64,000 bases of DNA from a virus: positions 62,001-126,000 of IMG/VR virus record IMGVR_UViG_3300037042_004723. One strand, 5' to 3'. How positions within the stretch are numbered: the stretch's first letter is position 1; every line of letters starts with the position of its first letter. A program made the translations under genes and the position numbers. Positions 1 through 64,000 of the stretch are shown piece after piece. Below the pieces are notes generated by a model. The model did not search any database, had not been told where the DNA came from, and worked only from the letters and a program-made list of their open reading frames with translations.

Positions 1-11
1 GCCTTTAACAA

Positions 12-47
12 GAAAACTCCCGCGCAAGCGCTTGCGTTGGAGTTTTC
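12..47. repeat. inverted repeat IR1 enclosing palindrome site 1
   Basis: GAAAACTCC (12-20) and GGAGTTTTC (39-47) are perfect inverted arms. The loop holds the dispersed palindrome CGCAAGCGCTTGCG (23-36). It is the first of six related AAAACTC...GAGTTTT elements in the first 3.2 kb and lies downstream of the minus-strand gene ending at 119. It could be a bidirectional terminator-like stem or a protein site. Confidence 0.85.
23..36. promoter_or_regulatory. dispersed palindrome site 1 (CGCAAGCGCTTGCG, perfect)
   Basis: Perfect 14-bp palindrome, one of eight in the window with at most one mismatch. The AAGCGCTT core with a central CG resembles LacI/GalR-family operators (known family property); its role here is inference. 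Confidence 0.75.
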
Positions 48-54
48 CTGATGT

Positions 55-112
55 GCTAGCGGCCCCGGCGGGGGCGGGGCGCTTTTCCGGGCTAGCGGCC
101 CCGGCGGGGGCG
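55..112. repeat. GC-rich direct repeat pair after gene 119-532
   Basis: A 22-bp block beginning GCTAGCGGCCCC occurs at 55-76 and again, identical, at 91-112. Related GCTAGCGG/CCCGGCGGGG blocks recur near 1755-1830 after the sister gene at 1822-2082. Each block can form a CCCC-GCC-GGGG stem, so it may help terminate the minus-strand transcript. Confidence 0.7.
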
Positions 113-118
113 AGGGAG

Positions 119-532
119 CTAGCGATCCCAGCGACCGCCGATCCGGGGGCCGTCGTCGCCGGACTGCCACGGGAGCGCGCGGGGCGGGAGCGATGCCGCT
201 CGGACCCGCTCGGCCTCAATCTCGCGCCACTGGCGCGCCTCGCGCGCTTCGTCCGTCTCGCCCGTGTCCCACCACTCCTTCTCCGGCGGGGCAGCCGCTA
301 GGGCTGCTGCCTTAGCAGCTTCGCGCGCGTCCCGCTCGGCGGAGAGCCGCACGTCGATCGCGTCCCGCTCGGCGCGGATCGCGGCGAGCTTGCGCTCCTT
401 GATCGTCATGGGAGGCGCCTCCACAGTGAAGCTCGCCGGAGCCTCCGGCTCCAACGCGAGCGGGGCCACGGGCCCCACGGGGGCCGGGGAGAGGGAAGCG
501 AGCGCTGCAAAGGACTTGAAGGTCTTGCTCAT
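119..532 (-). CDS. cassette protein of unknown function, coiled-coil, GRWDR tail
   Basis: 137-residue protein. An Ala/Pro-rich N-terminus is followed by a long charged helix (about residues 44-115, rich in E, R and A) and a C-terminal motif DGPRIGGRWDR. The same ending, GPRIAGRWDR, closes the protein at 1822-2082, so the two are paralogous at least in their tails. The ATG at 532 lies 7 nt after the -10 box of a strong promoter, giving a leaderless mRNA. Function is not recognised. Confidence 0.75.
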   Translation of the reverse strand: MSKTFKSFAALASLSPAPVGPVAPLALEPEAPASFTVEAPPMTIKERKLAAIRAERDAIDVRLSAERDAREAAKAAALAAAPPEKEWWDTGETDEAREARQWREIEAERVRAASLPPRALPWQSGDDGPRIGGRWDR

Positions 533-539
533 GTCAATG

Positions 540-568
540 AATGTAGCCTATCAAGAGCCCATTGTCAA
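540..568 (-). promoter_or_regulatory. leaderless promoter of gene 119-532
   Basis: On the minus strand: TTGACA (568-563), 17-bp spacer, TACATT (545-540), then 7 nt to the ATG at 532. The expected start site falls on or next to the ATG. Confidence 0.8.
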
Positions 569-678
569 GGTATCCTTTGCCATGCAATGCAGATAGTTTG
601 CGCGTACCTGACAATGCATTAACCTGACCGGAAAACTCTATTTAACCATTAAGCATTAGCTTAAAAGGAGTTTTCCTG
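542..678. repeat. long direct repeat, copy 1
   Basis: About 137 bp, nearly identical to 2091-2228. The unit runs from TGTAGCCTAT, through the minus-strand -35 box, CCATGCAATGCAGATAG and a plus-oriented TGACAATGCATT box, to the inverted repeat ending GAGTTTTCCTG. It therefore carries the promoter of one cassette and the boundary of the next. Confidence 0.85.
630..676. repeat. inverted repeat IR2
   Basis: GGAAAACTC (630-638) and GAGTTTTCC (668-676) are perfect arms. An inner stem TTAAGC-ATTA-GCTTAA lies between them. Confidence 0.85.
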
Positions 679-688
679 TCTGGGGTCG

Positions 689-718
689 GCGTGGCCGACT
701 AGCGCTAGTCGGCCACGC
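689..718. repeat. perfect 30-bp palindrome
   Basis: Fifteen-bp arms with no loop, centred on AGCGCT between 703 and 704. It lies between the end of the minus gene at 729 and IR2. No T-run follows on either strand, so a protein-binding or cruciform role is as likely as termination. Confidence 0.9.
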
Positions 719-728
719 TGCCGGGGCG

Positions 729-1055
729 CTACACCCGGTAGAAGCCCCGGCACCCAACCACGGCCCCACCCTCGTCGCGCACGAGCGCGCCGGGGGTCAG
801 CAGGTCCGCAGTGGACCGGCCCGCCTCGCGCGCGGCGCTCGCCGCGAGCGCGCTCACGACGAGCCAAACCCCGCTCTGGGGCGCGGGGAGACCGACCGGC
901 TCCCCGCGCGTGACGCGCGACGTCGGGACGCCACAGACGTCCTCCGTGGTCTCGGTTGTCTCGGTGGCACGGGCGACCCCCTCCGAGGGGAGGGTGCGGG
1001 TGGAGCCGTCCGCGAGGACGACCGCGACGATGTGCGGGGTGAGGTTCTTGAGCAT
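729..1055 (-). CDS. conserved phage-type protein beginning MLKNLTPHIV
   Basis: 108 residues. The layout is NLTPH at the start, a LP-SEG-VAR segment, a VCGVPTSRVTRGEPVGLP stretch, WLVVSALAA, and a C-terminal LLTPGALVRDEGGAVVGCRG. This belongs to a small soluble protein family common in phages of Gram-positive and other hosts, with no assigned function that I know of. The reading frame extends upstream, but the ATG at 1055 sits 6 nt after a -10 box and is the natural leaderless start. Confidence 0.8.
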   Translation of the reverse strand: MLKNLTPHIVAVVLADGSTRTLPSEGVARATETTETTEDVCGVPTSRVTRGEPVGLPAPQSGVWLVVSALAASAAREAGRSTADLLTPGALVRDEGGAVVGCRGFYRV

Positions 1056-1061
1056 GATAAG

Positions 1062-1090
1062 ACCATAGCAGTTCATCACTGCATTGTCAA
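1062..1090 (-). promoter_or_regulatory. leaderless promoter of gene 729-1055
   Basis: Minus strand TTGACA (1090-1085), 17-bp spacer, TATGGT (1067-1062), 6 nt, ATG at 1055. Confidence 0.85.
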
Positions 1091-1153
1091 TGTATATTTT
1101 GCCATGCAATGGGGAATATTTAACCGACCTTGACAACTGCCTTAGTGCAACGA

Positions 1154-1190
1154 GAAAACTCCCTTTAACAGGCCATTAATAGAGTTTTCC
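1154..1190. repeat. inverted repeat IR3
   Basis: GAAAACTC (1154-1161) pairs with GAGTTTTC in 1182-1190. It sits about 30 bp downstream of the minus-strand gene ending at 1222. Confidence 0.8.
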
Positions 1191-1221
1191 GCTTGGCCGG
1201 TTAGCCCGGCGGGCCGGTCGG

Positions 1222-1632
1222 CTACTCGTAGCGGACGGTGAGGCTCGCCGCGTAGGGAGCGGGCGAGAATACGAGGGTGAGCGCGGTAACGTCGCACGTG
1301 GGGACGTCGCGGGGGATCTTGGCGAGCAGTAGCTCGGCAACGTGGCGTGCGAGTCTCTCGCACGAGAGCGCGGTGCCACGCTCGGCGATCCGGTCCATGT
1401 ACAGGCCCACCATGGCCTGGTCGAACAGGAAGCCCCGGTCGTCCAGGCGCGGCGCGCACGTCACGGTCAGGTCCCACCGGACCGGGATCGCCTTGCGGCC
1501 CCCGTCGACGTTCACAAGGGCCCCAGCGGGGCCACAGTGGTTCGGGCCCGAGACAACGAAATTCGAGATCCCCGCGCGCTGCAGCGTGAAGCTGGCGAGC
1601 TTGAGCGCGGGGCGGGCGGTGTGATTCAGCAT
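1222..1632 (-). CDS. cassette protein, possibly T-fold (PTPS/QueD-like)
   Basis: 136 residues. The segment CAPRLDDRGFLFDQ followed by SCERLARHVAELL loosely recalls the LDxRGxxxDF and helix region of 6-pyruvoyl-tetrahydropterin synthase-like T-fold proteins. The metal-binding His triad of that enzyme family is not evident, so an enzyme call is not supported. The ATG at 1632 is preceded by TATCAC and TGATGA, again leaving no room for a Shine-Dalgarno sequence. Confidence 0.65.
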   Translation of the reverse strand: MLNHTARPALKLASFTLQRAGISNFVVSGPNHCGPAGALVNVDGGRKAIPVRWDLTVTCAPRLDDRGFLFDQAMVGLYMDRIAERGTALSCERLARHVAELLLAKIPRDVPTCDVTALTLVFSPAPYAASLTVRYE

Positions 1633-1713
1633 TCATCAGTGATAGCACAGCTACCTTGACAATGATACAACAATCGAACAACAATCGACTGTCAAGGTAA
1701 GGCAATCCTGTCA

Positions 1714-1752
1714 GGAAAACTCTATGGTGCAAGGCCCTTAATGGAGTTTTCC
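1714..1752. repeat. inverted repeat IR4
   Basis: GGAAAACTC (1714-1722) and GAGTTTTCC (1744-1752) are perfect arms between the cassettes at 1222-1632 and 1822-2082. Confidence 0.85.
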
Positions 1753-1821
1753 GGTTAGGCCAGTGGCCCGGCGGGGCCGGGGGCTAGCGGTTGGCCGGTC
1801 GGGCCGCTTACCCGGCGGGGG

Positions 1822-2082
1822 CTAGCGGTCCCAGCGACCCGCGATTCTGGGGCCGTGACCCTCGTCGGGAGCGGTCGCGCGGGCCCGTGCGGCGCGTACC
1901 TTTTCCTCTTCGACGGCGAGCCGCGCCGCCGTCTCCTCCGCCGACTCGGCGGCCCTTGCCGCCTCCCAGGCAGCGCGCCCCGCGCGATACATCTCCCTGA
2001 TCTCCCGCGCTTCTGCGCGGAGGCGCTCGTTGCGCGAGAGGGTGGCGGTCGCGGGGGGGGTGGTCGCGGTGTTCTTGAGCAT
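1822..2082 (-). CDS. cassette protein of unknown function, GRWDR tail
   Basis: 86 residues, almost entirely one charged helix (E, R and A rich) ending in GPRIAGRWDR. It is a short paralogue of the 119-532 product, sharing the helix-plus-tail layout and an almost identical upstream repeat. Leaderless start at ATG 2082. No known function. Confidence 0.75.
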   Translation of the reverse strand: MLKNTATTPPATATLSRNERLRAEAREIREMYRAGRAAWEAARAAESAEETAARLAVEEEKVRAARARATAPDEGHGPRIAGRWDR

Positions 2083-2088
2083 TCATCA

Positions 2089-2117
2089 GTTGTAGCCTAT
2101 CGAGAGCCCATTGTCAA
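2089..2117 (-). promoter_or_regulatory. leaderless promoter of gene 1822-2082
   Basis: Minus strand TTGACA (2117-2112), 17-bp spacer, TACAAC (2094-2089), 6 nt, ATG at 2082. Confidence 0.8.
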
Positions 2118-2228
2118 GGTATCCTTTTCCATGCAATGCAGATAGTTTGCACGGTCTTTGACAATGCATTTGACAGACCGGAAAACTCTGTTTAGTCATT
2201 AAGCATTAGCTTAAGTGGAGTTTTCCTG
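2091..2228. repeat. long direct repeat, copy 2 (contains IR5)
   Basis: Nearly identical to 542-678. IR5 arms are GGAAAACTC (2180-2188) and GAGTTTTCC (2218-2226). This copy also has an internal plus-oriented TTGACA followed 17 bp later by TAGTCA. Confidence 0.85.
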
Positions 2229-2240
2229 ACCACCTTTGGC

Positions 2241-2267
2241 AAAAAAGGCGCCCCGGTGAGGGGGCGC
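2241..2267 (-). terminator. intrinsic terminator of the sigma-like gene
   Basis: On the minus strand GCGCCCC, a 6-nt loop and GGGGCGC are followed by a C and a run of six T (A-run at 2241-2246 on plus). It lies directly downstream of the stop at 2278. Confidence 0.85.
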
Positions 2268-2277
2268 ACTCCTTTCT

Positions 2278-2799
2278 TCAGGCTGCCATCGCAGCGGTGA
2301 TCGTGGCGATCGATCGCTGTTTGGCACGAGTGACGCCAGCGTTTGACGTACGGCAGGCGATGGCTACGACCTTCGCCGGGGTACCGGCGAGCAGCATCTC
2401 AAGCACGCGACGGTCGGACGCTTCGATAGACGCCATGGCAAGGGCCAGGCGCGCTTCATCGGCGCCGGACTTGCTCGGCATAGGGGCCGCAACGCTCTCG
2501 ACGTTGCGAGCGTAGGACGTGAACCGTGGGGCTTCGAAACCGGTCTTGATCACGTTGATCGTGCAACGGGTCACGACCTTCCGGATGAAGCGGGCAAGGC
2601 CCGTCATGCCCGAGCGGTTAAAGTCCCGCAGGGCCACGATGAGGCGGATCGTAGCGGTCGAGATCAGATCATCGATCATGCCCCACACCCGGGTGTCGCT
2701 GTCCTCGATCACTCCCATCACGGCAAGCTCGATCAGGTTCGCGTGCTCCACGACAACGGTGTTGATCTCAGAGGCGGTTAGCTTGGGTTGGTTCGTCAT
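2278..2799 (-). CDS. sigma-70-like transcription factor
   Basis: 173 residues from ATG 2799 (a TTG 9 nt upstream is possible). A sigma region 2-like block (IDDLIS...LIVALRDF...ARFIRKVVTR) matches the DLIQEG...AVDKF...WIRQAITR pattern of sigma-70 proteins. A region 4-like helix-turn-helix block near the C-terminus (ASDRRVLEMLL...SNAGVTRAKQRSI) follows. There is no anti-sigma or region 1.1 part. As a phage sigma it could redirect host RNA polymerase to phage promoters; this is inference. It is the only cassette gene with a clear hairpin terminator. Confidence 0.65.
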   Translation of the reverse strand: MTNQPKLTASEINTVVVEHANLIELAVMGVIEDSDTRVWGMIDDLISTATIRLIVALRDFNRSGMTGLARFIRKVVTRCTINVIKTGFEAPRFTSYARNVESVAAPMPSKSGADEARLALAMASIEASDRRVLEMLLAGTPAKVVAIACRTSNAGVTRAKQRSIATITAAMAA

Positions 2800-2811
2800 C
2801 TGTTCCAACCA

Positions 2812-2840
2812 CCCTACACCCGTTGGCCGTGCATTGTCAA
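2812..2840 (-). promoter_or_regulatory. promoter of the sigma-like gene
   Basis: TTGACA (2840-2835), 17-bp spacer, GTAGGG (2817-2812), then 12 nt to ATG 2799, so any leader is about 5 nt. The -10 is poor. Confidence 0.6.
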
Positions 2841-3107
2841 GGTATCATTGCCATGCAATGCAGTGCAGATCCCTGGCGAATGACGCTTGACAATCGCACT
2901 GATACATGGTATCGTGGTCTGTTACGTCTAGATGCGTCACACGTCGATCAAGCTGCGAAGCATACCACGTATTCGATGAATTGTCAATCACGCAATGCAT
3001 CGAAGTTTCAGCGAAAGCGCCGGATAGCACCACGACCGAGCACGCATTGTCAAGCACAATCGACATGGAGATCTTGGCACAATCCTTGACAATGCACTGG
3101 TCAGACC

Positions 3108-3154
3108 GGAAAGCTCTATTTAACCATATGCACTGTGGCCATAAGGAGTTTTCT
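3108..3154. repeat. inverted repeat IR6 (diverged)
   Basis: GGAAAGCTC (3108-3116) and GAGTTTTCT (3146-3154) form the most diverged member of the IR family, preceded by TTGACAATGCACTGGTCAGACC. Confidence 0.7.
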
Positions 3155-3343
3155 TGACCCCTTGGGCAAGTGATTACAATGGCTTGGGCTGTCAGAACAA
3201 AAGCTCTCCGCGCCCTAGGCTTTTATAACCCTATAGAGCGTGCCGACCCATTTCCATATTCGTCCTATGAAAACAGCCAATATGGGTTATGAAGTGCATT
3301 GTCAATTGAACAATGCTGTCGGGACGCGCACTTGCGCATCTGT

Positions 3344-3381
3344 CCACTTGCGTTGATGTCCATCTCGTGGAACGCAAGTGG
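3344..3381. repeat. 11-bp perfect inverted repeat
   Basis: CCACTTGCGTT (3344-3354) and AACGCAAGTGG (3371-3381), with a 16-nt loop. It has no T-run and lies 120 bp upstream of the first rightward gene, consistent with an operator or RNA hairpin. Confidence 0.8.
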
Positions 3382-3500
3382 TATTGAGGGGTCCTGAGGT
3401 TGAGATCCACTTGCCGAGGTCATTGGGGGCCAATAGGTAAATCGAAAATTTGGGAGGTATTTTTTCACCTCCGGATTGACAGTTCTGATAATAGGTAACA

Positions 3501-4469
3501 ATGCACTGGTACGGACGTGAGCTGATCACCGAGGACGATCTATGTACAGCCGTTCACTCGATTCGCATTTTCCCGGAGGCTGAGCGATTCACGGCGGCTT
3601 GCCTGGAATCAGGCATCGACCTGCAGGCCATTCTCAAGCGGATATCCTCCTATTCAGGGCGCATGGAGATGCACAGGATCAGCGGACTCTTTGGGCCGTC
3701 CTTCCATTTGCGAGACCTCCTTATCGAGACCATTGGGCCGAAACAAATCACCCTCGTAGGTCGGCGCTATGGGGCGCTCAAGGTTGAACATGCCGTCCTG
3801 AACGCAGAGGGGCGTAGCGCATACGCCTGTCTATGTGACTGCGGTGAGCGGCCTGTCTTCACAGGCGACCATCTCAGATTCAAAAAGAGCTGCGGCCACC
3901 ACATACTCACAAACGGCAAGGGGCGCTCGAAAGACTCGAATCGGTACACGATGGTTTCCTGGAAAGGCCTATGGGACCGCACCACGAACCCGAATTCACA
4001 ACACTGGAAACACTACGGAGGCAGGGGAATCCGGGTATGCGAGCGTTGGCGCCGATTTGAAAATTTTTTCGCTGACATGGGTCCTAGGCCTCCGGGCACG
4101 TCTATTGATCGCTTTCCGGACAACGATGGGAATTACGAACCTGGGAATTGCCGGTGGGCCACGCCCAGGCAGCAGGCAAACAACAAGCGTTGGAATGGTC
4201 GACCCAAGGGATTCAAGGCTGCCAAGCCGTACAAGCTCAGCACCCATTGCAAGAACGGTCATGAGTTCATCGAAGGCTCGTTCAAGACCGTATTCAACAG
4301 GCAGAAAGGGAAGGAGCAGCGACAATGTATTGCTTGCGTTGAAGGCAGGAAGCCAAGGAACGCAATCAAAGCGAAAGCCTACAAGCTTCTCAACATGGAG
4401 AAACGCCGGGCATGGCAACGCGAATACGATCGCAAGCGGCGGCATAAGTCACCGCAACCACAGACTTGA
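3501..4469 (+). CDS. HNH-type homing endonuclease-like protein
   Basis: 322 residues. A central block about residues 150-235 has the pattern WxGLxxR...[13 protein letters not shown]...DMGPRP...[20 protein letters not shown], typical of free-standing phage endonucleases related to the HNH superfamily. It is flanked by a four-Cys segment (CLCDCG...CGHH, near residue 110) and a C-terminal CKNGHEF...CIACVEG zinc site. The lysine-rich tail probably binds DNA. An extended -10 (TGATAATAG) ends 6 nt before the ATG, so translation is probably leaderless. Confidence 0.8.
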
Positions 4470-4494
4470 CAATGGCGGTCTTTACCGGGAAGTT
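4466..4494 (+). promoter_or_regulatory. leaderless promoter of gene 4501
   Basis: TTGACA (4466-4471), 17-bp spacer, GAAGTT (4489-4494), 6 nt, ATG 4501. It starts inside the stop region of the preceding gene. Confidence 0.7.
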
Positions 4495-4500
4495 GGGCCC

Positions 4501-4707
4501 ATGTCGCAAGTACTGTTCTCGGTGATTGGCGGGTCCCTGGTGAACCTGGCGAAGGTGAACTCCATCGAGAATTCGACCTTGGACAAGGGGAAGGTCATCG
4601 TCTCCTTCGAGTGCGGCCAGAAGCTGGTGTTGGATGGAACCGTGGAGACGGTCATCCTGAAGATTGGCGGCTCCAGGGATGACTTGAGCGAGAAGAAGAG
4701 GGCCTAG
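4501..4707 (+). CDS. small protein of unknown function
   Basis: 68 residues, beta-rich pattern (VLFSVIGGSLVNLAKVNSIE...KVIVSFECGQKLVL...VETVILKI) with a lysine-rich tail. No domain recognised. The start is set by the promoter 6 nt upstream, and no ribosome binding site is present. It lies in the same direction as the flanking genes, separated from the next by about 137 bp. Confidence 0.75.
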   Translation: MSQVLFSVIGGSLVNLAKVNSIENSTLDKGKVIVSFECGQKLVLDGTVETVILKIGGSRDDLSEKKRA

Positions 4708-4809
4708 CGGTAGCGTCCTCTCCTCGTTCTTTCTGCCCGTAACCGATTACCTGTATGGGGGCGGCCTTGATGCCTCCCCCTATCGGGAGCGCCGAATTCG
4801 AAAGCCGTC

Positions 4810-4838
4810 TAGACAATCAGCGGTATAGGCGATACGGG
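4810..4838 (+). promoter_or_regulatory. leaderless promoter of gene 4845
   Basis: TAGACA (4810-4815) followed by AT, 17-bp spacer, TACGGG (4833-4838), 6 nt, ATG 4845. The TAGACAAT variant of the -35 recurs upstream of 36795. Confidence 0.7.
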
Positions 4839-4844
4839 TTAGGC

Positions 4845-5156
4845 ATGGACGAGCCCGTGTTGGTCAATAAATTGGCGTTGGAGGTCACGCCGTATGAGCA
4901 TGGCATCTGGTGCGCGATTGCGGACGGGCGGCCGTTCGTGAACACCATCGTCCTGCGGCGGTGGTCGGAGAACGGGGAGAAGATCCACTTCATGCTCGAT
5001 ACGCACAATTTCTTGATCATGGCGCCCGACGAGGAGATGGAGGTCGTCGAGAAGCCGGAGCCCTTCTACACCGCAGCCTTTCAGGCCGAACGCCTGGTAA
5101 AGGATGCCGAGAAGATGAGGACCCGGCCTGGAGGTGACCGATGGAGGGCGCCATGA
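4845..5156 (+). CDS. unknown soluble protein
   Basis: 103 residues. A beta-rich first half (NKLALEVTPYEHGIWCAIADGRPFVNTIVLRRW) is followed by a charged helix and a basic tail. An upstream in-frame ATG at 4770 exists, but the promoter geometry favours 4845. It overlaps the next gene by ATGA (5153-5156), so the two are translationally coupled. Function unknown. Confidence 0.75.
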   Translation: MDEPVLVNKLALEVTPYEHGIWCAIADGRPFVNTIVLRRWSENGEKIHFMLDTHNFLIMAPDEEMEVVEKPEPFYTAAFQAERLVKDAEKMRTRPGGDRWRAP

Positions 5157-5368
5157 TCACAAATGGAGCCTACGCCAAGCACCGACGTGATGCGCTCGCC
5201 GCCGAGGGCAACTGCATCAACGGCGGGCACCACCCGAAGCCGGCGCGAGGCACCAAGTGCGACTGGTGCCGGGTCGTCCACAGGATAGGCGTCAAGCAGG
5301 CCTTGGCGATGGCATCGGCGTCGCTGCTGGCGCCTCAGCCGCCTATCAGCAAGAGGATTTACCGATGA
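5153..5368 (+). CDS. small Cys/His protein, unknown
   Basis: 71 residues. NCINGGHHPKPARGTKCDWCRVVHRIG contains C-x6-H-x9-C-x2-C and could bind zinc. The chosen ATG (5153) has GGAGG about 6 nt upstream and overlaps the previous stop; an ATG at 5141 would also fit. The last 25 residues are Ala/Pro rich. Confidence 0.7.
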   Translation: MITNGAYAKHRRDALAAEGNCINGGHHPKPARGTKCDWCRVVHRIGVKQALAMASASLLAPQPPISKRIYR

Positions 5369-5631
5369 ACGAGAGCAGTTTCGTGACCTGATGGAGCGCC
5401 TCCGCGATGGGCGGAAGGTGGGCTACGAGCAGCCGTTGCTGGCTTCGCTGGCAGCGTGCGTGGCTTGAGCGGTTCCGATCAATAAAGGCGCAGGCTGTCA
5501 TGAACAAGACCTAGCCTACGTCGTCGCTTGGAGGCATCGCCGCCCCACATGTCAGGCTCAGCGGCTATCGTGCGCCTCATGTGGAGATCTCCGGTGACCG
5601 GCGTCAGGGCCTTGGAGTATAAGAACGGGCG
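5369..5631 (+). other. intergenic stretch
   Basis: 263 bp with no convincing gene. A 25-codon frame at 5391-5468 lacks any start signal. A TATAAG box at about 5618-5623 may be the -10 for the next gene. Confidence 0.5.
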
Positions 5632-5769
5632 ATGATTAAAAACACGTGCCGGTGGTGCAAGTCCGCAGACTGCACCCCAGCTACGTCGCCGCATTGCTAT
5701 TGCCTGGATTGCGAGACGCCGCTGGAACCATGCCGGTGTCGTCCCGATTGTACGGGCTGCCGTCGCTGA
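5632..5769 (+). CDS. Cys-rich mini-protein
   Basis: 45 residues including eleven cysteines in CxxC-like pairs (CRWCKSADC, CYCLDC, CRCRPDCTGC). This is a compact multi-zinc or disulphide knuckle protein. ATG 5632 follows TATAAG by 8 nt with no Shine-Dalgarno. The density of Cys and the clean start-stop make it a likely real gene, one of many tiny zinc-ribbon proteins here. Confidence 0.7.
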   Translation: MIKNTCRWCKSADCTPATSPHCYCLDCETPLEPCRCRPDCTGCRR

Positions 5770-5870
5770 CAATCGGATTGCCACTGACTAATGAAAAATT
5801 GTCCACACCGTAGTCAGAGGTGGTCAAAAGTGAAAAATTTGCGGTTGACCAGAGAAAAGACACCTCGAAA

Positions 5871-6317
5871 ATGAACCGACAGGACGAACGCGAATGGGTG
5901 GAGTTGAGCGTGGACGACGACGATGACGGTGACATGGACGCCGACGAGAACTTGGCGACGGAGATGCATCGTTACGTTCAGTTTCGGCTGAATAGCATGA
6001 TCCGGACCCCCGGCTCCTACGGCAAGACCAGGGAGGCGGTGATTCTGCAGTTGATGCTCATCGTCGAATTTGCGTTGCTCACGCATCCTCTCCATGAGGA
6101 CGAGCCGGATGCGTCCTTCGAGGAGTTGTTGGCGATGTTTCCTGATGCCAAGGTGAAACCGCAGCGCGTGCCTGCGCACGACTGGATTCGGGCGTGTGCT
6201 TCGGCGACGGGCGCGTACATCTCCATGAAGGTGCTGGCGGCGCAATTGGCGCATCGGGCGTCGTGTCCGCACTGCGGGCCGGAGTCCGAGGGTGAGGCCG
6301 AGAGCCTGAAGAACTAG
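5871..6317 (+). CDS. unknown acidic protein with terminal CPHC
   Basis: 148 residues from ATG 5871. An acidic stretch (SVDDDDDGDMDADE) is followed by a helical body and a C-terminal SCPHCGPESEGEAE. An alternative GTG at 5820 adds a lysine-rich leader. Which start is used is uncertain because neither has a good ribosome site. Function unknown. Confidence 0.7.
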   Translation: MNRQDEREWVELSVDDDDDGDMDADENLATEMHRYVQFRLNSMIRTPGSYGKTREAVILQLMLIVEFALLTHPLHEDEPDASFEELLAMFPDAKVKPQRVPAHDWIRACASATGAYISMKVLAAQLAHRASCPHCGPESEGEAESLKN

Positions 6318-6358
6318 GGGTCAGTTGCGCTGGCATCTATTGGGATGATAGTTGGGTG

Positions 6359-6691
6359 ATGATCGAGCTGTACGGGACGGTCTGGACCGAGACCATGCTC
6401 CAAAACCTGATCGAGGATGTTGCCCGGCAGCGGACTCATCTCGACGACCTGCGCCTGAGGGTTACGCAGCAGGCAGCGGAGGTCGTGCGAATCAAGATCG
6501 AACTATCCGGCCGCAACGAGCGGGTCAAGCAGCTTACGGCCGAGACCCAGGCCCTCAGGCAATTGTCGGCCATCGATCGCAAGCGGGCCCAGGAAGCCGT
6601 CAGCAGCGAGCGGTCGTGGCATGGTCAGGCTGTGCAGTTTCGCTACGAACTGGAGGCGCTGAAAGAATCTCTGAAAAAATCAGCGCCCTGA
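6359..6691 (+). CDS. coiled-coil protein
   Basis: 110 residues, almost wholly helical with heptad-like spacing (LQNLIEDVARQRTHLDDLRLRV...KQLTAETQALRQL), ending ALKESLKKSAP. GATAGT lies 6 nt before ATG 6359, and a TTGCGC box is 16 bp further up, so it fits the leaderless pattern. A scaffold-like or structural accessory role is possible but unproved. Confidence 0.75.
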   Translation: MIELYGTVWTETMLQNLIEDVARQRTHLDDLRLRVTQQAAEVVRIKIELSGRNERVKQLTAETQALRQLSAIDRKRAQEAVSSERSWHGQAVQFRYELEALKESLKKSAP

Positions 6692-6705
6692 GTTGTAGTA
6701 AGGGC

Positions 6706-6999
6706 ATGACCAAGGAAGACCTCGATAAGGCCAAGCGGAACGCCGAAAGCTGGCTGAACCGCTCGGACGAAGACAAGGCGTACCTGGGAGCCGCCATGCG
6801 CGAGGCGCAGGCCAACGAAATGGCCCAGACAATGCTCAAGCTGTTGGCGTACGTCCAGCAGCTGACCGAGGGGCTGTGCGACGTTGCCCGGGATGAGGTC
6901 GCCCGGTGCTGCGATGAGGCCCACGACATCGACAAAGATGCCGTTCGGCTCATCACGCGCCTCCTGGCGACCGTGGCTCAGGGTATTAAGAAGGTATGA
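6706..6999 (+). CDS. unknown helical protein
   Basis: 97 residues beginning MTKEDLDKAKRNAESWL. The middle (AMREAQANEMAQTMLKLLAYVQQL) is amphipathic. TGTAGT lies 6 nt before the ATG, the same GTTGTAG signal seen at 8640 and 30855. It overlaps the next gene by ATGA (6996-6999). Function unknown. Confidence 0.75.
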   Translation: MTKEDLDKAKRNAESWLNRSDEDKAYLGAAMREAQANEMAQTMLKLLAYVQQLTEGLCDVARDEVARCCDEAHDIDKDAVRLITRLLATVAQGIKKV

Positions 7000-7166
7000 A
7001 TCGCTGCACCAGAGCCGCCTGCCGGGTCGAAATCGACGCTCGCCACACCGCCTACCATCGGGACACCAACGCGCCCTACTGCATCAAGTGCGCGCGGATG
7101 ATCAACGACGCCGCTGGCGAAAAAGTCGTGCCCTGGTCGGTTTTGCCGAAAAAGAAGCCGGCTTGA
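6996..7166 (+). CDS. small zinc-ribbon-like protein
   Basis: 56 residues: CTRAAC near the start and CIKC in the middle give a C-x4-C...C-x2-C metal site, and the tail is KKKPA. It is translationally coupled to the upstream gene. Probably an accessory early protein. Confidence 0.65.
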   Translation: MNRCTRAACRVEIDARHTAYHRDTNAPYCIKCARMINDAAGEKVVPWSVLPKKKPA

Positions 7167-7180
7167 ATTGTAGGTAGCGC

Positions 7181-7285
7181 ATGAAGAAGACCATCAAAGA
7201 ATTTACGATTTCACGCCGCCCCCATGGGGCCTTGACGGCTTTCTATGGCCACAGCCTAGATGGACACTTTGAACGAGACCACTGA
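7181..7285 (+). CDS. 34-residue small protein
   Basis: MKKTIKEFTISRRPHGALTA... to HFERDH. TGTAGG ends 6 nt before ATG 7181, matching the leaderless rule, and the 3' end overlaps the next gene by 26 nt. Short length makes it uncertain. Confidence 0.5.
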   Translation: MKKTIKEFTISRRPHGALTAFYGHSLDGHFERDH

Positions 7286-7670
7286 GCGCGAGGACGTCGA
7301 CTTCTACAACCTCATCACGGCCGAGCGTGGCATGCCTGCGGGATGGCGGTGGTTCGAGCTGAAGTGTGTCGGTGAGCTGGCCGACGATGGTTCTGGCGTG
7401 CTTGTGACTGGCGCAGTTTGTACGGCGACGTTTTCTCGTGGGAAGCGTAAGGGCGAGACGAACTGGGCCAAGCGAGACTGGAGCACCCAGCGGGATCTGT
7501 TCATCTCGCGCAACGAATACGACAAGCGGCGCAAGCGGTGGCAGGCCGACACCGGCAAATGCGTCGAGTGTCTTGGCTCTGGCCAGCGATTTGCCAGCTC
7601 TAGCATCCACACAGGAACGACGTACAAGCCGTGCAGCAAATGCGGCGCTACGGGGAGGATTGCACCATGA
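7260..7670 (+). CDS. protein with DnaJ-type CxxCxGxG zinc motifs
   Basis: 136 residues. The C-terminal third carries CVECLGSGQ...CSKCGATG, two CxxC(x)G(x)G knuckles as in DnaJ central domains. The N-terminal part is a mixed alpha/beta segment (WRWFELKCVGELADDGSGVLVTGAVC). A similar motif appears in the gene at 23755. Likely a nucleic-acid or protein-binding accessory protein. Confidence 0.75.
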   Translation: MDTLNETTEREDVDFYNLITAERGMPAGWRWFELKCVGELADDGSGVLVTGAVCTATFSRGKRKGETNWAKRDWSTQRDLFISRNEYDKRRKRWQADTGKCVECLGSGQRFASSSIHTGTTYKPCSKCGATGRIAP

Positions 7671-7975
7671 GCGACAAGAAGGACGATCAGAACGAACCGC
7701 TGACGGAGGGTAGCTTCTCGGTCAATCTGGCGGAGTTGAGGCCGGTTGATCGGGTGTTTCCGGAGGCGCATCGCCCCGTGGCCATCGCAACAGGGAACTG
7801 CGTCGCTTCGCCGCTGGGCTGCGGCCGGAAGGTTCAGGGCTTCCTGGATGAAATTTCCGCCAAGGAATATCAGATCACCGGGCACTGCCAAAAATGCCAA
7901 GATCGCATCTACGCCGAGCTGGCCGAAGATGCGGAGGAGGCCATGTCTCAGGTTAGAACGCATCCTGTGGATTAA
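7667..7975 (+). CDS. zinc-ribbon protein
   Basis: 102 residues from ATG 7667, overlapping the previous stop by ATGA. CVASPLGCGRKV...HCQKCQDRI gives a four-Cys site (about residues 45-78). The acidic N-terminus is probably disordered. Function unknown. Confidence 0.75.
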   Translation: MSDKKDDQNEPLTEGSFSVNLAELRPVDRVFPEAHRPVAIATGNCVASPLGCGRKVQGFLDEISAKEYQITGHCQKCQDRIYAELAEDAEEAMSQVRTHPVD

Positions 7976-7987
7976 GGACGGAATTCT

Positions 7988-8137
7988 GTGAGTGAACTCT
8001 TGATGTCGTTAGCGACGAACATCGTCCCGGTGGTCGCCGTCGCGATCTTGGTCAAAATCAAGATGCGAGAGGCGCGTCGGTGTGCCTGCTACGACCCACG
8101 CATCGGTCGGCTGGGCGAAATCGCACGAGATGATTGA
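7988..8137 (+). CDS. small single-pass membrane protein
   Basis: 49 residues from GTG 7988. Residues 4-24 (LLMSLATNIVPVVAVAILVKI) form one hydrophobic segment followed by KMREARRCACYD. It overlaps the next gene (8130). It could be a holin-like or membrane accessory peptide, but the endolysin gene is 5 kb away. Confidence 0.6.
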   Translation: MSELLMSLATNIVPVVAVAILVKIKMREARRCACYDPRIGRLGEIARDD

Positions 8138-8582
8138 GGATTTGACTCCCGTCGAGCTGGCCTGCCAGCACATTCGTGGCGCCACCGACGAGGAGGATCC
8201 TCAGTGCAGGGTGTGCCATGGGGAAATTCATGTAACGCAGGGCAATGAGCCGACGGCGTTTTGTGACTCTTGTGCCTGGAAGGCGTTGGACGCGCTTGCC
8301 GATGAAATCGTTCGTCTCGATGACAAGTCCGACTTGCTGAACGCTCAGCGTAGGGCCCTCGTGGCTGAGCAAGCTCTTGCGGTTAGCGCCGATGAGATTC
8401 GTCACCTGAAGATGCTCATGACGTTCATCAGCGAGCACGCGATGACGGTTTCTCAGACGGCCCTGGGTCCGCTTAGTGAGATTCAGCGGACGATGCTCAG
8501 GGAGATCAAGCAGGCTGCTCGTGGCACTGCGCCCGACTGGTTCCTGGAGGATTGGGGCGAGCGAACCAAGGGCGAAGAATGA
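8130..8582 (+). CDS. zinc-site plus coiled-coil protein
   Basis: 150 residues. CRVCHGEI...FCDSCAWKALDAL forms a four-Cys site near residues 27-50, then a helix-rich middle. An in-frame ATG further upstream (8082) would overlap the membrane peptide more deeply, so 8130 is preferred. Function unknown. Confidence 0.7.
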   Translation: MIEDLTPVELACQHIRGATDEEDPQCRVCHGEIHVTQGNEPTAFCDSCAWKALDALADEIVRLDDKSDLLNAQRRALVAEQALAVSADEIRHLKMLMTFISEHAMTVSQTALGPLSEIQRTMLREIKQAARGTAPDWFLEDWGERTKGEE

Positions 8583-8639
8583 ACAAGTAATTTGTTTATA
8601 TTTTGTGAAAATCCGAGTAATATCAGTTGTAGTTAAACC

Positions 8640-10700
8640 ATGAGCATCAGCGTTCAAAACGGTGTCTGGGTAGCCACATATCCATACGAGCAGCGTAACG
8701 TGCCGAAGGAGGCAGGCTTCTGGTGGCACGGCGGCGACTGCAAGGACAGCTGCATCGGCTGCAAGAACGGGCTCCGGCTCAAGGTCTGGTGGACGCCCAA
8801 GTCGGAGTGCGCCGCCCGCCTGTTGTCGCAGTGCGACCAGGAGGCGAAGGACCTGCTTGCCGGCCACATCAAGACCATCCAGGCGTCCCGGGCGACTGAT
8901 GCGGATATCGAGATTCCCTGCAACGAGGGCCTCGCTTATCTGCCTTACCAGAAGGGTGGAATTGCATATGCCGTGGCGCGAAAGAACACGCTCATTGGCG
9001 ACGAAATGGGCCTAGGTAAGAGTATCGAGGCCTTAGGCGTAATCAACGCCGTAAATGAAGTAAAGTCAGTGCTCCTGGTCTGCCCGGCGTCGTTGCGTCT
9101 CAATTGGAAGCGCGAGGCAACTAAGTGGCTGACTCGGCCGTTTGAGATCTTCGTTGTTGAGAAGATGAAGGATGTTATTCCAGAGACGGCAGCCTTCGTC
9201 ATCGTGAACTATGAGTTGGTCCGTGGGAGGCGTATTGATGACCCGAATGGAGCGATGGCGCCGAATGGGAATGTGCTGAAGATTGTTCAGTCTTCGCCCA
9301 TTCACGCCCAGCTCATGGCCCGTAACTGGGACGTGATGGTCGTGGACGAATGCCATCGCCTCAAGGACACCAAGGCCCTCCAGTCAATCGCCGTGCTTGG
9401 GTCGACGGGAAATAAAAAGAAGGGTGATCTGCCGGTCCACGGCCTCAAGGACCAGGCTGCGCGTAACGTCTTCCTGACCGGCACGCCGTTCCTGAATCGC
9501 CCCATCGAGCTGCAGCCAATCCTCGCGGCGCTTGCTCCGGCCGAGTTCGGCAACTTCTTTGCCTTCGCCAAGCGCTACGCCGCAGCGCATCAGGATGAGC
9601 GCGGGCACTGGGATTTCAGCGGGTCGTCAAATCTCGGAGAGCTTCAAGAACGCCTTAGATCGACGGTGCTCGTTAGACGCCTGAAGCGTGATGTTTTGCG
9701 CGAGCTTCCGCCCAAGCGCCGGCAGGTCATCGTCCTCCCCACGGATGGCGCTGCCAAGGCAGTGGCTGCTGAGGCGAAGGCCTGGGCAGCACACGAGGAG
9801 CGTCTGGCGACCCTCAGAGGCGATGCCGACTTCGCCCACGCCTCCGGCGACCCGAGCGCCTACAAAGCAGCCGTAGAGGCCCTGAAGGCAGCCTCGAATA
9901 TTGGATTCCAGGAGATCTCCCAAGAGCGTAAGAACGTCGCCGTCGCCAAGATTCCAAAAGTCATCGAGCACGTCGAGGACATGTACGAGCAAGGAATCGA
10001 GAAGCTGGTTTTATTTTGTCACCACCACGACGTCGCGAACGCTATCTCTGCGCATTTTGGGGCTGCTTGCGTCAAGCTGACCGGAGAGGTGACGTCGAAC
10101 AAGGAGCGCCAGGACGCGGTCGATCGATTCCAGAACGATCCAAGTATCAAGCTGTTCGTCGGCTCCATCGGAGCGGCCGGCGTCGGCCATACGCTGACGG
10201 CATCATCAACGGTCGTGTTTGCAGAGCTGGACTGGGTCCCGGCGAATGTGAGCCAGGCTGAAGACAGAACGCATCGACTCGGGCAAGCCAACAGCGTCCT
10301 CGTTCAGCATCTAGTGCTTGATGGTTCGCTCGATGCGCGGATGGCTGCGATCTTGGTCGAGAAGCAGGATATCGCAGACAAGGCGCTGGACAAGGACACG
10401 GAGATTGACGTACCGGCGCCTGCTGCCGTGGCCCGCCGTCCGCATGGATACCCCATCGCGACGGATATCAAGCGTGCGGCTGCCCACCAGGCGATGAAGA
10501 CGCTGGCCAGCATGTGTGACGGCGCAGTCGTTGAAGATGGCGCCGGATTTAACAAGACCGACACGTCCGTTGGACACAAGCTCGCTGCTGCGGTTGAGCT
10601 GACCGATGGGCAGGTCTGGCTCGCGGCTTCCTTCGCTCGTAAATATCGCCGCCAGCTCCCGGAGGCCACGTTGGTTGGTTGCGGTCTTGAGCCCTTCTAG
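8640..10700 (+). CDS. SNF2-family (SF2) DNA helicase/translocase
   Basis: 686 residues. A Cys-containing N-terminal part (WWHGGDCKDSCIGC, residues 28-41) precedes a full SF2 core. Motif I is GDEMGLGKS (about residue 120), motif Ia LLVCPASL, motif II DECH, motif III LTGTPFLNR, then the second RecA-like lobe with LVLFCHHHD, GSIGAAGVGHT and motif VI AEDRTHRLGQ. The order matches SMARCAL1/HARP-like annealing translocases found in phages. It probably remodels branched DNA during replication. TGTAGT ends 6 nt before the ATG, so the mRNA should be leaderless. Confidence 0.9.
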   Translation: MSISVQNGVWVATYPYEQRNVPKEAGFWWHGGDCKDSCIGCKNGLRLKVWWTPKSECAARLLSQCDQEAKDLLAGHIKTIQASRATDADIEIPCNEGLAYLPYQKGGIAYAVARKNTLIGDEMGLGKSIEALGVINAVNEVKSVLLVCPASLRLNWKREATKWLTRPFEIFVVEKMKDVIPETAAFVIVNYELVRGRRIDDPNGAMAPNGNVLKIVQSSPIHAQLMARNWDVMVVDECHRLKDTKALQSIAVLGSTGNKKKGDLPVHGLKDQAARNVFLTGTPFLNRPIELQPILAALAPAEFGNFFAFAKRYAAAHQDERGHWDFSGSSNLGELQERLRSTVLVRRLKRDVLRELPPKRRQVIVLPTDGAAKAVAAEAKAWAAHEERLATLRGDADFAHASGDPSAYKAAVEALKAASNIGFQEISQERKNVAVAKIPKVIEHVEDMYEQGIEKLVLFCHHHDVANAISAHFGAACVKLTGEVTSNKERQDAVDRFQNDPSIKLFVGSIGAAGVGHTLTASSTVVFAELDWVPANVSQAEDRTHRLGQANSVLVQHLVLDGSLDARMAAILVEKQDIADKALDKDTEIDVPAPAAVARRPHGYPIATDIKRAAAHQAMKTLASMCDGAVVEDGAGFNKTDTSVGHKLAAAVELTDGQVWLAASFARKYRRQLPEATLVGCGLEPF

Positions 10701-10742
10701 CACCTAGACAATCGACGATACGGGTGAGAAGGTCTGCGGCGA

Positions 10743-10973
10743 ATGTCAGCGCTCATCGAAGGACTGCTTGCCCAAGCGGTCGATAAGTCGGACGAGGATT
10801 CCATCTTGGTGCGAGCGGCAGATCTAAGACTGGTGTGCCAGCAGGCGACCGCACGGGCGCAGATGATTGCTATCTACGAGGAGCTGCTTGCGCATGCAGC
10901 TGAGGCGATCACTACCGGCAAGCCGAACCTTGATTTGGCCAACGTTATCCTGCGCGCAATCGCCGCGAGGTAA
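10743..10973 (+). CDS. small helical protein
   Basis: 76 residues, all-helical appearance (SALIEGLLAQAVDKSDEDS...AQMIAIYEELLAHAAEAI). A TAGACAAT box lies about 35 bp upstream but its -10 is weak. It sits 3 nt ahead of the next gene, in an operon of small genes. Function unknown. Confidence 0.7.
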   Translation: MSALIEGLLAQAVDKSDEDSILVRAADLRLVCQQATARAQMIAIYEELLAHAAEAITTGKPNLDLANVILRAIAAR

Positions 10974-10976
10974 TCC

Positions 10977-11423
10977 ATGATTTACGAAATCGCAAACCCA
11001 TCAGATGCCTGCACCATCGAAGCCGACGACAGCGTCCTGGCAGCCATCGCCGTTCTTATCCTGAGCAATGGCGCCTATGGCCTGTACGATGAGGATGGGC
11101 GCACGGTCCTTCCGATCTTTGCCTTCTCAGGCCCGGAGAGGCTCATCGAGTGGCTCAAGGACCACGGCATCGAAGACGGCAAGATCGACGAGTTCTACGC
11201 CAAGAACGGCGACGAAATGGCGAAGATCCTGGAGTCTGTCGCCTACGGTAAAATCGACGACCGTAAGGGCATTACGGCGTTGACCGACAAGATGTCCGCC
11301 GCCGATCGACTTGAGGCCCTTTCCAAGTGGAACGAATCCAGGCGGTCATCAGTGACGGACATCAGCGCGGCTTGCCTTGGGTTAGCCAAGGTTTTTCGCG
11401 AGAAGGCTACCGGCAATGGGTAG
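10977..11423 (+). CDS. unknown protein
   Basis: 148 residues. A beta-rich first third (VLAAIAVLILSNGAYGLYDEDGRTVLPIFAFSG) is followed by helices. It overlaps the next gene by 8 nt. No motif recognised. Confidence 0.75.
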   Translation: MIYEIANPSDACTIEADDSVLAAIAVLILSNGAYGLYDEDGRTVLPIFAFSGPERLIEWLKDHGIEDGKIDEFYAKNGDEMAKILESVAYGKIDDRKGITALTDKMSAADRLEALSKWNESRRSSVTDISAACLGLAKVFREKATGNG

Positions 11424-11724
11424 GTCGATGACGTTCGACGATCTCATGGGGCTGGCAAGCATCGCCGTTTCCCCTCATGCCGTGGGCACCATTTTGAGGA
11501 CGGACCGTGAGGTCTGCGAGATGATGTCCAAGGCGTTGCTGAACCTGTTCGGCGAGGCTCAGCCGTGTGGCTGGCCGGAACCACTCATTGCCGATGATGG
11601 CGAGGGTGCCGCCGTTGACATCGGGATAGGGGATCCAATTTCAACTGGAGAGCTTCGCGCGCTCTGCGCAATATGGATGCGCGCATGCGACGAGGCGGAG
11701 GCCAAGGAACATGCCGGAGACTAA
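11416..11724 (+). CDS. unknown protein
   Basis: 102 residues; helical N-terminus (MTFDDLMGLASIAVSP) and a C-terminal helix ACDEAEAKEHAGD. It starts inside the previous gene and overlaps the next by 14 nt, consistent with coupled translation. No domain recognised. Confidence 0.7.
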   Translation: MGRSMTFDDLMGLASIAVSPHAVGTILRTDREVCEMMSKALLNLFGEAQPCGWPEPLIADDGEGAAVDIGIGDPISTGELRALCAIWMRACDEAEAKEHAGD

Positions 11725-12106
11725 GACCCTGATGGAAATCCTGGCAGGCGTGAAGTCGGAGCAGTCTGGCAGTCCTGGCAAGGTTCAGTCGGCCGCGCTG
11801 GTCTGTAACGGCCAGTACGGCGGGATGCTCGTTCAGGTCAAGCCTGGCTGTTGCCTTGAGACGGATTCCAGCGAAGGAGAAACGTTCATGCTTGGCGATT
11901 TCGGCTTGGACGATGCCCCGAATGGGCTGTCAGTCTGGGAGGGGTACGACCATTGGCAGCCCGGCGGCTATGAGTACCCGCAGGACGGCGAACTCTACTA
12001 CACCGGAAAATTCAGGCCGCTGACCGCCGGAGAAGTTGCGGTGCTGGCATCCGGTGGGTCGTTGTGGCCGATTCAAGAGGATCGCGGGGAGGAAGACGGT
12101 GGGTGA
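11711..12106 (+). CDS. unknown beta-rich protein
   Basis: 131 residues with many Gly, Asp and aromatic residues (WEGYDHWQPGGYEYPQDGELYYTGKFRPLT), suggesting a small beta-sandwich. The tail RGEEDGG is acidic. Overlaps on both sides place it in the same operon. Function unknown. Confidence 0.7.
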   Translation: MPETKTLMEILAGVKSEQSGSPGKVQSAALVCNGQYGGMLVQVKPGCCLETDSSEGETFMLGDFGLDDAPNGLSVWEGYDHWQPGGYEYPQDGELYYTGKFRPLTAGEVAVLASGGSLWPIQEDRGEEDGG

Positions 12107-12290
12107 CGAGCCCGTCAAGCTGCCGACGCGCGAGGAGATGCTCGCCGCTGTGCTTCCAGTTGAATGGAGCAGCTTAGCGAGGGCAGGCGACCGCACGTTC
12201 GGTCCTGTCGTCTATCGGTTTGCTACCGAAGCAGACAGGGATAATTTTGGAAAGGCCGGGACCCGCGCCTTAGCATTTCGGAGCAAGTAA
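12099..12290 (+). CDS. small protein, unknown
   Basis: 63 residues from GTG 12099, preceded by GGGGAGGAAG as a ribosome site and overlapping the previous stop. It contains LPTREEMLAAVLPVEW and a basic end. No function recognised. Confidence 0.65.
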   Translation: MGDEPVKLPTREEMLAAVLPVEWSSLARAGDRTFGPVVYRFATEADRDNFGKAGTRALAFRSK

Positions 12291-12314
12291 TGGCTGTTTA
12301 TTGATGCCGGTGCC

Positions 12315-12617
12315 TTGACGACGAAGAAGATCCGGAGCCAGGCATCCTGGGTTGGTCGCAGGTATTATCCTGGTCCGGAAGATCAGGAACGTGCGGCCGA
12401 GCTGAAGGCGCAGCGCTCCCTGCCGACGTCGTTTCCCGGCAGGCGTGCCGAGAAGGACAAGAACGAACAGTATTGGTGGTGGGTGACTCAGGAGCTTCCG
12501 AGCAAGCAGAGCGTGTCCAGTTCGTTCAAGGCCACGTCAGCCGAAGATGCTATCGAAGCATCTCGATATTCGCTACCTTACGTGCCTGCGGAGGATCTGG
12601 AGCCAAATGGGAAGTAG
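12315..12617 (+). CDS. unknown protein, start uncertain
   Basis: About 100 residues if TTG 12315 is used. The frame is open back to the preceding stop at 12288-12290 with only CTG/ATT as alternatives. It has a basic first half and an aromatic QYWWWVTQEL segment that could be the core of a small domain. It overlaps the next gene by 11 nt. Confidence 0.6.
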   Translation: MTTKKIRSQASWVGRRYYPGPEDQERAAELKAQRSLPTSFPGRRAEKDKNEQYWWWVTQELPSKQSVSSSFKATSAEDAIEASRYSLPYVPAEDLEPNGK

Positions 12618-12972
12618 AGATCACAGCATCGAGTGCGAGAAATGCGGTGCCTGCAAGGGCGGGATGAACGACCTCAAGTGTCTCTGCGAGACCGGCCAGT
12701 TCGAGCGGGAGGCTCCGCTTGCCTGGGTTGGGACGCCTGAGCAGGCCGACGCCGCACGAGCCCTGATCGATGCGCTGATTTATCCCAACCGGGACTTCGA
12801 GCACGCCTGGGAGCAGGCCAGCCTGCACTGGGGCAGGTTTGGCGAAGTTCCGGCCAGGATCGCCCTGCTGGAGGTTGCCCTAATAGAGGCATGCGAGATC
12901 GCGATAGCGTCAGGGCGCTGTGATAAAGACCGGATCGGGACCCTGCTTGCCATGGCCGTCGCCAAATGTTGA
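12607..12972 (+). CDS. zinc-site protein
   Basis: 121 residues. CEKCGACKGGMNDLKCLCETG forms a multi-Cys knuckle at residues 9-30, followed by a helical domain (EQADAARALIDALIYPNRDF...). CTGGAG lies 5 nt before ATG 12607. Function unknown. Confidence 0.7.
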   Translation: MGSRDHSIECEKCGACKGGMNDLKCLCETGQFEREAPLAWVGTPEQADAARALIDALIYPNRDFEHAWEQASLHWGRFGEVPARIALLEVALIEACEIAIASGRCDKDRIGTLLAMAVAKC

Positions 12973-12980
12973 GTAAATAG

Positions 12981-13196
12981 ATGGAAGACCACAAGTGGGA
13001 AGATGCAGCCACGGAATGGCAGAAGAACTATCTTAGGATAAAGGCAGATCGAGATGCGCTTGAAGCAAAACTGCGGAATATCTGCGAAGCTGGTATGAAG
13101 GTTCAGCGAGGATGTGACTGCGAGTACGATTACCGCTGTGGTAACTGCTCGCATGTAGTGGCACTGCATAACGTTATACAGGAAATGATGAAATGA
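12981..13196 (+). CDS. small Cys-containing coiled-coil protein
   Basis: 71 residues. A helix (EWQKNYLRIKADRDALEAKL) is followed by CDCEYDYRCGNCSH, a four-Cys/His site. ATGA overlap with the endolysin gene links their translation. Confidence 0.7.
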   Translation: MEDHKWEDAATEWQKNYLRIKADRDALEAKLRNICEAGMKVQRGCDCEYDYRCGNCSHVVALHNVIQEMMK

Positions 13197-14185
13197 CGCT
13201 AAAGCCTGGTGATAAGGGTCCGGAAGTTGAACAACTGCAGCTTCGTCTCAAGGCTGCCGGATATGACCCCGGAGAGATTGACGGCGACTACGGCAAGAAG
13301 ACTGAAGCCGCAGTGCTTGCCTTCCAGGTGGATCGTCCAGACATCGACGACGACGGCATGGCCGGGCCCCAGACCATGGGCTCGCTGAATGCTGCCATCC
13401 TGAAGATCAGCCTGGCTCCGCCCAGGCCGCCTGTCGAGAGCGATATCGTCCCATGCGATGATGCGACGTGGGCGCATTTTCAGTTCCTTGTTGATTCGAT
13501 TACGAACAAGCCGGTCAGGTATGGTCCAGGGCGCGGGCTCTGGATTGACGACAAGTTCGTCATCACCTACGGGGCCGGGAAGCTTGGAGGGACCACCAGG
13601 CAGTGGCCGAACGTCCTCGGAAAGACGTATCCGGCGTTCCACTGCACGTCATGGTGCAATTTCTTCATCAGCTGGCTGTGCCGTCGGAACCAGGACTATA
13701 CGCACGCCGGCAACATCCCGGCGATCTGGGATCTTCTCCTGAAGAGCCCCGACGTCCACCAGAACCCGGGCGCTGGCCCCTATCGTGGCTTCGGCGATGT
13801 TTGCTATCAGATTCCGCAGGACGGTTCGGCCGTCAAGCGCAGCGGAATTCCAAAGGTTATGGACGCGCGAGAGCTGTACGATCGTCGTTCGGACCTGCCG
13901 ACGTTCATGCTGTTCGGTCAGTCAACCAAGCGGAGCACCGGATGGAGCTGGTGGCACCACACGGGCGTGTACGTGGCTCGCGACGGAAAGCTGTTCCGGA
14001 TCGCCGCAGACGGCTCGAAGGGGTCGAACGGCTACTCGGGAAGCCCGATGAAGTACACGGAGATCACCGACAAGAACCTCGCCAATTATAGCAACGTGGT
14101 CTACCGCGTCTATGGCGTCAGGACGACCAACGGAACGTACGGCGATACCTCTCGGCCAATCGCCCGAGTAGAGTTCGAGCAGTAG
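13193..14185 (+). CDS. endolysin: PG-binding domain plus Cys/His peptidase-like domain
   Basis: 330 residues. Residues 1-65 match a PG_binding_1 domain (GPEVEQLQLRLKAAGYDPGEIDGDYGKKTEAAVLAFQ in pattern). The C-terminal 200 residues hold a possible NlpC/P60- or CHAP-like catalytic pair: Cys in HCTSWCNFF (about residue 152) and His in WWHHTGVY (about residue 257). It would cut peptidoglycan for lysis. No signal peptide is seen, so a holin or other export route would be needed; none is adjacent apart from small membrane peptides. The exact peptidase class is inferred. Confidence 0.8.
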   Translation: MTLKPGDKGPEVEQLQLRLKAAGYDPGEIDGDYGKKTEAAVLAFQVDRPDIDDDGMAGPQTMGSLNAAILKISLAPPRPPVESDIVPCDDATWAHFQFLVDSITNKPVRYGPGRGLWIDDKFVITYGAGKLGGTTRQWPNVLGKTYPAFHCTSWCNFFISWLCRRNQDYTHAGNIPAIWDLLLKSPDVHQNPGAGPYRGFGDVCYQIPQDGSAVKRSGIPKVMDARELYDRRSDLPTFMLFGQSTKRSTGWSWWHHTGVYVARDGKLFRIAADGSKGSNGYSGSPMKYTEITDKNLANYSNVVYRVYGVRTTNGTYGDTSRPIARVEFEQ

Positions 14186-14188
14186 GCC

Positions 14189-14449
14189 GTGACTGCTGGC
14201 GAGCTAAAAGACGAATGCGAGCGAGCCCGTCAGCAGGGACTGAAGTTCGTTGTCATTCGGATCGAGCGTCATGGCGGCGCCCGTATTCAAATCGTCAAGG
14301 GACTGCTTGGCAGCGTCGTGGGATCCGATAAGCATGGGTCCTTCGTTGCGCTTGAAATCGCCAAGGCCGAAGCGAAGCTTGCTGGGATGGATCCGGCGAC
14401 GAATATCCCGAAGGTATTCGCTCACAGAGCCAAGGTTATTCTCCCATGA
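14189..14449 (+). CDS. small basic protein, unknown
   Basis: 86 residues from GTG 14189, three nt after the endolysin stop. Mixed alpha/beta (LKFVVIRIERHGGARIQIVKGLLGSVVG). It overlaps the following small frame by ATGA. Function unknown. Confidence 0.65.
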   Translation: MTAGELKDECERARQQGLKFVVIRIERHGGARIQIVKGLLGSVVGSDKHGSFVALEIAKAEAKLAGMDPATNIPKVFAHRAKVILP

Positions 14450-14568
14450 CAATTACATCATGCATCTCATGCAATCAGATGTATGCGCCAAGGCTGGGTC
14501 GCGGCAAGTCGCTCATGACAATCCGCCTGCGTCTGCCGGTCTCCGCAGGGCTTCAGGCGAACCACTAG
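14446..14568 (+). CDS. possible 40-residue Cys-containing peptide
   Basis: MTITSCISCNQMYAPRLGRGK start with CxxC, coupled to the previous gene by ATGA. The rest is basic and unremarkable. It is the last gene before the convergent transcription boundary. Low certainty. Confidence 0.4.
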   Translation: MTITSCISCNQMYAPRLGRGKSLMTIRLRLPVSAGLQANH

Positions 14569-14644
14569 CTGGCCAAGGCAACGCTTCTCGACAGGAAGCC
14601 GTGGTGGTATTGGAGGAGATACCGATGTTCTCCTGTCCAAACCG

Positions 14645-14658
14645 CGCGAGCGCTTGCG
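14645..14658. promoter_or_regulatory. dispersed palindrome site 2 (one mismatch)
   Basis: CGCGAGCGCTTGCG, one change from the 14-bp consensus. It lies at the boundary between the rightward operon and the leftward tail operon. Confidence 0.6.
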
Positions 14659-14690
14659 CGGGAGTCTGCGAAGGCTGCCCCAGGAAGAAG

Positions 14691-14993
14691 CTAGAACCGG
14701 CGCTCGGACTTGATGTGGTCGCTGAGTCGCTCCAGGGCGTCAATCTCATCAGGAGAGACGACCTTGCGTCGTGCGGGGAAGCAGATGTCGTCGATGACGG
14801 CGAGCGGTTCGTATCTGAGATCGAGCGGAGTTCTGTCAGGAACGTCCAGCGGGGCGATGTCGGCGGGTGTCTCGTCGAACCTGCGGACAGCGGGAGGAGT
14901 CCCCATGGTGCGGCCAGCGATAAGCACTACGAGTGCTGCGACCGCAACGATGACGATGACGAGAGCTAACATTTCTATCCTAGGACTATTCAT
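14691..14993 (-). CDS. small membrane-anchored protein
   Basis: 100 residues. MNSPRIEM is followed by one transmembrane helix (LALVIVIVAVAALVVLIAG, residues 9-27) and a polar C-terminal part, so it is probably N-in/C-out or anchored at the envelope. It is the last gene of the leftward operon; its ATG overlaps the upstream stop (ATGAATAG). A spanin- or holin-like role is possible given the endolysin across the boundary. Confidence 0.75.
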   Translation of the reverse strand: MNSPRIEMLALVIVIVAVAALVVLIAGRTMGTPPAVRRFDETPADIAPLDVPDRTPLDLRYEPLAVIDDICFPARRKVVSPDEIDALERLSDHIKSERRF

Positions 14994-15162
14994 CGTGCTG
15001 TCGGCTGGCGATCAGCGGGAGCACGTGCATTGCGGGCACCCGGCAGATCGGGGTTGACGGGTCCCTTCCACAATAGCTGCAGAGGCCCTTCTCAGCAAGG
15101 TCAGACCTTTGGTTGATCTCCCTGATGATGTCTATTTTTGGGGGCCCGGATCCGTCGCTCAT
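14986..15162 (-). CDS. small protein with CSYCGRD motif
   Basis: 58 residues: a charged helix (IDIIREINQRSDLAEK), CSYCGRDPSTPIC giving a three-Cys site, then a hydrophobic end. It overlaps the membrane protein gene downstream. TGTAGA lies 9 nt before the ATG. Confidence 0.65.
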   Translation of the reverse strand: MSDGSGPPKIDIIREINQRSDLAEKGLCSYCGRDPSTPICRVPAMHVLPLIASRQHDE

Positions 15163-15198
15163 TGCGGCGGATCTACATCTAATGGCTGATAATTTCCA

Positions 15199-15684
15199 CT
15201 ACTTTTTGTCCAGCATAATCTCGTGAGCCATCTTTATCAAGCGGGCCCGGTCGGCATCTCGCTGTCTGCGAATCGCCTCCCTGGCGACCGGATTCCCCCA
15301 GAAGCGCAGGTCGTCTTCCATTTCCTCCCGCCTGCGACCATGGAATCCCAACGGATCGAAGTTGTCGGCGCCGAGTTGTGTACGGCTGCGTGCGGGTCCT
15401 CGATAGCGAGACTTCAGGAAGGAGTCATGGACGGACCTGAGCCCCTTGAACCGCTCCTCCTTGAGCTTGATCTCCTCTGCTGGGAGGTGCTGGTTGTGGT
15501 CAGGGTGATAGCTGGAGGCGATGGCGCGGAAGCCTTTGCGGCAGACCTCCTTGGCTTCCTCAAGCAACCTGGTGCCGTCCGTGTGATTGGAGGCAGCCCT
15601 GATGGTGGCGAATACCTCTTCGGTGACGCCCATCTCGGCAAGGCATTCGCGCACCTCGTCGGTCATGCCAGTGACCCTGCGCAT
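15199..15684 (-). CDS. J-domain-like protein
   Basis: 161 residues. RKGFRAIASSYHPDHNQ carries the HPD tripeptide at the expected helix II-III turn, followed by a KEERFKGLRSVHDSFL helix as in J domains. The C-terminal half is charged (RRREEMEDDLRFWG...). A phage J protein could recruit host DnaK for assembly or replication; here it lies in the tail operon. It overlaps the upstream frame by TGATG. Confidence 0.7.
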   Translation of the reverse strand: MRRVTGMTDEVRECLAEMGVTEEVFATIRAASNHTDGTRLLEEAKEVCRKGFRAIASSYHPDHNQHLPAEEIKLKEERFKGLRSVHDSFLKSRYRGPARSRTQLGADNFDPLGFHGRRREEMEDDLRFWGNPVAREAIRRQRDADRARLIKMAHEIMLDKK

Positions 15685-15800
15685 CAGAATAATCCCTTAG
15701 GCCAATGGGAATTCTCTTTCTCGTGCATGACGGCTTTGATGAACCGTCGAGCCTGTTCGTTGGTTATCTTGAACTCAGCGGCTGCGGCGTAGATCGCCAA
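15684..15800 (-). CDS. small frame after the glycosyltransferase-like gene
   Basis: 38 codons from a TTG at 15800 (MAIYAAAAEFKITNEQARRFI in pattern), starting just after the stop of the next gene upstream. It may instead be the C-terminal part of that gene reached by a frameshift, because the frame continues open far upstream. Both readings remain possible. Confidence 0.45.
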   Translation of the reverse strand: MAIYAAAAEFKITNEQARRFIKAVMHEKENSHWPKGLF

Positions 15801-15802
15801 GG

Positions 15803-16174
15803 CTAGACAGTCGCCAGATGGATTGTTCCTGTTGGCATAACGGTCGCCACCCCCGAGTACGGCAGATGGCACTTGAATAGCGAGATCGCCGCATCGGGTT
15901 GGGCCGTCACCGCATTGGAGGCGTGCTCCAAGAAGTCGTTGCACAGCTCCGCGTCGTCTTCCAGGACGATGTGATGGGTCGCCTGCAGATCTCTTGCGTG
16001 CCAAGCGCGGGATGCAATAGGCCACGGGCCCGTTCGCCCCGCGACCGTCAAGGTTCCGTCCCGTTTGTCATCGGATACCACAGTGGCCTGTGGAATTTGT
16101 TCGAGGATGCACCGAAGGGAGTCGACTCTGTCTGAACGCCATGGGGCGTGCATAACAGAAACAGAGATCTTCAT
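15803..16174 (-). CDS. glycosyltransferase-like protein (short)
   Basis: 123 residues. MKISVSVMHAPWRSDRV start and a HHIVLEDDAELCNDFLEHA segment (EDD acid cluster) resemble small GT-A glycosyltransferases of phage tail regions, which modify sugars or proteins. It is short for the family and stops at ATV; the missing C-terminal part may have been lost or lies in the overlapping frame. It sits just downstream of the Kelch gene in the same operon. Confidence 0.6.
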   Translation of the reverse strand: MKISVSVMHAPWRSDRVDSLRCILEQIPQATVVSDDKRDGTLTVAGRTGPWPIASRAWHARDLQATHHIVLEDDAELCNDFLEHASNAVTAQPDAAISLFKCHLPYSGVATVMPTGTIHLATV

Positions 16175-16175
16175 A

Positions 16176-19100
16176 TCATTGACCGATTACGTTTTGAACA
16201 ACAACATCTGTGATTGGTCCTGGTCCGGTGTAATCGGCGCCGAGGGTATCGATCGTGTCAGAAGTCCAGAAGACGATTCTCGTGAGAGTCGAGTCGTACG
16301 CGCGCATGCGATACTGCGCACCAGACACAGGGGGCGCCTGCACAATTTCCAGCGGTTCCTGCGTTTGGATGTCATCCAAGATCACCTGTGCCTGCGTAGC
16401 GCCGGGCAAGATGAATCCAGGCGCGTCCAGGCGCGTCGCAAAGAGATTTGTCATGGCAGGAACGGCCTGACTGAACGACTCATCGTTTCCTGAGTACGGT
16501 CCGTAATTGACGTCTACGCTAAAGGTTGGAACCGTTAACGAATTCCACGGCAGCACGATAGATCTCTTCGCTGCCTGATACCCCTGAACATCTCCCGCCT
16601 TTAACATGATCTTGTCACGGGACAGAAACCCGGCAGTCGAGACGGCAACCGGGGCGAATCCGAACGTGTTCGCCGGGAGCAAGCATAGGCTTGACTCCCC
16701 CTTCAGACCCCTGTCCTGAGTCATCCAGTACAACGGAAACAGTGGCACGCCGGTCGTCGGCATCAATGCGGGGTCGTTGCTGAGACCGCCGGGAACGTCA
16801 AATCCAAAGTTGGATTCGTCATAATTCGATGGAAATACATTTAGAGCTATTTGGCCGGGAAGTCCCTGCCTGAGGTTCGCACGAGCCGAGCCGCTCCACA
16901 TGCTTGACAGCCCACTATCGGAATCCTGAGCAATGCCGAGATTCTTACTGAAGAAGTAGACATACGGATCTGCGTCATCGACCGACGCATTTTTAATCGG
17001 GTCAAACATCATGAACCCGGATCCATACCCATCAAACTTCCCAGAGATGGACATGTACGAGTTGCTGAGATGGACGATGCGAGTTCCGCACCATGCTGCC
17101 GATCCGCTCACTACGGAAGATGAAATCTGGCTTGGTCCATATCCTGGACCGAAATGCTGCGGCTCCTCGGTCCAGCTCGACCCGTCCCATAGCCATGTCT
17201 TGCCGTCGTTGACTGGCGACTGGTTTTGGGCGTTGCCACCGATCAGGACGATTCGCTGACGAACCGGATCCCACACCAAGTCGGCCTGCTGGCGCGGGTC
17301 TGGGGAGGTTCCTGGGGTTACATTCGTCCAAGTGGTGCCGTCATAGGTCCACGTCTCGTTTGATACCGTTCCAGCGACTCGACCGCCGAAGATCACACAG
17401 ACGTTGTTCACCTCGTCGTAGGCCATCGCAGGGTACAGCCGAGCAGATGGCGAGGTGGTTGGAGCCTTCAGGACCCAGGTGACACCTCCATCGCTGGTTT
17501 CGTGGGTCATGTTCGTTGCGGTAAGCGAGAACGCACCGCCGCTATTCCCGCCGAACATGACCACCTGCCCACGCGAGATGTCATAGGCCATGCCCATGTC
17601 CTTGCGCGGCCCAAAACCCGTAAAATTTGTTTGAGTCCAGGTGACGTTGTTGTATGTCCACGTATCAGAAAGTCGACTATCGGCGGTGGTTTGCCCGCCA
17701 GCCATAACGACAACATTCAACGTGGAGTCGAACGCCATGCCATGGTTGTAGCGAAACCCAGGCGTCAGCGCGGGATATCTCAGCTGCCATTCGTAGTCGG
17801 TGTAGACCCACGTGTAATTCGAAGCGATCGTCGGAGATACGCCTGCTTGTCCTGCGTACAGAAGAAGATCGTTATGCGTCGAGCGGTAGACTGCGCGCTG
17901 GCCTCCCCAAAGCCGTGGCCACTGTGTTTTGGTTGTCCAGACTGCGCCGTCCCATAGCCAAGTCCAATTGCTGCCGTAGGCTGAGCTATTGGGTTCGTTT
18001 AGTTCGTCGCCGTCGCTGCCCCACATGACGATCTCGCTGCGAATCGTGTCGTAGGTGAGAGCGCCCATCTGACGTTGACCTGGTCGCTGGCCTGACAGGG
18101 CAACTTGAAGCCATGTAGTCCCGTCCCATAGCCAGGTTTCGCGACTTGGCGATCCGGCATAGCCTCCAAACAAAACGACGCGCGCATTGACGGCGTCCAG
18201 TGCCATGTGGTTGTGGATCTGATCTCTGGCCGTTGGCGATGTTCCTGGCGACAGCATCGCCCAAGTGTTTCCAACGGTATCGAATTGCCACGTCTGGTTA
18301 TTGGGGGCGCCGGCATCCTGACCGCCAAAGATCAGAACTTGACCGTTGACTGGATCGATCGAAATACCAAACGAATCCCTTGGCCCAGGCGCTCCACTCA
18401 CTCCGTCATGGAGGAGAACCCAGTCAGTGCCATCCCACGTCCACGTGTCGTTAAGCGTTGATGCCGTTGATCCAGTAGTGCGACCGCCGAACATGACGAC
18501 TGCGCCAAGTGTCGGCGAGTACACCATGCCGTGGTTCGCGCGCTGCGACGGGATCGTGGCGGGGAACAGCTGAGTCCACTTGCTGCCGTCAAACGACCAT
18601 GTCTCGTCGCTGGTCTCTGCCGGATCGTCGATAAAGCCACCGAACAGAATAGTTCGCTGAAGCGTCTCGTCGTACGCCATCGAGAGGCCGCCGCGCTTGG
18701 ACGGGAATTTAGTGGTCGTAACCGCCCGCCAGGCATCGCCGTCCCATGTCCAGGTCTCGTCGGCTCCCTCGTATCCGCCAACACCGGCCGGGGTGCCACC
18801 GAACAGGACGACAACCTCGTTGTTGACGTCGAACGTCATTGCGTGTCCGGCTCTATTGGCCGGCGTGTGATCGTACCACATCGGTCCAGGATTCGGCCCC
18901 ACCAGCCAGTCCTGGAGATTGTACCCATGTCCACCGGCCCACCACCCATGCGGAGCGGCATCGTCGGCTACGATGTTGAATGTTTGCTGCCCATCCGGAT
19001 AAAGCGGGATCGCCTCGAACGTGGGTCCAGCATCAGGTCCGAGGCCGACCAGAACGATTTCGTCGGTCGCTGATGGAACCTCGGTCGCTGATGGTGTGCC

Positions 19101-19406
19101 TCCAGTAAACCCCGCAGAGACTGATAGCTTGATATACCAGGTCGTCGTTGTGTCTATCTGAAAGCAGAACTGGCGCGTCCCGCCTGGTTGCTGGAGCACA
19201 AACCACGCGAGCGAGTTCTCCATGCCGCCTGCGCCGATGCCAGCAGACGTGATTGCGTCGTTGACGTTGCCTGGAGTCGTCGTGAACGTCGTGCCGTCGC
19301 TGGACGCCTGATGGATCCATCCAGCAGTCTTAAGCAGCTGTTTGAGTCTGAAGATCGCTTCAGCAAACGTAGCCGGGATAAAGTTGACATCATATTGCAT
19401 CGTCAT
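16176..19406 (-). CDS. tail-fibre-like paralogue with 11-repeat Kelch insertion
   Basis: 1076 residues. The N-terminal ~180 residues match the two paralogues upstream in the operon (RLKQLLKTAGW, AWFVLQQPGG, AGFTGGTPSA...PSATDE). From about 182 to 770 there are eleven Kelch-like repeats of 50-60 residues, each with a P-R-x-G-x-A-Y-D start, a hydrophobic strand ending FGG and a ETWTWDG-type strand. The paralogue fold resumes at GFMMFDPIKN (about residue 798) and ends near the LPWNSLTVP match, followed by about 100 extra C-terminal residues. Kelch repeats form beta-propellers that bind sugars or proteins, so adsorption to the host surface is a reasonable inference. Confidence 0.85.
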   Translation of the reverse strand: MTMQYDVNFIPATFAEAIFRLKQLLKTAGWIHQASSDGTTFTTTPGNVNDAITSAGIGAGGMENSLAWFVLQQPGGTRQFCFQIDTTTTWYIKLSVSAGFTGGTPSATEVPSATDEIVLVGLGPDAGPTFEAIPLYPDGQQTFNIVADDAAPHGWWAGGHGYNLQDWLVGPNPGPMWYDHTPANRAGHAMTFDVNNEVVVLFGGTPAGVGGYEGADETWTWDGDAWRAVTTTKFPSKRGGLSMAYDETLQRTILFGGFIDDPAETSDETWSFDGSKWTQLFPATIPSQRANHGMVYSPTLGAVVMFGGRTTGSTASTLNDTWTWDGTDWVLLHDGVSGAPGPRDSFGISIDPVNGQVLIFGGQDAGAPNNQTWQFDTVGNTWAMLSPGTSPTARDQIHNHMALDAVNARVVLFGGYAGSPSRETWLWDGTTWLQVALSGQRPGQRQMGALTYDTIRSEIVMWGSDGDELNEPNSSAYGSNWTWLWDGAVWTTKTQWPRLWGGQRAVYRSTHNDLLLYAGQAGVSPTIASNYTWVYTDYEWQLRYPALTPGFRYNHGMAFDSTLNVVVMAGGQTTADSRLSDTWTYNNVTWTQTNFTGFGPRKDMGMAYDISRGQVVMFGGNSGGAFSLTATNMTHETSDGGVTWVLKAPTTSPSARLYPAMAYDEVNNVCVIFGGRVAGTVSNETWTYDGTTWTNVTPGTSPDPRQQADLVWDPVRQRIVLIGGNAQNQSPVNDGKTWLWDGSSWTEEPQHFGPGYGPSQISSSVVSGSAAWCGTRIVHLSNSYMSISGKFDGYGSGFMMFDPIKNASVDDADPYVYFFSKNLGIAQDSDSGLSSMWSGSARANLRQGLPGQIALNVFPSNYDESNFGFDVPGGLSNDPALMPTTGVPLFPLYWMTQDRGLKGESSLCLLPANTFGFAPVAVSTAGFLSRDKIMLKAGDVQGYQAAKRSIVLPWNSLTVPTFSVDVNYGPYSGNDESFSQAVPAMTNLFATRLDAPGFILPGATQAQVILDDIQTQEPLEIVQAPPVSGAQYRMRAYDSTLTRIVFWTSDTIDTLGADYTGPGPITDVVVQNVIGQ

Positions 19407-19409
19407 GGT

Positions 19410-20474
19410 TCAGACCCTCGGCAGCGTTCCGTTCCATGGCAGCGACGCCCACCCGATGACGATCGCATCACGTGGCGTGCTTACCTGGAGAACTTGTCCA
19501 TAGGGGAGCTTTTGTGCGACCCAGTGCATCATCGTTGAGCGCCCCTTGTAGCCGGTCGCGAACCTGCCCGTCGCCGGACTTCTGGAGTAGTCTATGCTCC
19601 ATCCGGCATTAACCATATAGACCATTGGGAATCGATCTATTTTGTTGTTTGCAGGATTAAATGGACCGACGTCGGTTGCCCCGCTGAGCGGGGCGATGGC
19701 AAACCCTTGCCAGGCTTCGTTGGGTCCGCCCTTGTCGAACCATCCATGAGCGGATGCCTGATCATTCGGTGTGCTGCCAGAGAATTGGTAAAATTCCTCG
19801 CTCCACGGCTCGTGTGTGTTTCGAGAGAAATAAAATCCAAATGGGTCAGGATCGGCTGGATCTGTATCGACGAGTGGATCGAACACGGCTGCCATGCGCG
19901 GGCTTGTTCCGATCCCGACAATCGGGTAGCCAGCAAGCCAGAATCCGTACGGCGCCGCGTTGTCGGCTGCCATGTGACAGATCGATCCAACCTTATTGCT
20001 GCCATACGGATAGGAAAGCCATGGCTCGAACACTGGAGCTGCATCGGTCCCGCCGCCCATCAGGAACTGCTGATCGGTGGCGCTGCTAGTCTCGAATTCC
20101 GACGGGGTTCCACCCGTAAATCCAGCATTGAACGAATACTTTATGCGCCACCAGGACATGTTGTTCGCCTGGCCCTGGATCTGAAACTGAAGCTGGCGTG
20201 CAGATCCGGGGTGCTTGAGCACAAACCACGCAAGGTCATTGTTCATGCCGTTAGGGCCAGACAGCTCGTGCGTAATAACGTCATTGACGTTGCCTAGCGT
20301 TGTAGAGAACACGCCATCCCCATCGCCCGATGCTTGATGGATCCATCCTGCGGACTTAAGAAGTGCCTTGAGGCGAAATCCGACCCGGGCGCCCTGGAAC
20401 GACTTGTTCGGAGGCGGCGTGTTGCTGCTGTTGCCTTCGTCTTCCAGTAGAATATTGGTGTCAAAAACAAGCAT
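19410..20474 (-). CDS. tail-fibre-like paralogue 2
   Basis: 354 residues from ATG 20474, which overlaps the upstream stop (TGATG). It shares with the neighbours the GFRLKALLKSAGW start, AWFVLKHPG, NAGFTGGTPSEFE and the ending ASLPWNGTLPRV. It has no Kelch insertion: the YPIVGIGTSPR / MAAVFDPLVD junction marks where the insertion sits in the larger paralogue. Structural virion role inferred from position and family resemblance. Confidence 0.8.
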   Translation of the reverse strand: MLVFDTNILLEDEGNSSNTPPPNKSFQGARVGFRLKALLKSAGWIHQASGDGDGVFSTTLGNVNDVITHELSGPNGMNNDLAWFVLKHPGSARQLQFQIQGQANNMSWWRIKYSFNAGFTGGTPSEFETSSATDQQFLMGGGTDAAPVFEPWLSYPYGSNKVGSICHMAADNAAPYGFWLAGYPIVGIGTSPRMAAVFDPLVDTDPADPDPFGFYFSRNTHEPWSEEFYQFSGSTPNDQASAHGWFDKGGPNEAWQGFAIAPLSGATDVGPFNPANNKIDRFPMVYMVNAGWSIDYSRSPATGRFATGYKGRSTMMHWVAQKLPYGQVLQVSTPRDAIVIGWASLPWNGTLPRV

Positions 20475-21397
20475 CAGACATCCCTCTTTGGGAGAGACCC
20501 ATTCCATGGGGCGATGAGGCTTGAACCGATTGTTATAAGGTCGCCCGGCGTGGTCTTGGTCAGCACGGTCCCTGGGTTTCGATTATTGCTAGTGTAGCGA
20601 AGCATTGTCGATATCCCCTTGGAGCCCTGTCCTCGATTCGAAATAGCCCCGTAGACTACTGCAGCCAGATCGTCTTTCCCGTTGTATTGATTAGAACCAG
20701 ATCCCGCAGCGTAGGCGTACTGAGGTAATCCGGGCCACAATGCTTGGCCTGATATTTCACCATACGCAAGCATGTTTAAGCGTGCAAATCTCTCATCGGT
20801 AGTGTCGGTGCGAGTATACCCAAACGGAATAATTTCGCCGCCGCTGCAGAGAACATAGACGAACGGATCCGGGTCGAGCGCTGCGCCCACGGTTGGTGCG
20901 AGAGTATCCATCATGACGACGCAGCCTGTGTTAACAACGTCATCCGAATGAAGAGGCGAAGCCCAGAATCGGTATTGGTCAGTGTCTTCTGCTCCAATGT
21001 TATACCTGAGCGCGTTGCCGCTTAAGCCGCTGGACAGCGTTCCTTCATCCGTGGCGGACGGCGGAGTATTCGCATCGGGTGACCCGCCGGTGAATCCGGC
21101 GCGAGACACTCGGACAGTCCATATTGTTTCGGTAGCGTATGGCGGAATGTTGTCCCAAAACATCCACGCATGGCCTTCGGGGGATTGCACGACAAACCAC
21201 GCCGTGAAGTTGATGCCGCCCGGTACGTCTCGTGTTTCTACTGTGATCTGATCGCCGGTCGGGTTGTACGTAATCCCGTCCGACGACTGAGGGACGGTCC
21301 AGCCGGCCAACTTGAGCTGTTCCTTAAGGTGGAACAGCGCAGAGCTGACATCACCGGCGTTGCCTAGCCAGATATTGGTTTCAAAGATGAATGCCAT
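20474..21397 (-). CDS. tail-fibre-like paralogue 1
   Basis: 307 residues: LFHLKEQLKLAGW, TAWFVVQSPEG, RAGFTGGSPDA and the ending SLIAPWNGSLPKRDV match the two downstream genes. This is the shortest and first gene of the leftward tail operon. AGGAG lies about 9 nt before the ATG and a good promoter lies just upstream. Confidence 0.8.
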   Translation of the reverse strand: MAFIFETNIWLGNAGDVSSALFHLKEQLKLAGWTVPQSSDGITYNPTGDQITVETRDVPGGINFTAWFVVQSPEGHAWMFWDNIPPYATETIWTVRVSRAGFTGGSPDANTPPSATDEGTLSSGLSGNALRYNIGAEDTDQYRFWASPLHSDDVVNTGCVVMMDTLAPTVGAALDPDPFVYVLCSGGEIIPFGYTRTDTTDERFARLNMLAYGEISGQALWPGLPQYAYAAGSGSNQYNGKDDLAAVVYGAISNRGQGSKGISTMLRYTSNNRNPGTVLTKTTPGDLITIGSSLIAPWNGSLPKRDV

Positions 21398-21411
21398 GGG
21401 CAGGGACTCCT

Positions 21412-21440
21412 GTCATACGCTGGCAGATCTCTAAAGACAA
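21412..21440 (-). promoter_or_regulatory. promoter of the leftward tail operon
   Basis: Minus strand TTGTCT (21440-21435), 17-bp spacer, TATGAC (21417-21412), then a short leader with AGGAG before the ATG at 21397. It differs from the leaderless set in having a ribosome site. Confidence 0.6.
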
Positions 21441-21579
21441 TCCCCAGTCATTCTTAGATCTTCAGCAGTAACCAGTATCATAGTCGGCCATCGGCAACAA
21501 CGCTCCGGACCAGGCACGCCAGGGCGCCATGGACGGTGAGTCGAACTGCCTGTGGAAAACCTGTGAGTAGTTGAAATTC

Positions 21580-21608
21580 TTGACAATGGCGGAAGCTGGA
21601 GGTACTTC
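21580..21608 (+). promoter_or_regulatory. promoter upstream of MazG-like gene
   Basis: TTGACA (21580-21585) followed by AT, 17-bp spacer, TACTTC (21603-21608). The gene start lies about 70 nt downstream with its own ribosome site. Confidence 0.6.
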
Positions 21609-21680
21609 AACTTCGAATAAGCGGCAGTCTGGGTCTCCGCCAAGGGGGTGGAGCATGATCGACGGCCAAGGGAGACCGTG

Positions 21681-22040
21681 ATGCAAGAGATGAGAAGCGA
21701 ATTGAAGAATTTTGCAGTCCTACAGGAGCAGGTACTGCGCAGCCATGACGAGACCAAAGGCGAGGCCAGCTGGAAGCACAACAGCGCGCAAGCGCTTGCG
21801 TCGCGCCTGACTGAGGAGTTCGGCGAGGTGTTGACGCACCTGTTCGGCCAGGACCCGGTCTGCGACTTCCTGATCGCCTCGCTCAGGGACCACGTGGAGG
21901 AATCCGGAGTGAGCCTGGACTACAAGCCGGAGACCATGCAAAGGGAGCTGGCCGACGTAGCCAACTTCTGCATGATGCTGCACGATGTGGCCGGCGGGAT
22001 TGACCCGCGCCACTCCGACACTTCAACCATCAAGGCCTAG
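21681..22040 (+). CDS. MazG-like NTP pyrophosphohydrolase
   Basis: 119 residues from ATG 21681 (AAGGGAG 8 nt upstream; a GTG at 21648 is in frame). EEFGE (about residues 47-51) and ELADVANF (about residues 91-98) give the EExxE...ExxD metal site of the all-alpha MazG/dUTPase-2 fold. It would hydrolyse a nucleoside triphosphate to the monophosphate, possibly house-cleaning or alarmone control. Palindrome site 3 lies inside the coding region. Confidence 0.7.
   Translation: MQEMRSELKNFAVLQEQVLRSHDETKGEASWKHNSAQALASRLTEEFGEVLTHLFGQDPVCDFLIASLRDHVEESGVSLDYKPETMQRELADVANFCMMLHDVAGGIDPRHSDTSTIKA
21787..21800. promoter_or_regulatory. dispersed palindrome site 3 (perfect)
   Basis: CGCAAGCGCTTGCG inside the MazG-like gene, where it encodes part of SAQALASR. 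Presence inside a coding region argues for a genome-wide binding site rather than a plain promoter operator. Confidence 0.7.
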
Positions 22041-22044
22041 ACGC

Positions 22045-22284
22045 ATGTCATTTCGTTGCGACTTCTGCTCCGTGCCCCAGCCTGCCGGTACTGTCCCGAA
22101 TGTAGTTGTTACCAAGACCCGTCCACGGGACTACAATGGCATCCCAGGGAGCGAGATTGCCCAGGAAAAGCGCTCCTGCGCCGATTGTTTCCCGGCAGCT
22201 CAAGGCAATGTAGAGGTTCTAGCGCCGAAGCCATCGCTCTACACTGCAGTCGATTCCCGATTCGACGAATCGACTGATCACTGA
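22045..22284 (+). CDS. zinc-ribbon protein
   Basis: 79 residues: CDFCSVPQ near the start and SCADCFP in the middle form a four-Cys site. Its 3' end overlaps the convergent DHFR gene by about 65 nt. Function unknown. Confidence 0.7.
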   Translation: MSFRCDFCSVPQPAGTVPNVVVTKTRPRDYNGIPGSEIAQEKRSCADCFPAAQGNVEVLAPKPSLYTAVDSRFDESTDH

Positions 22285-22713
22285 ATCCAGTTGGAAGTTG
22301 TCCTCGTAGCGGGGGAAGAAAACGTCGCAGTCGAAGGACTTGTCGACCTTCGTTACGATGAGTTCCGTGCAGGCTGGGTGATCGATGGCCTCAGCGTAGA
22401 TTTGCCCTCCGCCGATCACGAACTTCCTGTCTGCTGGGACCTCAAGCGCAGCGTCAAGGCTGCCCAGAGTAATCGCCCCGGCTGGTACCGAGCTGCGCGA
22501 TAGCACGATGTTGGTGCGCCCCGGCAGCGGCCTGAACTTCTCAGGAATCGACTCCCACGTCTTCCTGCCCATGATGACGGAGTTGGCCCCTCCTCCGCTG
22601 GTAGTCAGCTCACGGAAGTGCTTCATGTCTTCCTTGAGGCGCCATGGCAGCGCTCCGGTCTTGCCAATTCCAAGCTCGGAGTCCGTGGCCACGACGATCG
22701 TGAAGTTTTTCAT
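22219..22713 (-). CDS. folA: dihydrofolate reductase
   Basis: 164 residues. MKNFTIVVATDSELGIGKTGALPWRL shows the DHFR start (A-x-D...GIG...LPW), then VIMGRKTWESIP with the NADPH motif, TNIVLSR and FVIGGGQIYAEAI. It makes tetrahydrofolate for thymidylate synthesis in phage DNA replication. ATG 22713 lies about 7 nt after a weak -10 and a TTGACAAT box 17 bp further up, so it is probably leaderless; longer in-frame starts exist. It is the only minus-strand gene in this stretch. Confidence 0.92.
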   Translation of the reverse strand: MKNFTIVVATDSELGIGKTGALPWRLKEDMKHFRELTTSGGGANSVIMGRKTWESIPEKFRPLPGRTNIVLSRSSVPAGAITLGSLDAALEVPADRKFVIGGGQIYAEAIDHPACTELIVTKVDKSFDCDVFFPRYEDNFQLDSVISRFVESGIDCSVERWLRR

Positions 22714-22796
22714 CGCATACTGGATGCAGGTCATGCCTCCGATTGTCAACCTTCCGGATGAGGTTTGACAGGCGATTATCTAGTAGTATCAAGGTC

Positions 22797-23405
22797 GTGT
22801 ATCGTCTGACACCAGACTCTCGATACTTCATCAGGTACGGCATCGAGTCGTGCCTTGGTGACGTCGATGATGATGGGAAGTACTCCATCCAGGTTGAAGG
22901 AATAGTCCTTTGTTCTTCATCGGATGATGATGACGGAACCGTATGTGGCAGGTTGCGCGCCTACATCCTCAAGACTGAGGACATGATCGAGGCCGAAGGG
23001 TTCGACATCGATGCGTGGGAGGGGGAGGACGAGCTGGACGATGTTGCCAGGTCGATTTACACGACATCCGGCACATGGTCCGATGATGTCAGGTCCGTGT
23101 GGCCCGACGTTACGAGCATGGATGTGCTTGTAATAGAAGACATATTCCTTGAAAAGCCGCACCGAAGGATGGGCATAGGGCTGGCGATTGCCGATCGCAC
23201 CATCTCTGTGTTTGGACGTGGTTGCGGATTGGCTGCCATCAGCCCATGGCCGTCCGAGGTCGAGAACAGAGACGACGAGGATGAAGCCAAGCAGGCCCAT
23301 CGCAAGATAGGCAAGTATTCTCAGAGACTTGGGTTCAAGATCGTTCCAGGGACTGACCTCTGGGTCATGTCTCTTGAGCATGTGATCGATCGTGATAGCA
23401 ACTAG
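22797..23405 (+). CDS. GNAT-type N-acetyltransferase-like protein
   Basis: 202 residues from GTG 22797. The C-terminal half has VLVIEDIFLEKPHRRMGIGLAIADRTI, where HRRMGIG is the acetyl-CoA pyrophosphate loop (R/Q-x-x-G-x-G), then a RLGFKIVPGTDLWVM ending typical of GNAT folds. The acidic N-terminal part (DDDDGTV, EGEDELDD) is unusual. TTGACA lies at 22765-22770 with TATCAA 16 bp down, leaving 4 nt to the GTG. Substrate unknown. Confidence 0.65.
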   Translation: MYRLTPDSRYFIRYGIESCLGDVDDDGKYSIQVEGIVLCSSSDDDDGTVCGRLRAYILKTEDMIEAEGFDIDAWEGEDELDDVARSIYTTSGTWSDDVRSVWPDVTSMDVLVIEDIFLEKPHRRMGIGLAIADRTISVFGRGCGLAAISPWPSEVENRDDEDEAKQAHRKIGKYSQRLGFKIVPGTDLWVMSLEHVIDRDSN

Positions 23406-23486
23406 CCCTGCTATTCGTAACTTTTCCGTGGAGAGACTTTTGTAATTCACCATTGGCTGCTGAGGCCAACGACAGGGGGTTCGTGC

Positions 23487-23768
23487 ATGAGGGCAGAGAT
23501 TCTCTCCGTAATCAGACCGTTCCTGTTCCAGGATACAGTCTCCAAGGTATCCGTCATGCTTGATCAATATCGGTCGGAGATTGAGTCTGGGATGGCCACA
23601 AAGAAGGATAAGCCTGGAGATATTCGCCTGCTTGAAGATCAGGTCGATCATCTGCTGAAGGCTATGACGATGATCTTGAAGGTGTCGACAAATTCAGACG
23701 GCGCTATGATGGCGAGGGGAATTGCCGAAGAGGCAATCTCAACGACCGCCGCCAATGACCGACCATAA
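23487..23768 (+). CDS. unknown helical protein
   Basis: 93 residues, helical (FQDTVSKVSVMLDQYRSEIES...RLLEDQVDHLLKAMTMIL). AGGGGG precedes the ATG. It overlaps the next gene by 14 nt. No function recognised. Confidence 0.7.
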   Translation: MRAEILSVIRPFLFQDTVSKVSVMLDQYRSEIESGMATKKDKPGDIRLLEDQVDHLLKAMTMILKVSTNSDGAMMARGIAEEAISTTAANDRP

Positions 23769-23943
23769 ACTCCATGAGTTGTTAGAGCGCATAGCCGTTC
23801 AGCTTGAACGGCTAGCCTCCGCCATGGAAAAAACGAATGCTTTGTCAGAAAAGCTGATGAAGTGCCCTGGGTGCATGGGCGACGGCAAGGCGTACGGAAG
23901 TGGTAGATGTATACGCTGCGCTGGTACGGGCGTTAAGCAGTAG
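23755..23943 (+). CDS. small protein with DnaJ-type CxxCxGxG motif
   Basis: 62 residues: a coiled-coil (LHELLERIAVQLERLASAME) then CPGCMGDGKAYGSGRCIRCAGTG, a pair of zinc knuckles like those of DnaJ and of the 7260 product. Probably a small adaptor. Confidence 0.7.
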   Translation: MTDHKLHELLERIAVQLERLASAMEKTNALSEKLMKCPGCMGDGKAYGSGRCIRCAGTGVKQ

Positions 23944-23997
23944 TCGCCAGCGCTCTTTTTCGTGATGGGCTATTCTGGATCCTGGGGGTACAGGTCC

Positions 23998-24450
23998 ATG
24001 GACGTAGCTAAATCTCGCAAAACGACGCGGGTACTCTACCTGTATCTGACCATTCCGTTGATAATCCTGACGGCAGTCTTTGGGATGATCGCCCTGATGA
24101 CTCGCACGAAGGACGCTGCGGCGCCTAGACCTGAGTCTGCGGCCCCTGTCAGACCTGATGCCGGACCGGAAGCCGCTGGCAGCTCATGGGCCGGCAGGAG
24201 ACCATCTGTTGAACTGGCGCCGCTTGACGAGCATGCCAGCGGCAAGGACGAGGTCAAGTCCAGCGGATCTAAGGAGTCCACGGCCGGTAATGCGGCCATT
24301 GTAACTGCAATTATGGGCGGGCTCACCGGCTTGATGGGGGCCATGACTCAGACGTTCATGGCGTTCCTGAAGATGCGGGACCGGCGGAGGCATAGATCTA
24401 ACGACGAAGAAACAGGCGAAACGCTACCGGACGATCAGGAACACGGCTAG
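23998..24450 (+). CDS. two-helix membrane protein
   Basis: 150 residues from ATG 23998 (an ATG at 23962/23965 is possible). One transmembrane helix (VLYLYLTIPLIILTAVFGMI) follows a short basic N-terminus; a second hydrophobic segment (IVTAIMGGLTGLMGAMTQTFM) sits near residue 110, separated by a long Pro/Ala/acidic linker. Could be a holin-like or membrane accessory protein; no evidence decides. Confidence 0.7.
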   Translation: MDVAKSRKTTRVLYLYLTIPLIILTAVFGMIALMTRTKDAAAPRPESAAPVRPDAGPEAAGSSWAGRRPSVELAPLDEHASGKDEVKSSGSKESTAGNAAIVTAIMGGLTGLMGAMTQTFMAFLKMRDRRRHRSNDEETGETLPDDQEHG

Positions 24451-24544
24451 AATCACTGCAGGTAGCGTAGCGATCATGGGCCTTTGCGTGGGATACCTCG
24501 GCTGGAGAGCGCCGGCCATACGGCGCCACACCGGAGAGCCAGCC

Positions 24545-24796
24545 ATGGAATCACTTGATACGGATGGGTCGGAAGTTATTTGGCCCAAGCCTTCCAATAG
24601 GCAACGGCTAGTTCACGTCGGCGAGCGAACCGAACGCGAACCTGCCCTGCTCACCTGCCAGGGCGCATGCAGCAAGCCCCACGTGAAGTGGACCACGCAT
24701 CACATCGTTAACTCGTCATCGTTTCAGTGCGGCGCGTGTGGAACGACAAGACGGTGGGGCCTGGGCTTCGGATTTGACGGCCGTACAGATAAATAG
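24545..24796 (+). CDS. zinc-ribbon protein
   Basis: 83 residues from ATG 24545 with GGAG upstream; an ATG at 24476 would add 23 residues. CQGACSKPHVKW...FQCGACGTTRRWG gives a four-Cys ribbon of the type found in transcription or translation accessory proteins. Confidence 0.65.
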   Translation: MESLDTDGSEVIWPKPSNRQRLVHVGERTEREPALLTCQGACSKPHVKWTTHHIVNSSSFQCGACGTTRRWGLGFGFDGRTDK

Positions 24797-24869
24797 ACGT
24801 CCCATATCCTCGAAATTAAAGGACGCCGCAACGGCTCTACGGAATTTGGTTTTTGATAAAACCCCAATC

Positions 24870-24898
24870 TTGACAATGCGTCGATGGCGCGGTCTTAT
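24870..24898 (+). promoter_or_regulatory. promoter upstream of gene 24937
   Basis: TTGACA (24870-24875) followed by AT, 17-bp spacer, TCTTAT (24893-24898). The gene starts 39 nt downstream with a GTGAGG ribosome site. Confidence 0.55.
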
Positions 24899-24936
24899 GT
24901 CAGCTATACGAGCATGTGTTCGCTCGGTGAGGCTGA

Positions 24937-25365
24937 ATGTCCGACGACGTCAAAAAGAAAAGCTGCAAGCGCTGTCATAGGTCCAAGCTGCTGAAGGAAT
25001 TCGTGCCTTCGGCTATGTCGAAGGATGGCACGCTTGGCTACTGTAGGACCTGCTGGTCGGCCAAGATGGAGGAGGCGGCCCAGGTTCGCTCTAACAATGC
25101 AAAGCCAAGGAAGGCCAAGATTGGTCGCCCCGAGGGAGGCAAGACCAAGAACAAGTCGCCAGACATTCAGGCCGCTAACGATGCCCTCATGGCCTCCGGC
25201 TCCGTCAAGGAGAAGTTCCTCGTTCGCGCAAACGACGGGGACGTCTCTGAGTTCACCCATGAAGGCAAGGCGCTGCGTCAGGCCATGGAGTGGAAGATGG
25301 CTGGGTTCGTCGTGACCGTGTGGCGCCAGTGCGAGTTCGAAATGGTTCTGCGGATTATCGGATAG
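24937..25365 (+). CDS. zinc-finger plus AT-hook protein
   Basis: 142 residues. CKRCHRSKLLKEF...GYCRTCWSAK is a four-Cys finger common at the N-terminus of phage endonuclease VII-like and recruitment proteins. KIGRPEGGK resembles an AT-hook minor-groove binder. The C-terminal part shows no nuclease motif, so a DNA-binding accessory role is the safest call. Confidence 0.7.
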   Translation: MSDDVKKKSCKRCHRSKLLKEFVPSAMSKDGTLGYCRTCWSAKMEEAAQVRSNNAKPRKAKIGRPEGGKTKNKSPDIQAANDALMASGSVKEKFLVRANDGDVSEFTHEGKALRQAMEWKMAGFVVTVWRQCEFEMVLRIIG

Positions 25366-25373
25366 GAAGAAAC

Positions 25374-25745
25374 ATGAAAGAGCTGAAGCTAAAGACTTTC
25401 ATCCATGCTGACTTTCGCAAGTCGGAGGAGACGCTGTTCAACGAGTTCCTCAAGACTGATTACGGCGCGTCCATCAAAAATGGCGAGCACGTGATGTTCA
25501 TCAGCATGAGCGACAATCTGTATCAATTCGTCGAGGCCCCTGACGAATTCGACACCATCAACCGCCGTGGACAGAAGGTCCGCGTCAAGGTGCTGGCATC
25601 GCAGCGGTTCAGAATTCGTGGCGGCAAATGGGATCCGCTGATGCTGTCCGTGTACGCCGAAAGGGCAGGCTACCGTATCACGGGGATCAAGCGCTTCGAG
25701 TGGTATCTCAAGGAGCGCGTCCTGGAGCTAAAGAAGGCCGCATAG
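25374..25745 (+). CDS. unknown protein
   Basis: 123 residues from ATG 25374 (AGGAAG ribosome site). Contains KTFIHADFRKSEETLFNEFL and a QRFRIRGGKWDPLML segment; overall alpha/beta. Palindrome site 4 follows the stop by 4 nt. Function unknown. Confidence 0.7.
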   Translation: MKELKLKTFIHADFRKSEETLFNEFLKTDYGASIKNGEHVMFISMSDNLYQFVEAPDEFDTINRRGQKVRVKVLASQRFRIRGGKWDPLMLSVYAERAGYRITGIKRFEWYLKERVLELKKAA

Positions 25746-25748
25746 CCG

Positions 25749-25762
25749 CGCAAGCGCTTTCG
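25749..25762. promoter_or_regulatory. dispersed palindrome site 4 (one mismatch), promoter-proximal
   Basis: CGCAAGCGCTTTCG lies 12 bp upstream of the TTGACA at 25775, the position expected for an activator or repressor site. Confidence 0.65.
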
Positions 25763-25774
25763 TCTCCGACGTTC

Positions 25775-25803
25775 TTGACAATTAGCTCTTGTGGCAGCAT
25801 CGT
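25775..25803 (+). promoter_or_regulatory. promoter upstream of gene 25844
   Basis: TTGACA (25775-25780) followed by AT, 17-bp spacer, CATCGT (25798-25803). Confidence 0.5.
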
Positions 25804-25843
25804 TTTTGGGGTTTATCGATCCCGATGGAAGCGATGGTGACGA

Positions 25844-26362
25844 ATGCCAGGACCTGATTTTGAACCGCTTGAAGGGCTGTCAGAGGAAGATAAGTCTTAC
25901 CTGGACAGCCACAAGAATGCTTTCCAGCGCCAGGCAGCGGCTCGCGCCGGGGATGAGGCGCGGAAAAAGGCTGCGGAGGAGCACATGAGGTCTGTGCGGA
26001 CTGCCGCCGGGTTTCCGCCGGATGCTCCTGTTTCTGCCCCTTCGATAAACGGAACGTCGGCGCATCATGCTGCTCCGCTGGTTCCGGCTGGCCGGATTTC
26101 CATCATGGTAGCCGTCCCCGACGCTAACGGTGGGCTCCCTTCGACGACCGAGAAGTTCGCTCCTGACTGGAACGCCATAAAGGACAGGATTTCCAAGTTC
26201 AACGGAACCTGGGTGGTGTCCAGGCATGAGTTCTCTGGGCAGGTTGCGGACATACTTGGATTCTTCGGCAAGGACGGCTGGCCCAAGCCGGAGGATTCCG
26301 AGAAGGAAGTTTTCGAGGCCATCGTGAAGAATGGTCGAGTATTCAGAACGGATCCGGAATAG
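25844..26362 (+). CDS. unknown protein
   Basis: 172 residues. An acidic helical N-terminus (LEGLSEEDKSYLDSHKNAF) is followed by a Pro/Ala linker and a C-terminal segment FNGTWVVSRHEFSGQVADILGFFG. No domain recognised. Confidence 0.7.
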   Translation: MPGPDFEPLEGLSEEDKSYLDSHKNAFQRQAAARAGDEARKKAAEEHMRSVRTAAGFPPDAPVSAPSINGTSAHHAAPLVPAGRISIMVAVPDANGGLPSTTEKFAPDWNAIKDRISKFNGTWVVSRHEFSGQVADILGFFGKDGWPKPEDSEKEVFEAIVKNGRVFRTDPE

Positions 26363-26409
26363 ATCTGGACGTGTGGACTCTTGCTTTGGTTAGGCTATAA
26401 GATCTATCC

Positions 26410-26802
26410 TTGGCTTACATTGGCCAGGGAAAGTTCACGATGCCAACCAAGAATGGCCTGAAGCGAATCTCCGATGCCATTTCCAGGAAGCAAGGCATCG
26501 CGGCGGTCCTTGTTCCCAGGCGTGTTGCTCTTGATCTTGTCGAGGAGATGTATCCGCACTCCGACTTTGACGGCGTGACAGGCGATGCTCTCGATATTGT
26601 CGTCGATAGAGCACGGGACAAGTACATCAAGCTCGTGACCCAGGGTGGCTATATCGGGACCGTGATGTCTGTTCCGATGGTGGTCGCCGATGATGTCGTT
26701 GTCTGCTCACTGACCGAGCAGGAGCTTGTGGATTCAGCTGGCAGGCTTGGTGTCGACATGAACGAGCTGTACCGTGATCGTCGTCGGGCAGGGGCTGCCT
26801 GA
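26410..26802 (+). CDS. unknown protein
   Basis: 130 residues from TTG 26410 (8 nt after TATAAG), or 120 from ATG 26440. Contains KNGLKRISDAISRKQGIAAV and a long alpha/beta body. It overlaps the next gene by TGATG. Function unknown. Confidence 0.65.
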   Translation: MAYIGQGKFTMPTKNGLKRISDAISRKQGIAAVLVPRRVALDLVEEMYPHSDFDGVTGDALDIVVDRARDKYIKLVTQGGYIGTVMSVPMVVADDVVVCSLTEQELVDSAGRLGVDMNELYRDRRRAGAA

Positions 26803-27284
26803 TGTTCTCCAGAGGTACTCCGGCCATACAGCGAGTTGAGGTTACCAGCAGCACCCTGCCTGTGCGAGGTAGCAATCACGCCGCCTTTGTGGACATGCGT
26901 TTCCTCTGGGGGGCTCCGCTTGAAGCGGACCCTGGGTTCCGCTCGGTGGTTCTTCCATCCGGGTTCTCTTTGGTGCCGGCCCTGGGGTCCCGATGGGATG
27001 TCATGGATCTCAACGGGTTTCCACGCGCCGTTGTTCTCGCCTCCGGCGACAGGGGCTCGGTCCCGTCAATTGCTCCGGTCAAGAGATTTCACATGGGAGC
27101 CGACCCATTACGCGCTGGATTTCGAGGGTTTGTGAGCGATTGGGATTCGATTGTTTATCGGACGACCGTGCGTGGAACGCAGGAAGATGCGCTGTGCCTG
27201 GCGAAAAAATGGCTTGATGACAACAAGCCAAGATGGGATAGCTATACGTCTGCGATAAATTTCGAGCGCAGGCCGGCTGGGTGA
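26802..27284 (+). CDS. unknown beta-rich protein
   Basis: 160 residues with many strands (FRSVVLPSGFSLVPALGSRWDVMDLNGFPRAVVLASG). The start overlaps the previous stop, showing translational coupling. A small virion or host-takeover protein is possible; no motif supports a choice. Confidence 0.7.
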   Translation: MFSRGTPAIQRVEVTSSTLPVRGSNHAAFVDMRFLWGAPLEADPGFRSVVLPSGFSLVPALGSRWDVMDLNGFPRAVVLASGDRGSVPSIAPVKRFHMGADPLRAGFRGFVSDWDSIVYRTTVRGTQEDALCLAKKWLDDNKPRWDSYTSAINFERRPAG

Positions 27285-27308
27285 TAGTTTCTGGATCAGA
27301 AAATCACT

Positions 27309-27674
27309 ATGAGGGTTGCTATCGTAGGCTCCAGAGGTTATCTAGACCTCAATTCAGTGGCTAGTTTCATCGATTCACTCCCGGCCAATACGGTTGTGAT
27401 AACCGGCGAAACCAAAGGCGTTGATGCCGCTGCTGCGGCTGCGGCTAAACAGCGCGGCCTTGAGGTTGTGGTTCACCTTGCCGATTGGGTTCAGTACGGT
27501 AAGGCTGCCGGTCAGATCAGAAACCAAAAAGTGGTTGACGACTGTGATCGCCTGGTTGCTTTCTGGGATGGGACCAGTCCAGGCACCAAGGGTACAATTT
27601 CGATCGCCTCCAAGGCCGGCAAGCTTGAAAAAGTGTTCAAGGACAGAAATCCAACTCAGGGCAATCTCTTTTAG
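27309..27674 (+). CDS. SLOG-superfamily protein (DprA/DUF2493-like)
   Basis: 121 residues. MRVAIVGSRGYLDLNSVASFIDSL, then VVITGETKGVDAAAAAAAKQRGLEV and a late FWDGTSPGTKGTI are the GSR, GGxxGxD and G-S/T-G-T signatures of the SLOG (YAcAr/DUF2493) Rossmann fold. Such proteins bind nucleotides or nucleotide-derived ligands and occur in phages and defence islands. The specific ligand is unknown. Confidence 0.8.
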   Translation: MRVAIVGSRGYLDLNSVASFIDSLPANTVVITGETKGVDAAAAAAAKQRGLEVVVHLADWVQYGKAAGQIRNQKVVDDCDRLVAFWDGTSPGTKGTISIASKAGKLEKVFKDRNPTQGNLF

Positions 27675-27677
27675 AGA

Positions 27678-27706
27678 TTGACAATTTCTTGAACTCGCAA
27701 AATAAT
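27678..27706 (+). promoter_or_regulatory. leaderless promoter of gene 27713
   Basis: TTGACA (27678-27683) followed by AT, 17-bp spacer, AATAAT (27701-27706), 6 nt, ATG 27713. Confidence 0.8.
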
Positions 27707-27712
27707 AAAGAA

Positions 27713-27931
27713 ATGAACTATAGCAAGCGAGACATGAAGATGATGGCGTACGGGGAGTACGCAGCTTTTCTTCTTGGTCCGGCTGCAGCAATCAGGACGG
27801 CCATGGCCCTTGACGGCTTTGGATTTGTCTTTAGGTTCGTCTGGTTCCTGCTTGCGTGGTATTTCGCGACCAGCATGGGGCTCAGATTGGTTCATCTTGG
27901 TTACGTACCTGTGAAGGCAGGTAAGGCGTAG
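27713..27931 (+). CDS. small membrane protein
   Basis: 72 residues. Hydrophobic stretches at AFLLGPAAAIRTAMAL and GFVFRFVWFLLAWYFATSMG suggest one or two membrane helices; basic residues lie at both ends. Leaderless start fixed by the promoter geometry; a TTG 24 nt upstream would lie over the -10 region. Confidence 0.75.
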   Translation: MNYSKRDMKMMAYGEYAAFLLGPAAAIRTAMALDGFGFVFRFVWFLLAWYFATSMGLRLVHLGYVPVKAGKA

Positions 27932-28008
27932 CTAATTACGTATGCTCTCGTCGGTGGTCGATTTGGCTATCGACTCATTATATGGTAGAGATCTAGAAGG
28001 AGACAGAT

Positions 28009-28446
28009 ATGAGTTCGAACGTTGATAAGATTGTTGGTGACATCATCGAGCGGTTCCGTCCTTTGGTTCGTGAGGCGGTCCAGAGGGCTGACGCTGACGC
28101 CAGAGGTGAGCTGCTCGCGCAGTTCAATAAGGCCGTCGGCGGAGCGAACGGCTCCACCAAGGCGCCGACGGCAGCCGTGGGCGCCTTGGTGAAGCGCAAG
28201 GTCGGTCGCCCCAGGAAGAACCCGCAGCCGGAGACGGCGCAGGCTGCTCCGGCTGCTGAGAAGCCGAAGAAGAAGGCCAAGGCCAAGCGCGTGGTTTCCG
28301 ACGAGGTTCGCCAGAAGCTCGCTGACAACCTCAAGAAGGCTCGCGAGGCGAAGTCGGACAAGGCGAGGCCGGAGGGCGTCAAGCGCAAGCCTGGTCGTCC
28401 CCGGAAGGTTCAGCCCGACGCCGTCGCTGCCGCTCCATCGGCCTAA
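28009..28446 (+). CDS. histone H1/AT-hook-like DNA-binding protein
   Basis: 145 residues. An N-terminal helical domain (about 1-45) is followed by a Lys/Ala/Pro-rich tail with AT-hook cores VGRPRKN and PGRPRKV and a KKKAKAKR run. It probably coats or bends AT-rich DNA, or the phage genome. AGAAGGAGA before the ATG is a strong ribosome site, so expression is likely high. Confidence 0.8.
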   Translation: MSSNVDKIVGDIIERFRPLVREAVQRADADARGELLAQFNKAVGGANGSTKAPTAAVGALVKRKVGRPRKNPQPETAQAAPAAEKPKKKAKAKRVVSDEVRQKLADNLKKAREAKSDKARPEGVKRKPGRPRKVQPDAVAAAPSA

Positions 28447-28449
28447 CCA

Positions 28450-28644
28450 ATGGGACGGCGGCCTAGTCCAGTTGCGCAGCAGCAGGACGACGTCGTCACC
28501 TATCGCCAGGTGGCGGAGTTCGTCTCCAACGCCAGGAGTAGAATTCCAGGACTGAAGTCCCTCAAGATCGAGGTGGCCGAAGACGGAACTGTCTCCTTCG
28601 AATTTGAAGTCTCCCGCATCATCGGTGGCAGGGGGAAGGTCTAA
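28450..28644 (+). CDS. small protein coupled to the AT-hook gene
   Basis: 64 residues, starting 3 nt after the previous stop. VVTYRQVAEFVSNARSRIPGLKSLKIEV suggests an alpha/beta fold. Unknown function. Confidence 0.65.
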   Translation: MGRRPSPVAQQQDDVVTYRQVAEFVSNARSRIPGLKSLKIEVAEDGTVSFEFEVSRIIGGRGKV

Positions 28645-28700
28645 ACGCCTGGCGATCGGAAGGTAAGCCGTCTTCTAGGTCATCGAAATGCAAGGAGTAG

Positions 28701-28886
28701 TCAAGGCTGGCCGGTCGCGCTTGGCTGGGGGTCGTGAAACGCTGCCACGGACTGCTTCCTGTGTGGAATGCAGAGGATCGTCCGGCCAGTCCTCAGAGCT
28801 TGATCAGCGACGAAAATAAAACCGGCCTTGCACCAATGACAAGGCCGGTCGTCCGACGCGGGATGAAGCAGTACGTCATTTTCCAT
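28701..28886 (-). CDS. possible small Cys/His protein following tRNA-Arg
   Basis: 61 residues. RPCHWCKAGF...LCIPHRK offers C-x2-C...C-x2-H ligands. The ATG is only 3 nt past the tRNA-Arg(CCT) discriminator base, matching the spacing of other genes in this cluster. Against it: the terminator hairpin lies inside the frame. It may be a non-coding 3' tail. Confidence 0.4.
   Translation of the reverse strand: MENDVLLHPASDDRPCHWCKAGFIFVADQALRTGRTILCIPHRKQSVAAFHDPQPSATGQP
28811..28849 (-). terminator. intrinsic terminator of the leftward tRNA region
   Basis: On the minus strand ACCGGCCTTG, a 9-nt loop and CAAGGCCGGT are followed by TTTTATTTT. Confidence 0.85.
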
Positions 28887-28889
28887 TCG

Positions 28890-28963
28890 TGACCCAGGCA
28901 GGAATCGAACCTGCGACCTATTCTTTAGGAAAGAATTGCTCTATCCAACTGAGCTACTTGGTC
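28890..28963 (-). tRNA. tRNA-Arg (anticodon CCT)
   Basis: Cloverleaf read by eye: acceptor GACCAAG with 6 of 7 pairs, anticodon stem ATTCT/AGAAT with loop TTCCTAA, T arm GCAGG-TTCGATT-CCTGC. Reads AGG, a codon usually rare in GC-rich hosts. Confidence 0.93.
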
Positions 28964-28967
28964 TTGG

Positions 28968-29040
28968 TGCATCCGGTTGGATTCGAACCAACGTAATTTC
29001 GCTTAGAAGGCGAACGCATAATCCACTAGACTACGGATGC
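28968..29040 (-). tRNA. tRNA-Arg (anticodon TCT)
   Basis: Acceptor GCATCCG/CGGATGC is perfect; anticodon stem TTCGC/GCGAA with loop CTTCTAA; T arm GTTGG-TTCGAAT-CCAAC. CCA is encoded (28967-28965). The last 15 nt of the upstream protein gene, including its TAG, lie inside the 5' acceptor and D arm. Confidence 0.93.
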
Positions 29041-30855
29041 AGTAACAGGCTTGGAGCGTACATCATCGTCAGATGAGTCCTCATTGTCAAAGGCCAATAC
29101 ACCCTTCGTCGCCCTGCGAGTCGACGGGATATACGGGCCGTCGTCGGGTCCCTTGACGTACGAGTTCTTCCAGAACCGCTTGATGGCGATCCACTCGTTT
29201 TCTTGACGCGGGGGCTGTCCACGCTCACGGAGCGCTTCGATAGTCACATCATCGAGGGGCTTGGTCTTGAAGATGTTATAGTTCAACTTCTCCAGGTCTA
29301 GCTCCATCTCGGCGTCCATGGGCATCTGCCCACGGTAGATCTTGAAGCACCAGTGGCCACGGACATCGAATCGATGGGCGTACTTCGCGCGGAGGGCGCC
29401 GGCTCCGTAGCCCCTGACGATTTCCCTGATGACCTTGTCACGCAGGTGGACCGTGTAAAACGGCGGCGGGACGGGCTTCTTGAGGCCAAGGTCCAGCATG
29501 CCCTTTCTGATTTTGCTCTGGCTGTGGATGCTGAGCTTGCGCTGGGCAACGATAGTGGTCTGGTGATCGTTGACGCAGTCGATCATGCTGTGAAGGATGA
29601 ACGGCGCTAAGCTCATCGGGCGGAGCCACTCTGGCTTCTCCTCGACTCGGTGCGTGACGATGTTGAGGTTCGTGTCAACATCGTCGCCACGGCGGTTGGT
29701 GCCCTGGGACAGCAGCAGCTCGTGGTGCTCGCCATCTTCTCCGACGAGAATTCCCGCCAGGAGGTAGGCGCCTGTCGGACCCGTGAGACCACGGGTCCGG
29801 ATTTGATGCTCGGAGAGGGCAACCCCCTCGGAGATTGCAAACCAGCAGACGTTGAACGGGAACTTATCCGGGAACGGAAGTTCTTCGCACGCCTTCAGCT
29901 GGCGCTTGTAGAGGATGAATCCTTCATTGTCCAGCACCTCCTGGTCGACCTTAGGGTCATTTGGATGATGGAACGGAATCTGGGCGATTTCTTCGGTGAC
30001 GTAGCGGTCCACCTGCATGTGCAGCTCGACGTAGGACTCCGGGGCGACTTCGAAGATCTTGGCCTGCCGAAGCAAGACGTACATCTTGCCGCACTCGCGC
30101 CGGAACTTTTCGTTGATTTGCTTGCTGTCGTAGTTCCGCTTCAGCACATTCAGAATGGTGAGGTACACGTTGATGACGTTGTCGTGGGTCCTGTTGCTGG
30201 GCTTGCCCCAGTGCGGAAGGTCATTGACCACCCACGGCAGCGGACCGCCACCCAGTTCCTCCAGGATGGCGGGAATCTTCGAGAAGGCGATGGCGCGCTT
30301 GTGCAGAACGTCCTCGGACGCCGGAAGTAGATGGGGTGCCTGCTCCATCGTCATCTTGACGGTCTCCTGCCACGCCTCCAAGATCTTCCGCTGAAGCTCC
30401 TGTGCGTTACCCTGCTGGACGTATTCATCCATGCGCATCGCAATGGCCCCAGCCTGCCAGCCGCCATCGTTGAAGAAGGTGAGATATATATCTTTCCCCT
30501 CGCCCTGGCGACGAACGCGCATGAACCACATCCCCCACTTCTTGCGCAACCTCTCGAAAAGCTCACGGTCCTTGTCGGTCACGCGATAGCCAATCCACTG
30601 CTGGCCCTCGTCGGTCATCAAGCCGATGTACTTTGGGGTCGGAGATTTGCTGGGCTTGGCAGCGTCAAGCTTGTCCTGCCAGCGAACCGTCAGGTTGCCC
30701 TGAGGATTGGGATATCCCTCTGTGGACGGCCAGATAAGCTGGATGACCGGGTAGATGTAATGTTCTGCGCCGTTGGGGCACGGAATATGATCGGCACCCA
30801 CGCGGACGATGACATTGCCTTCGTGGATAGGGGTTCCCGGGTCGATCTTCGCCAT
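29026..30855 (-). CDS. large protein of unknown function (VRGHW family ending)
   Basis: 609 residues. No catalytic motif is clear. Near the C-terminus HRFDVRGHWCFKIYRG followed by a tryptophan-rich segment and VKGPDDGPYIPSTRR resembles the H-x-V-R-G-H...W-V/I-x-P-x-x-R-G signature of proteins of unknown role found in phages and mobile elements. GTTGTAGT ends 6 nt before the ATG, so the mRNA is probably leaderless. The stop codon lies within the tRNA-Arg(TCT) gene, so RNase P cleavage of the tRNA would remove the mRNA's own stop codon. Confidence 0.75.
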   Translation of the reverse strand: MAKIDPGTPIHEGNVIVRVGADHIPCPNGAEHYIYPVIQLIWPSTEGYPNPQGNLTVRWQDKLDAAKPSKSPTPKYIGLMTDEGQQWIGYRVTDKDRELFERLRKKWGMWFMRVRRQGEGKDIYLTFFNDGGWQAGAIAMRMDEYVQQGNAQELQRKILEAWQETVKMTMEQAPHLLPASEDVLHKRAIAFSKIPAILEELGGGPLPWVVNDLPHWGKPSNRTHDNVINVYLTILNVLKRNYDSKQINEKFRRECGKMYVLLRQAKIFEVAPESYVELHMQVDRYVTEEIAQIPFHHPNDPKVDQEVLDNEGFILYKRQLKACEELPFPDKFPFNVCWFAISEGVALSEHQIRTRGLTGPTGAYLLAGILVGEDGEHHELLLSQGTNRRGDDVDTNLNIVTHRVEEKPEWLRPMSLAPFILHSMIDCVNDHQTTIVAQRKLSIHSQSKIRKGMLDLGLKKPVPPPFYTVHLRDKVIREIVRGYGAGALRAKYAHRFDVRGHWCFKIYRGQMPMDAEMELDLEKLNYNIFKTKPLDDVTIEALRERGQPPRQENEWIAIKRFWKNSYVKGPDDGPYIPSTRRATKGVLAFDNEDSSDDDVRSKPVTASVV

Positions 30856-30894
30856 GCCCTAACTACAACTGGGCTGGTTGAAACTTTCGAACAA

Positions 30895-31392
30895 TTATTG
30901 GTTGGCCATCAGTTCGTTATAGTTGAAGTCTTCTCCGAGCGATTCCTGAATTGATGTAGTTTCCTCATCGCGTCGCTTCACTGGCTCTTGGTTGTACAGG
31001 AAAACATGCCTTGGGACGCGGGTCAGGCCCTGCACGAACTTCTTTCCTTCTTCGGTGATTCGGTAGTTACCAACGCGCTCGCTGCCGTCATCCCGGGTGC
31101 CTTTCTGGTCTTCGATCAGTCCCCAGTAGCGAAGCTTGGACCAGTCACCGCCGCGAACAGTGGCCCCACTAATAATTCGTGACAGGTACGATGGGACGTG
31201 TAGCCATTGTTCAGCTGGATTGGATTCGAAGTATTTGTAAATGTAGATCAAGGCAAGCGACATGGAACCGTTTAGCTTGCGCTTATAGAGCTTCACGAAC
31301 TGGTTGCAGCAAGGGCAGTCGGCGCCCTCACTGAATCGCTCACGAAGCCATCGCTTGGCTTCCTCTAGGGTGCGCGTGTCAGCTTCAGCCAT
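30895..31392 (-). CDS. winged-helix-like protein with CPCC motif
   Basis: 165 residues. ADCPCCNQFVKLYKRKLN is followed by a region compatible with a winged helix (ALIYIYKYFESN...YLSRIISGATVRGGDWSKLRYWGLIEDQKG...GNYRITEEGKKFV). Probably a DNA-binding regulator. Its promoter carries palindrome site 5 six bp above the -35, making this the best candidate in the window for regulated, or autoregulated, expression. Confidence 0.7.
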   Translation of the reverse strand: MAEADTRTLEEAKRWLRERFSEGADCPCCNQFVKLYKRKLNGSMSLALIYIYKYFESNPAEQWLHVPSYLSRIISGATVRGGDWSKLRYWGLIEDQKGTRDDGSERVGNYRITEEGKKFVQGLTRVPRHVFLYNQEPVKRRDEETTSIQESLGEDFNYNELMANQ

Positions 31393-31399
31393 TGATACG

Positions 31400-31428
31400 A
31401 CGGTCGCAACCAGCCAGCCAATTGTCAA
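31400..31428 (-). promoter_or_regulatory. promoter of gene 30895-31392
   Basis: Minus strand TTGACA (31428-31423) followed by AT, 17-bp spacer, GACCGT (31405-31400), 7 nt, ATG 31392. The -10 is weak, which would fit a need for activation. Confidence 0.65.
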
Positions 31429-31434
31429 CATCGG

Positions 31435-31448
31435 CGCAAGCGCTTGCG
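31435..31448. promoter_or_regulatory. dispersed palindrome site 5 (perfect), promoter- and tRNA-adjacent
   Basis: CGCAAGCGCTTGCG is wedged between the encoded CCA of tRNA-Ser (ends 31449) and the -35 box at 31428. Confidence 0.8.
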
Positions 31449-31536
31449 TGGTGGAAGACAGAGGACTCGAACCTCAAGCCCGTCAGGGCTCCAACCGCCT
31501 TCCGGGCAGGTCAGGACCATGGCCTGTTTATCTTCC
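31449..31536 (-). tRNA. tRNA-Ser (anticodon GGA)
   Basis: Long-variable-arm tRNA: acceptor GGAAGAT/GTCTTCC (one G-T pair), variable stem AGCCC/GGGCT, T arm GAGG-TTCGAGT-CCTC, CCA encoded. The anticodon loop CCGGAAG has C instead of the near-universal T33. Its 5' end overlaps the 3' end of the gene at 31528 by 9 nt. Confidence 0.85.
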
Positions 31537-31752
31537 ATGACGACGTTTTTTATCTGGGAGCGGGATGAGCTTGGCGATGGCTCCGCCTTTGATCGGCTTG
31601 CCGGCGGGGGGGTGGCGGATATGCGCCCATCTCTCTCTGGGCGGATCTCTTTTCACTTCCGTCGTGTGACCACATTGCTGGCAGTAGGTGATCATCGCTT
31701 CACCGGTCCGGTGAACATCGACGTGTTCGTATCCGCATTTGTCGCAAATCAA
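31528..31752 (-). CDS. zinc-ribbon protein ending inside tRNA-Ser
   Basis: 74 residues: MICDKCGYEHVDV...YCQQCGHTTEVK is a classical two-knuckle zinc ribbon, with a basic tail KKRRHGR. The TAA stop is formed by tRNA-Ser bases. It overlaps the GGQ gene upstream by 4 nt. Confidence 0.8.
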   Translation of the reverse strand: MICDKCGYEHVDVHRTGEAMITYCQQCGHTTEVKRDPPRERWAHIRHPPAGKPIKGGAIAKLIPLPDKKRRHGR

Positions 31753-32381
31753 TCCCAGTCACCCCGCAGGTACTTTTTTAGCTGCCACTGTTTCCCGAGG
31801 ACGTGATCTGTCACGACTCCATCCTGGGATCTGATGGTCCGGCGCTTGTCTGCCCGCATTCCCGACCCCACTTGCTCTCTGCGTGACGACGACAGGGCTG
31901 ACGACCTTTGCTCGTTTGCAGCATCCCATATTCTTGCTCGCAATATCTCCAGGGCGGTTTCTTTGTTGCTGTGCTGAGAGCGCTCAGATTCACAGCGTAC
32001 AGAGATTCCGGTGGGGACATGAGTCAGTTGCACGGCACTGTTGGTGACGTTGCGGTGCTGCCCTCCGGCGCCAGATCCACGGCAGAAGTTCCACTCCAGA
32101 TCGTCGTCTCGAACGACTACTTGGGTAGCAGTTGGCTCAGGAAGAACGGCCACCGTAATCGTGGAAGTTTGCATTCTTCCACCGGATTTCTCCTGCCAGC
32201 GGTGTCCACCCGATTCGTTGGCAAACGCTACATTAGCGCCCTTGCCAGATACCCTGAAGACGATGAGTCCAGGGCGCTCGGTCAGAAGTTCGACGCTAAA
32301 GACACCTCCGGCTCCCCATCTTTGCGTAAATGGAGAACTGGTCTTGAACGAGGCGCTTCGAGTGATCTCCGCCCTCACCAC
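31749..32381 (-). CDS. release-factor-like peptidyl-tRNA hydrolase (GGQ protein)
   Basis: 210 residues from GTG 32381. ESGGHRWQ...GRMQTSTITVAVLPEP and CRGSGAGGQHRNVTNSAVQLTH are class-I release factor core segments; GGQ is the catalytic loop that hydrolyses peptidyl-tRNA on the ribosome. The usual N-terminal domain and the stop-codon recognition motif (PxT or SPF) are absent, so it resembles codon-independent factors such as PrfH/ArfB rather than RF1/RF2. The basic C-terminal tail resembles rRNA-binding ends. It sits in the tRNA cluster, so ribosome rescue or translational takeover is a reasonable inference. Confidence 0.85.
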   Translation of the reverse strand: MVRAEITRSASFKTSSPFTQRWGAGGVFSVELLTERPGLIVFRVSGKGANVAFANESGGHRWQEKSGGRMQTSTITVAVLPEPTATQVVVRDDDLEWNFCRGSGAGGQHRNVTNSAVQLTHVPTGISVRCESERSQHSNKETALEILRARIWDAANEQRSSALSSSRREQVGSGMRADKRRTIRSQDGVVTDHVLGKQWQLKKYLRGDWD

Positions 32382-32427
32382 TTCGGATTTCTACTATTGC
32401 CGACACTGTGGGACGAGCCTAGCATAG

Positions 32428-32598
32428 TTAGAATTCGATAACTATGACTGTAGACTTCGCGGGCTCATCCTGCTGCATCGGGCGCTCTTCTTCGTAGAAT
32501 GGCGCTTCAATCTGCAGTGGTTGCTGAATGTTCTTCTGAGGGCAACTGGGACAGAAGCGCCAAGCTGGCCTTGCGTGGGGGCACAGTGGAATCTGCAT
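32428..32598 (-). CDS. 56-residue zinc-ribbon protein
   Basis: MQIPLCPHARPAWRFCPSCP carries C-x9-C-x2-C with a possible His ligand; the rest is acidic and ends VIVIEF. TATACT lies 6 nt before the ATG inside the adjacent tRNA-like sequence, so this gene's own promoter element may have replaced the tRNA 3' end. Confidence 0.7.
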   Translation of the reverse strand: MQIPLCPHARPAWRFCPSCPQKNIQQPLQIEAPFYEEERPMQQDEPAKSTVIVIEF

Positions 32599-32671
32599 GC
32601 CTCAAGTATACCCCTGGCTAACTTGGCGTGCCTCAGTAAGCTAGTGCGTCTACCAACTCCGCCACGATGGC
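32599..32671 (-). ncRNA. tRNA-Leu-like 5' fragment
   Basis: The 5' part (GCCATCG-TG-GCGGAGTTGGTAGACGC) is a textbook tRNA-Leu acceptor and D arm, but no 3' CGATGGC strand, normal anticodon arm or TTCRA T loop follows. It begins directly after the TAA stop of the gene at 32672. Either a decayed tRNA or a tRNA-like processing signal. Confidence 0.5.
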
Positions 32672-32878
32672 TTAAGACTCGTATCCCTTGGTGCCACGAC
32701 GTGGAATATTCTCCTCGCCTGGCGCCTTGGTCTTCAGCTGAAGCTTGGCCTGATTACGCAGGTACCTGTTGGCGCCCTTCTTGGCCAGCTTCACGCCCTC
32801 GCCCGGCTGGCTCCATTTATCAATGGCTCCACGCTGAGCGCCTTCGAGTCGGATGGCTTCGATAAGTTCACGGAACAT
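32672..32878 (-). CDS. small basic protein
   Basis: 68 residues (MFRELIEAIRLEGAQRG..., then a KLAKKGANRYLRNQAKLQLKTK basic stretch). It is leaderless: TTGACT (32913-32908), 17 bp, TAGTTT (32890-32885), 6 nt, ATG 32878. The TAA stop abuts the next tRNA-like element. The first eight residues recall the N-termini at 34264 and 34603. Confidence 0.75.
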   Translation of the reverse strand: MFRELIEAIRLEGAQRGAIDKWSQPGEGVKLAKKGANRYLRNQAKLQLKTKAPGEENIPRRGTKGYES

Positions 32879-32884
32879 GAACTG

Positions 32885-32913
32885 AAACTATGCCATCAGA
32901 TCTACGAAGTCAA
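32885..32913 (-). promoter_or_regulatory. leaderless promoter of gene 32672-32878
   Basis: TTGACT, exact 17-bp spacer, TAGTTT, 6 nt to the ATG. It lies in the 42-bp gap after tRNA-Leu(TAG). Confidence 0.8.
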
Positions 32914-32920
32914 ACACGGT

Positions 32921-32991
32921 GCGTGGGAAGGGATTCGAACCCTCAAACATCTGACCCTAAATCAGACCGCTCACCAGCTGGCGTACCCACG
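32921..32991 (-). tRNA. tRNA with Leu anticodon TAG, short variable loop
   Basis: Acceptor CGTGGG/CCCACG, anticodon stem TCTGA/TCAGA with loop TTTAGGG, T arm GAGGG-TTCGAAT-CCCTT. The variable loop is only 5 nt (TGTTT), unlike bacterial tRNA-Leu, which is class II. The base after the acceptor is C and no CCA is encoded. Its 5' acceptor strand overlaps the tRNA at 32984-33058. Confidence 0.85.
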
Positions 32992-33058
32992 ACCGGATTC
33001 GAACCGGCACTTTACCCGTCTTAAGCGGGTTGCTTCTACCAAATTGAGCTACGCGGGC
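32984..33058 (-). tRNA. tRNA with Leu anticodon TAA, short variable loop
   Basis: Acceptor GCCCGCG/CGTGGGT (two wobble pairs), anticodon stem ACCCG/CGGGT with loop CTTAAGA, T arm GCCGG-TTCGAAT-CCGGT, A73. The variable loop is 5 nt. The last 8 nt (acceptor 3' strand plus A73) are the same bases that begin the next tRNA. Confidence 0.85.
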
Positions 33059-33063
33059 GTCTG

Positions 33064-33240
33064 CTAGTTCCAGCGGCTCACGGATAAGGCGGTCTTCTTG
33101 ACCATAATCCGTGCGCCATGACGAAAGAACGTCGTCTCTCCATCGTAAGAGTCGGCATCAGCCAAAGCGCGAGCAGCTGCGGATTTGGGGCCCATGACCC
33201 GCGCCGTAGCCTCAAGGACGCTGCGAGGAATCTCGGTCAT
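33064..33240 (-). CDS. small protein, unknown
   Basis: 58 residues from ATG 33240, with AAGGAAAA upstream; ATG 33258 is also in frame. Helical first half (SVLEATARVMGPKSAAARALADA), basic second half. The stop codon is 5 nt before the 5' end of tRNA-Leu(TAA). Confidence 0.7.
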   Translation of the reverse strand: MTEIPRSVLEATARVMGPKSAAARALADADSYDGETTFFRHGARIMVKKTALSVSRWN

Positions 33241-33263
33241 GTGCTTTTCCTTGGCCATTCTGC

Positions 33264-33530
33264 TCAATTGACTGGGGTCGTATTGAAGCCCATGGCCATG
33301 AGCTTATCACGAAGCATCCGGTCGTTTATGTCTGGCTCTGAGACCGTACGGGCGGCCAATTCGATGAACCCGATGAGCGAATCGTTGTTCAGGTTGTCAA
33401 TGCGAGGCCCTGTATGAACGATAGTATCATGCAAGAGTCCAAAACAACGCGCCTTGCGCTCGCTGCTTGCGTTGTCCCGCATCTCCGCCATGTGGAGATG
33501 CATCGTCTTGACTTTTTCCTGAATCGTCAT
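33264..33530 (-). CDS. small helical protein directly after tRNA-Val
   Basis: 88 residues, helical (TIQEKVKTMHLHMAEMRDNASSERKARCFGLLHDTI). The ATG lies 5 nt downstream of the tRNA-Val discriminator base, so maturation of the tRNA 3' end would release an almost leaderless mRNA. Function unknown. Confidence 0.75.
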   Translation of the reverse strand: MTIQEKVKTMHLHMAEMRDNASSERKARCFGLLHDTIVHTGPRIDNLNNDSLIGFIELAARTVSEPDINDRMLRDKLMAMGFNTTPVN

Positions 33531-33535
33531 CTCGG

Positions 33536-33606
33536 TACTCCCAGAAGGAATCGAACCATCGTCAACGGCATGTAAAACCGTCGCACTACCATTGTGCTAT
33601 GGGAGC
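33536..33606 (-). tRNA. tRNA-Val (anticodon TAC)
   Basis: Acceptor GCTCCCA/TGGGAGT, D arm GCAC/GTGC, anticodon stem ACGGT/GCCGT with loop TTTACAT, T loop TTCGATT with one mismatch in the stem. Confidence 0.88.
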
Positions 33607-33706
33607 AGATTCTCAGGCTTTCGCCTGATTGTCTAATTTTTAGCGCGTAACGTAAAGCAAATCACTGATATTATAGCTGATCAGTTCTAGCCACTTGATT
33701 TCCGCC

Positions 33707-34015
33707 TTAGTCAAATTCTTGTGGGCCCGCCAGGTCTGAGATTGGTTCAAAAGTATTTAGAAACATCGGCGTCTTCTCGCCCACCCAGGCGTCATCGACG
33801 TTGAAGCTGAAGAACTCCTCGGCGTCCTCTTCGGTCATGCCGTCCCTGGCGATCAGGATGGCGATGCATTTCTCGCGGTCGTAGCAAGCGACCGGTTCGC
33901 GCATCTTTCCGTAGACGACGCCGATAAAGGCGTTCTCGAATCCATCGGCAAGCATAAATTCCTCTTCGCCATGGAATTCTTCGAAATAGGACTGAATCTG
34001 TTCTTTGGTAGCCAT
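33707..34015 (-). CDS. acidic protein, unknown
   Basis: 102 residues, strongly acidic (EEFHGEEEFMLADGFENAF...TEEDAEEFFSFNVDDAW). GGAGGTCGG upstream may be a ribosome site, unusual for this cluster. Acidic, compact phage proteins sometimes mimic DNA or bind host enzymes; this is speculation here. Confidence 0.75.
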   Translation of the reverse strand: MATKEQIQSYFEEFHGEEEFMLADGFENAFIGVVYGKMREPVACYDREKCIAILIARDGMTEEDAEEFFSFNVDDAWVGEKTPMFLNTFEPISDLAGPQEFD

Positions 34016-34101
34016 CGTGGCAGCGGGGAGTTCCGACCTCCTGCACCGTACGCCTTATGAGAGCGTCGTCCTGACCCGCAGGTCGCTGCCAAAGTCTGTC
34101 G

Positions 34102-34175
34102 TGGGCCTGCTTGGAATCGAACCAAGCTTATTCATCGATTATGAGTCAAGTGCCATACCACTAGGCGACAGGCCC
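34102..34175 (-). tRNA. tRNA with anticodon CAT (Met or Ile2)
   Basis: Acceptor GGGCCTG/CAGGCCC perfect; T arm perfect around TTCGATT; anticodon loop CTCATAA. The first pair is G-C, so it is not initiator-type. CAT reads ATG, or ATA if C34 is lysidinylated. Confidence 0.9.
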
Positions 34176-34263
34176 ATCGCCGGATCACGGGTACCTTGCA
34201 GCCTGCCCATTGTCAAGAACCGTCGGTTGTCAGGTTGGTCCGACTTGTAGTACTACATAGATC

Positions 34264-34581
34264 ATGTTCAGGCTGCTGATCAGCGAGTGCCGCGCCTCCC
34301 TCTCGGAGTCGATCGAGAAGTCAGGTGAGACCTTCGCCGGATTCAACAAGCCCAAGCGGACACCTGAACACCCCAAGAAGTCTCATGCCGTCCTCGCCAA
34401 GGACGGCCATGGTACGAAGCTAATCCGATTCGGCCAGCAGGGCGTCTCAGGCTCTCCCAAGAAGCAGGGCGAGTCAGACGCCTACCGCAGTCGCCGAGAG
34501 TCATTTAAGGCCCGACACGCGAAGAACATCAGCAAGGGCAAGACGTCAGCTGCTTACTGGGCCGACAAGGTGAAGTGGTAA
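34264..34581 (+). CDS. conserved phage basic protein
   Basis: 105 residues. KRTPEHPKKSHAVLAKDG...KLIRFGQQGVSGSP...RRESFKARHAKNI...SAAYWADKVKW is a well-conserved phage protein pattern of unknown role. The N-terminal MFRLLISECRASLSE is shared with the next gene, so the two may carry a common leader. Plus strand, unlike the surrounding tRNA region. Confidence 0.8.
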   Translation: MFRLLISECRASLSESIEKSGETFAGFNKPKRTPEHPKKSHAVLAKDGHGTKLIRFGQQGVSGSPKKQGESDAYRSRRESFKARHAKNISKGKTSAAYWADKVKW

Positions 34582-34602
34582 CCGCTATGATTCGAGGAAA
34601 TC

Positions 34603-35106
34603 ATGTTTAAGTCTCTCATCTCCGAGTGCCTCGCCTACCTCTCCGAAGCAGGCGAGGAGAACCAGCCCGTCAAGGCGCCCAGGAAGCACAAGCATGATCG
34701 AGCCGCCGAGCGGACTGGTCACCTCTTGAACACACCACTTTCGAGCATGTCTCGCAGGAAGATGCTCAAGACGATCCCCCACCTGCACCACCACTTCGAG
34801 AAGGGGCACGGCAAGGGCGAGGGAGACTACCGAACGGTAGACCTGGATGACCTGAATACCCTTAGCAAGCATGCTGAGCAGATCTCCAACGACGCGAATG
34901 CAATCATGCGGATGCCTGGACCGGCGCACCACCTGGCTGGTCACCTCTGCAAGCATGTTGCGAGCGCTCACGAGCGGATGAGCAAGTACTGGACTGACAA
35001 CAGTGACAACGAGTCCGCCGAGCTTCACGGAAGCGAGAGCGCCAAGTATGGCGACATGGCCAAGCACCATCACAAGGTTTCCAAGCGCCACGGGTACGGT
35101 TACTAG
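34603..35106 (+). CDS. His-rich protein sharing the MF-LISEC leader
   Basis: 167 residues. MFKSLISECLAYLSEA matches the start of the upstream product; the rest is a His/Lys-rich helical protein (HLHHHFEKGHGKG, HHLAGHLCKHVASAHERM). The shared leader could be a packaging or processing signal. Function unknown. Confidence 0.75.
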   Translation: MFKSLISECLAYLSEAGEENQPVKAPRKHKHDRAAERTGHLLNTPLSSMSRRKMLKTIPHLHHHFEKGHGKGEGDYRTVDLDDLNTLSKHAEQISNDANAIMRMPGPAHHLAGHLCKHVASAHERMSKYWTDNSDNESAELHGSESAKYGDMAKHHHKVSKRHGYGY

Positions 35107-35179
35107 TCCGCCGAGATGGACTTGAACCAGCAACCTATCGCTTATAGGGCAGCCGCTATATCCATTGAGCTATGGGATC
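35107..35179 (-). ncRNA. tRNA-Ile-like element with mismatched acceptor
   Basis: The D arm and an anticodon region compatible with TAT are present, as is the T loop TTCAAGT. But the 5' strand GATCCCA and 3' strand TCGGCGG cannot pair, and the T stem and anticodon stem are imperfect. It begins right after the stop of the plus-strand gene. Confidence 0.5.
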
Positions 35180-35300
35180 AGAAAGGTGACTCTCCACGTC
35201 CGAAGTGTTTATCGGCCGCTGGCTTGCGCCAACCATGCCCGGTCGACCAAGCCTTGCGGCTCACCGACTCCGGGATCTACCCTCGCCTGGTAAAGAGTCT

Positions 35301-35321
35301 AAAAAGAGGGGCCGCCGCCCC
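35301..35321 (-). terminator. intrinsic terminator after gene 35443-35715
   Basis: Minus strand GGGGC-GGCG-GCCCC followed by TCTTTTT. Confidence 0.85.
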
Positions 35322-35358
35322 GGATGTTTAATGTGCGCGGGACCCTAGGTTCGACCGA

Positions 35359-35372
35359 CGCAAGCGCTTGCG
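35359..35372. promoter_or_regulatory. dispersed palindrome site 6 (perfect)
   Basis: CGCAAGCGCTTGCG between the terminator at 35301-35321 and the gene ending at 35443. No promoter is evident next to it. Confidence 0.7.
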
Positions 35373-35442
35373 CTGCTATTGCGTGAGAAGTGCTCGATGC
35401 TGTTTTGGATGATAACCATCGGACTCCGGCTCACCTAAAATG

Positions 35443-35715
35443 TCAGGCCTCTGCGGTTCCGATCGGAATCTGGAAGGAGAGTCCCTCCCCTTCCAGGAAT
35501 CTCGCGTGGAGGCGGTTGATCAGCTGGTCGAAGGTGAAGCTGTCATCTGACGAGCCAACGTGCGTGTGGTCCTCGCCGATGTAGAGGGTGATGGCATTCC
35601 CTCCCCAGTCTGGCCCGAACGAGACAACTGGAGCCGTTGGATCTTTGCCGGCTGCGGCATCGCAGAGCCGGACAATCTCTTTCAGTATCTCTTCGCATTT
35701 CTCAGCTGTCGTCAT
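35443..35715 (-). CDS. small protein starting 2 nt after tRNA-Glu
   Basis: 90 residues (AEKCEEILKEIVRLCDAAAG..., then GGNAITLYIGEDHTHVG). Two bases separate A73 of tRNA-Glu from the ATG, the tightest such junction here. Translation must use the processed end, read through the tRNA, or start on an internal transcript. Function unknown. Confidence 0.75.
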   Translation of the reverse strand: MTTAEKCEEILKEIVRLCDAAAGKDPTAPVVSFGPDWGGNAITLYIGEDHTHVGSSDDSFTFDQLINRLHARFLEGEGLSFQIPIGTAEA

Positions 35716-35717
35716 CG

Positions 35718-35790
35718 TGACCCCGGTGAGAATTGAACTCAACGTCTTCGCTGTGAAAGAGCGACGTACTAACCATTATACGACGGGGCC
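35718..35790 (-). tRNA. tRNA-Glu (anticodon TTC)
   Basis: Acceptor GGCCCCG/CGGGGTC with one wobble, anticodon stem TCGCT/AGCGA with loop CTTTCAC, T loop TTCAATT. Confidence 0.92.
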
Positions 35791-35802
35791 GTGATTGTCA
35801 CG

Positions 35803-35873
35803 AGCGTACCGAGGGAGTTCAACCGAGGTCGATCGCTTACAAGGCGATCATTCCGCCACCGAACTACTCCACA
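35803..35873 (-). ncRNA. tRNA-Thr-like element (anticodon TGT) with unpaired 3' half
   Basis: Perfect anticodon stem ATCGC/GCGAT with loop CTTGTAA and a plausible D arm. The T stem (CTCGG versus CCCTC) and acceptor strands do not pair. It ends 12 nt before tRNA-Glu. Confidence 0.55.
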
Positions 35874-35897
35874 GTAAGATCGTGTATATTCAAGTCT

Positions 35898-36074
35898 ATG
35901 AACGACAAGCGAAAGCAAAGCCTCTACTTCCCAGAAGACATGCTGGCGGAGGTCCAGGCCGAAGCCACTCGCCTGGACCGCTCGCTCTCTTGGGTGGTCC
36001 AGCGCGCCTGGACCCTCTCAAGGGAGAAGCTGAAGGAGATCCCTTCAATCAACCAGCCAACAGAGACAGACTAG
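35898..36074 (+). CDS. ribbon-helix-helix protein (CopG/TIGR04563-like)
   Basis: 58 residues. KQSLYFPEDMLAEVQAEA forms the beta strand plus first helix of an RHH domain and TRLDRSLSWVVQRAW the second helix. The pattern is close to a small RHH type I associate with myxobacteria, which gives a host hint. RHH dimers bind operator DNA. TATATT lies 7 nt before the ATG, so leaderless. Its stop touches the next tRNA-like element. Confidence 0.8.
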   Translation: MNDKRKQSLYFPEDMLAEVQAEATRLDRSLSWVVQRAWTLSREKLKEIPSINQPTETD

Positions 36075-36148
<74 letters not shown>

Positions 36149-36305
36149 GGTCAGACTCTGCGCAAAAATCTGCGAATAGTCAAGGCCGAGGTGATGTCCA
36201 GCTGTAAGTATATGAATTCATAATATACACCGTAGCGTAGGGCGCGGTGTCTTACACGTGGTTGATAGGTGAACGGACCGTTACATTACTGACAACACTT
36301 GCTTT

Positions 36306-36333
36306 ACCCTGCATTGTTGGCATAATCAAGGTC
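36306..36333 (+). promoter_or_regulatory. promoter of gene 36354
   Basis: TTGCTT-like -35, 16-bp spacer and CATAAT -10, followed by a leader with AGGGAGG before the ATG. Positions approximate. Confidence 0.5.
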
Positions 36334-36353
36334 ATCCCAACAGGGAGGCCCCT

Positions 36354-36680
36354 ATGAAGTACACACGAGTTCTCATCGCGAAGGTTGCCCTTCGAGTCGC
36401 TTCGGAAGACGAGGTCTTCTGGGTGGAGAAGTGCATCAAGGAAGGCTGCGGCTGTGCGGAGGAGATCAAGAACATCCGTGCGCTCTCCAGCCTGCCCAGG
36501 ACGCACTCCTGCGTCGAGGATGCGGCCCTGATCGTTATCGCTGACAAGAACAAGATGTCCATGTCCGACGAGGACCACATCTTGTCCTGTGGGCGCTGCG
36601 CAAGGATTGGTCAGTACATCGCCAGCATGCCGTTCCCGGCCACCCCCGCCCAGACGAGGTCGCTAGCCCTGGCCGGGTAA
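36354..36680 (+). CDS. Cys-containing protein, unknown
   Basis: 108 residues. CIKEGCGCAEEIKN and HILSCGRCARIGQ supply several Cys for a metal site. A strong ribosome site (GGGAGG) and a following hairpin terminator make it a self-contained, probably well-expressed unit. Confidence 0.75.
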   Translation: MKYTRVLIAKVALRVASEDEVFWVEKCIKEGCGCAEEIKNIRALSSLPRTHSCVEDAALIVIADKNKMSMSDEDHILSCGRCARIGQYIASMPFPATPAQTRSLALAG

Positions 36681-36703
36681 CGCTTCCACGACCAGTGGCC
36701 GAC

Positions 36704-36743
36704 GGCCAGCAAGCCTAGAGATAGTCCTGCTGGCCTTTTTTGT
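36704..36743 (+). terminator. intrinsic terminator after gene 36354
   Basis: GGCCAGCA and TGCTGGCC arms followed by TTTTTTGTTTT. Confidence 0.85.
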
Positions 36744-36758
36744 TTTCTACAATGTCTC

Positions 36759-36787
36759 TAGACAATTGGATCTGTTATCGATAGCGT
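36759..36787 (+). promoter_or_regulatory. leaderless promoter of gene 36795
   Basis: TAGACA (36759-36764) followed by AT, 17-bp spacer, TAGCGT (36782-36787), 7 nt, ATG 36795. Confidence 0.75.
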
Positions 36788-36794
36788 GGCTGCG

Positions 36795-37067
36795 ATGAAG
36801 GCTCTGCTAGCGCTAGCAATGGCTGGGTTACTAGTCGTTGCGACGATCGGGCTATCCGGCGAGGGGGCCGTCTGGACCAGATACGTTGGCGCAGGGATGG
36901 TGTTCGCTCTGCTGATGCTGATCTTGACCGGGGTATCGAACATCCCAAGCACGACAGATCTCAAGAAAATGATGATGGGCGCTGATCCTACTATGGCTCC
37001 GAAGTCCATGCCGGTCGTTCCCGACGACGATGACGAGCTTCCTAGCCGGCGCAGCGCCCGCAACTGA
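36795..37067 (+). CDS. two-helix membrane protein
   Basis: 90 residues: hydrophobic helices at LLALAMAGLLVVATIGL and VGAGMVFALLMLILTGV, acidic tail PDDDDELPSRR. The short loop suggests a hairpin in the membrane (holin-like size), but the endolysin is far away. It overlaps the next gene by 1 nt (TGATG). Confidence 0.75.
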   Translation: MKALLALAMAGLLVVATIGLSGEGAVWTRYVGAGMVFALLMLILTGVSNIPSTTDLKKMMMGADPTMAPKSMPVVPDDDDELPSRRSARN

Positions 37068-37687
37068 TGTCGAGTCGCATTCTTATACTTGACGTCGATG
37101 CTGACAAATACGACGGCATCGTAGAGGCGCTTCGCAAGAAGCCTTCGGTCCGCGTCGTGTCCATGGACCGCGAGGCCCGCAGGCACCTTCGTGAGTGCCC
37201 GGCGTGCTGTCGGAAGCTGTCCAAGGAATCGGCATTTACGATCGACGAGAAGATCATCGACGCCCTGATCAAGGTCACGCAGCGGATGCGGGTCGCCAAG
37301 ACCGTCGTCTTGGTGAACGAGGACAATCCGCAATCCGCCTTGTCATCCATGGAGCACGAGCGATGCGTCGAGGTAGACGCTGTGGTTGCTCAGCGTGCGG
37401 TAACCCTGGGCCTCCTGAAGCCGTTTATGGACGGCGCCCGGCTGACTCACTACGTCAGTGCGTCCGGGCTGGAATTCCTGTCGGGTAACAAGCCAGCCTC
37501 GCCCTGCACGATGCATGTGCTCGATGGCGAGGTCGTGGAGACCAGCGGAGAGATGATGATCGAGAACGTAAAATTCAAGGATGTCCACCGAGCGACATCC
37601 GTAGCCAGAGATGGGGCCAGGGCTGTGAAGGCCATCCCCCAGCACGTGACGAACTTCGTAATTAACGGCCAGATGAGCCTTATTTAA
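37067..37687 (+). CDS. unknown protein with CPACC motif
   Basis: 206 residues. SRILILDVDADKYDGIVEAL has a receiver- or nucleotide-fold-like beta-alpha start with two aspartates; ECPACCRK may bind metal. The rest is alpha/beta. Immediately upstream of two HU-type genes; no function assigned. Confidence 0.7.
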   Translation: MSSRILILDVDADKYDGIVEALRKKPSVRVVSMDREARRHLRECPACCRKLSKESAFTIDEKIIDALIKVTQRMRVAKTVVLVNEDNPQSALSSMEHERCVEVDAVVAQRAVTLGLLKPFMDGARLTHYVSASGLEFLSGNKPASPCTMHVLDGEVVETSGEMMIENVKFKDVHRATSVARDGARAVKAIPQHVTNFVINGQMSLI

Positions 37688-37697
37688 GAGGATGGCG

Positions 37698-37973
37698 ATG
37701 ACGAAATCAGATTTGATCCGATGGGTTTCCGTGAAGACCGAGATTTCTTACCCCGAGGCAGAGGTGGCGGTTAACGCCTTCTTTGATACAATGACAACCG
37801 CTCTTAAGGAGAACCGGCGCGTCGAGCTTCGTGGATTTGGATCGTTCTCCGTCAGGGACTACGACGGCTACATGGGCCGCAACCCACGCACCGGGGAGAC
37901 GGTCAACGTCGCCCCCAAGAAGATGCCGTTCTTCAAGGTCGGCAAGGAACTACGCGAAGCGGTCAACGGCTAA
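37698..37973 (+). CDS. HU/IHF-family DNA-bending protein 1
   Basis: 91 residues from ATG 37698 (ATG 37692 also in frame; AAGAGG lies upstream). TKSDLIRWVSVKTEISYPEAE then VELRGFGSFSVRDYDG and GRNPRTGETVNV are the canonical HU helices and beta arm with the intercalating Pro. It compacts or bends DNA. Confidence 0.93.
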   Translation: MTKSDLIRWVSVKTEISYPEAEVAVNAFFDTMTTALKENRRVELRGFGSFSVRDYDGYMGRNPRTGETVNVAPKKMPFFKVGKELREAVNG

Positions 37974-37984
37974 GGAGAATTCAG

Positions 37985-38308
37985 ATGGAAGAAGAAAAGA
38001 CTGACAGCGTTACCAAGGCCGTGCTTGCTGAGAAAATTGGCGAGGCCGTGCCATCTGCTAGCATCAAAAAAGCGAACGACATCGTCGAGAGCATCATCCT
38101 TGGCATCAAGGAGGCCCTCGTGAAGAAGGAGGGCGTCAAGATTTCCGGTTTCGGAAAGTTCTCGACCAGCGAGAAGGCCGCCCGCAAGGGCCGGAATCCT
38201 CAGACGGGCGCCGAAATTACCATCGCCGACCGATGCGTTATCAAGTTCAAGGTCAGCGACTGCCTCAAGGCTGAGCTGAACGGGAAGCCATTCTCCGGTT
38301 CGGACTGA
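37985..38308 (+). CDS. HU/IHF-family DNA-bending protein 2
   Basis: 107 residues. TKAVLAEKIGEAVPSASIKKAND, VKISGFGKFSTSEKAAR and GRNPQTGAEITI repeat the HU pattern with a longer N-terminus. It lies 11 nt after the first copy; the pair probably forms a heterodimer like IHF or HUab. Confidence 0.93.
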   Translation: MEEEKTDSVTKAVLAEKIGEAVPSASIKKANDIVESIILGIKEALVKKEGVKISGFGKFSTSEKAARKGRNPQTGAEITIADRCVIKFKVSDCLKAELNGKPFSGSD

Positions 38309-38333
38309 TATTTTTGATCAAGGAAATTATACT

Positions 38334-38362
38334 TTGACAATGCAGCCATGACCTATTAGCTT
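38334..38362 (+). promoter_or_regulatory. leaderless promoter of gene 38369
   Basis: TTGACA (38334-38339) followed by AT, 17-bp spacer, TAGCTT (38357-38362), 6 nt, ATG 38369. Confidence 0.85.
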
Positions 38363-38368
38363 TAGGTC

Positions 38369-38818
38369 ATGGCAAACGCAGTTCTCAAAATGACCGGACC
38401 CACCAAAATCATCGAGCTTGACGGAATTCCGTCCAAGAACTGGAAGTTGAACGATACCGCCGTTCATCTCTGGAAGGGCAAGCTGTGGCGCAAGGAGAAG
38501 GTTGGCTGCGTCCTTTGCGTCGATAAGGAGGGGCCCGAGCACGCGACCCTTTGTCATGCCGACGATGATGGCGTTGAGCACTTCCACTGCATGGAGCACA
38601 ACGAGCTTATCGCGGTGCCCTACTCGATGAAGAAGGTCTACACGATCACCATCGGTGACGTTCTGCGCGAGGGGCAGGAGCTTCTCGAAGACACGATGCT
38701 CTTCCCGTCGGAGATGACGCTGGCCTCGCGCAACGAGCTGATCAACCGCCTCCTCGATGACGCCGCCAACGAAGAGAAGGAGTCTGGCCCGGCTCCCACC
38801 TCGACGGATGATGAGTAG
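38369..38818 (+). CDS. unknown protein
   Basis: 149 residues. CVLCVDKEGPEHATLCHADDDGVEHFHCMEH is a Cys/His cluster (about residues 47-77) that could hold one or two zinc ions. Acidic C-terminus. Strong leaderless promoter implies high expression, but no function is recognised. Confidence 0.75.
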   Translation: MANAVLKMTGPTKIIELDGIPSKNWKLNDTAVHLWKGKLWRKEKVGCVLCVDKEGPEHATLCHADDDGVEHFHCMEHNELIAVPYSMKKVYTITIGDVLREGQELLEDTMLFPSEMTLASRNELINRLLDDAANEEKESGPAPTSTDDE

Positions 38819-38883
38819 TCCTAAAGGATTAGCTCTTTTTACGCAGTAGACAATCACGTGCAGGCCGGTGCATCTATAGCGCC

Positions 38884-39072
38884 ATGTTAGATGCACCGGT
38901 TTGCCATGAGCCGACGAGTCGACAGGTAGAGGCTGCTGCCAAAGCCTGGATGACGTGGCAGTTCCCGGGCAGATCCTGGGACGATGCAGTTCCAGAACTG
39001 CAGGACAAGTTCCGGGATGGGGCTCGCCGCGCCTTGGTCGCAGCTGCCAATGTTTCGAGCGAGTTCGATTAG
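38884..39072 (+). CDS. small protein, unknown
   Basis: 62 residues: PTSRQVEAAAKAWMTWQFPGRSWDDAVPELQDKFRDGARRAL, a helical body common in phage early proteins. A TAGACAAT box lies upstream; the -10 spacing is irregular. Confidence 0.65.
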   Translation: MLDAPVCHEPTSRQVEAAAKAWMTWQFPGRSWDDAVPELQDKFRDGARRALVAAANVSSEFD

Positions 39073-39125
39073 TCGAAAGAATCCAGATGGCGGTTCACGA
39101 ATTTAACCGAAAGGGCAAGCGATAA

Positions 39126-40466
39126 ATGGCCAAGATTGCACTAACTATCAGCGAAGATTACTGTCCGGAATGGGATCTGTTTTGCGGAATTCGCGAGTTC
39201 ATGCAGAACGCGCGTGACGCTACCAGGGTGGGCTGTACGTTCGATGCAGTCTACCTGGCCGATGCCAACGTCGTTCGAATCAAGACGACTGGCGCGGTTC
39301 TAGAGCATCGCACGCTGCTTCTGGGCGAGTCCTCGAAGCGGGGCCGCTCGGACATGCTGGGGCAGCAGGGGGAGGGCTACAAGATTGGCTCCCTGGTCCT
39401 CTGCCGGCTTGGCAAGGGCGTCAAGATTCGGACCGGTGACGAGGTCTGGATTCCGGTCATCGAGTACTCGAAGCAGTTCGGCGCCAAGGTGCTGCACTTC
39501 GATATCTCCAAGGGCCGCAAGAACGTCAACGAGGTCGTCGTCGACATCTCCGGCGTGACCGAGGAGGAGTGGCGCTCGATCAAGAACAAGTTCTTGTTCA
39601 TCGAGGACGAAGGCCAGACGGTGGTTGAGTCGCCCGCCGGCTCAGTGATCATCGATGGCGTGGGTCACATCTTTGTCGACGGCATCTGGGTGTGCCGCCT
39701 GGCGAAGCTCAAGCACGGCTATGATTTCCGTCCGGCCGATACCAAGCTGGACCGTGATCGTCGCTTGATGGAGTCGTGGGAGGCCCACACCCTTACGGCC
39801 AGGGCGTGGGAGGCGCTGTACATGCGGTCCACGCGCGAGTACTGCGAGCGGGTTGATGCCATGCTGGCTGACGCCACTCCCGATGTGGAGCACTTCCGCT
39901 ACGACTGGTGCGTGGGCATGAACACGCGCAAGCAGGTCGCCAGCCGGTTCAAGGAGAAGTTCGGCGAGAAGGCCATCCCGGTCAAGACCGAGAGCGAGGT
40001 CCGAGAGGCAGAGTTCTACGGTCGCCATGCGGCCGTTGTCGATGCGGCCCCGCTCAGAGATATCTTGGAGCGAGAAATCGGCACCATCGAGTCCGTGAAG
40101 CGAGACTTGGCCGATGAGGTTGTGGCCGAGCATACTGCCATCAGCCTGGAGCCGTTGGAGTCCAAGAATTTCATGATGGCGATGGAGTTCGTGTCCAAGG
40201 CCATCAAGAAGTCTGGGCTCACGTTGGCCAAGGACATTACGATCGTCGAGTTCCGTAGTCCTTCGGTGATGGGCATGCGGAAGGGCGACAAGATCTACCT
40301 GAGCCGCAACACGCTTGGCTCATTCGAGGAGGCCCTCAAGACTCTTGTTGAAGAGGTGGCTCACGAGTTCGGTGCAGATGGAACGCACAATCACGTCGAA
40401 AGAATGCATGAGATCTACGCCAACGGCGTGGCGATGCTTTTGACAGAAGGACCAGGTAGTGCCTAA
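39126..40466 (+). CDS. GHKL ATPase with C-terminal zincin-like motif
   Basis: 446 residues. CGIREFMQNARDATRVG is the N box (E-x-x-x-N-x-x-D-A) and LGQQGEGYKIG the G2 loop of GHKL (Hsp90/MutL/histidine-kinase) ATPases. Residues about 415-440 read TLVEEVAHEFGADGTHNH, reminiscent of a metallopeptidase HE...H site but not canonical. No MutL or kinase domains are present. The fusion is unusual; a chaperone-like or anti-defence role would be inference. Confidence 0.75.
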   Translation: MAKIALTISEDYCPEWDLFCGIREFMQNARDATRVGCTFDAVYLADANVVRIKTTGAVLEHRTLLLGESSKRGRSDMLGQQGEGYKIGSLVLCRLGKGVKIRTGDEVWIPVIEYSKQFGAKVLHFDISKGRKNVNEVVVDISGVTEEEWRSIKNKFLFIEDEGQTVVESPAGSVIIDGVGHIFVDGIWVCRLAKLKHGYDFRPADTKLDRDRRLMESWEAHTLTARAWEALYMRSTREYCERVDAMLADATPDVEHFRYDWCVGMNTRKQVASRFKEKFGEKAIPVKTESEVREAEFYGRHAAVVDAAPLRDILEREIGTIESVKRDLADEVVAEHTAISLEPLESKNFMMAMEFVSKAIKKSGLTLAKDITIVEFRSPSVMGMRKGDKIYLSRNTLGSFEEALKTLVEEVAHEFGADGTHNHVERMHEIYANGVAMLLTEGPGSA

Positions 40467-40749
40467 AGCCGCTCCCGAAGACATTGTTTGTGCTGGATGT
40501 GGACGACCGATCGATAAGTATCGGTCGTCTCGCTATCCAGGTGACCGCGCTGTCGAGGTCAGGGTTGGCAAGTTCCTGCAGAGCCAGGTTGTTGATGGCA
40601 AGCGGAAACCAGGTCGGCCACGCACCAAGAACGAAAAATTCAAGGCGGAGTCCGTCTGGGGTGTGATGCACCTTGGATGCTTTGTGCGTTCGCTCGAATC
40701 GCCGGACGACGTTTTCGCTGAATTGAGCGTGCAGCATGTCGCTCGATGA
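40459..40749 (+). CDS. zinc plus AT-hook protein
   Basis: 96 residues from GTG 40459, overlapping the ATPase gene by 8 nt. CAGCGRPI...MHLGCFVR gives a zinc site and RKPGRPRTK is an AT-hook core. Likely DNA-binding. Confidence 0.75.
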   Translation: MPKAAPEDIVCAGCGRPIDKYRSSRYPGDRAVEVRVGKFLQSQVVDGKRKPGRPRTKNEKFKAESVWGVMHLGCFVRSLESPDDVFAELSVQHVAR

Positions 40750-40963
40750 CGACGACAACTCGGTCATCGGTGGCCTCAAGAAAATGGCCGTGCTTGAGGG
40801 ATATGAGCCGGGAACCGATCGGTTTGAGATGCGAGTTCGTCAGCTCCAGGTCACCAAATGCCGAGAGATGAAGGGCGTTAACTCTTGTCATGAGTGCAAT
40901 TTTTTTGACTACTGCGACCTGGTCAAGAAAGTGATGCGAGAGCGGCGTGGCCACGACGAATAG
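40736..40963 (+). CDS. small Cys-containing protein
   Basis: 75 residues: a helical start (DDDDNSVIGGLKKMAVLEGY) then CREMKGVNSCHECNFFDYC, a four-Cys site. It overlaps the upstream gene. Confidence 0.7.
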   Translation: MSLDDDDNSVIGGLKKMAVLEGYEPGTDRFEMRVRQLQVTKCREMKGVNSCHECNFFDYCDLVKKVMRERRGHDE

Positions 40964-40979
40964 ACTTTCTGGAGAAAAT

Positions 40980-41255
40980 ATGACCGCAGAGCGCAGTAAA
41001 CCAGAAAATATCAAGGAAGTTAAGGGGTCTGCCAGCAATCCTGAACGGGATGAGGTAGAAGGGTCCTCCGAAGACACCAATACAGGGATGCGCAGCACAT
41101 CAGGCAGGATCGTTCGCCCGTCTACGGCGGAAGTCAGGCACGAGGTTATGCGGCTCTCCAAAGAAACTGGACAGTCAGAATTTGAGCGTGGCATCAAGGT
41201 CGCATTGGAATGGATCTTGGGAGACAGGAAGACGCTCAGACGTCCCGACAAATAA
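40980..41255 (+). CDS. unknown charged protein, possible RHH-type C-terminus
   Basis: 91 residues from ATG 40980 with GGAGAAAAT upstream; a GTG at 40947 is possible. Disordered acidic first half, then PSTAEVRHEVMRLSKETGQSEFERGIKVALEWIL, compatible with a short helical domain. Function unknown. Confidence 0.65.
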   Translation: MTAERSKPENIKEVKGSASNPERDEVEGSSEDTNTGMRSTSGRIVRPSTAEVRHEVMRLSKETGQSEFERGIKVALEWILGDRKTLRRPDK

Positions 41256-41267
41256 TGCGGAGGACTT

Positions 41268-41921
41268 ATGTTTGAATGGCTCTATTATCCGGTGATTGCG
41301 AAGCTGTGGTACCTGGTCGCGCTGTTCGCATGGACATCTCCTCATGCGGAGGCGGACGCAACCGCACCTATTCCTGAACTAACGGCGAGCTACGCGAGCG
41401 TCGTGGCATCAAGCTCCCATATACCGCTCCCGCCCACGCCGGACGAGCACGGGATTGCTGCTCGCTATGGGGCCCCAGGCGACAAGTTCGCTCAGCAGGG
41501 AACGGCCTGCGCGCCGCACGCCAAGATCAACGACGTTGATCATGTCTGCGCGCATCGACGGTATCCGTGTGGCACGATTCTGATCGTCGAGAACCAGAAG
41601 ACCAAGGACCGCAACTGGTGCGTGGTTCTCGATCGCGGTCCGTTCGGCGCAAGTGTTTTCGCGGCCGACGGCACCAAGGTGATGGTCAAGCCCAAGAAGG
41701 CTGCCTGGTACATTAAGATTCGTGAGGGAGACCTTCCTCCCGATAGCCTGTGTCCCGACGGTGAATGCGTTGGAAAGTGGCGTGGCGTCCTGGATGTGAG
41801 TCCAGCGGTCAGCAGGGGCATGAACCACACTGGATGGGGTAACGTTAAAGTGTGGAAGCTTAGGCGCGTCGTGGATCTCCAGAGATATCTTGCGAAGAAG
41901 GCTTCCCGTCCGGTTATCTGA
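41268..41921 (+). CDS. exported RlpA-like double-psi beta-barrel protein
   Basis: 217 residues. A hydrophobic N-terminal segment (IAKLWYLVALFAWTSPHAEA) looks like a signal peptide or anchor. The barrel shows CAHRRYPCGTILIVENQ, VLDRGPFGA and a late DVSPAVSRGM, the H-x-x-P-x-G-T and D-R-G-P-F pattern of RlpA/DPBB proteins, which act on or bind peptidoglycan. A strong GCGGAGG ribosome site precedes it. It may aid lysis or entry. Confidence 0.8.
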   Translation: MFEWLYYPVIAKLWYLVALFAWTSPHAEADATAPIPELTASYASVVASSSHIPLPPTPDEHGIAARYGAPGDKFAQQGTACAPHAKINDVDHVCAHRRYPCGTILIVENQKTKDRNWCVVLDRGPFGASVFAADGTKVMVKPKKAAWYIKIREGDLPPDSLCPDGECVGKWRGVLDVSPAVSRGMNHTGWGNVKVWKLRRVVDLQRYLAKKASRPVI

Positions 41922-41944
41922 AGCTTGAACGGTAGTCGGCTCCG

Positions 41945-42340
41945 ATGTACGTTCCGGTCCTCGTGCCGGATTCCAGTCATCGAAGCGAAAGCCTGGCTAT
42001 CATCACCGCCATGCTCAGCGAGTCCAGCGGGTTGTGGAAGATCTCCGATGCTCGCACCGGCTTGTTGCGAAAGCATATGGACGCTCTGTCGAGCAGATCT
42101 AAGTCATCGATTGGGGAGATGATTTCCATCGCCGAGAGGGGAGATCTGTTTTGGCCAACCAAGGCCGAGTACTACGCCGCTCTCCACGAGATTAAAATTG
42201 CACCGGCATCTGTAGGCCGGAAACAGGTCGACATCGTCATCTCTGACATGATCAAAGGTGCCAGGTTGGACAACGTGTCCGACAGGGCCTGGGTTAAACA
42301 GGCAATCGAAATTCTAAGAAAAATCTCCGCTGATGTTTAG
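41945..42340 (+). CDS. unknown helical protein
   Basis: 131 residues, mostly helical (ESLAIITAMLSESSGLWKISDARTG..., ending AWVKQAIEILRKISADV). No motif recognised. Confidence 0.65.
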   Translation: MYVPVLVPDSSHRSESLAIITAMLSESSGLWKISDARTGLLRKHMDALSSRSKSSIGEMISIAERGDLFWPTKAEYYAALHEIKIAPASVGRKQVDIVISDMIKGARLDNVSDRAWVKQAIEILRKISADV

Positions 42341-42381
42341 CGGCGCGGGACACGTTGACAATGCATGTGCGTGGTAGTTCG

Positions 42382-42612
42382 ATGGTATCAAGGAAGCAGA
42401 TAAAGCAGGAGCATGTACGTCATCCGTACACCAAGAAGAAGCTTCGCGTTATCGACACGTTTGAGCCGATCGACGCTCCGTTGTGTCCTGGCTGCAATGG
42501 CGGCATAATCAAGCAGATAAAGGTAGTTGAGTCTGAGTACCCGGGCGGCGTCCGGTACAATATTATTACTTGTGAAACTTGCGATCAGCCTATCTGGGTG
42601 ATCCCGAGTTAG
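42382..42612 (+). CDS. zinc-ribbon protein
   Basis: 76 residues from ATG 42382; a TTG at 42355 sits in a TTGACAAT box and is less likely. CPGCNGG...ITCETCDQPIW is a two-knuckle zinc ribbon. Basic N-terminus (KQIKQEHVRHPYTKKKLR). Confidence 0.7.
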   Translation: MVSRKQIKQEHVRHPYTKKKLRVIDTFEPIDAPLCPGCNGGIIKQIKVVESEYPGGVRYNIITCETCDQPIWVIPS

Positions 42613-42635
42613 CCGATAAGAAAGGTCAGTGATCG

Positions 42636-43238
42636 ATGGGCGCCCTCCTCTCTTTCCATTCCGTTTTCCGTGACTACACCGACAACTTCACCGAGTGGAA
42701 GCAGCAGACCTTTAAGTCGCTGTCAGCTTTGATGAAGCAGGTGATTACGGTTCACGAGAAGGCATGGACGGCCAAGTTGGAGGAGAACCTTACCCTGCCG
42801 CTCTCCATCTTTGAGAAGGCAGACGAGGTCCATCCTGGCGTCTGGATTGGGAGCTACTCGTCGGTTGTTGACGACGAGCTGAGCAAGGAGATCGACGTCG
42901 TTCTGAACATGGCCATCGAATGCGATTACACGCTGAAGGCCAAGACGCAGCTCGTCAAGATAGGCATCGAGGATGGTCGCCTCACGAACGTAGGCGTCTT
43001 CAGGAAGGCCGCAGAGGTCATTCACCATGCCAGGGAGTCTGATAAGACGGTCCTGGTGCATTGCGCGGCAGGCGTCAGCAGGAGCAGCACGGCGGTTCTG
43101 GCGTACCTGATGCTGCATGAGGGCATGGGCTGGGTGGAGGCGCTAGGGTACGTGCAGAAGAGCAGATCTTGCGTAAACCCTCATCCACTGCTCGTCAGAT
43201 CCATGATCAGAGATCTCGGCTCGGACTTCCTTCCGTAG
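42636..43238 (+). CDS. dual-specificity protein phosphatase
   Basis: 200 residues. VHCAAGVSRSSTAVLAYLM is the HC-x5-R catalytic loop (about residues 140-148) and VLNMA...VKIGIEDG contains the general-acid strand expected in VHR-like enzymes. A 60-residue helical N-terminus precedes it. Phage-encoded DSPs are uncommon; it could dephosphorylate host or phage proteins or RNA 5' ends. Confidence 0.88.
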   Translation: MGALLSFHSVFRDYTDNFTEWKQQTFKSLSALMKQVITVHEKAWTAKLEENLTLPLSIFEKADEVHPGVWIGSYSSVVDDELSKEIDVVLNMAIECDYTLKAKTQLVKIGIEDGRLTNVGVFRKAAEVIHHARESDKTVLVHCAAGVSRSSTAVLAYLMLHEGMGWVEALGYVQKSRSCVNPHPLLVRSMIRDLGSDFLP

Positions 43239-43298
43239 CGTGATCTTTTTTCGGAGGCACTAGGGCGCCGATCCACTAGATGTAGTGGTCGGCTTGGT

Positions 43299-43340
43299 GG
43301 CGAGCACTACTGGTCAAGTGCTCGCCATTCTTCGTTTTGT
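43299..43340 (+). terminator. intrinsic terminator after the phosphatase gene
   Basis: GGCGAGCACT and AGTGCTCGCC arms followed by ATTCTTCGTTTTGTT. A smaller hairpin (CCACTA/TAGTGG) lies just upstream. Confidence 0.8.
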
Positions 43341-43368
43341 TGACATTGAAAGATCTGGCCGATAGCTT
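43340..43368 (+). promoter_or_regulatory. promoter of the replication operon
   Basis: TTGACA (43340-43345), 17-bp spacer, TAGCTT (43363-43368), directly after the terminator. The first gene has a ribosome site about 35 nt downstream. Confidence 0.7.
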
Positions 43369-43405
43369 GCGCGACCTACTGCGACACCAGGACGAGGAGC
43401 GCGCG

Positions 43406-43822
43406 ATGACGATGATGGTTGCTGGGAACTCTTACTATTCGGTTCCTGATCTTCGCAAGCGCAGGTGGTCTTCTGCTGCGATTAGGAAATTTCTTCCTGA
43501 AATCCCGGACCATGTTCAGAAGAAGCCGCCCTGGTTTCCGCAGTCCCAGAAGTCATCCAACGAAATGAAGTTCTGGCGCACGGACAGGGTACACAACGCT
43601 GAGAAGTCCAGCGAGTTCATCGAGTGGATGTCCGGCGAGGCTATTCGTGCCGAAGCGTATCAGCGCACCAACGAAGCACGGCTAAGGAATATTGCCCAAC
43701 GTCAAATCCCTGACCCTCCGCAGGGACATGTCTCGCTGGAAGATCAGTACAAAAACATTCGCGAGGAGAGATCTTCCAAGTCAGCATCGTCGGCTGCCAG
43801 AAAAAACAGGATGCGGCCATGA
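43406..43822 (+). CDS. unknown protein, first gene of replication operon
   Basis: 138 residues from ATG 43406, preceded by GAGGAG. Basic body (RKRRWSSAAIRKFLPEIPDHV) and a charged C-terminal helix. It overlaps the next gene by ATGA. Possibly a replication accessory protein by position only. Confidence 0.7.
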   Translation: MTMMVAGNSYYSVPDLRKRRWSSAAIRKFLPEIPDHVQKKPPWFPQSQKSSNEMKFWRTDRVHNAEKSSEFIEWMSGEAIRAEAYQRTNEARLRNIAQRQIPDPPQGHVSLEDQYKNIREERSSKSASSAARKNRMRP

Positions 43823-45090
43823 CTGATCCTCGAAGTGAATTATCTGAGGTCGTCAACGAGGATTGGACCTTTGACGTTGTTCGCACATACGTGCTGGGCG
43901 TTGAGGCCTTTGATCTGAACATCTCCGCGATGGAATTGCGGCTCCTGATTATGCTGAGAATCCGCGCTTCCGGCGGGCGGAATAATCACGTTTCAAACGA
44001 GACCTTAGCCAAAGACCTTGGCGTGCAGAAGAACGCCATCGCTGGCTACATGACGAACCTGGTCAAGCAGGGATACGTCGTGTGCAAGTCGCGAGGATAT
44101 GGGTCTCCGACGCTCAAGACCATCAAGTCTATGGTCACGAGATACGATGACGACATTCTGAAGATGACCAGGAGGGACCTGTTCGGGGCAGGTCGTTCTG
44201 ATGAACTTCTCGAACGCCTTCATCACCCAACGGCTGGCCGGAAACCGGTTGACAGTGCCTCCAAGTCCAGTAACACCCGAACGGGTGCTACTGGTGGAGG
44301 GGCGTCCAGTAGCACGCGATCGGATACCATGGAGGCACGCGATCGGGTGACTCTAGAAGCACGCGATCGAGTGACTGAAGTAGATAAAGAGATAAATCAA
44401 AATGAATTAGATTCCGCGACCTGTGGTCGCGACGCGACTGAAAATTCCGGAAGAAGATTCCGGAAGATTGGTCATACCAGATCAGGAGAGTCCTATGACA
44501 AAGACACTGGTGAGGTATTAGATTCTGTCGTTCTTCCTACTCAAGATCCGGAGAAACTTCGCGCCATGGGGTTGGACGAAGGCGACGTCCGGCAGGCGAG
44601 GGCCATGGCGGCTGCGGTCCAGGCTGTCACCAGGAACGCCAAGGTGGCCCATGAGCGCGATGAGATGCTCCTAGCGAGAAAGGCCCAGGACGAGCGTTCC
44701 GGGCTCGCCAAGACGCGCAGGCTGGCTCGTGAGGAGGAGCGCCTGGCCAACAAGACGGCCGGCGGCAGGTTCTACGAATGGGCACAGGTCGAGTACGACC
44801 GCTTCTTCCCGACGATTAGGATGACCAAGTGGATGAAGACCGAGTTCTCGCAGCTTAAGACGTTGCGCGAGGCTTGCCATAACGACGACGTGCTTGTTCG
44901 GAAGTCCTGGTCGTATCTGTGCGAGCACTGGGACGAACTGACAAAAAAGTTGAAATTAGCCGACTCTGCCCCGACTATCGGCCTGCTCCTGGCGATACGG
45001 GCTCGGATCGTTCCGCTCGTGCAGGAGAGGCAGACCGATCGGCAGTACGCCGAACGCTCTGCGACACCTGGGAAGCTTGGAGAATGGTGA
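43819..45090 (+). CDS. replication initiator-like winged-helix protein
   Basis: 423 residues. The N-terminal 120 residues form a winged-helix segment (SAMELRLLIMLRIRASGGRNNHVSNETLAKDLGV...NLVKQGYV) as in phage replication initiators. A long charged linker with repeated ARDRVT follows, then a helical C-terminal domain. Directly upstream of a DnaC-like loader, consistent with an origin-binding initiator that recruits helicase. Confidence 0.7.
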   Translation: MTDPRSELSEVVNEDWTFDVVRTYVLGVEAFDLNISAMELRLLIMLRIRASGGRNNHVSNETLAKDLGVQKNAIAGYMTNLVKQGYVVCKSRGYGSPTLKTIKSMVTRYDDDILKMTRRDLFGAGRSDELLERLHHPTAGRKPVDSASKSSNTRTGATGGGASSSTRSDTMEARDRVTLEARDRVTEVDKEINQNELDSATCGRDATENSGRRFRKIGHTRSGESYDKDTGEVLDSVVLPTQDPEKLRAMGLDEGDVRQARAMAAAVQAVTRNAKVAHERDEMLLARKAQDERSGLAKTRRLAREEERLANKTAGGRFYEWAQVEYDRFFPTIRMTKWMKTEFSQLKTLREACHNDDVLVRKSWSYLCEHWDELTKKLKLADSAPTIGLLLAIRARIVPLVQERQTDRQYAERSATPGKLGEW

Positions 45091-45782
45091 GCGGCGCAAG
45101 TGCTTGCGCGGCAGAGATGGCCAAGATGACAGACGACAGCCCAGCGTCCAGCGATAACCGACGGAAGGTTACCCATGCCGATCTGTCCAGGGTGAACCTG
45201 GGCAAGGAGTTCTGGGGGGTCCGCACCGATCGGATCCAGATGTCACAGGTCCGCGAACTGGTGCTTCGGTTTAGGAAGAACATCAGGGAGATGATCTCTA
45301 CGGGTAGTGGTTTGGTATTCAGCGGTCCACCAGGGGTGGGCAAGACGGCTGCTGCGGCTTGCATCCTGAAGGAGACCATCAGCGCGGGGTACGGGGCTTA
45401 CTTCGTGACTCACAGTGAGCTTAAGGACCTCAGGTTCGAGAAACATCCGTCACTGTTCGGCAGCGGGGCGGACGGCGTTACGGTTCGTCGGAAGATAGAC
45501 ATCGTTTCGCTTCTGGTTCTCGATGGGTTCAATGATCCGTTCTTCACGGACAATGTGTTTGGACCCCTTCAGCTCGAAGAGCTTCTGGTTCGCAGAAACT
45601 CCCAGAAGCTATCTACGATCATGACGGTCAGATCGCGCCTGACTCTGAAGCAGGAGAAGTTCTCTGATCTGCTCGATGTCATCAGTCAGGTCATGTTCTC
45701 TGTTCCCATGTCTGGGAAGAACATGAGGGACGCTGACCGAGAGAAACTGGGCAAGCGCATGCTTGGGGGCGGTGATTCTTGA
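45084..45782 (+). CDS. DnaC-like helicase loader (AAA+ ATPase)
   Basis: 232 residues. GLVFSGPPGVGKTAAAACIL is Walker A (about residue 75) and IVSLLVLDGF the Walker B strand; arginine-finger region follows in TIMTVRSRL. The set and size fit DnaC/DnaI loaders. Start ATG 45084 overlaps the previous stop; ATG 45117 or 45126 would also work. Palindrome site 7 lies in the first codons. Confidence 0.8.
   Translation: MVSGASACAAEMAKMTDDSPASSDNRRKVTHADLSRVNLGKEFWGVRTDRIQMSQVRELVLRFRKNIREMISTGSGLVFSGPPGVGKTAAAACILKETISAGYGAYFVTHSELKDLRFEKHPSLFGSGADGVTVRRKIDIVSLLVLDGFNDPFFTDNVFGPLQLEELLVRRNSQKLSTIMTVRSRLTLKQEKFSDLLDVISQVMFSVPMSGKNMRDADREKLGKRMLGGGDS
45095..45108. promoter_or_regulatory. dispersed palindrome site 7 (one mismatch)
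   Basis: CGCAAGTGCTTGCG at the junction of the initiator-like and loader genes. Confidence 0.6.
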
Positions 45783-46039
45783 TCAACTCGGATCTTGGCT
45801 TCACCTGCGAGGTCTGCGGCCAGGCTGTTTCTGCTGGTGATCGTGCCACTCGCGTCCTAGCGGAAACCTGCGTGATTGATCATGGCGGCGGTGCAATCAG
45901 GTCGAGAGGGGATCAGGAAGTGGTTTTTGCGGTGTTCCACGAGGAGTGCGTCTCCGGCACGTATGCCGCCCGCGAGTGCGACGTCGTTGCCTATATTTCC
46001 GAGGCCCGTGAAGTGGTCGAAACAAGTGGGGCCATGTAA
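45779..46039 (+). CDS. small Cys-containing protein
   Basis: 86 residues from TTG 45779 overlapping the loader stop (TTGA). CEVCGQAVSAGDRATR plus a later HEEC give a possible LIM-like zinc site. It also overlaps the helicase gene by one base. Confidence 0.65.
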   Translation: MINSDLGFTCEVCGQAVSAGDRATRVLAETCVIDHGGGAIRSRGDQEVVFAVFHEECVSGTYAARECDVVAYISEAREVVETSGAM

Positions 46040-48645
46040 TGGATATCGATAGGGAGTTCATCAGGGCCGTTATTCGCGGTGGCAAGCCAGCCGTCCTTGC
46101 GGCGATCGATAGGGATATCGACAAGGAATTCGCGGTCGGCAAGGACGGCAAAGAGAAGGGGTCCTATCTGGCCGGCGATGGCAAGAAGGCGTGGGCCTTC
46201 CTGCGGACTCACTTCGGAAATTACGACGAGGTTCCATCGGTCGAGGCAATCGAGAGCAGCACCGGCATAGATCTGTCCGGCTCGATGAGCGAGTCCTACC
46301 AGTTCTTCCTGGATGAGATTTTCAAACGTCGATTGTGGCAGCTGCAGCGTCACGGGACGAAAGACGTCAGCGAAAAGCTGGAGGCCAAGGACCCCAACGG
46401 CGCCGCCGAGATCTGGATTGAGATCAATCGCAAGATTCAAGAGGAGGCGCTTACCGTCCGCAAGGTTGAGTCCCTGCTGTCGCTGGGCAGGGGCGTCATC
46501 GCAGATTACAAGGACGCGAAGGCTGGTAAGCGAGGCATCCCGACGCCATGGGCGTCGATGGACAACCAGACACTTGGATGGTGGCCGGAAGATCTTATCT
46601 TGTTCGTTGGCCGCCTCGGCGTTGGCAAATGTCTAGAAACTAACAGCATTCTTCAAGATCCGATTACCGGTGTTCAGCGGACTATTGGCGAGGTATTCGA
46701 CGACCCAGGCGCATCCATGGTCATGACATGGAGCAAGGAAGGCGGAGTTCATTCGGCCCCGATCACGGCCAAGATTGACACGGGCCGCAAGGAGTGCCTG
46801 AAGTTTACGCTGGGCACGGGTAGGACGATTGAAGTCACGCCAGAGCATCCGTTTCTCACGCCTGATGGATGGAAGCGCGCGGATGAGATTGCCAAGACGG
46901 ACTCGGTTGCGTTGCCCATGAGCATGCCATTCCCGCTCGCCCCAGCGGCGATGGAGGATGCCGAAGTTGACATCCTTGCGGTGATGCTGGCTGACGGATG
47001 CGTGGTCAATGAGAATTGCGAGTTCACGAAGGGCGATCCGGAGGTTGTTAGAATCGTCAGCGAGGCTGCCTTGACCATGGGCGTCGAGGTGGTCGCAAGG
47101 CCTGCCGAGTATCAGTATGGCTTCAGGAGCGCGTTCGGCGATGGCGTGAATCGCGTGCGCGACCTCATGCGCGAGCATGGCGTTTGGGGCAAGAAGTCGA
47201 CTGAAAAGACGATTCCGGACGCTGTGTTCAAGCTTGGACGGGAGCAGCTTGCTAGGTTCCTGTCGCTGTTTTGGATGTGCGACGGATACGTGAGCACTGG
47301 CGGCCCTGAGATTGTGCTGGCGTCTGAGAAGATGCTGATGCAGGTTCAGAGTCTACTGCTTCGCTTTGGCATCCAGAGCCGAATCAGCAAGAAGCCATCT
47401 CGCTGCAATGGGAAGACGTTTCCGGCCTGGAGGCTTCGGGTCTATTCTTTCTGTCAGGATTCTTTCTTGAAGTCGTTTCCGCTGTGGGGTCATCGTCTTG
47501 ATAACCTTAAGCATATGGCGTCATTGAAGAAGAACTCAAATGTTGGGTTCCCGAAACTATCCAAGAGTCTTCGGAGTGAGATTGAAGAACTATCCCGGGC
47601 TCGGGCTGGCAGATGGAGTGGTGGGCTTCTCAAGGAGGTTGGAAATCGCCTCGGATGGAAGTCTAGGTTCATGACGAGGTCATTGTTCGGCAAGCATGAT
47701 TCCCTGCTGATCGATCGCTTTAAGGTTTTCTGTGAAGTCTATGGCTGTACTGAAAAGTACAGTTGGCTTTGGGGTTCAGGCATTTTCTGGGATCTCGTCT
47801 CATCCATCGAGAATGTTGGCGAAAAGAAGATCTACGATTTGACCGTAGACCCAACGAGCTGCTTCATTGCGAACGATATCGTTGTTCATAATACCTGGAC
47901 GCTGGTCATTTGCGCTCACAAGGCATGGAAGGCCGGTCACAAGGTCTTGGTGGTCTCGACGGAGATGAACAAGATGCAGATGGCGCGGCGGTTCTTTGCC
48001 CTCCATTTGCGGTTGCCATACGACGAGATTCGGCGCGGCAAGTTAGGCGAGTTCGTCGAGAACAAGTTCTTCCAGGGCGTCGAGGAGATCCTGAGCGACC
48101 AGGGCATCGATATCGTTGCCGGTGATTTCGATTATTCGATCGACAATATCGCTACAGTTATCGCAGATATTAAGCCGCAGTTGATGTGTCTCGACGGTCC
48201 GTATCTGATCAAGAACGTCGGCAAGGACAGGCACGAGAAGGTGTCGAACACGTTCGACGACTTCAAGAAAATCGGCAAGCGGACCGGCGTTGCCACGATT
48301 ACCAATCTCCAGTTTAACCGCTCGGCCAAGACTGGGCAGTCCCAGACCATCGCCGCCGACAACATCGGAATCACCGACGTCGCCGGTTGGAATGCCGATG
48401 CCGCATATGGTCTCAATCAGAGCGATGAGATGAGGGCGAACTGGCAGATGGGCATCAAGGGTCTCAAGATTCGCGAAGGCATGCCTGACGAGTTCCTGAT
48501 CAACTGGAACCACGCAGCCATGGACTTCTCTGAGATCGGCGGCAGCCCCCAGCCTTCGCCGGCTGGCGCTGCACCCAAGAACATGGGCGGCGGCGATAGC
48601 TCGTTTGCCATCGAAGAGGAAGGCTTTGACGATGTTCCATTCTGA
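46039..48645 (+). CDS. dnaB: DnaB-type replicative helicase with intein
   Basis: 868 codons: N-extein 197 residues, intein 421, C-extein 250. The extein junction is GRLGVGK / TWTLVICAHKAW, so the intein splits the Walker A motif. The C-extein has LVVSTEMNKMQMARRF and a hexameric-helicase pattern with FNRSAKTGQSQTI. The last residues EEEGFDDVPF copy the acidic tip of SSB proteins, unusual for a helicase, and suggest binding to SSB partners. The intein must splice for activity. It precedes the primase in the same operon. Confidence 0.9.
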   Translation: MDIDREFIRAVIRGGKPAVLAAIDRDIDKEFAVGKDGKEKGSYLAGDGKKAWAFLRTHFGNYDEVPSVEAIESSTGIDLSGSMSESYQFFLDEIFKRRLWQLQRHGTKDVSEKLEAKDPNGAAEIWIEINRKIQEEALTVRKVESLLSLGRGVIADYKDAKAGKRGIPTPWASMDNQTLGWWPEDLILFVGRLGVGKCLETNSILQDPITGVQRTIGEVFDDPGASMVMTWSKEGGVHSAPITAKIDTGRKECLKFTLGTGRTIEVTPEHPFLTPDGWKRADEIAKTDSVALPMSMPFPLAPAAMEDAEVDILAVMLADGCVVNENCEFTKGDPEVVRIVSEAALTMGVEVVARPAEYQYGFRSAFGDGVNRVRDLMREHGVWGKKSTEKTIPDAVFKLGREQLARFLSLFWMCDGYVSTGGPEIVLASEKMLMQVQSLLLRFGIQSRISKKPSRCNGKTFPAWRLRVYSFCQDSFLKSFPLWGHRLDNLKHMASLKKNSNVGFPKLSKSLRSEIEELSRARAGRWSGGLLKEVGNRLGWKSRFMTRSLFGKHDSLLIDRFKVFCEVYGCTEKYSWLWGSGIFWDLVSSIENVGEKKIYDLTVDPTSCFIANDIVVHNTWTLVICAHKAWKAGHKVLVVSTEMNKMQMARRFFALHLRLPYDEIRRGKLGEFVENKFFQGVEEILSDQGIDIVAGDFDYSIDNIATVIADIKPQLMCLDGPYLIKNVGKDRHEKVSNTFDDFKKIGKRTGVATITNLQFNRSAKTGQSQTIAADNIGITDVAGWNADAAYGLNQSDEMRANWQMGIKGLKIREGMPDEFLINWNHAAMDFSEIGGSPQPSPAGAAPKNMGGGDSSFAIEEEGFDDVPF
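46630..47892 (+). mobile_element. LAGLIDADG intein in the DnaB helicase gene
   Basis: Starts CLETNSIL (Cys1 splice residue) and ends IVVHN, followed by Thr. Internal blocks LAVMLADGCV and FLSLFWMCDGYV are the two LAGLIDADG motifs of a homing endonuclease. Insertion is immediately after the catalytic Lys of Walker A, a common intein site in DnaB proteins. Confidence 0.92.
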
Positions 48646-48901
48646 GCACGCCCAGCGCATGTGCCCTCGTTGCGATGGCGTGGTAACGGCCAAGTCCGCA
48701 TTTGCCGTCCACATATGGGCAGATGGTGGGCGACTTATTTACGATGTAGTTTCGACGAAAAACAACCACCATGGCGGGGTGCTGATGCATATGTCAGCGG
48801 ACCGAGAGTGCAAGGTCGTGGTTTCCGGTTATCTTAGCAAAATGCTTAGAAAGCTAGAGCTTACGATTGATTGCGATACCTCCGCCCTGGACGCCTTCTA
48901 G
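48632..48901 (+). CDS. zinc-ribbon protein
   Basis: 89 residues: MCPRCDGVV near the start and a possible further ligand set (HMSADRECKVV). It overlaps the helicase stop by 14 nt. Function unknown. Confidence 0.65.
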   Translation: MFHSEHAQRMCPRCDGVVTAKSAFAVHIWADGGRLIYDVVSTKNNHHGGVLMHMSADRECKVVVSGYLSKMLRKLELTIDCDTSALDAF

Positions 48902-48905
48902 TTCC

Positions 48906-48934
48906 TTGACAATTCCGTTGTTACCTATTAGATT
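48906..48934 (+). promoter_or_regulatory. promoter of gene 48988
   Basis: TTGACA (48906-48911) followed by AT, 17-bp spacer, TAGATT (48929-48934); then about 53 nt to the ATG with AAGAGG. This is a leadered use of the same promoter type. Confidence 0.65.
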
Positions 48935-48987
48935 TGATTTGTAAATGGCGCTATACTTGGCGCTGGTTCAAGGCGAAGAGGTACAAC

Positions 48988-49542
48988 ATGGTGTCCAAGC
49001 GAGTTCAGGAAGTGGTTGATCGGTTTGTTGTGGAGTTGATTGCCGTTGCCAAGGTGGACGCGGCTGAGGAGATCAGCAATCGGCTGCGCGGTGTCTTCGG
49101 TGGTGAGGCTCCGGCGCGCGAGGTGTCTCCGGCCAAGGACAGGAAGACGACGAAGGGCTATAAGGTTACCAGGCCGTGTCCGATCGAGGGGTGCGGCGAG
49201 ATTGCGGTGTCCCGTTTCGGGATGGTCTGCAAGGGGCATAGCGAGACGCTGTCCCGTGAGGAAGTCTTGGTTGCGCGTGACAACGCCAAGAAGCCTGGCG
49301 GTGTTTGGGCTGCGGCGGATGATCCTGTCCCGGTCAAGACCCGAAGGACCACGAAGGGTTACACAGTGCTCAGGCCATGCCCGATTGCTGGATGCCAGGA
49401 GAATGCGGCACCCCGCTTCGGAATGGTCTGCAAGGCGCATGGCGCTGCGCTCTCCAGGGAGGAGATCTTGGTCGCCAGGGACAATGCTGTGAAGCCTGGC
49501 GGCATCTGGTTCGGCCTGAAGGCAAGCAAGAAGGTCGCGTAG
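48988..49542 (+). CDS. protein with two tandem zinc repeats
   Basis: 184 residues from ATG 48988. An N-terminal helix domain is followed by two near-identical units of about 55 residues (TTKGY-x-V...RPCPI-x-GC...RFGMVCK-x-H...LSREE-x-LVARDNA-x-KPGG-x-W). Each unit has C-x4-C...C-x2-H. The duplication suggests recognition of a repeated DNA or RNA target. Confidence 0.8.
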   Translation: MVSKRVQEVVDRFVVELIAVAKVDAAEEISNRLRGVFGGEAPAREVSPAKDRKTTKGYKVTRPCPIEGCGEIAVSRFGMVCKGHSETLSREEVLVARDNAKKPGGVWAAADDPVPVKTRRTTKGYTVLRPCPIAGCQENAAPRFGMVCKAHGAALSREEILVARDNAVKPGGIWFGLKASKKVA

Positions 49543-49576
49543 GAAGCTTCAGTGGTGGCTGTGCTATTCTGCCTGC

Positions 49577-50017
49577 ATGCCAAGCTGGCAAGACATTCCC
49601 GCACTGGTTCGTCATTCAACCTTGGCGATTTACGGTAAGTCGACTGGTGGCGGCGCCGATGGATTCATCAAGGCGCTTCGTATTTCCAGAGATACGCTTG
49701 CCAAGCAGGGGTATCTCTATAACGGCGAGGGGCTCGCCGTTCTTCAGGACATCCAGCTGACCGGCAAGGGATGGCTTCGCAATCGGAGGCACGATGCCGA
49801 AGGCAGGTCGGGAGATGCGAAAGATCGCCAATTTGCTCAGCTATGGAAGCTAATCGAGTCAAAGCTGGCCGACCTGGACGGCCCCAGCGGCAAGAAGTCG
49901 GAGGCGCCCAAGAACTCCGAGGAGGCAGCCGCTCGCGAAAAGATGGTCGGAACCAAGCCGTTAGAGAAGGGAAAATTTGACGATAGCGCCGGCCCCGTCT
50001 ACCCTCCGCCCAAGTAG
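49577..50017 (+). CDS. unknown protein
   Basis: 146 residues. Residues 20-90 are basic (GADGFIKALRISRDTLAKQGYL...GWLRNRRHDAEGR); the C-terminal third is a disordered Lys/Glu/Pro tail. Possibly a DNA-binding factor by charge and by position between helicase and primase. Confidence 0.65.
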   Translation: MPSWQDIPALVRHSTLAIYGKSTGGGADGFIKALRISRDTLAKQGYLYNGEGLAVLQDIQLTGKGWLRNRRHDAEGRSGDAKDRQFAQLWKLIESKLADLDGPSGKKSEAPKNSEEAAAREKMVGTKPLEKGKFDDSAGPVYPPPK

Positions 50018-50033
50018 CTTCCGCTACTGAGCG

Positions 50034-51110
50034 ATGAAGATCGAACATATCGAGAAGCTCCTGAATATGCTCGGGTGCGATAAGGTTAGATTAGCTGGTC
50101 CCAAAATTCGCAGCACATGTCCACTCGCGCCCTGGAAGCATGGCGGCGGCGTTGACAAGAACCCATCGCTGGCCGTCTACGTCTCTGACGATGACACTGG
50201 TGGGGTTAATTGCATGAGCGGTGGGTGTAATTTTAAGGGTAGCCTCACTGAGTTGATCTACAAGTTGCAGTACCTCTCGAAGAGGGACCTGTCGGCTCAT
50301 CTCGCGTTCGTGTCTGAGCGCAGTGTGGTTAACCTGGATAAGCGCATGTCTCGTATCGATGCGAAGGCTGGGCATTACGCCATGCCGTCGGAGACGCGAG
50401 AGCCTGCGGTGGTTCTCGGCGGCAAGGATTATTCAGATCCATTGATCCGAGCATCCATGAGCGCCGCGCTGCCGGAATCTGCCGTTGAGATGATGGAGAA
50501 GATGCGGTCCTGGATCGACCAGGAGGCTGCAGCCTATCTTCATGGCCCTGATCGCAGGCTCACGGACGAAACCATCAATAAGTGGAAAATCGGGTGGCAC
50601 CCGCAGGCGAGGCGCGTGTCGCTGCCGCAGTTCGACAGGTTAGGCAGGCTCGTTAATCTCTCGGGGAGGCACGTTCCGTATTGGCCGAAGTGCTTGCCGC
50701 CATCAGACCGGGAGGCCAAGGCGCCCAAGTGGATGCACTCGAACGGGTTCGACCGAGAGATGTTCTTGTTTGGAGAGGACTGGTTCGAGGTTTCCGATAG
50801 CGGGCGCGGAACCGTGTTCCTCGTGGAGGGCGGTTTCGACGTTGTTTACCTGGATCAGTGCGGGCTGAAGAATGTTGCCGGCATCAACGGATCTCACATC
50901 AACAAGACCCAGGTGGACAAGATTCTGAAGTGGTTCGACTCGGTCGTTATCTTGATGGACGGGGATCAGGCTGGAATCGAGGCGGCTCATCGGATCGAGT
51001 CGATGCTGTCTCGAAGGATCCACACGATAACGCACATGATTCCTGACGGGAGAGATCCAAATCAGATGGAAGTAGAGGAGGTTGAGGATCTCAAGACGAG
51101 GTTCCGCTGA
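50034..51110 (+). CDS. DnaG-type primase (CHC2 zinc and TOPRIM)
   Basis: 358 residues. Residues 29-66 form a CHC2-like zinc domain (CPLAPWKHGG...NCMSGGCNFKG). The TOPRIM domain has VFLVEGGFDVVYL (catalytic Glu, about residue 264) and VILMDGDQAG (DxD, about residue 306). It would make RNA primers for the DnaB helicase encoded upstream. Shorter than bacterial DnaG and lacks the C-terminal helicase-binding domain. Confidence 0.9.
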   Translation: MKIEHIEKLLNMLGCDKVRLAGPKIRSTCPLAPWKHGGGVDKNPSLAVYVSDDDTGGVNCMSGGCNFKGSLTELIYKLQYLSKRDLSAHLAFVSERSVVNLDKRMSRIDAKAGHYAMPSETREPAVVLGGKDYSDPLIRASMSAALPESAVEMMEKMRSWIDQEAAAYLHGPDRRLTDETINKWKIGWHPQARRVSLPQFDRLGRLVNLSGRHVPYWPKCLPPSDREAKAPKWMHSNGFDREMFLFGEDWFEVSDSGRGTVFLVEGGFDVVYLDQCGLKNVAGINGSHINKTQVDKILKWFDSVVILMDGDQAGIEAAHRIESMLSRRIHTITHMIPDGRDPNQMEVEEVEDLKTRFR

Positions 51111-51217
51111 TGGACGCTGCCGGGATCTTGGACGACATCCGTTGACTATGTCAGACCCCCCTGGTAGTGCTGACGGGTCGCCGAGAATGGCGTCGCAAGG
51201 TACCGACAAGGTCCAAC

Positions 51218-51770
51218 ATGAGCAAGTCACCGGAACAGCTTGGCGAGTACGCCGCAGGTCTCTTCGATGGAGAGGGATCCTTTGTGGCGTTCTGGCAGAA
51301 GAATAGCGCCGGTCGTCCAGGCAACGCGCTTGCGTGCTCGATCAGCTTGCACATGAGACTGGACGACGAGCCAGTGGCGAAGGCTGTGATGGATCGGAGC
51401 CGTAGGCTCAAGATCTGAAACGAGAGCGCGCTCGGCAAATCGCGCCCCGTGTGTGATCTTTACCGTGCGCAGGATCGCGGAGTTGCACGATGTCGTTATT
51501 CAATTTTTTAGACAATTCAAGCTTCTCGGTAAGAAGCAATACGACTTTGAGGTTTGGTCGGAGATCGTGGAGGCTGGGTTTCATAAAAGCAAACGATGGG
51601 ATCCAGAGGCCAAAGAGAGAACCTCCAATTTGATAGATTTGCTGCAGTCTTCGCGGAAATATGGATTCTTTTCTGAGGCGATAGCGCCTCGGATTATGCG
51701 CACCACACATCGTGGATGTGCAAATGGGCAGAATGGCCCAGCATTAGTCCTAGTAGGACGAGGAGAGTAG
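51218..51770 (+). pseudogene. decayed LAGLIDADG homing endonuclease
   Basis: QLGEYAAGLFDGEGSFV (start 51218) is a LAGLIDADG block. The frame stops at 51418; a second frame from about 51453 continues with FTVRRIAELHDVVIQFF and LLGKKQYDFEVWSEIVE, typical of the second half of the same family. A stop and a frameshift separate the halves, so it is probably inactive unless recoded. Confidence 0.7.
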
Positions 51771-51772
51771 TC

Positions 51773-52564
51773 ATGGGAAATAATCGTTCGTGGTACGAGA
51801 CCGGATACGAGGGCGCGGAGAAAGAGGGCGAGAAGAAGGCGCTAGGATATCCGCCTGATCGCCTCTGGCAGCGCGCCGGATCAAGCAAGGAGATCATCTT
51901 CATCGGAGATGACCCCTTTTGCATCCGCGAGCACCAGTGGCGCGATACGAGCGACCACTGGCACTACGCCACCTGCACGTCGAAGATTCACGATGCTGGC
52001 TGCGGCGCCTGTGGCGCTCCCGGCGTCGGTCGCGCCGACTACGTCGGGCACTATACGATCGTCGATGTGACTGGGTACACGACGAAGGAAGGCGTCGAGA
52101 ACAAGAATCGGTTGATCTTGCTCCCGGCCAAGACGAAGGTTTTGAACAAGTTCAAGATGAAGAAGGAGAATCGCGGATCTCTCCTTGGTCAGCTTTGGAC
52201 TCTTGCCAGGGCAGATTCGAACGCTCCGAATACTGGCGATGATCTCGATCATGTTCGCGAGATCAAGTTGGAGGCCCTTCTGGGCGCTGTCACCTACAAG
52301 GGCAAGCCTTTGAAGGAGATGATCGAGCGAGCCAACGGTAGCGGTGGGGATGCTGAGAAGACCAGGAAGTATCTGGCGTATCACTTCCAGATCCCGGCGA
52401 CCGGTCCAATTCCGATGAAGGTTCCGCAGTTCCACTACCCGGAGCTGATGGCGCCGCTGGACTACGGCGTTCTCAAGTCGATGGTGGCTGATGCGCAGCC
52501 CTTCAACAAGGATGGCGCCAGCAGCAAGAGCAAGAGCACGGCCGACGACGACGTGCCCTTTTGA
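51773..52564 (+). CDS. single-stranded DNA-binding protein (gp32-like, acidic tip)
   Basis: 263 residues from ATG 51773. The C-terminus STADDDVPF is the SSB tail that docks partner proteins. CTSKIHDAGCGACG (about residues 70-83) suggests a zinc site as in T4 gp32. The body fits an OB-type core (GHYTIVDVTGYTTKEG). Placed between primase and helicase-like genes, it should coat ssDNA at the fork. Confidence 0.75.
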   Translation: MGNNRSWYETGYEGAEKEGEKKALGYPPDRLWQRAGSSKEIIFIGDDPFCIREHQWRDTSDHWHYATCTSKIHDAGCGACGAPGVGRADYVGHYTIVDVTGYTTKEGVENKNRLILLPAKTKVLNKFKMKKENRGSLLGQLWTLARADSNAPNTGDDLDHVREIKLEALLGAVTYKGKPLKEMIERANGSGGDAEKTRKYLAYHFQIPATGPIPMKVPQFHYPELMAPLDYGVLKSMVADAQPFNKDGASSKSKSTADDDVPF

Positions 52565-52573
52565 GATAAGCAA

Positions 52574-53011
52574 TTGGAATTACTGCGGGATTATATCCGC
52601 GACAGATCGATTCCAATTCCATTTGTAGGCTGCTGGCTGTGGCTTCTTTCATTTGGAAGTCACGGCTACGGCAATGCTACGACAAAATGGAGACGGGTCG
52701 AGGTTGCGCATCGGGCGTCATTTATGGCGTTCAAGGGAGATATTCCTGCGGGGATGCTTGTGCAGCATAGCTGCGACAACAAATGGTGCGTTAATCCAGA
52801 CCATCTGAGCCTTGGCACCGATGCGACAAATGCATGGGACAAGCAGATCAAGGCCAGATCGGCACATCATAAATTAACCGACGCCGACGTTATCGCAATC
52901 AAGTGCGCAATCAAGTCCGGATCTCCACTGAGGGCTATCGCAAGAGCCAATGGCATCAGCCAAAAATTGGTTCAGAAAATCGCCAACGGGGAGATTTGGC
53001 AGCACGTTTAA
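52574..53011 (+). CDS. HNH homing endonuclease
   Basis: 145 residues from TTG 52574. GCWLW...HGYG...VAHRASF...HSCDNKWCVNPDHLSLGTDATNAWDK is the HNH_3 layout of free-standing phage homing endonucleases (H/N/H ligands in AHR, HSCDN and NPDH). The C-terminal helix-turn-helix ADVIAIKCAIKSG...AIARANGIS recalls NUMOD-type DNA-recognition segments. A selfish insertion between SSB and the SF2 gene. Confidence 0.88.
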   Translation: MELLRDYIRDRSIPIPFVGCWLWLLSFGSHGYGNATTKWRRVEVAHRASFMAFKGDIPAGMLVQHSCDNKWCVNPDHLSLGTDATNAWDKQIKARSAHHKLTDADVIAIKCAIKSGSPLRAIARANGISQKLVQKIANGEIWQHV

Positions 53012-53024
53012 GGCTGGGGAACTG

Positions 53025-54446
53025 ATGAAGATTGATGTCGATGGGTGGTCATGGATAAGTCTTGATGATCTAGGTGAGGTCAACGCGAGCATTCTTCGCA
53101 GGAAGTTGACGCTTGTTGATTCGATCAAGAAGTCACCCATCACCCATCGCGCATACCAGGAGAAGGACGGGCTGCTGGGGATCCCCCGGGCATTCCTGAG
53201 AACCTCAGTCACGAACAAGCACGATATGTCGTTCTCGGCGTCGAGCGGTTTTCCGTGGCCTGAGAGGATCAAGGCAGACCCGGCCGATCCATGGGCGGCA
53301 GCTCAAGACGGTGACGTCGACGAGCTTGTCTTGGTTGATGCGTTCACCGGTGCCAAGTCGGAGGATTTCTTCTCCAAGGATCAAAAGACTGGCATCGGCG
53401 AGATACTGAAGGCCCTTGGTGGAGATCGGGTCGGGGATGGCATGGCCATCTTTTCGTCGGAGCAGGCCGGGGCTAAGGTCTGCCTGTCCTTGATCAGGAC
53501 TCTCAGGGTGCGGACGTTGGTGTTGGTGCCGCCTGGAGCGTCGTTGGCCATGTGGCGCACGGTGATTGGAAGATACCTTCCAGACGCCAGGCTTGGCACC
53601 ATACGTCGTGGGGAGCGCGACGTGGTTGATGCTCACGTGACGCTGAGTACCCTTGAAGACATCAAGGATTTTCTGTCGCAGGGCAGGGTGGCGCCGAACG
53701 AATTTGGATTCGTGATCTGCCATCAAATAGACAAGATGGATCCCATGGCATGGGCCAGGGTTGTGCCTTTCCTTTCGGCAGCTAAGCGGCTGGGATTGGT
53801 CAGCCCAGGGGCGTCCTTCACTACCGGGCTCTCTAGGGTATATCGGTACCATCTGGGCGAGCCGGTGTTTTGCGCGGACCCTGATTACGATCTGCCCAAG
53901 ATCCGCAGGGTGTGGTCCAGCTGGAAAATCAGCAATTGGGTCAGGGTGAATCCTCAGTTCGTGTCTAAGGAAAACCTGCTTGATCACATGTGTTCGAGCA
54001 CGACGTACAACCAACACGTCGTCGAGCAGGTCGTCCTGGCTATGGCAGCCGACAGGAAGATTGTCGTGGTGAGCGATCGGGTGCCCCACCTCAGGACCCT
54101 GAAGCTTCAGATCGAGACAGAGTGGGCCGGCAACAGCAGGGTCGTCGACTTCGCTGTTGATGGCATGACTTCGGATGATTTGACGGTTGCCATAGGTGCA
54201 GACGTTATCTTGACAACGTTTTCGTTTGTCAAATCTTTGCCAGAGATCGAGACCGTTGACACGGTCGTGCTGGCTACCCCAGTGAGGGATCCGGGGGCCG
54301 CCGCAAGGGTCTGTTTATCCAAGTGTCCGTCCAAGAAGCCCCCTGTTATCGTAGACATGAGATGCGACGCAATCCCTGTTTGCAGGGACTACGGTAAGTC
54401 CAGGGACTCCTTATATCATTCATCATTTGGAGCAGATAGCGGTTAG
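53025..54446 (+). CDS. degenerate SF2 helicase-like protein
   Basis: 473 residues. The order is that of a UvsW-like SF2 protein: region Q/I near SSEQAGAKVCLSLIRTLRVRTLVLVPPG, motif II strand FVICHQIDKMDP, a GLVSPGASFTTG motif III-like turn, a second lobe with DRKIVVVSDRVPHLRTL and a ILTTFSFVKSLP strand. The P-loop GKT and the DEAD box are missing, so ATPase activity is unlikely. It may be a structural clamp or DNA-binding relic. Confidence 0.65.
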   Translation: MKIDVDGWSWISLDDLGEVNASILRRKLTLVDSIKKSPITHRAYQEKDGLLGIPRAFLRTSVTNKHDMSFSASSGFPWPERIKADPADPWAAAQDGDVDELVLVDAFTGAKSEDFFSKDQKTGIGEILKALGGDRVGDGMAIFSSEQAGAKVCLSLIRTLRVRTLVLVPPGASLAMWRTVIGRYLPDARLGTIRRGERDVVDAHVTLSTLEDIKDFLSQGRVAPNEFGFVICHQIDKMDPMAWARVVPFLSAAKRLGLVSPGASFTTGLSRVYRYHLGEPVFCADPDYDLPKIRRVWSSWKISNWVRVNPQFVSKENLLDHMCSSTTYNQHVVEQVVLAMAADRKIVVVSDRVPHLRTLKLQIETEWAGNSRVVDFAVDGMTSDDLTVAIGADVILTTFSFVKSLPEIETVDTVVLATPVRDPGAAARVCLSKCPSKKPPVIVDMRCDAIPVCRDYGKSRDSLYHSSFGADSG

Positions 54447-54453
54447 CAACTGA

Positions 54454-54482
54454 TTGACAGTGGAGGATCTATTAGGTAGTTT
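54454..54482 (+). promoter_or_regulatory. promoter of gene 54507
   Basis: TTGACA (54454-54459), 17-bp spacer, TAGTTT (54477-54482), then GGGGGAG before ATG 54507. Confidence 0.65.
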
Positions 54483-54506
54483 GATGACGATTTGATGGGG
54501 GAGCAG

Positions 54507-55112
54507 ATGAGCGAAAATGAAAAGGTGACTAGCGGCCGACGTAACGGGAAGGCCGCCAAGCCACCGTCAGTCGCTGCTCCTGCTGTTGATCCGGCCGTGG
54601 AGCCAGAGTGGACGTACCGTGGATGGTACGAGAAGAACAAGGCAGCGCTTTCCCAGCGAAGGAAAGATCGATACCACAAAGATCAAGAGTATCGAGGCAA
54701 GGTCCTTGAACAGAACAAGGACTATCGAGCGAAGAAGTCTCAGGAGAAGCCAGCTCAACCCAAGGTTAAGGTTAGGACTCCAAAGCATCGCAAGCCAGTC
54801 AGCCTGAAGGTGAAGATTGGCGGTCAGATGCAGGAGGTCAACATGGTTCATGTTGGAGCCTTTGCCAGGGCGATAGGTCGCAGCGTGCCTACGATCCACC
54901 AGTGGGAGCGCGTCGGTTTACTCCCACGGACGCCCTTCATGTTGGAGGGCAAGAACAAACAAGAGCGCCTCTACACAGCCGAGATGATTGGGGTGGTTCG
55001 CACCGTATTGAGCACCAGAGGTGCGACCATCTCAGCGTCCGATAGCAGGTTTCGTCAGGAGATTACCGAAGGATGGAATTCCGTCGGCGTATCTATCGGA
55101 GATGAAAGATGA
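54507..55112 (+). CDS. MerR-like HTH protein
   Basis: 201 residues from ATG 54507. A basic disordered N-terminal half (RRKDRYHKDQEYRGKVLEQNKD) is followed by a MerR-type domain: VGAFARAIGRSVPTIHQWE...GLLPRTPF and RLYTAEMIGVVRTVL. It could regulate the recombination genes that follow; the next gene overlaps by ATGA. Confidence 0.75.
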   Translation: MSENEKVTSGRRNGKAAKPPSVAAPAVDPAVEPEWTYRGWYEKNKAALSQRRKDRYHKDQEYRGKVLEQNKDYRAKKSQEKPAQPKVKVRTPKHRKPVSLKVKIGGQMQEVNMVHVGAFARAIGRSVPTIHQWERVGLLPRTPFMLEGKNKQERLYTAEMIGVVRTVLSTRGATISASDSRFRQEITEGWNSVGVSIGDER

Positions 55113-55426
55113 AAGCGAAGAATTCTGTCGTTTATGTCACCAGGACAGTCGGGCCAAATCGTGGCCCCACGACTGGGAGCGAAGCTGAAGACGTTATCGC
55201 AGTCCACAAGTTCGAGACTGAGCCTGCAAGGGTGACGGTGGACTATGCGCTGACGATCAATCTTGGGAATTTTGAGTCGGCCAAGATTGGCGTTTCCGTG
55301 AGCGTGCCTTGCTATGCGGAGGAGCTTGACCAGGCTTATGAATTTGCCCAGGCATGGGCAGAGGAACGGCTGACGCGCGAGCGGGACATGATCACGGCTG
55401 GCCGCGTTGGGCAGTCTTCACTCTAG
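55109..55426 (+). CDS. unknown protein
   Basis: 105 residues: a beta-rich core (ARVTVDYALTINLGNFESAKIGVSVSV) and C-terminal helix (EELDQAYEFAQAWAEERL). Similar small proteins accompany recA in phages, but I cannot name a family. Confidence 0.7.
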   Translation: MKAKNSVVYVTRTVGPNRGPTTGSEAEDVIAVHKFETEPARVTVDYALTINLGNFESAKIGVSVSVPCYAEELDQAYEFAQAWAEERLTRERDMITAGRVGQSSL

Positions 55427-55434
55427 GAATATTC

Positions 55435-57471
55435 ATGGCGAAGAAAACCAAAGAAGACGACAAGCCCAAGGTCGCGGATGACCGCGATGAGCAGCTCAGC
55501 GCCTATTTCAAGCAGGCTGAGAAGAACTACGGCAAAGGGGCCGTCCAGTTCGCTATGGATCATGGCCACGAGAACATGCCCAGGATTACTACGGGGATCT
55601 TGCCGCTCGATGTGAGCCTTGGCGGTGGGCTGCCAGTTGGTCGGGTTTCGATGTTCTACGGGCCGAAGTCTTGCCTCGATGCTGGTACATTTATTCAGTA
55701 CGAGGTTCGCGCTAAGGATGGTCGCAGGCAGAATCATAAAGGAGGGACAATTGAGCGACTATTTGCTCGATTCAATGGAGCCCAGGTTGGTGGGAAGGGA
55801 AGCTATCAGCGCAAGGCCTCTGCTGATTCTGAATTCTATGCCAAGTCAGTTGATGAAGACGGACGCATCCTCACGAATAAAATCGAAGGGGTCGTTGATT
55901 CTGGTGACAAAGAATGCTTTGAGCTGGCGTTGACGACTGGCGAAAGCATCATTGCTACAGCAGATCATCGGTTCTTTACAGGATCTGGGTACGTCAGACT
56001 CGGTGACATATCAGTAGGTGACACTGTAACAGTCCAGAAAAGAACCAAGCCGTCATCGGATGCGGAACAGGCTGCATCTCGTCGTTATATGACTGTGAAG
56101 CACCATCCGTTTGCGGCCTCGTATGAGGTTACCCCGGTTAACGAACGGACCAAGACGGTTAGAACTTACAGCTACAAGAAGCTGGCCAAGTCCAGGGCCG
56201 TCGTTGAGGCTGAGATAAATCGTCTTCCGTTTGATCAGTACATTGACGCGCTGAACAATGGAAAGTTCGATGGGTTTGTTTTTCTTGCTCAATCTCAGCA
56301 CGTTCACCACATTGATGAGAACTTTCTTAACGATAGTCTATCCAATCTGATGGTCATCGATAGTTCTTCTCATGGCTTGCTTCATGCCAGGGAAAGTAAG
56401 CTAGGCCTTGGGTATGCTCACGAAGTCAAGGTGGCTTCCATTCGTAGCGTCGGGATCAGGCATACGTATGACATCCAGATGCGAGCGCCGTACAATAACT
56501 TTGTGGCAGATGGGTTTATTGTCCACAATTCGTCCAAGACGACGTGTTTCTTGCGGGCCGTGGGCAGGGCGCAGCGCATGTGTTCGTCGTGCTGGACTCC
56601 GGCATTCCCAATCTGGAAGGTCGATGTATCCGGGTTGAAGCCGAACTGCGAGTGCGGGGACTACCGCAAGGTCAACGTTGCCTGGCTTGATGTTGAGGGC
56701 GTCTGGGATAGCACGTGGTCCCGGAAATTTCTGGACGTGAATCGACTGGTATTTTCGTCTCCTGAGACTGGTGAGCAGGCGTGCGATGTGGCCGATTCCC
56801 TGCTTCGGTCAGGGGCCGTCGATATCATCGTGATCGACTCCGTTGCGTTTATGACGCCCGTCGCCGAGATCGAGCGCTCTTCCTCGGAACCGACCATGGG
56901 CACCCAGGCGAGGCTTCTCGGCAACATGTTCCGTAAGCTGGTCTCCGGCACCAACGCCGTGTCTCAGCGCGACGGCAGGCGTCCGACGGTCTGGTTCACG
57001 AACCAGATCCGCATGAAGATCGGCGTGATGTTTGGCAACCCGGAAACCGTTCCAGGAGGAATGGCCCAGGGCTTTGCGACCTCTACTGAGACTCGGATGT
57101 CGCCGAGCAAGTATCAGGAAGACAAAGAGACCAAAATCATCACGAGCGTGGACATGAAGTTCCGCAACGAGAAGAACAAGACTGGCGTTGCGAAGATGGA
57201 AGGCGAGTACAGGCTTGTCCTCCACGACACCGAGGTAAAGAAAGTCGGCGACGTAATCGACGAGGACTACGCCATGAAAATGGGCCAGCAAACTGGCCTG
57301 ATTCAGCTTGGGCGCGGTCGGGCGTCAACCATCTGGGAAGGTCAGGAGTTCGACGGTCGATCTCTTCTGGAGCGCCACTGGATGATCAACCGAGACGAGT
57401 ATGAGGCGTTTAAGCTCAAGCTGATGAATCACATCAGGACCATCAGCATCGAGCATGAGGCGACCCTTTGA
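55435..57471 (+). CDS. recA: RecA-type recombinase with intein
   Basis: 678 codons from ATG 55435: 79 residues, a 286-residue intein, then 313 residues. RITTGILPLDVSLGGGLPVGR is the RecA start; the spliced P-loop is GPKS/SSKTT, with Ser where the Gly of GxxxxGK[T/S] is expected. IIVIDSVAFMTP is Walker B, and TVWFTNQIRMKIGVMFGNPE the L2 region. A four-Cys insert (CSSCWTPAFP...CECG) follows the P-loop. It drives strand exchange with the resolvases downstream. Confidence 0.9.
   Translation: MAKKTKEDDKPKVADDRDEQLSAYFKQAEKNYGKGAVQFAMDHGHENMPRITTGILPLDVSLGGGLPVGRVSMFYGPKSCLDAGTFIQYEVRAKDGRRQNHKGGTIERLFARFNGAQVGGKGSYQRKASADSEFYAKSVDEDGRILTNKIEGVVDSGDKECFELALTTGESIIATADHRFFTGSGYVRLGDISVGDTVTVQKRTKPSSDAEQAASRRYMTVKHHPFAASYEVTPVNERTKTVRTYSYKKLAKSRAVVEAEINRLPFDQYIDALNNGKFDGFVFLAQSQHVHHIDENFLNDSLSNLMVIDSSSHGLLHARESKLGLGYAHEVKVASIRSVGIRHTYDIQMRAPYNNFVADGFIVHNSSKTTCFLRAVGRAQRMCSSCWTPAFPIWKVDVSGLKPNCECGDYRKVNVAWLDVEGVWDSTWSRKFLDVNRLVFSSPETGEQACDVADSLLRSGAVDIIVIDSVAFMTPVAEIERSSSEPTMGTQARLLGNMFRKLVSGTNAVSQRDGRRPTVWFTNQIRMKIGVMFGNPETVPGGMAQGFATSTETRMSPSKYQEDKETKIITSVDMKFRNEKNKTGVAKMEGEYRLVLHDTEVKKVGDVIDEDYAMKMGQQTGLIQLGRGRASTIWEGQEFDGRSLLERHWMINRDEYEAFKLKLMNHIRTISIEHEATL
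55672..56529 (+). mobile_element. HNH intein in the recA gene
   Basis: Starts CLDAGTFIQYEV and ends FIVHN with Ser as the next residue. The middle holds a HVHHIDENFLNDS...LLHA HNH nuclease motif. It splits the RecA P-loop. Together with the LAGLIDADG intein in DnaB it shows two independent intein types in one operon. Confidence 0.9.
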
Positions 57472-57851
57472 GCGAAGACAGGCCCAAGATGCCGTCGTAT
57501 TTCACTGGCCGCGAGCAGAAGAAGCAGCGGGCGAAATCGATGGCTCAAGAGAATCGGGTCGCCAAGAGCGTTGGCGGCAAGCGTCAAAAGGCGTCCGGTG
57601 CTCTGCCTGGTGTGCGCGGTGACGTGAAGTCGGTTGAGCTTCTCGGCGAGTGCAAGAGGACGGACAAGAAGTCGATATCGATTACGCTGGATTACTTGGA
57701 GAAAATCACCAAGGAGGCCAGCTTCTATAACAAGATTCCATGCGTGGCGATTGAAATCCAGTCGCCCCCGAAGTTCGTCAACAGGGACTGGGTTCTCCTG
57801 CCTGCCGGGTTCGTGCAGGAACTCTTGGAGGTTTATCGTGGAAGGAACTAG
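57468..57851 (+). CDS. Holliday-junction resolvase-like PD-(D/E)XK nuclease
   Basis: 127 residues from TTG 57468 overlapping the recA stop. ENRVAKSVGG (catalytic Glu), GVRGDVKSVELLGECKRT (the D...ExK site, about residues 50-65) and SISITLDYLEKI match phage Hjc-like resolvases. It would cut branched intermediates produced by RecA. Confidence 0.82.
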   Translation: MSEDRPKMPSYFTGREQKKQRAKSMAQENRVAKSVGGKRQKASGALPGVRGDVKSVELLGECKRTDKKSISITLDYLEKITKEASFYNKIPCVAIEIQSPPKFVNRDWVLLPAGFVQELLEVYRGRN

Positions 57852-58293
57852 CGCAGATCAGCAGGAGTTCGCTCCGCATCCTCCACTCCCGGTGTCGGAT
57901 GCCGAGATTCGCTTTATCGATTCTGCCATTTCTCAGATGGCCAAGCTTGGCAAGCGCAGGGGCGTGACCTGTATCAGTCTAAGCGAGGTCGGAGTCGACG
58001 ACGCCCTGTGCAAGAGGACGGATGAGTTGATCTCAGAGACCCTCACTTCCATGAGGAAGGACGTTTCGGATGATGCGGCTGAGAAGCTTTTTGAGCGGCT
58101 CGCTAGGGTCGTCGATGGGTGGGTCGGTCTGGACGAGCAGATGACGCTGGGCGTCGTATTCATCAGGTTCATGGATACGATGAGGTATTTTATCGCTTAC
58201 AAGCAGAAGTTCAGGGGAGTGGCCAGAGATTCTTCCATTTCCAAGAGCGATGCACTAATCGAGTTGAAGATTCGTGGACTCACCAAGAGGTAA
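57838..58293 (+). CDS. unknown helical protein
   Basis: 151 residues from GTG 57838 (GGAGG about 7 nt upstream, inside the resolvase gene). Helical with RGVTCISLSEVGV and a long amphipathic middle (LTSMRKDVSDDAAEKLFERLARVVDG). No domain recognised. Confidence 0.7.
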   Translation: MEGTSADQQEFAPHPPLPVSDAEIRFIDSAISQMAKLGKRRGVTCISLSEVGVDDALCKRTDELISETLTSMRKDVSDDAAEKLFERLARVVDGWVGLDEQMTLGVVFIRFMDTMRYFIAYKQKFRGVARDSSISKSDALIELKIRGLTKR

Positions 58294-58295
58294 TT

Positions 58296-58556
58296 ATGAA
58301 GAGCAGAATTCAGATGGCGGGCGTGGCCCACGGATCGCAGGAGAAGGTTCTCTGGAAGGGCGATCTTCCGGTCGTCTCTGGAATTCCCGGAATGCGAGTC
58401 GTTCTCCACGATCCTGGCAAGGATAGCGCGGAGGCGTTTTCGTTCAAGCAGATGTGCCTTGAGATCAACGTCAACACCAACGAGTCCGAGCAGGTCATCT
58501 ACGTGTCTAACGTCGATCGATCTGCCTATTCCAAGCCAGCTGAGCTTGTTGAATAG
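58296..58556 (+). CDS. small beta-rich protein
   Basis: 86 residues, strands throughout (KVLWKGDLPVVSGIPGMRVVLHDPG...FKQMCLEINVNTNES). No ribosome site is strong; it follows the previous gene by 2 nt. Unknown function. Confidence 0.65.
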   Translation: MKSRIQMAGVAHGSQEKVLWKGDLPVVSGIPGMRVVLHDPGKDSAEAFSFKQMCLEINVNTNESEQVIYVSNVDRSAYSKPAELVE

Positions 58557-58588
58557 TCCATGTGTTTGGATGGCTTCGCGAAAGAAAG

Positions 58589-58855
58589 ATGAGCAGGCGC
58601 AGAACCTCCATTGAGGAGGCTCTGCTTGAGCAGGCTTGCGTGTCGCTGCGTGGCGGTAGTAGGTTTCAATTTCGCGTAGATGAGATCGGCGGAGAAGATC
58701 AGATCCGCCGGTTCATCGTAAAGTTGTCCATGATGTTCGGTAGTAATGTTCGGGCGAATTGTGGACATGGCCTGATCACCATCTATGATGACGGGAGCCC
58801 TGACGGCACTACAGTCGTTGTGGCAATGATTAAGCATGGACCCACTTCTCAATAG
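58589..58855 (+). CDS. unknown small protein
   Basis: 88 residues (RRRTSIEEALLEQACVSLRGGSRFQFRVDEIGG). A GTG 27 nt upstream is in frame. It overlaps the methylase-like gene by 20 nt. Confidence 0.65.
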   Translation: MSRRRTSIEEALLEQACVSLRGGSRFQFRVDEIGGEDQIRRFIVKLSMMFGSNVRANCGHGLITIYDDGSPDGTTVVVAMIKHGPTSQ

Positions 58856-59627
58856 GTCGGCAGGTAGGGAGATGATCGCTCCTGCCATTGCAAAAACGAT
58901 CTCCGTGGCCAGCGGCAGGTTTATTGGGCTGTTCTGTGGAGCAGCTGATGTTTTCTTCATGGCCGAGCCTGATAGCGGAGTCCTGGTTGACTCCAGGAAG
59001 CCCATCATTGCTTTCTATGAGGCAATCCAGAGAGAACCAGATGCGGTTCACGACGAGTTGCAGCGCTTGTTGAAGCTTTCGTTTAGCGAGAGGACGTTTA
59101 ATCAGATTCGCTCCAAGTGGAATGGCAAGGACTTCGGTGTGCTGTTTGCCGCCAAGCTGCTGTATCTAAATAGGATCTGCGTCCCAGGCACGTTTTCCGT
59201 GGACCAGGGCCAGCGCTTCTCTGCCCTCTGGGGAGGCATGTCATCGCCACCTGGTGTCCCAAGCCTTGACGACATTCGCTTGGCGTCTGCTGCTTTGAAG
59301 CGGATGCGGCTGTACACGAAAGATTACGCATACGTCCTGCGTGCCGCCAGGAAGGGCGATGTTATCTATGTCGACGCCCCCGACTGGGGTGTCGACATCT
59401 CCTATGGTGGCGCCATGTTCACCGAGACCGATCATGTCAGGCTGTCGCGCCTCCTTCGTAAGGCGTCAGAACGCGGTGTTAGTGTTTTGGTATCAAACGT
59501 CGACTGCGATGCGGTGCAGCTTCTCTACGGCGGATGGGCGGACACGGAAGTATTCGACGGTGGCAGGCTTTTGATTTCTGCGATTGGGTCCGCGATTGAC
59601 CGTAGGCAGATGAGCCTATTCGGATAA
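58836..59627 (+). CDS. Dam-like D12 methyltransferase with altered motif IV
   Basis: 263 residues. RFIGLFCGAADVFF matches the SAM-binding FxGxG motif I and VDSRKPIIAFYEAIQ the following D-x-N-x-x-L-I-x-x-Y segment of Dam enzymes. The catalytic DPPY is replaced by VDAPDWGVD, followed by the usual FTETDHVRLSRLL helix. Loss of the Pro-Pro-Tyr suggests a changed or lost methylation activity. Confidence 0.75.
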   Translation: MDPLLNRSAGREMIAPAIAKTISVASGRFIGLFCGAADVFFMAEPDSGVLVDSRKPIIAFYEAIQREPDAVHDELQRLLKLSFSERTFNQIRSKWNGKDFGVLFAAKLLYLNRICVPGTFSVDQGQRFSALWGGMSSPPGVPSLDDIRLASAALKRMRLYTKDYAYVLRAARKGDVIYVDAPDWGVDISYGGAMFTETDHVRLSRLLRKASERGVSVLVSNVDCDAVQLLYGGWADTEVFDGGRLLISAIGSAIDRRQMSLFG

Positions 59628-59630
59628 AAA

Positions 59631-59975
59631 ATGTCCTACTTAGCCTCCAACAGAAACAAGCTCACGGTGCCTGCTGATGGCGTCGTTGATATCCGCATAG
59701 AGCTGGTCGCAGACGCCATGCCTCGTGTCAGGGTTTGGTTGCAGTGCATCCCCTGTGGCGATGAACTCCAGGAAAATCCTGAGAGGCATCTGTTCGAGTG
59801 CCCGGAGTGCGGGTACGAAATGACGTTCCATGAGGCCGAGATGCTGGCAGGGCGTCATGTAGAGGCGATTCGTGGGCGATTCGCTATCCCGGCCCAAACG
59901 CCCAAGAGAGGTTTGATATGGCGCTTTCTAGGCTTATTCGTAAGCAAAAAAAGACTGTCAGCGCCAAGGAGCTGA
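59631..59975 (+). CDS. zinc-ribbon protein
   Basis: 114 residues. RVWLQCIPCGDELQENPERHLFECPECGYEM is a classical four-Cys ribbon (residues 39-59). The basic C-terminal tail (RFLGLFVSKKRLS) overlaps the nuclease gene by 58 nt. Confidence 0.75.
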   Translation: MSYLASNRNKLTVPADGVVDIRIELVADAMPRVRVWLQCIPCGDELQENPERHLFECPECGYEMTFHEAEMLAGRHVEAIRGRFAIPAQTPKRGLIWRFLGLFVSKKRLSAPRS

Positions 59976-60820
59976 TCGAGCAGGCGATGCGTCAGGATAT
60001 CGGGGAGACGGCCCCGATGCGTCCTGATGACTGGATTCGCATTTCTTCGATCGGTGGACTGTGCCCACGCGAAGAGGTCCTTAGGTTTCGCTTGGACGTG
60101 CCTAGAACCAAAGGGATCGATCCGAATCTTGGCTTGGTGTTTGAGTTCGGGCACTCGATCCACTGGATCATGCAGAACAAGGTGATGGCAGCCACTGGCA
60201 AGATCGTTGGATCTTGGCGGTGTACTTGGTGCGGCGAGGTGTACGGTTCATTCAAGGAGGGTCTGCAGCCTCGCCCTGATAGCTGCGTTCGCTGTGGTGG
60301 TCTGGCCGGAGAATCTCAACGGGTTAACAATAAGCCAATCCTCTCTGCCAGGTCTGAGTCGTTCGTGTTTGCCGAGGAGTGGCTTGGCAACGCCGAGTAC
60401 ATGGTTGGCGGTAGTCCGGATGGGTATCTGGTTGACGGAGACCCGCTGAATTTTACGATCAATGACTTGGTGGTGCTTGAATTCAAGAGTGCGTCTGACT
60501 CGAACTTTGTAAAATACGAGAAGGCGCCCGACTTCATGCATGTCATCCAGTGTCAATGTTACATGTGGCTTACCGGGTTCAAGAGAGCCAAGATTCTGTA
60601 CGTCAATAAGGGTAAGTTCGGAATGGACGGCATTGCCGAGCATGACATCTTGTATGATCAGGAGACCGTGTCGATGGTCCAGAAGGCTATCAAGGAGATC
60701 AGGGCTGGACTGGTTGGCGGGCCTGTCCCGCAGAGAGTCGCCTGTGATTCGTCGGGCTGCCCCAGGGCGAACGCCTGCGACGTGTCCAAGCAGTGTTTTT
60801 CTGGAGGATTCGACAAATGA
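59918..60820 (+). CDS. Cas4/RecB-like PD-(D/E)XK nuclease
   Basis: 300 residues. The RISSIGGLCPREEVLRFRL start, GSPDGYLVDG (catalytic Asp) and LVVLEFKSAS (ExK, about residue 193) with FMHVIQCQCYMW (motif QxxxY-like) form the RecB-family fold. CTWCGEV...CVRCGG adds a zinc knuckle and CPRANACDVSKQC near the end could hold an iron-sulfur cluster as in Cas4. Probably an exonuclease feeding RecA. Confidence 0.82.
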   Translation: MALSRLIRKQKKTVSAKELIEQAMRQDIGETAPMRPDDWIRISSIGGLCPREEVLRFRLDVPRTKGIDPNLGLVFEFGHSIHWIMQNKVMAATGKIVGSWRCTWCGEVYGSFKEGLQPRPDSCVRCGGLAGESQRVNNKPILSARSESFVFAEEWLGNAEYMVGGSPDGYLVDGDPLNFTINDLVVLEFKSASDSNFVKYEKAPDFMHVIQCQCYMWLTGFKRAKILYVNKGKFGMDGIAEHDILYDQETVSMVQKAIKEIRAGLVGGPVPQRVACDSSGCPRANACDVSKQCFSGGFDK

Positions 60821-61179
60821 ATAGGCCTCTTATTATCGATACGGAATGGATTCGTCCATTCGACGCGGGTGCGTCGCCCATGCCGTGCATGACGTGCTCC
60901 ACGGATTCTAGGTGGATCGTTGGCAAGCCTCCCAACGGCTATTTTTCGTGTGCGCGGTGCTTCCTTTACTCAAGCCCTTGGGGCAAGGAGAACAAGGCGA
61001 GGATCGGCGAGCTGGTCGTGGAGGTGGAGGGCGTTCTAAATAAGAAGATTTCAGACGATGGGATCGTCTGGTCAACAGAGGCTGACAGGATTCTATCGTC
61101 GATAGTTTCGATCTCTGGAATAGCCAGGGCTCGTGCGCAGAGAAGGCTCAGAGATGAAGGTTCTGGGTCTAGATCTTAG
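60817..61179 (+). CDS. unknown Cys-containing protein
   Basis: 120 residues from ATG 60817 (TGGAGG upstream). CMTCSTDSRWIVG...FSCARCFLYSS form a four-Cys site; C-terminal half is helical (ARIGELVVEVEGVLNKKI). It overlaps the RuvC-like gene by 26 nt. Confidence 0.7.
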   Translation: MNRPLIIDTEWIRPFDAGASPMPCMTCSTDSRWIVGKPPNGYFSCARCFLYSSPWGKENKARIGELVVEVEGVLNKKISDDGIVWSTEADRILSSIVSISGIARARAQRRLRDEGSGSRS

Positions 61180-61780
61180 CCTCAAGGGGACTGGCATCTG
61201 TGTGCTGGATGGCGATCCGGGTGATCAGACGCCGGCCATTCGCACGGAACTCGTTCCCCAGCCAGAGGCGAAGACAGTGGAGGCCAGGGTTCTCAGGCTT
61301 GTGGCAATCACTGAGCGCATTGTTCAGTTGATCAACGGCGAGCGTCCAGATCACATCATTATCGAGGCGGCTGCCAAGAACCAAGTATGGCAGGCGGCTG
61401 CCATTGGTGAGATTCATGGCGTTGTCAAGGTTCAGATCTACCTAGCGAGCGGCATGTTCCCGATGGTCAAGGAGGCCACGGAGATGCGTAAGGTCGTGGT
61501 TGGGAAGATCGAGAGGGTGATGGTCGCCACGACCGACGCCAAGGGCAAGGTGACCAAGCGAGCGTCATACGGTGACATCCCAAGCGCCAGGAAGGGGAAG
61601 GTGAAGAGGGCGACGGTGAAGGATGTGATCGAGGGTCGCCTGGCGGCGCAGGGATTGACGTTCCCGACACAGGATGAAATGGACGCCTATGTCGCGGCTA
61701 AGTACTGTTGGGGTAAGGTGACGGCTCCCCCAACAGGCACTCCCGATGACTCCAAAAAGGCGAAGACCAGGCGGACATAA
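61154..61780 (+). CDS. ruvC: RuvC-like Holliday-junction resolvase
   Basis: 208 residues from ATG 61154. VLGLDLSLKGTGICVLD is the RNase H-fold start (first catalytic Asp), DHIIIEAAAKNQ the second strand (Glu), and DEMDAYVAAKYCWG near the C-terminus a late D-x-x-D-A site. Phage-type RuvC enzymes resolve recombination junctions before packaging. A second resolvase-like gene lies at 57468. Confidence 0.85.
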   Translation: MKVLGLDLSLKGTGICVLDGDPGDQTPAIRTELVPQPEAKTVEARVLRLVAITERIVQLINGERPDHIIIEAAAKNQVWQAAAIGEIHGVVKVQIYLASGMFPMVKEATEMRKVVVGKIERVMVATTDAKGKVTKRASYGDIPSARKGKVKRATVKDVIEGRLAAQGLTFPTQDEMDAYVAAKYCWGKVTAPPTGTPDDSKKAKTRRT

Positions 61781-61784
61781 CCAG

Positions 61785-62102
61785 GTGTTGATCAGCGGCC
61801 ATATGGAAGGCCGCGTTCTTGCTGGAACTACTGGAGATGGCGGGGAAGCATGCTCCTTCCTTGTTGCATCCAGCGATGGCGGGCAGAAGATCACGATGGT
61901 CAGGGTGAACGCATACGGATCCGTTGCAGCTCAGTGCATGCAGGAGAGTGGCGTTGGAACATACTGCGTAATCACAGGGGAATTGATGAATCGCCCTGGA
62001 AAGTATGGGAAGCTCACGGAGATTAGGGTGAAGAAAGTGGAATTTTTTCACGATATTGACAATGACGAACAAGGAGCATTAGATGCCGGACAAGAAGACT
62101 GA
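61785..62102 (+). CDS. OB-fold SSB-like small protein
   Basis: 105 residues from GTG 61785 (an ATG at 61746 is inside the upstream gene). GVGTYCVITGELMNRPGKYG...TEIRVKKVEFF resembles the V-x-V-x-G-x-L and last strands of OB-fold SSB/PriB proteins. No acidic tip like those at 51773. Confidence 0.6.
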   Translation: MLISGHMEGRVLAGTTGDGGEACSFLVASSDGGQKITMVRVNAYGSVAAQCMQESGVGTYCVITGELMNRPGKYGKLTEIRVKKVEFFHDIDNDEQGALDAGQED

Positions 62103-62229
62103 AAAGAAGACCGAGAGATCGGGGTGCGGGTCTTGTGGTGATAGCCGCGTGCTCCTTTCTGAGGAGCGAGACTCTCCCCCAAAGTGCGCCGGCTGTGGTA
62201 AGGCTGTCAACCGGCCTAAGACGAACTAA
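62083..62229 (+). CDS. 48-residue zinc-ribbon protein
   Basis: GCGSCGDSRV...PPKCAGCGKAV gives a four-Cys ribbon. AAGGAG lies 8 nt before ATG 62083, inside the previous gene. Confidence 0.75.
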   Translation: MPDKKTEKKTERSGCGSCGDSRVLLSEERDSPPKCAGCGKAVNRPKTN

Positions 62230-62247
62230 TTCGCAGGGAGAATTCAA

Positions 62248-63213
62248 ATGGGAACGACGCTTCGCATAGTTGGCAATGGCGAGAAGAAGATTGTTGGGTC
62301 GAGCACCCAGAAGGTGTCCGAGGAAGATCTTCTGAAAGCAGAGAATCAACTGCGGAGCGAGGCCAAGACGCTTGTTCGGGAGATCTCTCATAAGTACTGG
62401 GATCTTGGCAGGGTTCTCTATGATGTGTACGACGGCGTTCCTGGTGGGTATCGCGGCCTCATGGTTGGTGATGGTTCGATTAGGGATCGGACGGCGTTGT
62501 TCACGAAGTGGGGATATAAGAATTTTGGTGAGTACTGCGAGCAGGAGGTTGGTCTTCAGAAGAGGACCGGTGAAAACCTCCGGTTTGCCTACTACTGGTT
62601 CACGATCCAGCAGCCGATGCCTGAGTCGGTCATTGACGAGTTGATGGCAATTGGTCGGTCGAAGGTCTATTTGCTGTCAGGTATCGCCACCCGAGACAGC
62701 ATTGGGATCTGGATGGAGAAGGCCAAGGAGCTGACCTTCGAGGAGCTAAAGAAGGCGATCAAGACGTCCAAGGCTGTTTCCGCTGGGAGGAACGTTGATA
62801 ACGAAGAGAGGGAGATGCCGGACGAGGCTCCTTCTGCCTTCATTCCTACTGCCGATGCCGGTGGCGGCAGTGGCGGATCCAAGCAGCTGCAGAAGCCAGA
62901 GGCTCTTCATACGAGGCAGGTTGGCCTATATGACGCCCAGCTTGAGACCTGGGACACGGCCCTCAGCAGGGCTCAGGGTTTGACTGGGTCTGAAAAGATT
63001 GGCCACAACATGGAGCTGATCTGCCAGGACTTCTTGGCCAACAATGATTTCTCGAAGGCCAAGGACAAGGATAAGAGCGGCTACATCTCTAAGATGGAGC
63101 GTCGTCTTGGGGTTCTGATCATTGCAATCGATCCCAACAGCGGCAAGCCGGTCCATGGGCGCGACCTCCTTTGGCGGATGATCAGCGAGTCTAAGGAGCA
63201 GACGGAGTCGTAG
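62248..63213 (+). CDS. unknown protein, conserved-looking
   Basis: 321 residues. Helical N-terminal half (SEEDLLKAENQLRSEAKTLVREISHKYWDLGRVLYDVYDG) with KWGYKNFGEYCEQEVGLQKRTGENL, a pattern seen in phage host-takeover or scaffold proteins of unknown role. A Gly/Ser linker near residue 205 precedes a C-terminal domain. No enzyme motif. Confidence 0.7.
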   Translation: MGTTLRIVGNGEKKIVGSSTQKVSEEDLLKAENQLRSEAKTLVREISHKYWDLGRVLYDVYDGVPGGYRGLMVGDGSIRDRTALFTKWGYKNFGEYCEQEVGLQKRTGENLRFAYYWFTIQQPMPESVIDELMAIGRSKVYLLSGIATRDSIGIWMEKAKELTFEELKKAIKTSKAVSAGRNVDNEEREMPDEAPSAFIPTADAGGGSGGSKQLQKPEALHTRQVGLYDAQLETWDTALSRAQGLTGSEKIGHNMELICQDFLANNDFSKAKDKDKSGYISKMERRLGVLIIAIDPNSGKPVHGRDLLWRMISESKEQTES

Positions 63214-63687
63214 ATGGGTTTCGGCAAGAAGAAGCGACAGATCCGAGAGGCGCTTGCGAAGTGGGATTGCTTTGGTCACCTTGGCTATGGTCAGGGACGA
63301 GCGGTGGCTCAGTTCGGCGAGCGTGATCTGCATGGCAGGTCTGCGTGCTTGGACGTCTGTACCCGCGCAAGCGCTTGCAGGGCTTTGCATCGTGACAGGA
63401 TGAATGAGCGGTATCCCCAGCTTGGGCAGCTCGTTGAATCGACATCCAGGCTGGCTCAGGCACGTGGCCTTGATGTCGTTACTGAAGTGGTGTCGGCGAT
63501 GGGGCACGCCGCCGAGCTTGGTCTTGATGAGGCTGTCGATGTCAGGAGAATCCTTGGCCTATTCAAGGTCGACGAGATGACAGACCATTACCGCTGCGGT
63601 CAATTTGAAAACATCCAGGATGGCCTCAGTAAGGCGCTGCCAGGTTCGCGTGTCGCTCTCGATGAGGCCAAGAAGAAGGCTTCCTAG
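63214..63687 (+). CDS. Cys-cluster protein, unknown
   Basis: 157 residues. CFGHLGYGQGRAVAQ, CLDVCTRASACRALHRDRM (four Cys, possible Fe-S or zinc) and CGQFENIQDGL. Palindrome site 8 encodes part of RASACR. It directly follows the 62248 gene. Confidence 0.7.
   Translation: MGFGKKKRQIREALAKWDCFGHLGYGQGRAVAQFGERDLHGRSACLDVCTRASACRALHRDRMNERYPQLGQLVESTSRLAQARGLDVVTEVVSAMGHAAELGLDEAVDVRRILGLFKVDEMTDHYRCGQFENIQDGLSKALPGSRVALDEAKKKAS
63366..63379. promoter_or_regulatory. dispersed palindrome site 8 (one mismatch in outer base)
   Basis: CGCAAGCGCTTGCA, with a perfect inner 12-bp palindrome, inside the coding region of the previous entry. Confidence 0.7.
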
Positions 63688-63703
63688 TTCGTAGTCAACA
63701 CTG

Positions 63704-64000
63704 ATGGAGATGATGATGTCGTCGTTGCTAGGCCCAGATGGATTTCCGGTAGGTCAGGTTGGCAGGAGCCAACGCCCAGATCGCCCTGATGGCGAGAAGA
63801 AGGGAATTGACCCAATTGCGATGGAACGTCTCTATGAGATGGTCCAGCAGAGCATGAAGTCCCAAGATGGCCATGCAGTCATCGAGAAGCGCGTGTCGGT
63901 ACATGCTCGAAAGATTGAGCAGGCGCTGCTGTTTTGGAAGCCAATCTATTTCGGTCACTCCAGAGAGGGCCGGCTGCTCAACGGTATTGAGGCGTTTGAG
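63704..64000 (+). CDS. partial protein, cut by window end
   Basis: At least 99 residues from ATG 63704 (MEMMMSSLLGPDGFPVGQVG...), with no stop before the window ends. Helical toward the end (MERLYEMVQQSMKSQDGH, KIEQALLFWKPIYFG). Function cannot be judged. Confidence 0.6.
   Translation, partial: MEMMMSSLLGPDGFPVGQVGRSQRPDRPDGEKKGIDPIAMERLYEMVQQSMKSQDGHAVIEKRVSVHARKIEQALLFWKPIYFGHSREGRLLNGIEAFE

What the first reader, a model, noticed from the sequence alone, without database searches (positions are those of the whole stretch)
32921..33058. Two tRNA genes share the same acceptor bases
The 3' acceptor strand plus A73 of the tRNA with anticodon TAA (32984-32991) is also the 5' acceptor strand of the tRNA with anticodon TAG. 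Both cloverleaves fold well by eye. A single transcript cannot give both mature tRNAs unless one is repaired. Overlapping tRNAs are known from mitochondria, where the missing bases are edited back.
Basis: seen in the sequence. Interest (0 to 1): 0.7.

Follow-up and report, generated by a model that had tools for sequence, protein, structure and literature searches.

The report
Phage tRNA genes fused at acceptor strands
In a bacterial virus two neighbouring tRNA genes really do share nine bases, most likely because a small recombination event joined them where their ends happened to match, so one RNA copy can yield only one of the two tRNAs; four more such pairs turned up in other viral sequences, although a review says such overlaps are not found in bacteria.

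Summary
On the minus strand a tRNA with anticodon UAA (33058-32984, 57.6 bits) and one with anticodon UAG (32992-32920, 44.6 bits) share 9 nt, 32984-32992 (one more than reported). Both pass Rfam's tRNA cut-off. The UAG tRNA has one acceptor mismatch, U1.C72. A close relative (L014) has the same UAA tRNA with the same 3' end, TCGTGGGTACG, not overlapped: it is followed by a different, long-armed UAG tRNA between the same flanks. The intact 3' strand of the window's UAG tRNA predicts a lost 5' end GCGTGGG. The simplest history is recombination at a ~10-nt match (CGTGGGTACG), which cost the UAG tRNA its G1. This happened in a shrinking array: two relatives carry 37 and 47 tRNAs, this record 8. 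Pattern scans of 2.9 million viral contigs found four more overlapping pairs (5-7 nt); one has unfused syntenic relatives consistent with a 7-nt slip between GGGAG repeats. I found no sign of tRNA repair genes. By a published E. coli experiment the upstream tRNA should mature and the downstream one be lost. Overlapping tRNAs are known from mitochondria; I found no report from phages. RNA data are lacking.

The parts
32984..33058 (-). tRNA with anticodon UAA (reads UUA, Leu), type I, 75 nt, upstream in transcription; no encoded CCA
   Evidence: RF00005 57.6 bits; ARAGORN; homologue with the same 3' end in L014
32920..32992 (-). tRNA with anticodon UAG (reads CUA, Leu), type I, 73 nt, downstream; U1.C72 mismatch; followed by CCG, no full CCA
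   Evidence: RF00005 44.6 bits; ARAGORN; nearest annotated match is Bixzunavirus tRNA-Leu(caa), about 75% identity
32984..32992 (-). 9 nt shared by both tRNAs (UCGUGGGUA): positions 65-73 of the UAA tRNA = positions 1-9 of the UAG tRNA
32982..32991 (-). CGTGGGTACG, the inferred recombination junction: present after the T stem of the unfused UAA tRNA in L014 and predicted for positions 2-11 of the unfused UAG tRNA
   Evidence: L014 sequence and alignment; 5' strand deduced from the intact 3' strand CCCACGC
32635..32671 (-). 5' half of a type II tRNA-Leu (GAG in L014), truncated by a separate deletion; a sign of tRNA-array shrinkage
   Evidence: similarity to L014 2440-2480, then joined to sequence matching L014 from about 5757

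Best explanation
The overlap is a recombination scar. In an ancestor like L014 the UAA tRNA ended in CGTGGGTA followed by CG and was not overlapped. A type I UAG tRNA whose 5' end read GCGTGGGTACG was joined to it by recombination through the 10-nt match CGTGGGTACG, replacing the long-armed UAG tRNA that L014 and L015 have at this place (shown by comparison for the UAA side and both flanks; inferred for the UAG side from its own 3' strand). The incoming tRNA lost its G1, giving U1.C72. Both genes keep pairable acceptor stems because the junction lies inside the matching bases, so good stems are no proof that both work. In one transcript the shared strand pairs with either partner; processing must choose. 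Inferred from E. coli work: the host's 3' trimming releases the upstream UAA tRNA and destroys the UAG tRNA, which is therefore poorly made or dead. The change may be tolerated because CUA is rare in this phage and other tRNAs have also been lost.
For: L014: same UAA tRNA and same TCGTGGGTACG end, then ATTTTT and a type II UAG tRNA; similarity resumes right after the window's UAG tRNA. L015 also has unfused UAA plus type II UAG. Predicted GCGTGGG from the intact CCCACGC. Array shrinkage: 37 and 47 tRNAs in the two relatives' records versus 8 here, plus the tRNA-Leu(GAG) half. Second case: in L087, Asn and Val tRNAs share GGGAG, while syntenic cyanophages S-8S56, Bellamy and S-SM2 have them 2-4 nt apart; the L087 layout equals loss of 7 nt between two GGGAG repeats. 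Repeats of 5 nt or more exist in about 2.4% of random tRNA pairs. Processing: PMC4284800 on E. coli. CUA is 5.4% and UUA 2.8% of Leu codons in 21 window ORFs.
Against: No unfused copy of the UAG tRNA was found in viral or genome collections or in the relatives' arrays, so its original 5' end is inferred. The UAG tRNA shows no decay apart from U1.C72 and a weak D stem, as expected if it still works or if the event is young. The E. coli experiment used a 1-nt overlap and another pair; the host here is unknown. Folding of the joint RNA is ambiguous: the UAA stem is favoured (0.71 versus 0.22) for the pair alone but the UAG stem (0.90) in a flanked model that misfolds the UAA tRNA. In L087 the mismatch lies in the upstream tRNA, not the downstream one.
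Confidence: 0.62

Rival explanations
1. Both tRNAs are used: the shared strand is a switch, and separate transcripts are matured to either the UAA or the UAG tRNA, depending on whether 3' trimming or RNase P acts first.
For: Both genes score well over the tRNA cut-off; the two acceptor stems are close in computed stability, forced difference about 1 kcal/mol; overlapping pairs recur in four other viral contigs.
Against: No conservation of this overlap in relatives. In mitochondria separate-transcript processing was excluded, and in E. coli only the upstream tRNA survived (PMC4284800). Good stems follow from the joining event itself.
Confidence: 0.2
2. One tRNA is cut short and then rebuilt, as in mitochondrial tRNA editing (3' additions to the upstream tRNA or Thg1-like 5' repair of the downstream one).
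For: Geometry like mitochondrial overlaps of 1-6 nt; a 1:72 mismatch as in 5'-edited tRNAs (PMC4284800).
Against: No Thg1, CCA-adding, RtcB or RNA_ligase match in the record; nine bases would have to be restored; the review states such editing is not known from prokaryotes. The record may be incomplete and host enzymes are unknown.
Confidence: 0.06
3. Assembly or sequencing artefact joined two tRNA genes.
For: A single metagenomic record; the junction lies in a short repeat.
Against: Both flanks are syntenic with L014; a 10-nt match is short for an assembly join; independent overlaps occur in other records.
Confidence: 0.07
4. The UAG tRNA is an attachment site: a copy of a host tRNA used for integration, not a working gene.
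For: Phage attachment sites often carry the 3' part of host tRNA genes (PMC10865867).
Against: Two tRNA-specific patterns found no match in 84,980 bacterial and archaeal genomes; Pfam scans of ten neighbouring ORFs showed no integrase. The real host may be absent from the collection.
Confidence: 0.05

Closest known systems
Overlapping tRNA genes of animal mitochondria (for example tRNA-Tyr/tRNA-Cys) with 3' editing
   Same: Two tRNA genes on one strand share acceptor bases, so a transcript can give only one complete tRNA (PMC4284800).
   Different: Mitochondrial overlaps are 1-6 nt and the upstream tRNA is rebuilt; here 9 nt in a phage, with no repair gene found and an overlap not conserved in relatives.
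Tandem phage tRNA arrays, including type I tRNA-Leu genes of Bixzunavirus (Tonenili)
   Same: Closely packed same-strand tRNAs, including a tRNA-Leu(caa) about 75% identical to the UAG tRNA.
   Different: Their genes abut within a few nt but keep separate acceptor strands.
Four further overlapping pairs found here (L076 Phe/Met, L080 Gln/Lys, L087 Asn/Val, L089 Lys/Leu)
   Same: 3' acceptor strand of the upstream tRNA is the 5' strand of the downstream tRNA.
   Different: Overlaps of 5-7 nt, other isotypes, other viral contigs with no close relation seen to this phage.

Membership tests
tRNA genes (RF00005) | Covariance-model score over the gathering score, for each of the two | tested here: met
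   57.6 and 44.6 bits against 29
Overlapping tRNA genes | Shared bases inside both mature tRNAs on one strand | tested here: met
   9 nt, 32984-32992
Mitochondrial-type overlapping tRNAs with editing | A repair activity restores the missing bases | tested here: inconclusive
   No Thg1, PolyA_pol, RtcB or RNA_ligase match in the 197-kb record; the record may be a fragment and the host is unknown
Mitochondrial-type overlapping tRNAs with editing | Edited ends seen in mature RNA | not testable with these tools
   needs RNA from infected cells
Leucine tRNA (bacterial, type II) | Long variable arm | tested here: not met
   Both tRNAs have short variable loops; the assignment to Leu rests on the anticodon alone
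tRNA pseudogene | Loss of conserved structure in one member | tested here: inconclusive
   The UAG tRNA has only U1.C72 and a short D stem; no relatives of it to measure decay

The most novel reading that the evidence does not exclude
Phages repeatedly evolve overlapping tRNA genes, and in at least some of them both tRNAs are made, by alternative processing or by end repair, in a bacterial cell where such overlaps were thought not to work.
Probability: 0.2. Interest if true: 0.75.

Novelty: new variant of a known kind. Interest (0 to 1): 0.45.

Why it matters
[quoted passage not shown] coli cannot process such a pair (PMC4284800). The window and four other viral contigs show that such gene pairs arise naturally in phages, probably by slips between matching acceptor strands. 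They are natural test cases for how bacterial processing chooses between two tRNAs, and they show how crowded phage tRNA arrays shrink. They also warn that a good cloverleaf score for both members of an overlap does not mean that both tRNAs are made.

Tried and rejected
The first pattern scan used too long a D-loop spacing and could not match the window itself; it was replaced. One search gave 55 stretches for overlaps like the window's; split-ARAGORN checking found real shared acceptor strands only in the window's own sequence. Searches for an unfused UAG tRNA failed (in viral contigs, 42 and 53 in genomes, 78 in the relatives' arrays); a pattern for further copies of the UAA tRNA also found nothing (it demanded a base that L014 lacks or was otherwise too strict). 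Plasmid search gave only weak partial matches. INPHARED searches for relatives of L076, L080 and L089 found only general tRNA similarity, so persistence of those overlaps could not be tested. Relatives of a virus record are not drawn by the genome tool. Compensatory evolution in the UAA stem was considered and dropped: the two G-U pairs are already present in L014, which has no overlap. Flanked RNA folding misfolds the UAA tRNA and was not used as evidence for either side.

Full report
Observation. The window lies in a 197,279-base virus record (G000). ARAGORN finds two overlapping tRNA genes on the minus strand. Rfam RF00005 gives 57.6 bits to the UAA tRNA, 33058-32984, and 44.6 bits to the UAG tRNA, 32992-32920, when it is scored without its neighbour; the gathering score is 29. 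The shared stretch is UCGUGGGUA, 32992-32984, nine bases rather than the eight reported. It supplies U65, C66-U72 and A73 to the UAA tRNA, and U1, C2-G7, U8 and A9 to the UAG tRNA. The UAA acceptor stem is G1-U72, C-G, C-G, C-G, G-U, C-G, G-C; the UAG stem is U1.C72 (mismatch), C-G, G-C, U-A, G-C, G-C, G-C. Neither gene encodes a full CCA.

Relatives and origin. A protein with an RF-1 (peptide release factor) domain encoded nearby (31749-32381) was used to find relatives. In L014 (97% identity for that protein) the same UAA tRNA is present with the same 3' end TCGTGGGTACG, but it is followed by ATTTTT and a separate type II (long-armed) tRNA-Leu UAG; in L015 the UAA tRNA is likewise followed by a separate type II UAG tRNA. 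Aligned with L014, the window is similar up to and including CGTGGGTACG, then carries the short type I UAG tRNA, then is similar again from GTTTGACTTCG. So the strand shared in the window also exists in an unoverlapped UAA tRNA, G-U pairs included. The intact 3' strand of the window's UAG tRNA, CCCACGC, predicts an original 5' strand GCGTGGG; with U8, A9 and the D stem it would have read GCGTGGGTACG. The two genes thus had about ten matching bases, CGTGGGTACG, and a join inside them gives exactly the window sequence, at the cost of G1. This explains the U1.C72 mismatch. It also explains why both stems look sound without any selection for both.

Setting. Rfam counts 37 tRNAs in L014's record (55 kb) and 47 in L015's (194 kb), but 8 in this record (the records may be fragments). 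The window also has the 5' half of the tRNA-Leu GAG of L014, joined to sequence that lies about 3.3 kb further on in L014. The tRNA array has therefore probably been losing genes by deletions. UUA and CUA make up 2.8% and 5.4% of leucine codons in 21 window ORFs. The UAA tRNA itself is well kept: its A27-U43 pair is intact here and is U.U in L014, and it scores higher than L014's (57.6 against 49.9 bits).

Is it unique? A pattern scan of 2.9 million viral contigs for the window's geometry gave 55 stretches. Checking each with ARAGORN on its two halves left no other case; the window's own record is not shown in such scans. A second scan for overlaps of about 5-7 nt gave 19 stretches, of which four are real overlapping pairs: L076 Phe/Met sharing GGGCCA, L080 Gln/Lys sharing GGGACTG, L087 Asn/Val sharing GGGAG, L089 Lys/Leu sharing GGGACCA. 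On the whole records both members of each pair score 58-75 bits. These counts are lower bounds, since the patterns demand standard T-loop sequences and short tRNAs. So the thing is rare but recurrent, with different isotypes in different contigs.

Second look at the mechanism. L087 is a cyanophage fragment syntenic with Synechococcus phage Bellamy and its kin. S-8S56, Bellamy and S-SM2 have the Asn and Val tRNAs 2, 3 and 4 nt apart. An Asn tRNA similar to L087's in phage Sf-FS3 ends in CTTGGGAG, and the Val tRNA begins GGGAG in S-8S56. Loss of one GGGAG repeat and a 2-nt spacer gives the L087 arrangement. Among random pairs of tRNAs from the fetched loci, a match of 5 or more nt between the 3' strand of one and the first nine bases of the other occurs in about 2.4%, so such slips have enough raw material.

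How it probably works. Both tRNAs lie on one strand, presumably in one transcript (inferred). Releasing the UAA tRNA at its 3' end cuts the UAG tRNA after position 9; releasing the UAG tRNA at its 5' end cuts the UAA tRNA in its T stem. Folding of the joint RNA does not settle the choice: for the pair alone the UAA stem is favoured (0.71 against 0.22), with flanks the model misfolds the UAA tRNA and favours the UAG stem; forced energies differ by about 1 kcal/mol. A review reports that E. coli, given an artificial tRNA pair overlapping by one base, released the upstream tRNA complete and degraded the downstream one, and that overlap editing is not found in prokaryotic systems (PMC4284800). On that basis the UAA tRNA is the likely product and the UAG tRNA is mostly lost. 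I found no match to Thg1, the CCA-adding/poly(A) polymerase family, RtcB or RNA_ligase in the record; host enzymes are unknown.

Known or new. Mitochondrial overlaps of 1-6 nt with repair of the upstream tRNA are the closest known thing (PMC4284800). A survey of tRNA genes in virus genomes does not use the word overlap (PMC6409571), and literature searches for overlapping tRNAs in phages found none, in an open-access library only. I file it as a new variant of a known kind. The weakest points are the single record for this junction, the missing unfused UAG tRNA, and the absence of any RNA data.

Noticed in passing
L014:4426-4573 and L015:3483-3629: A tRNA-like gene with an enlarged, identical anticodon loop (GCTTAAGCAA; ARAGORN calls a four-base anticodon) abuts tRNA-Leu CAA with no spacer in both phages, so its discriminator base would be G1 of the next tRNA, although the stem sequences differ.
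   Followed up: partly
window 32920-33058; L011; L020 (Tonenili): tRNAs with leucine anticodons but no long variable arm occur in several phages; how or whether they are charged with leucine is unclear.
   Followed up: no
window 31749-32381 (-): A 210-aa protein with an RF-1 (peptide release factor) domain lies in the tRNA region and has relatives in four other viral contigs.
   Followed up: no
window about 31450-31540 (-): A type II tRNA-Ser-like sequence with anticodon GGA, not reported by ARAGORN or Rfam; L014 has a detectable tRNA-Ser GGA after the same gene.
   Followed up: no
window about 35800-35870 (-) and 35105-35180 (-): Two further tRNA-like sequences (Thr UGU-like and Ile-like by eye) that neither ARAGORN nor Rfam reports; possible decayed tRNA genes.
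   Followed up: no
G005 34828-52491 and G006 33654-54981: Relatives of this phage carry 37 and 47 Rfam tRNA matches, a near-complete set of isotypes.
   Followed up: partly
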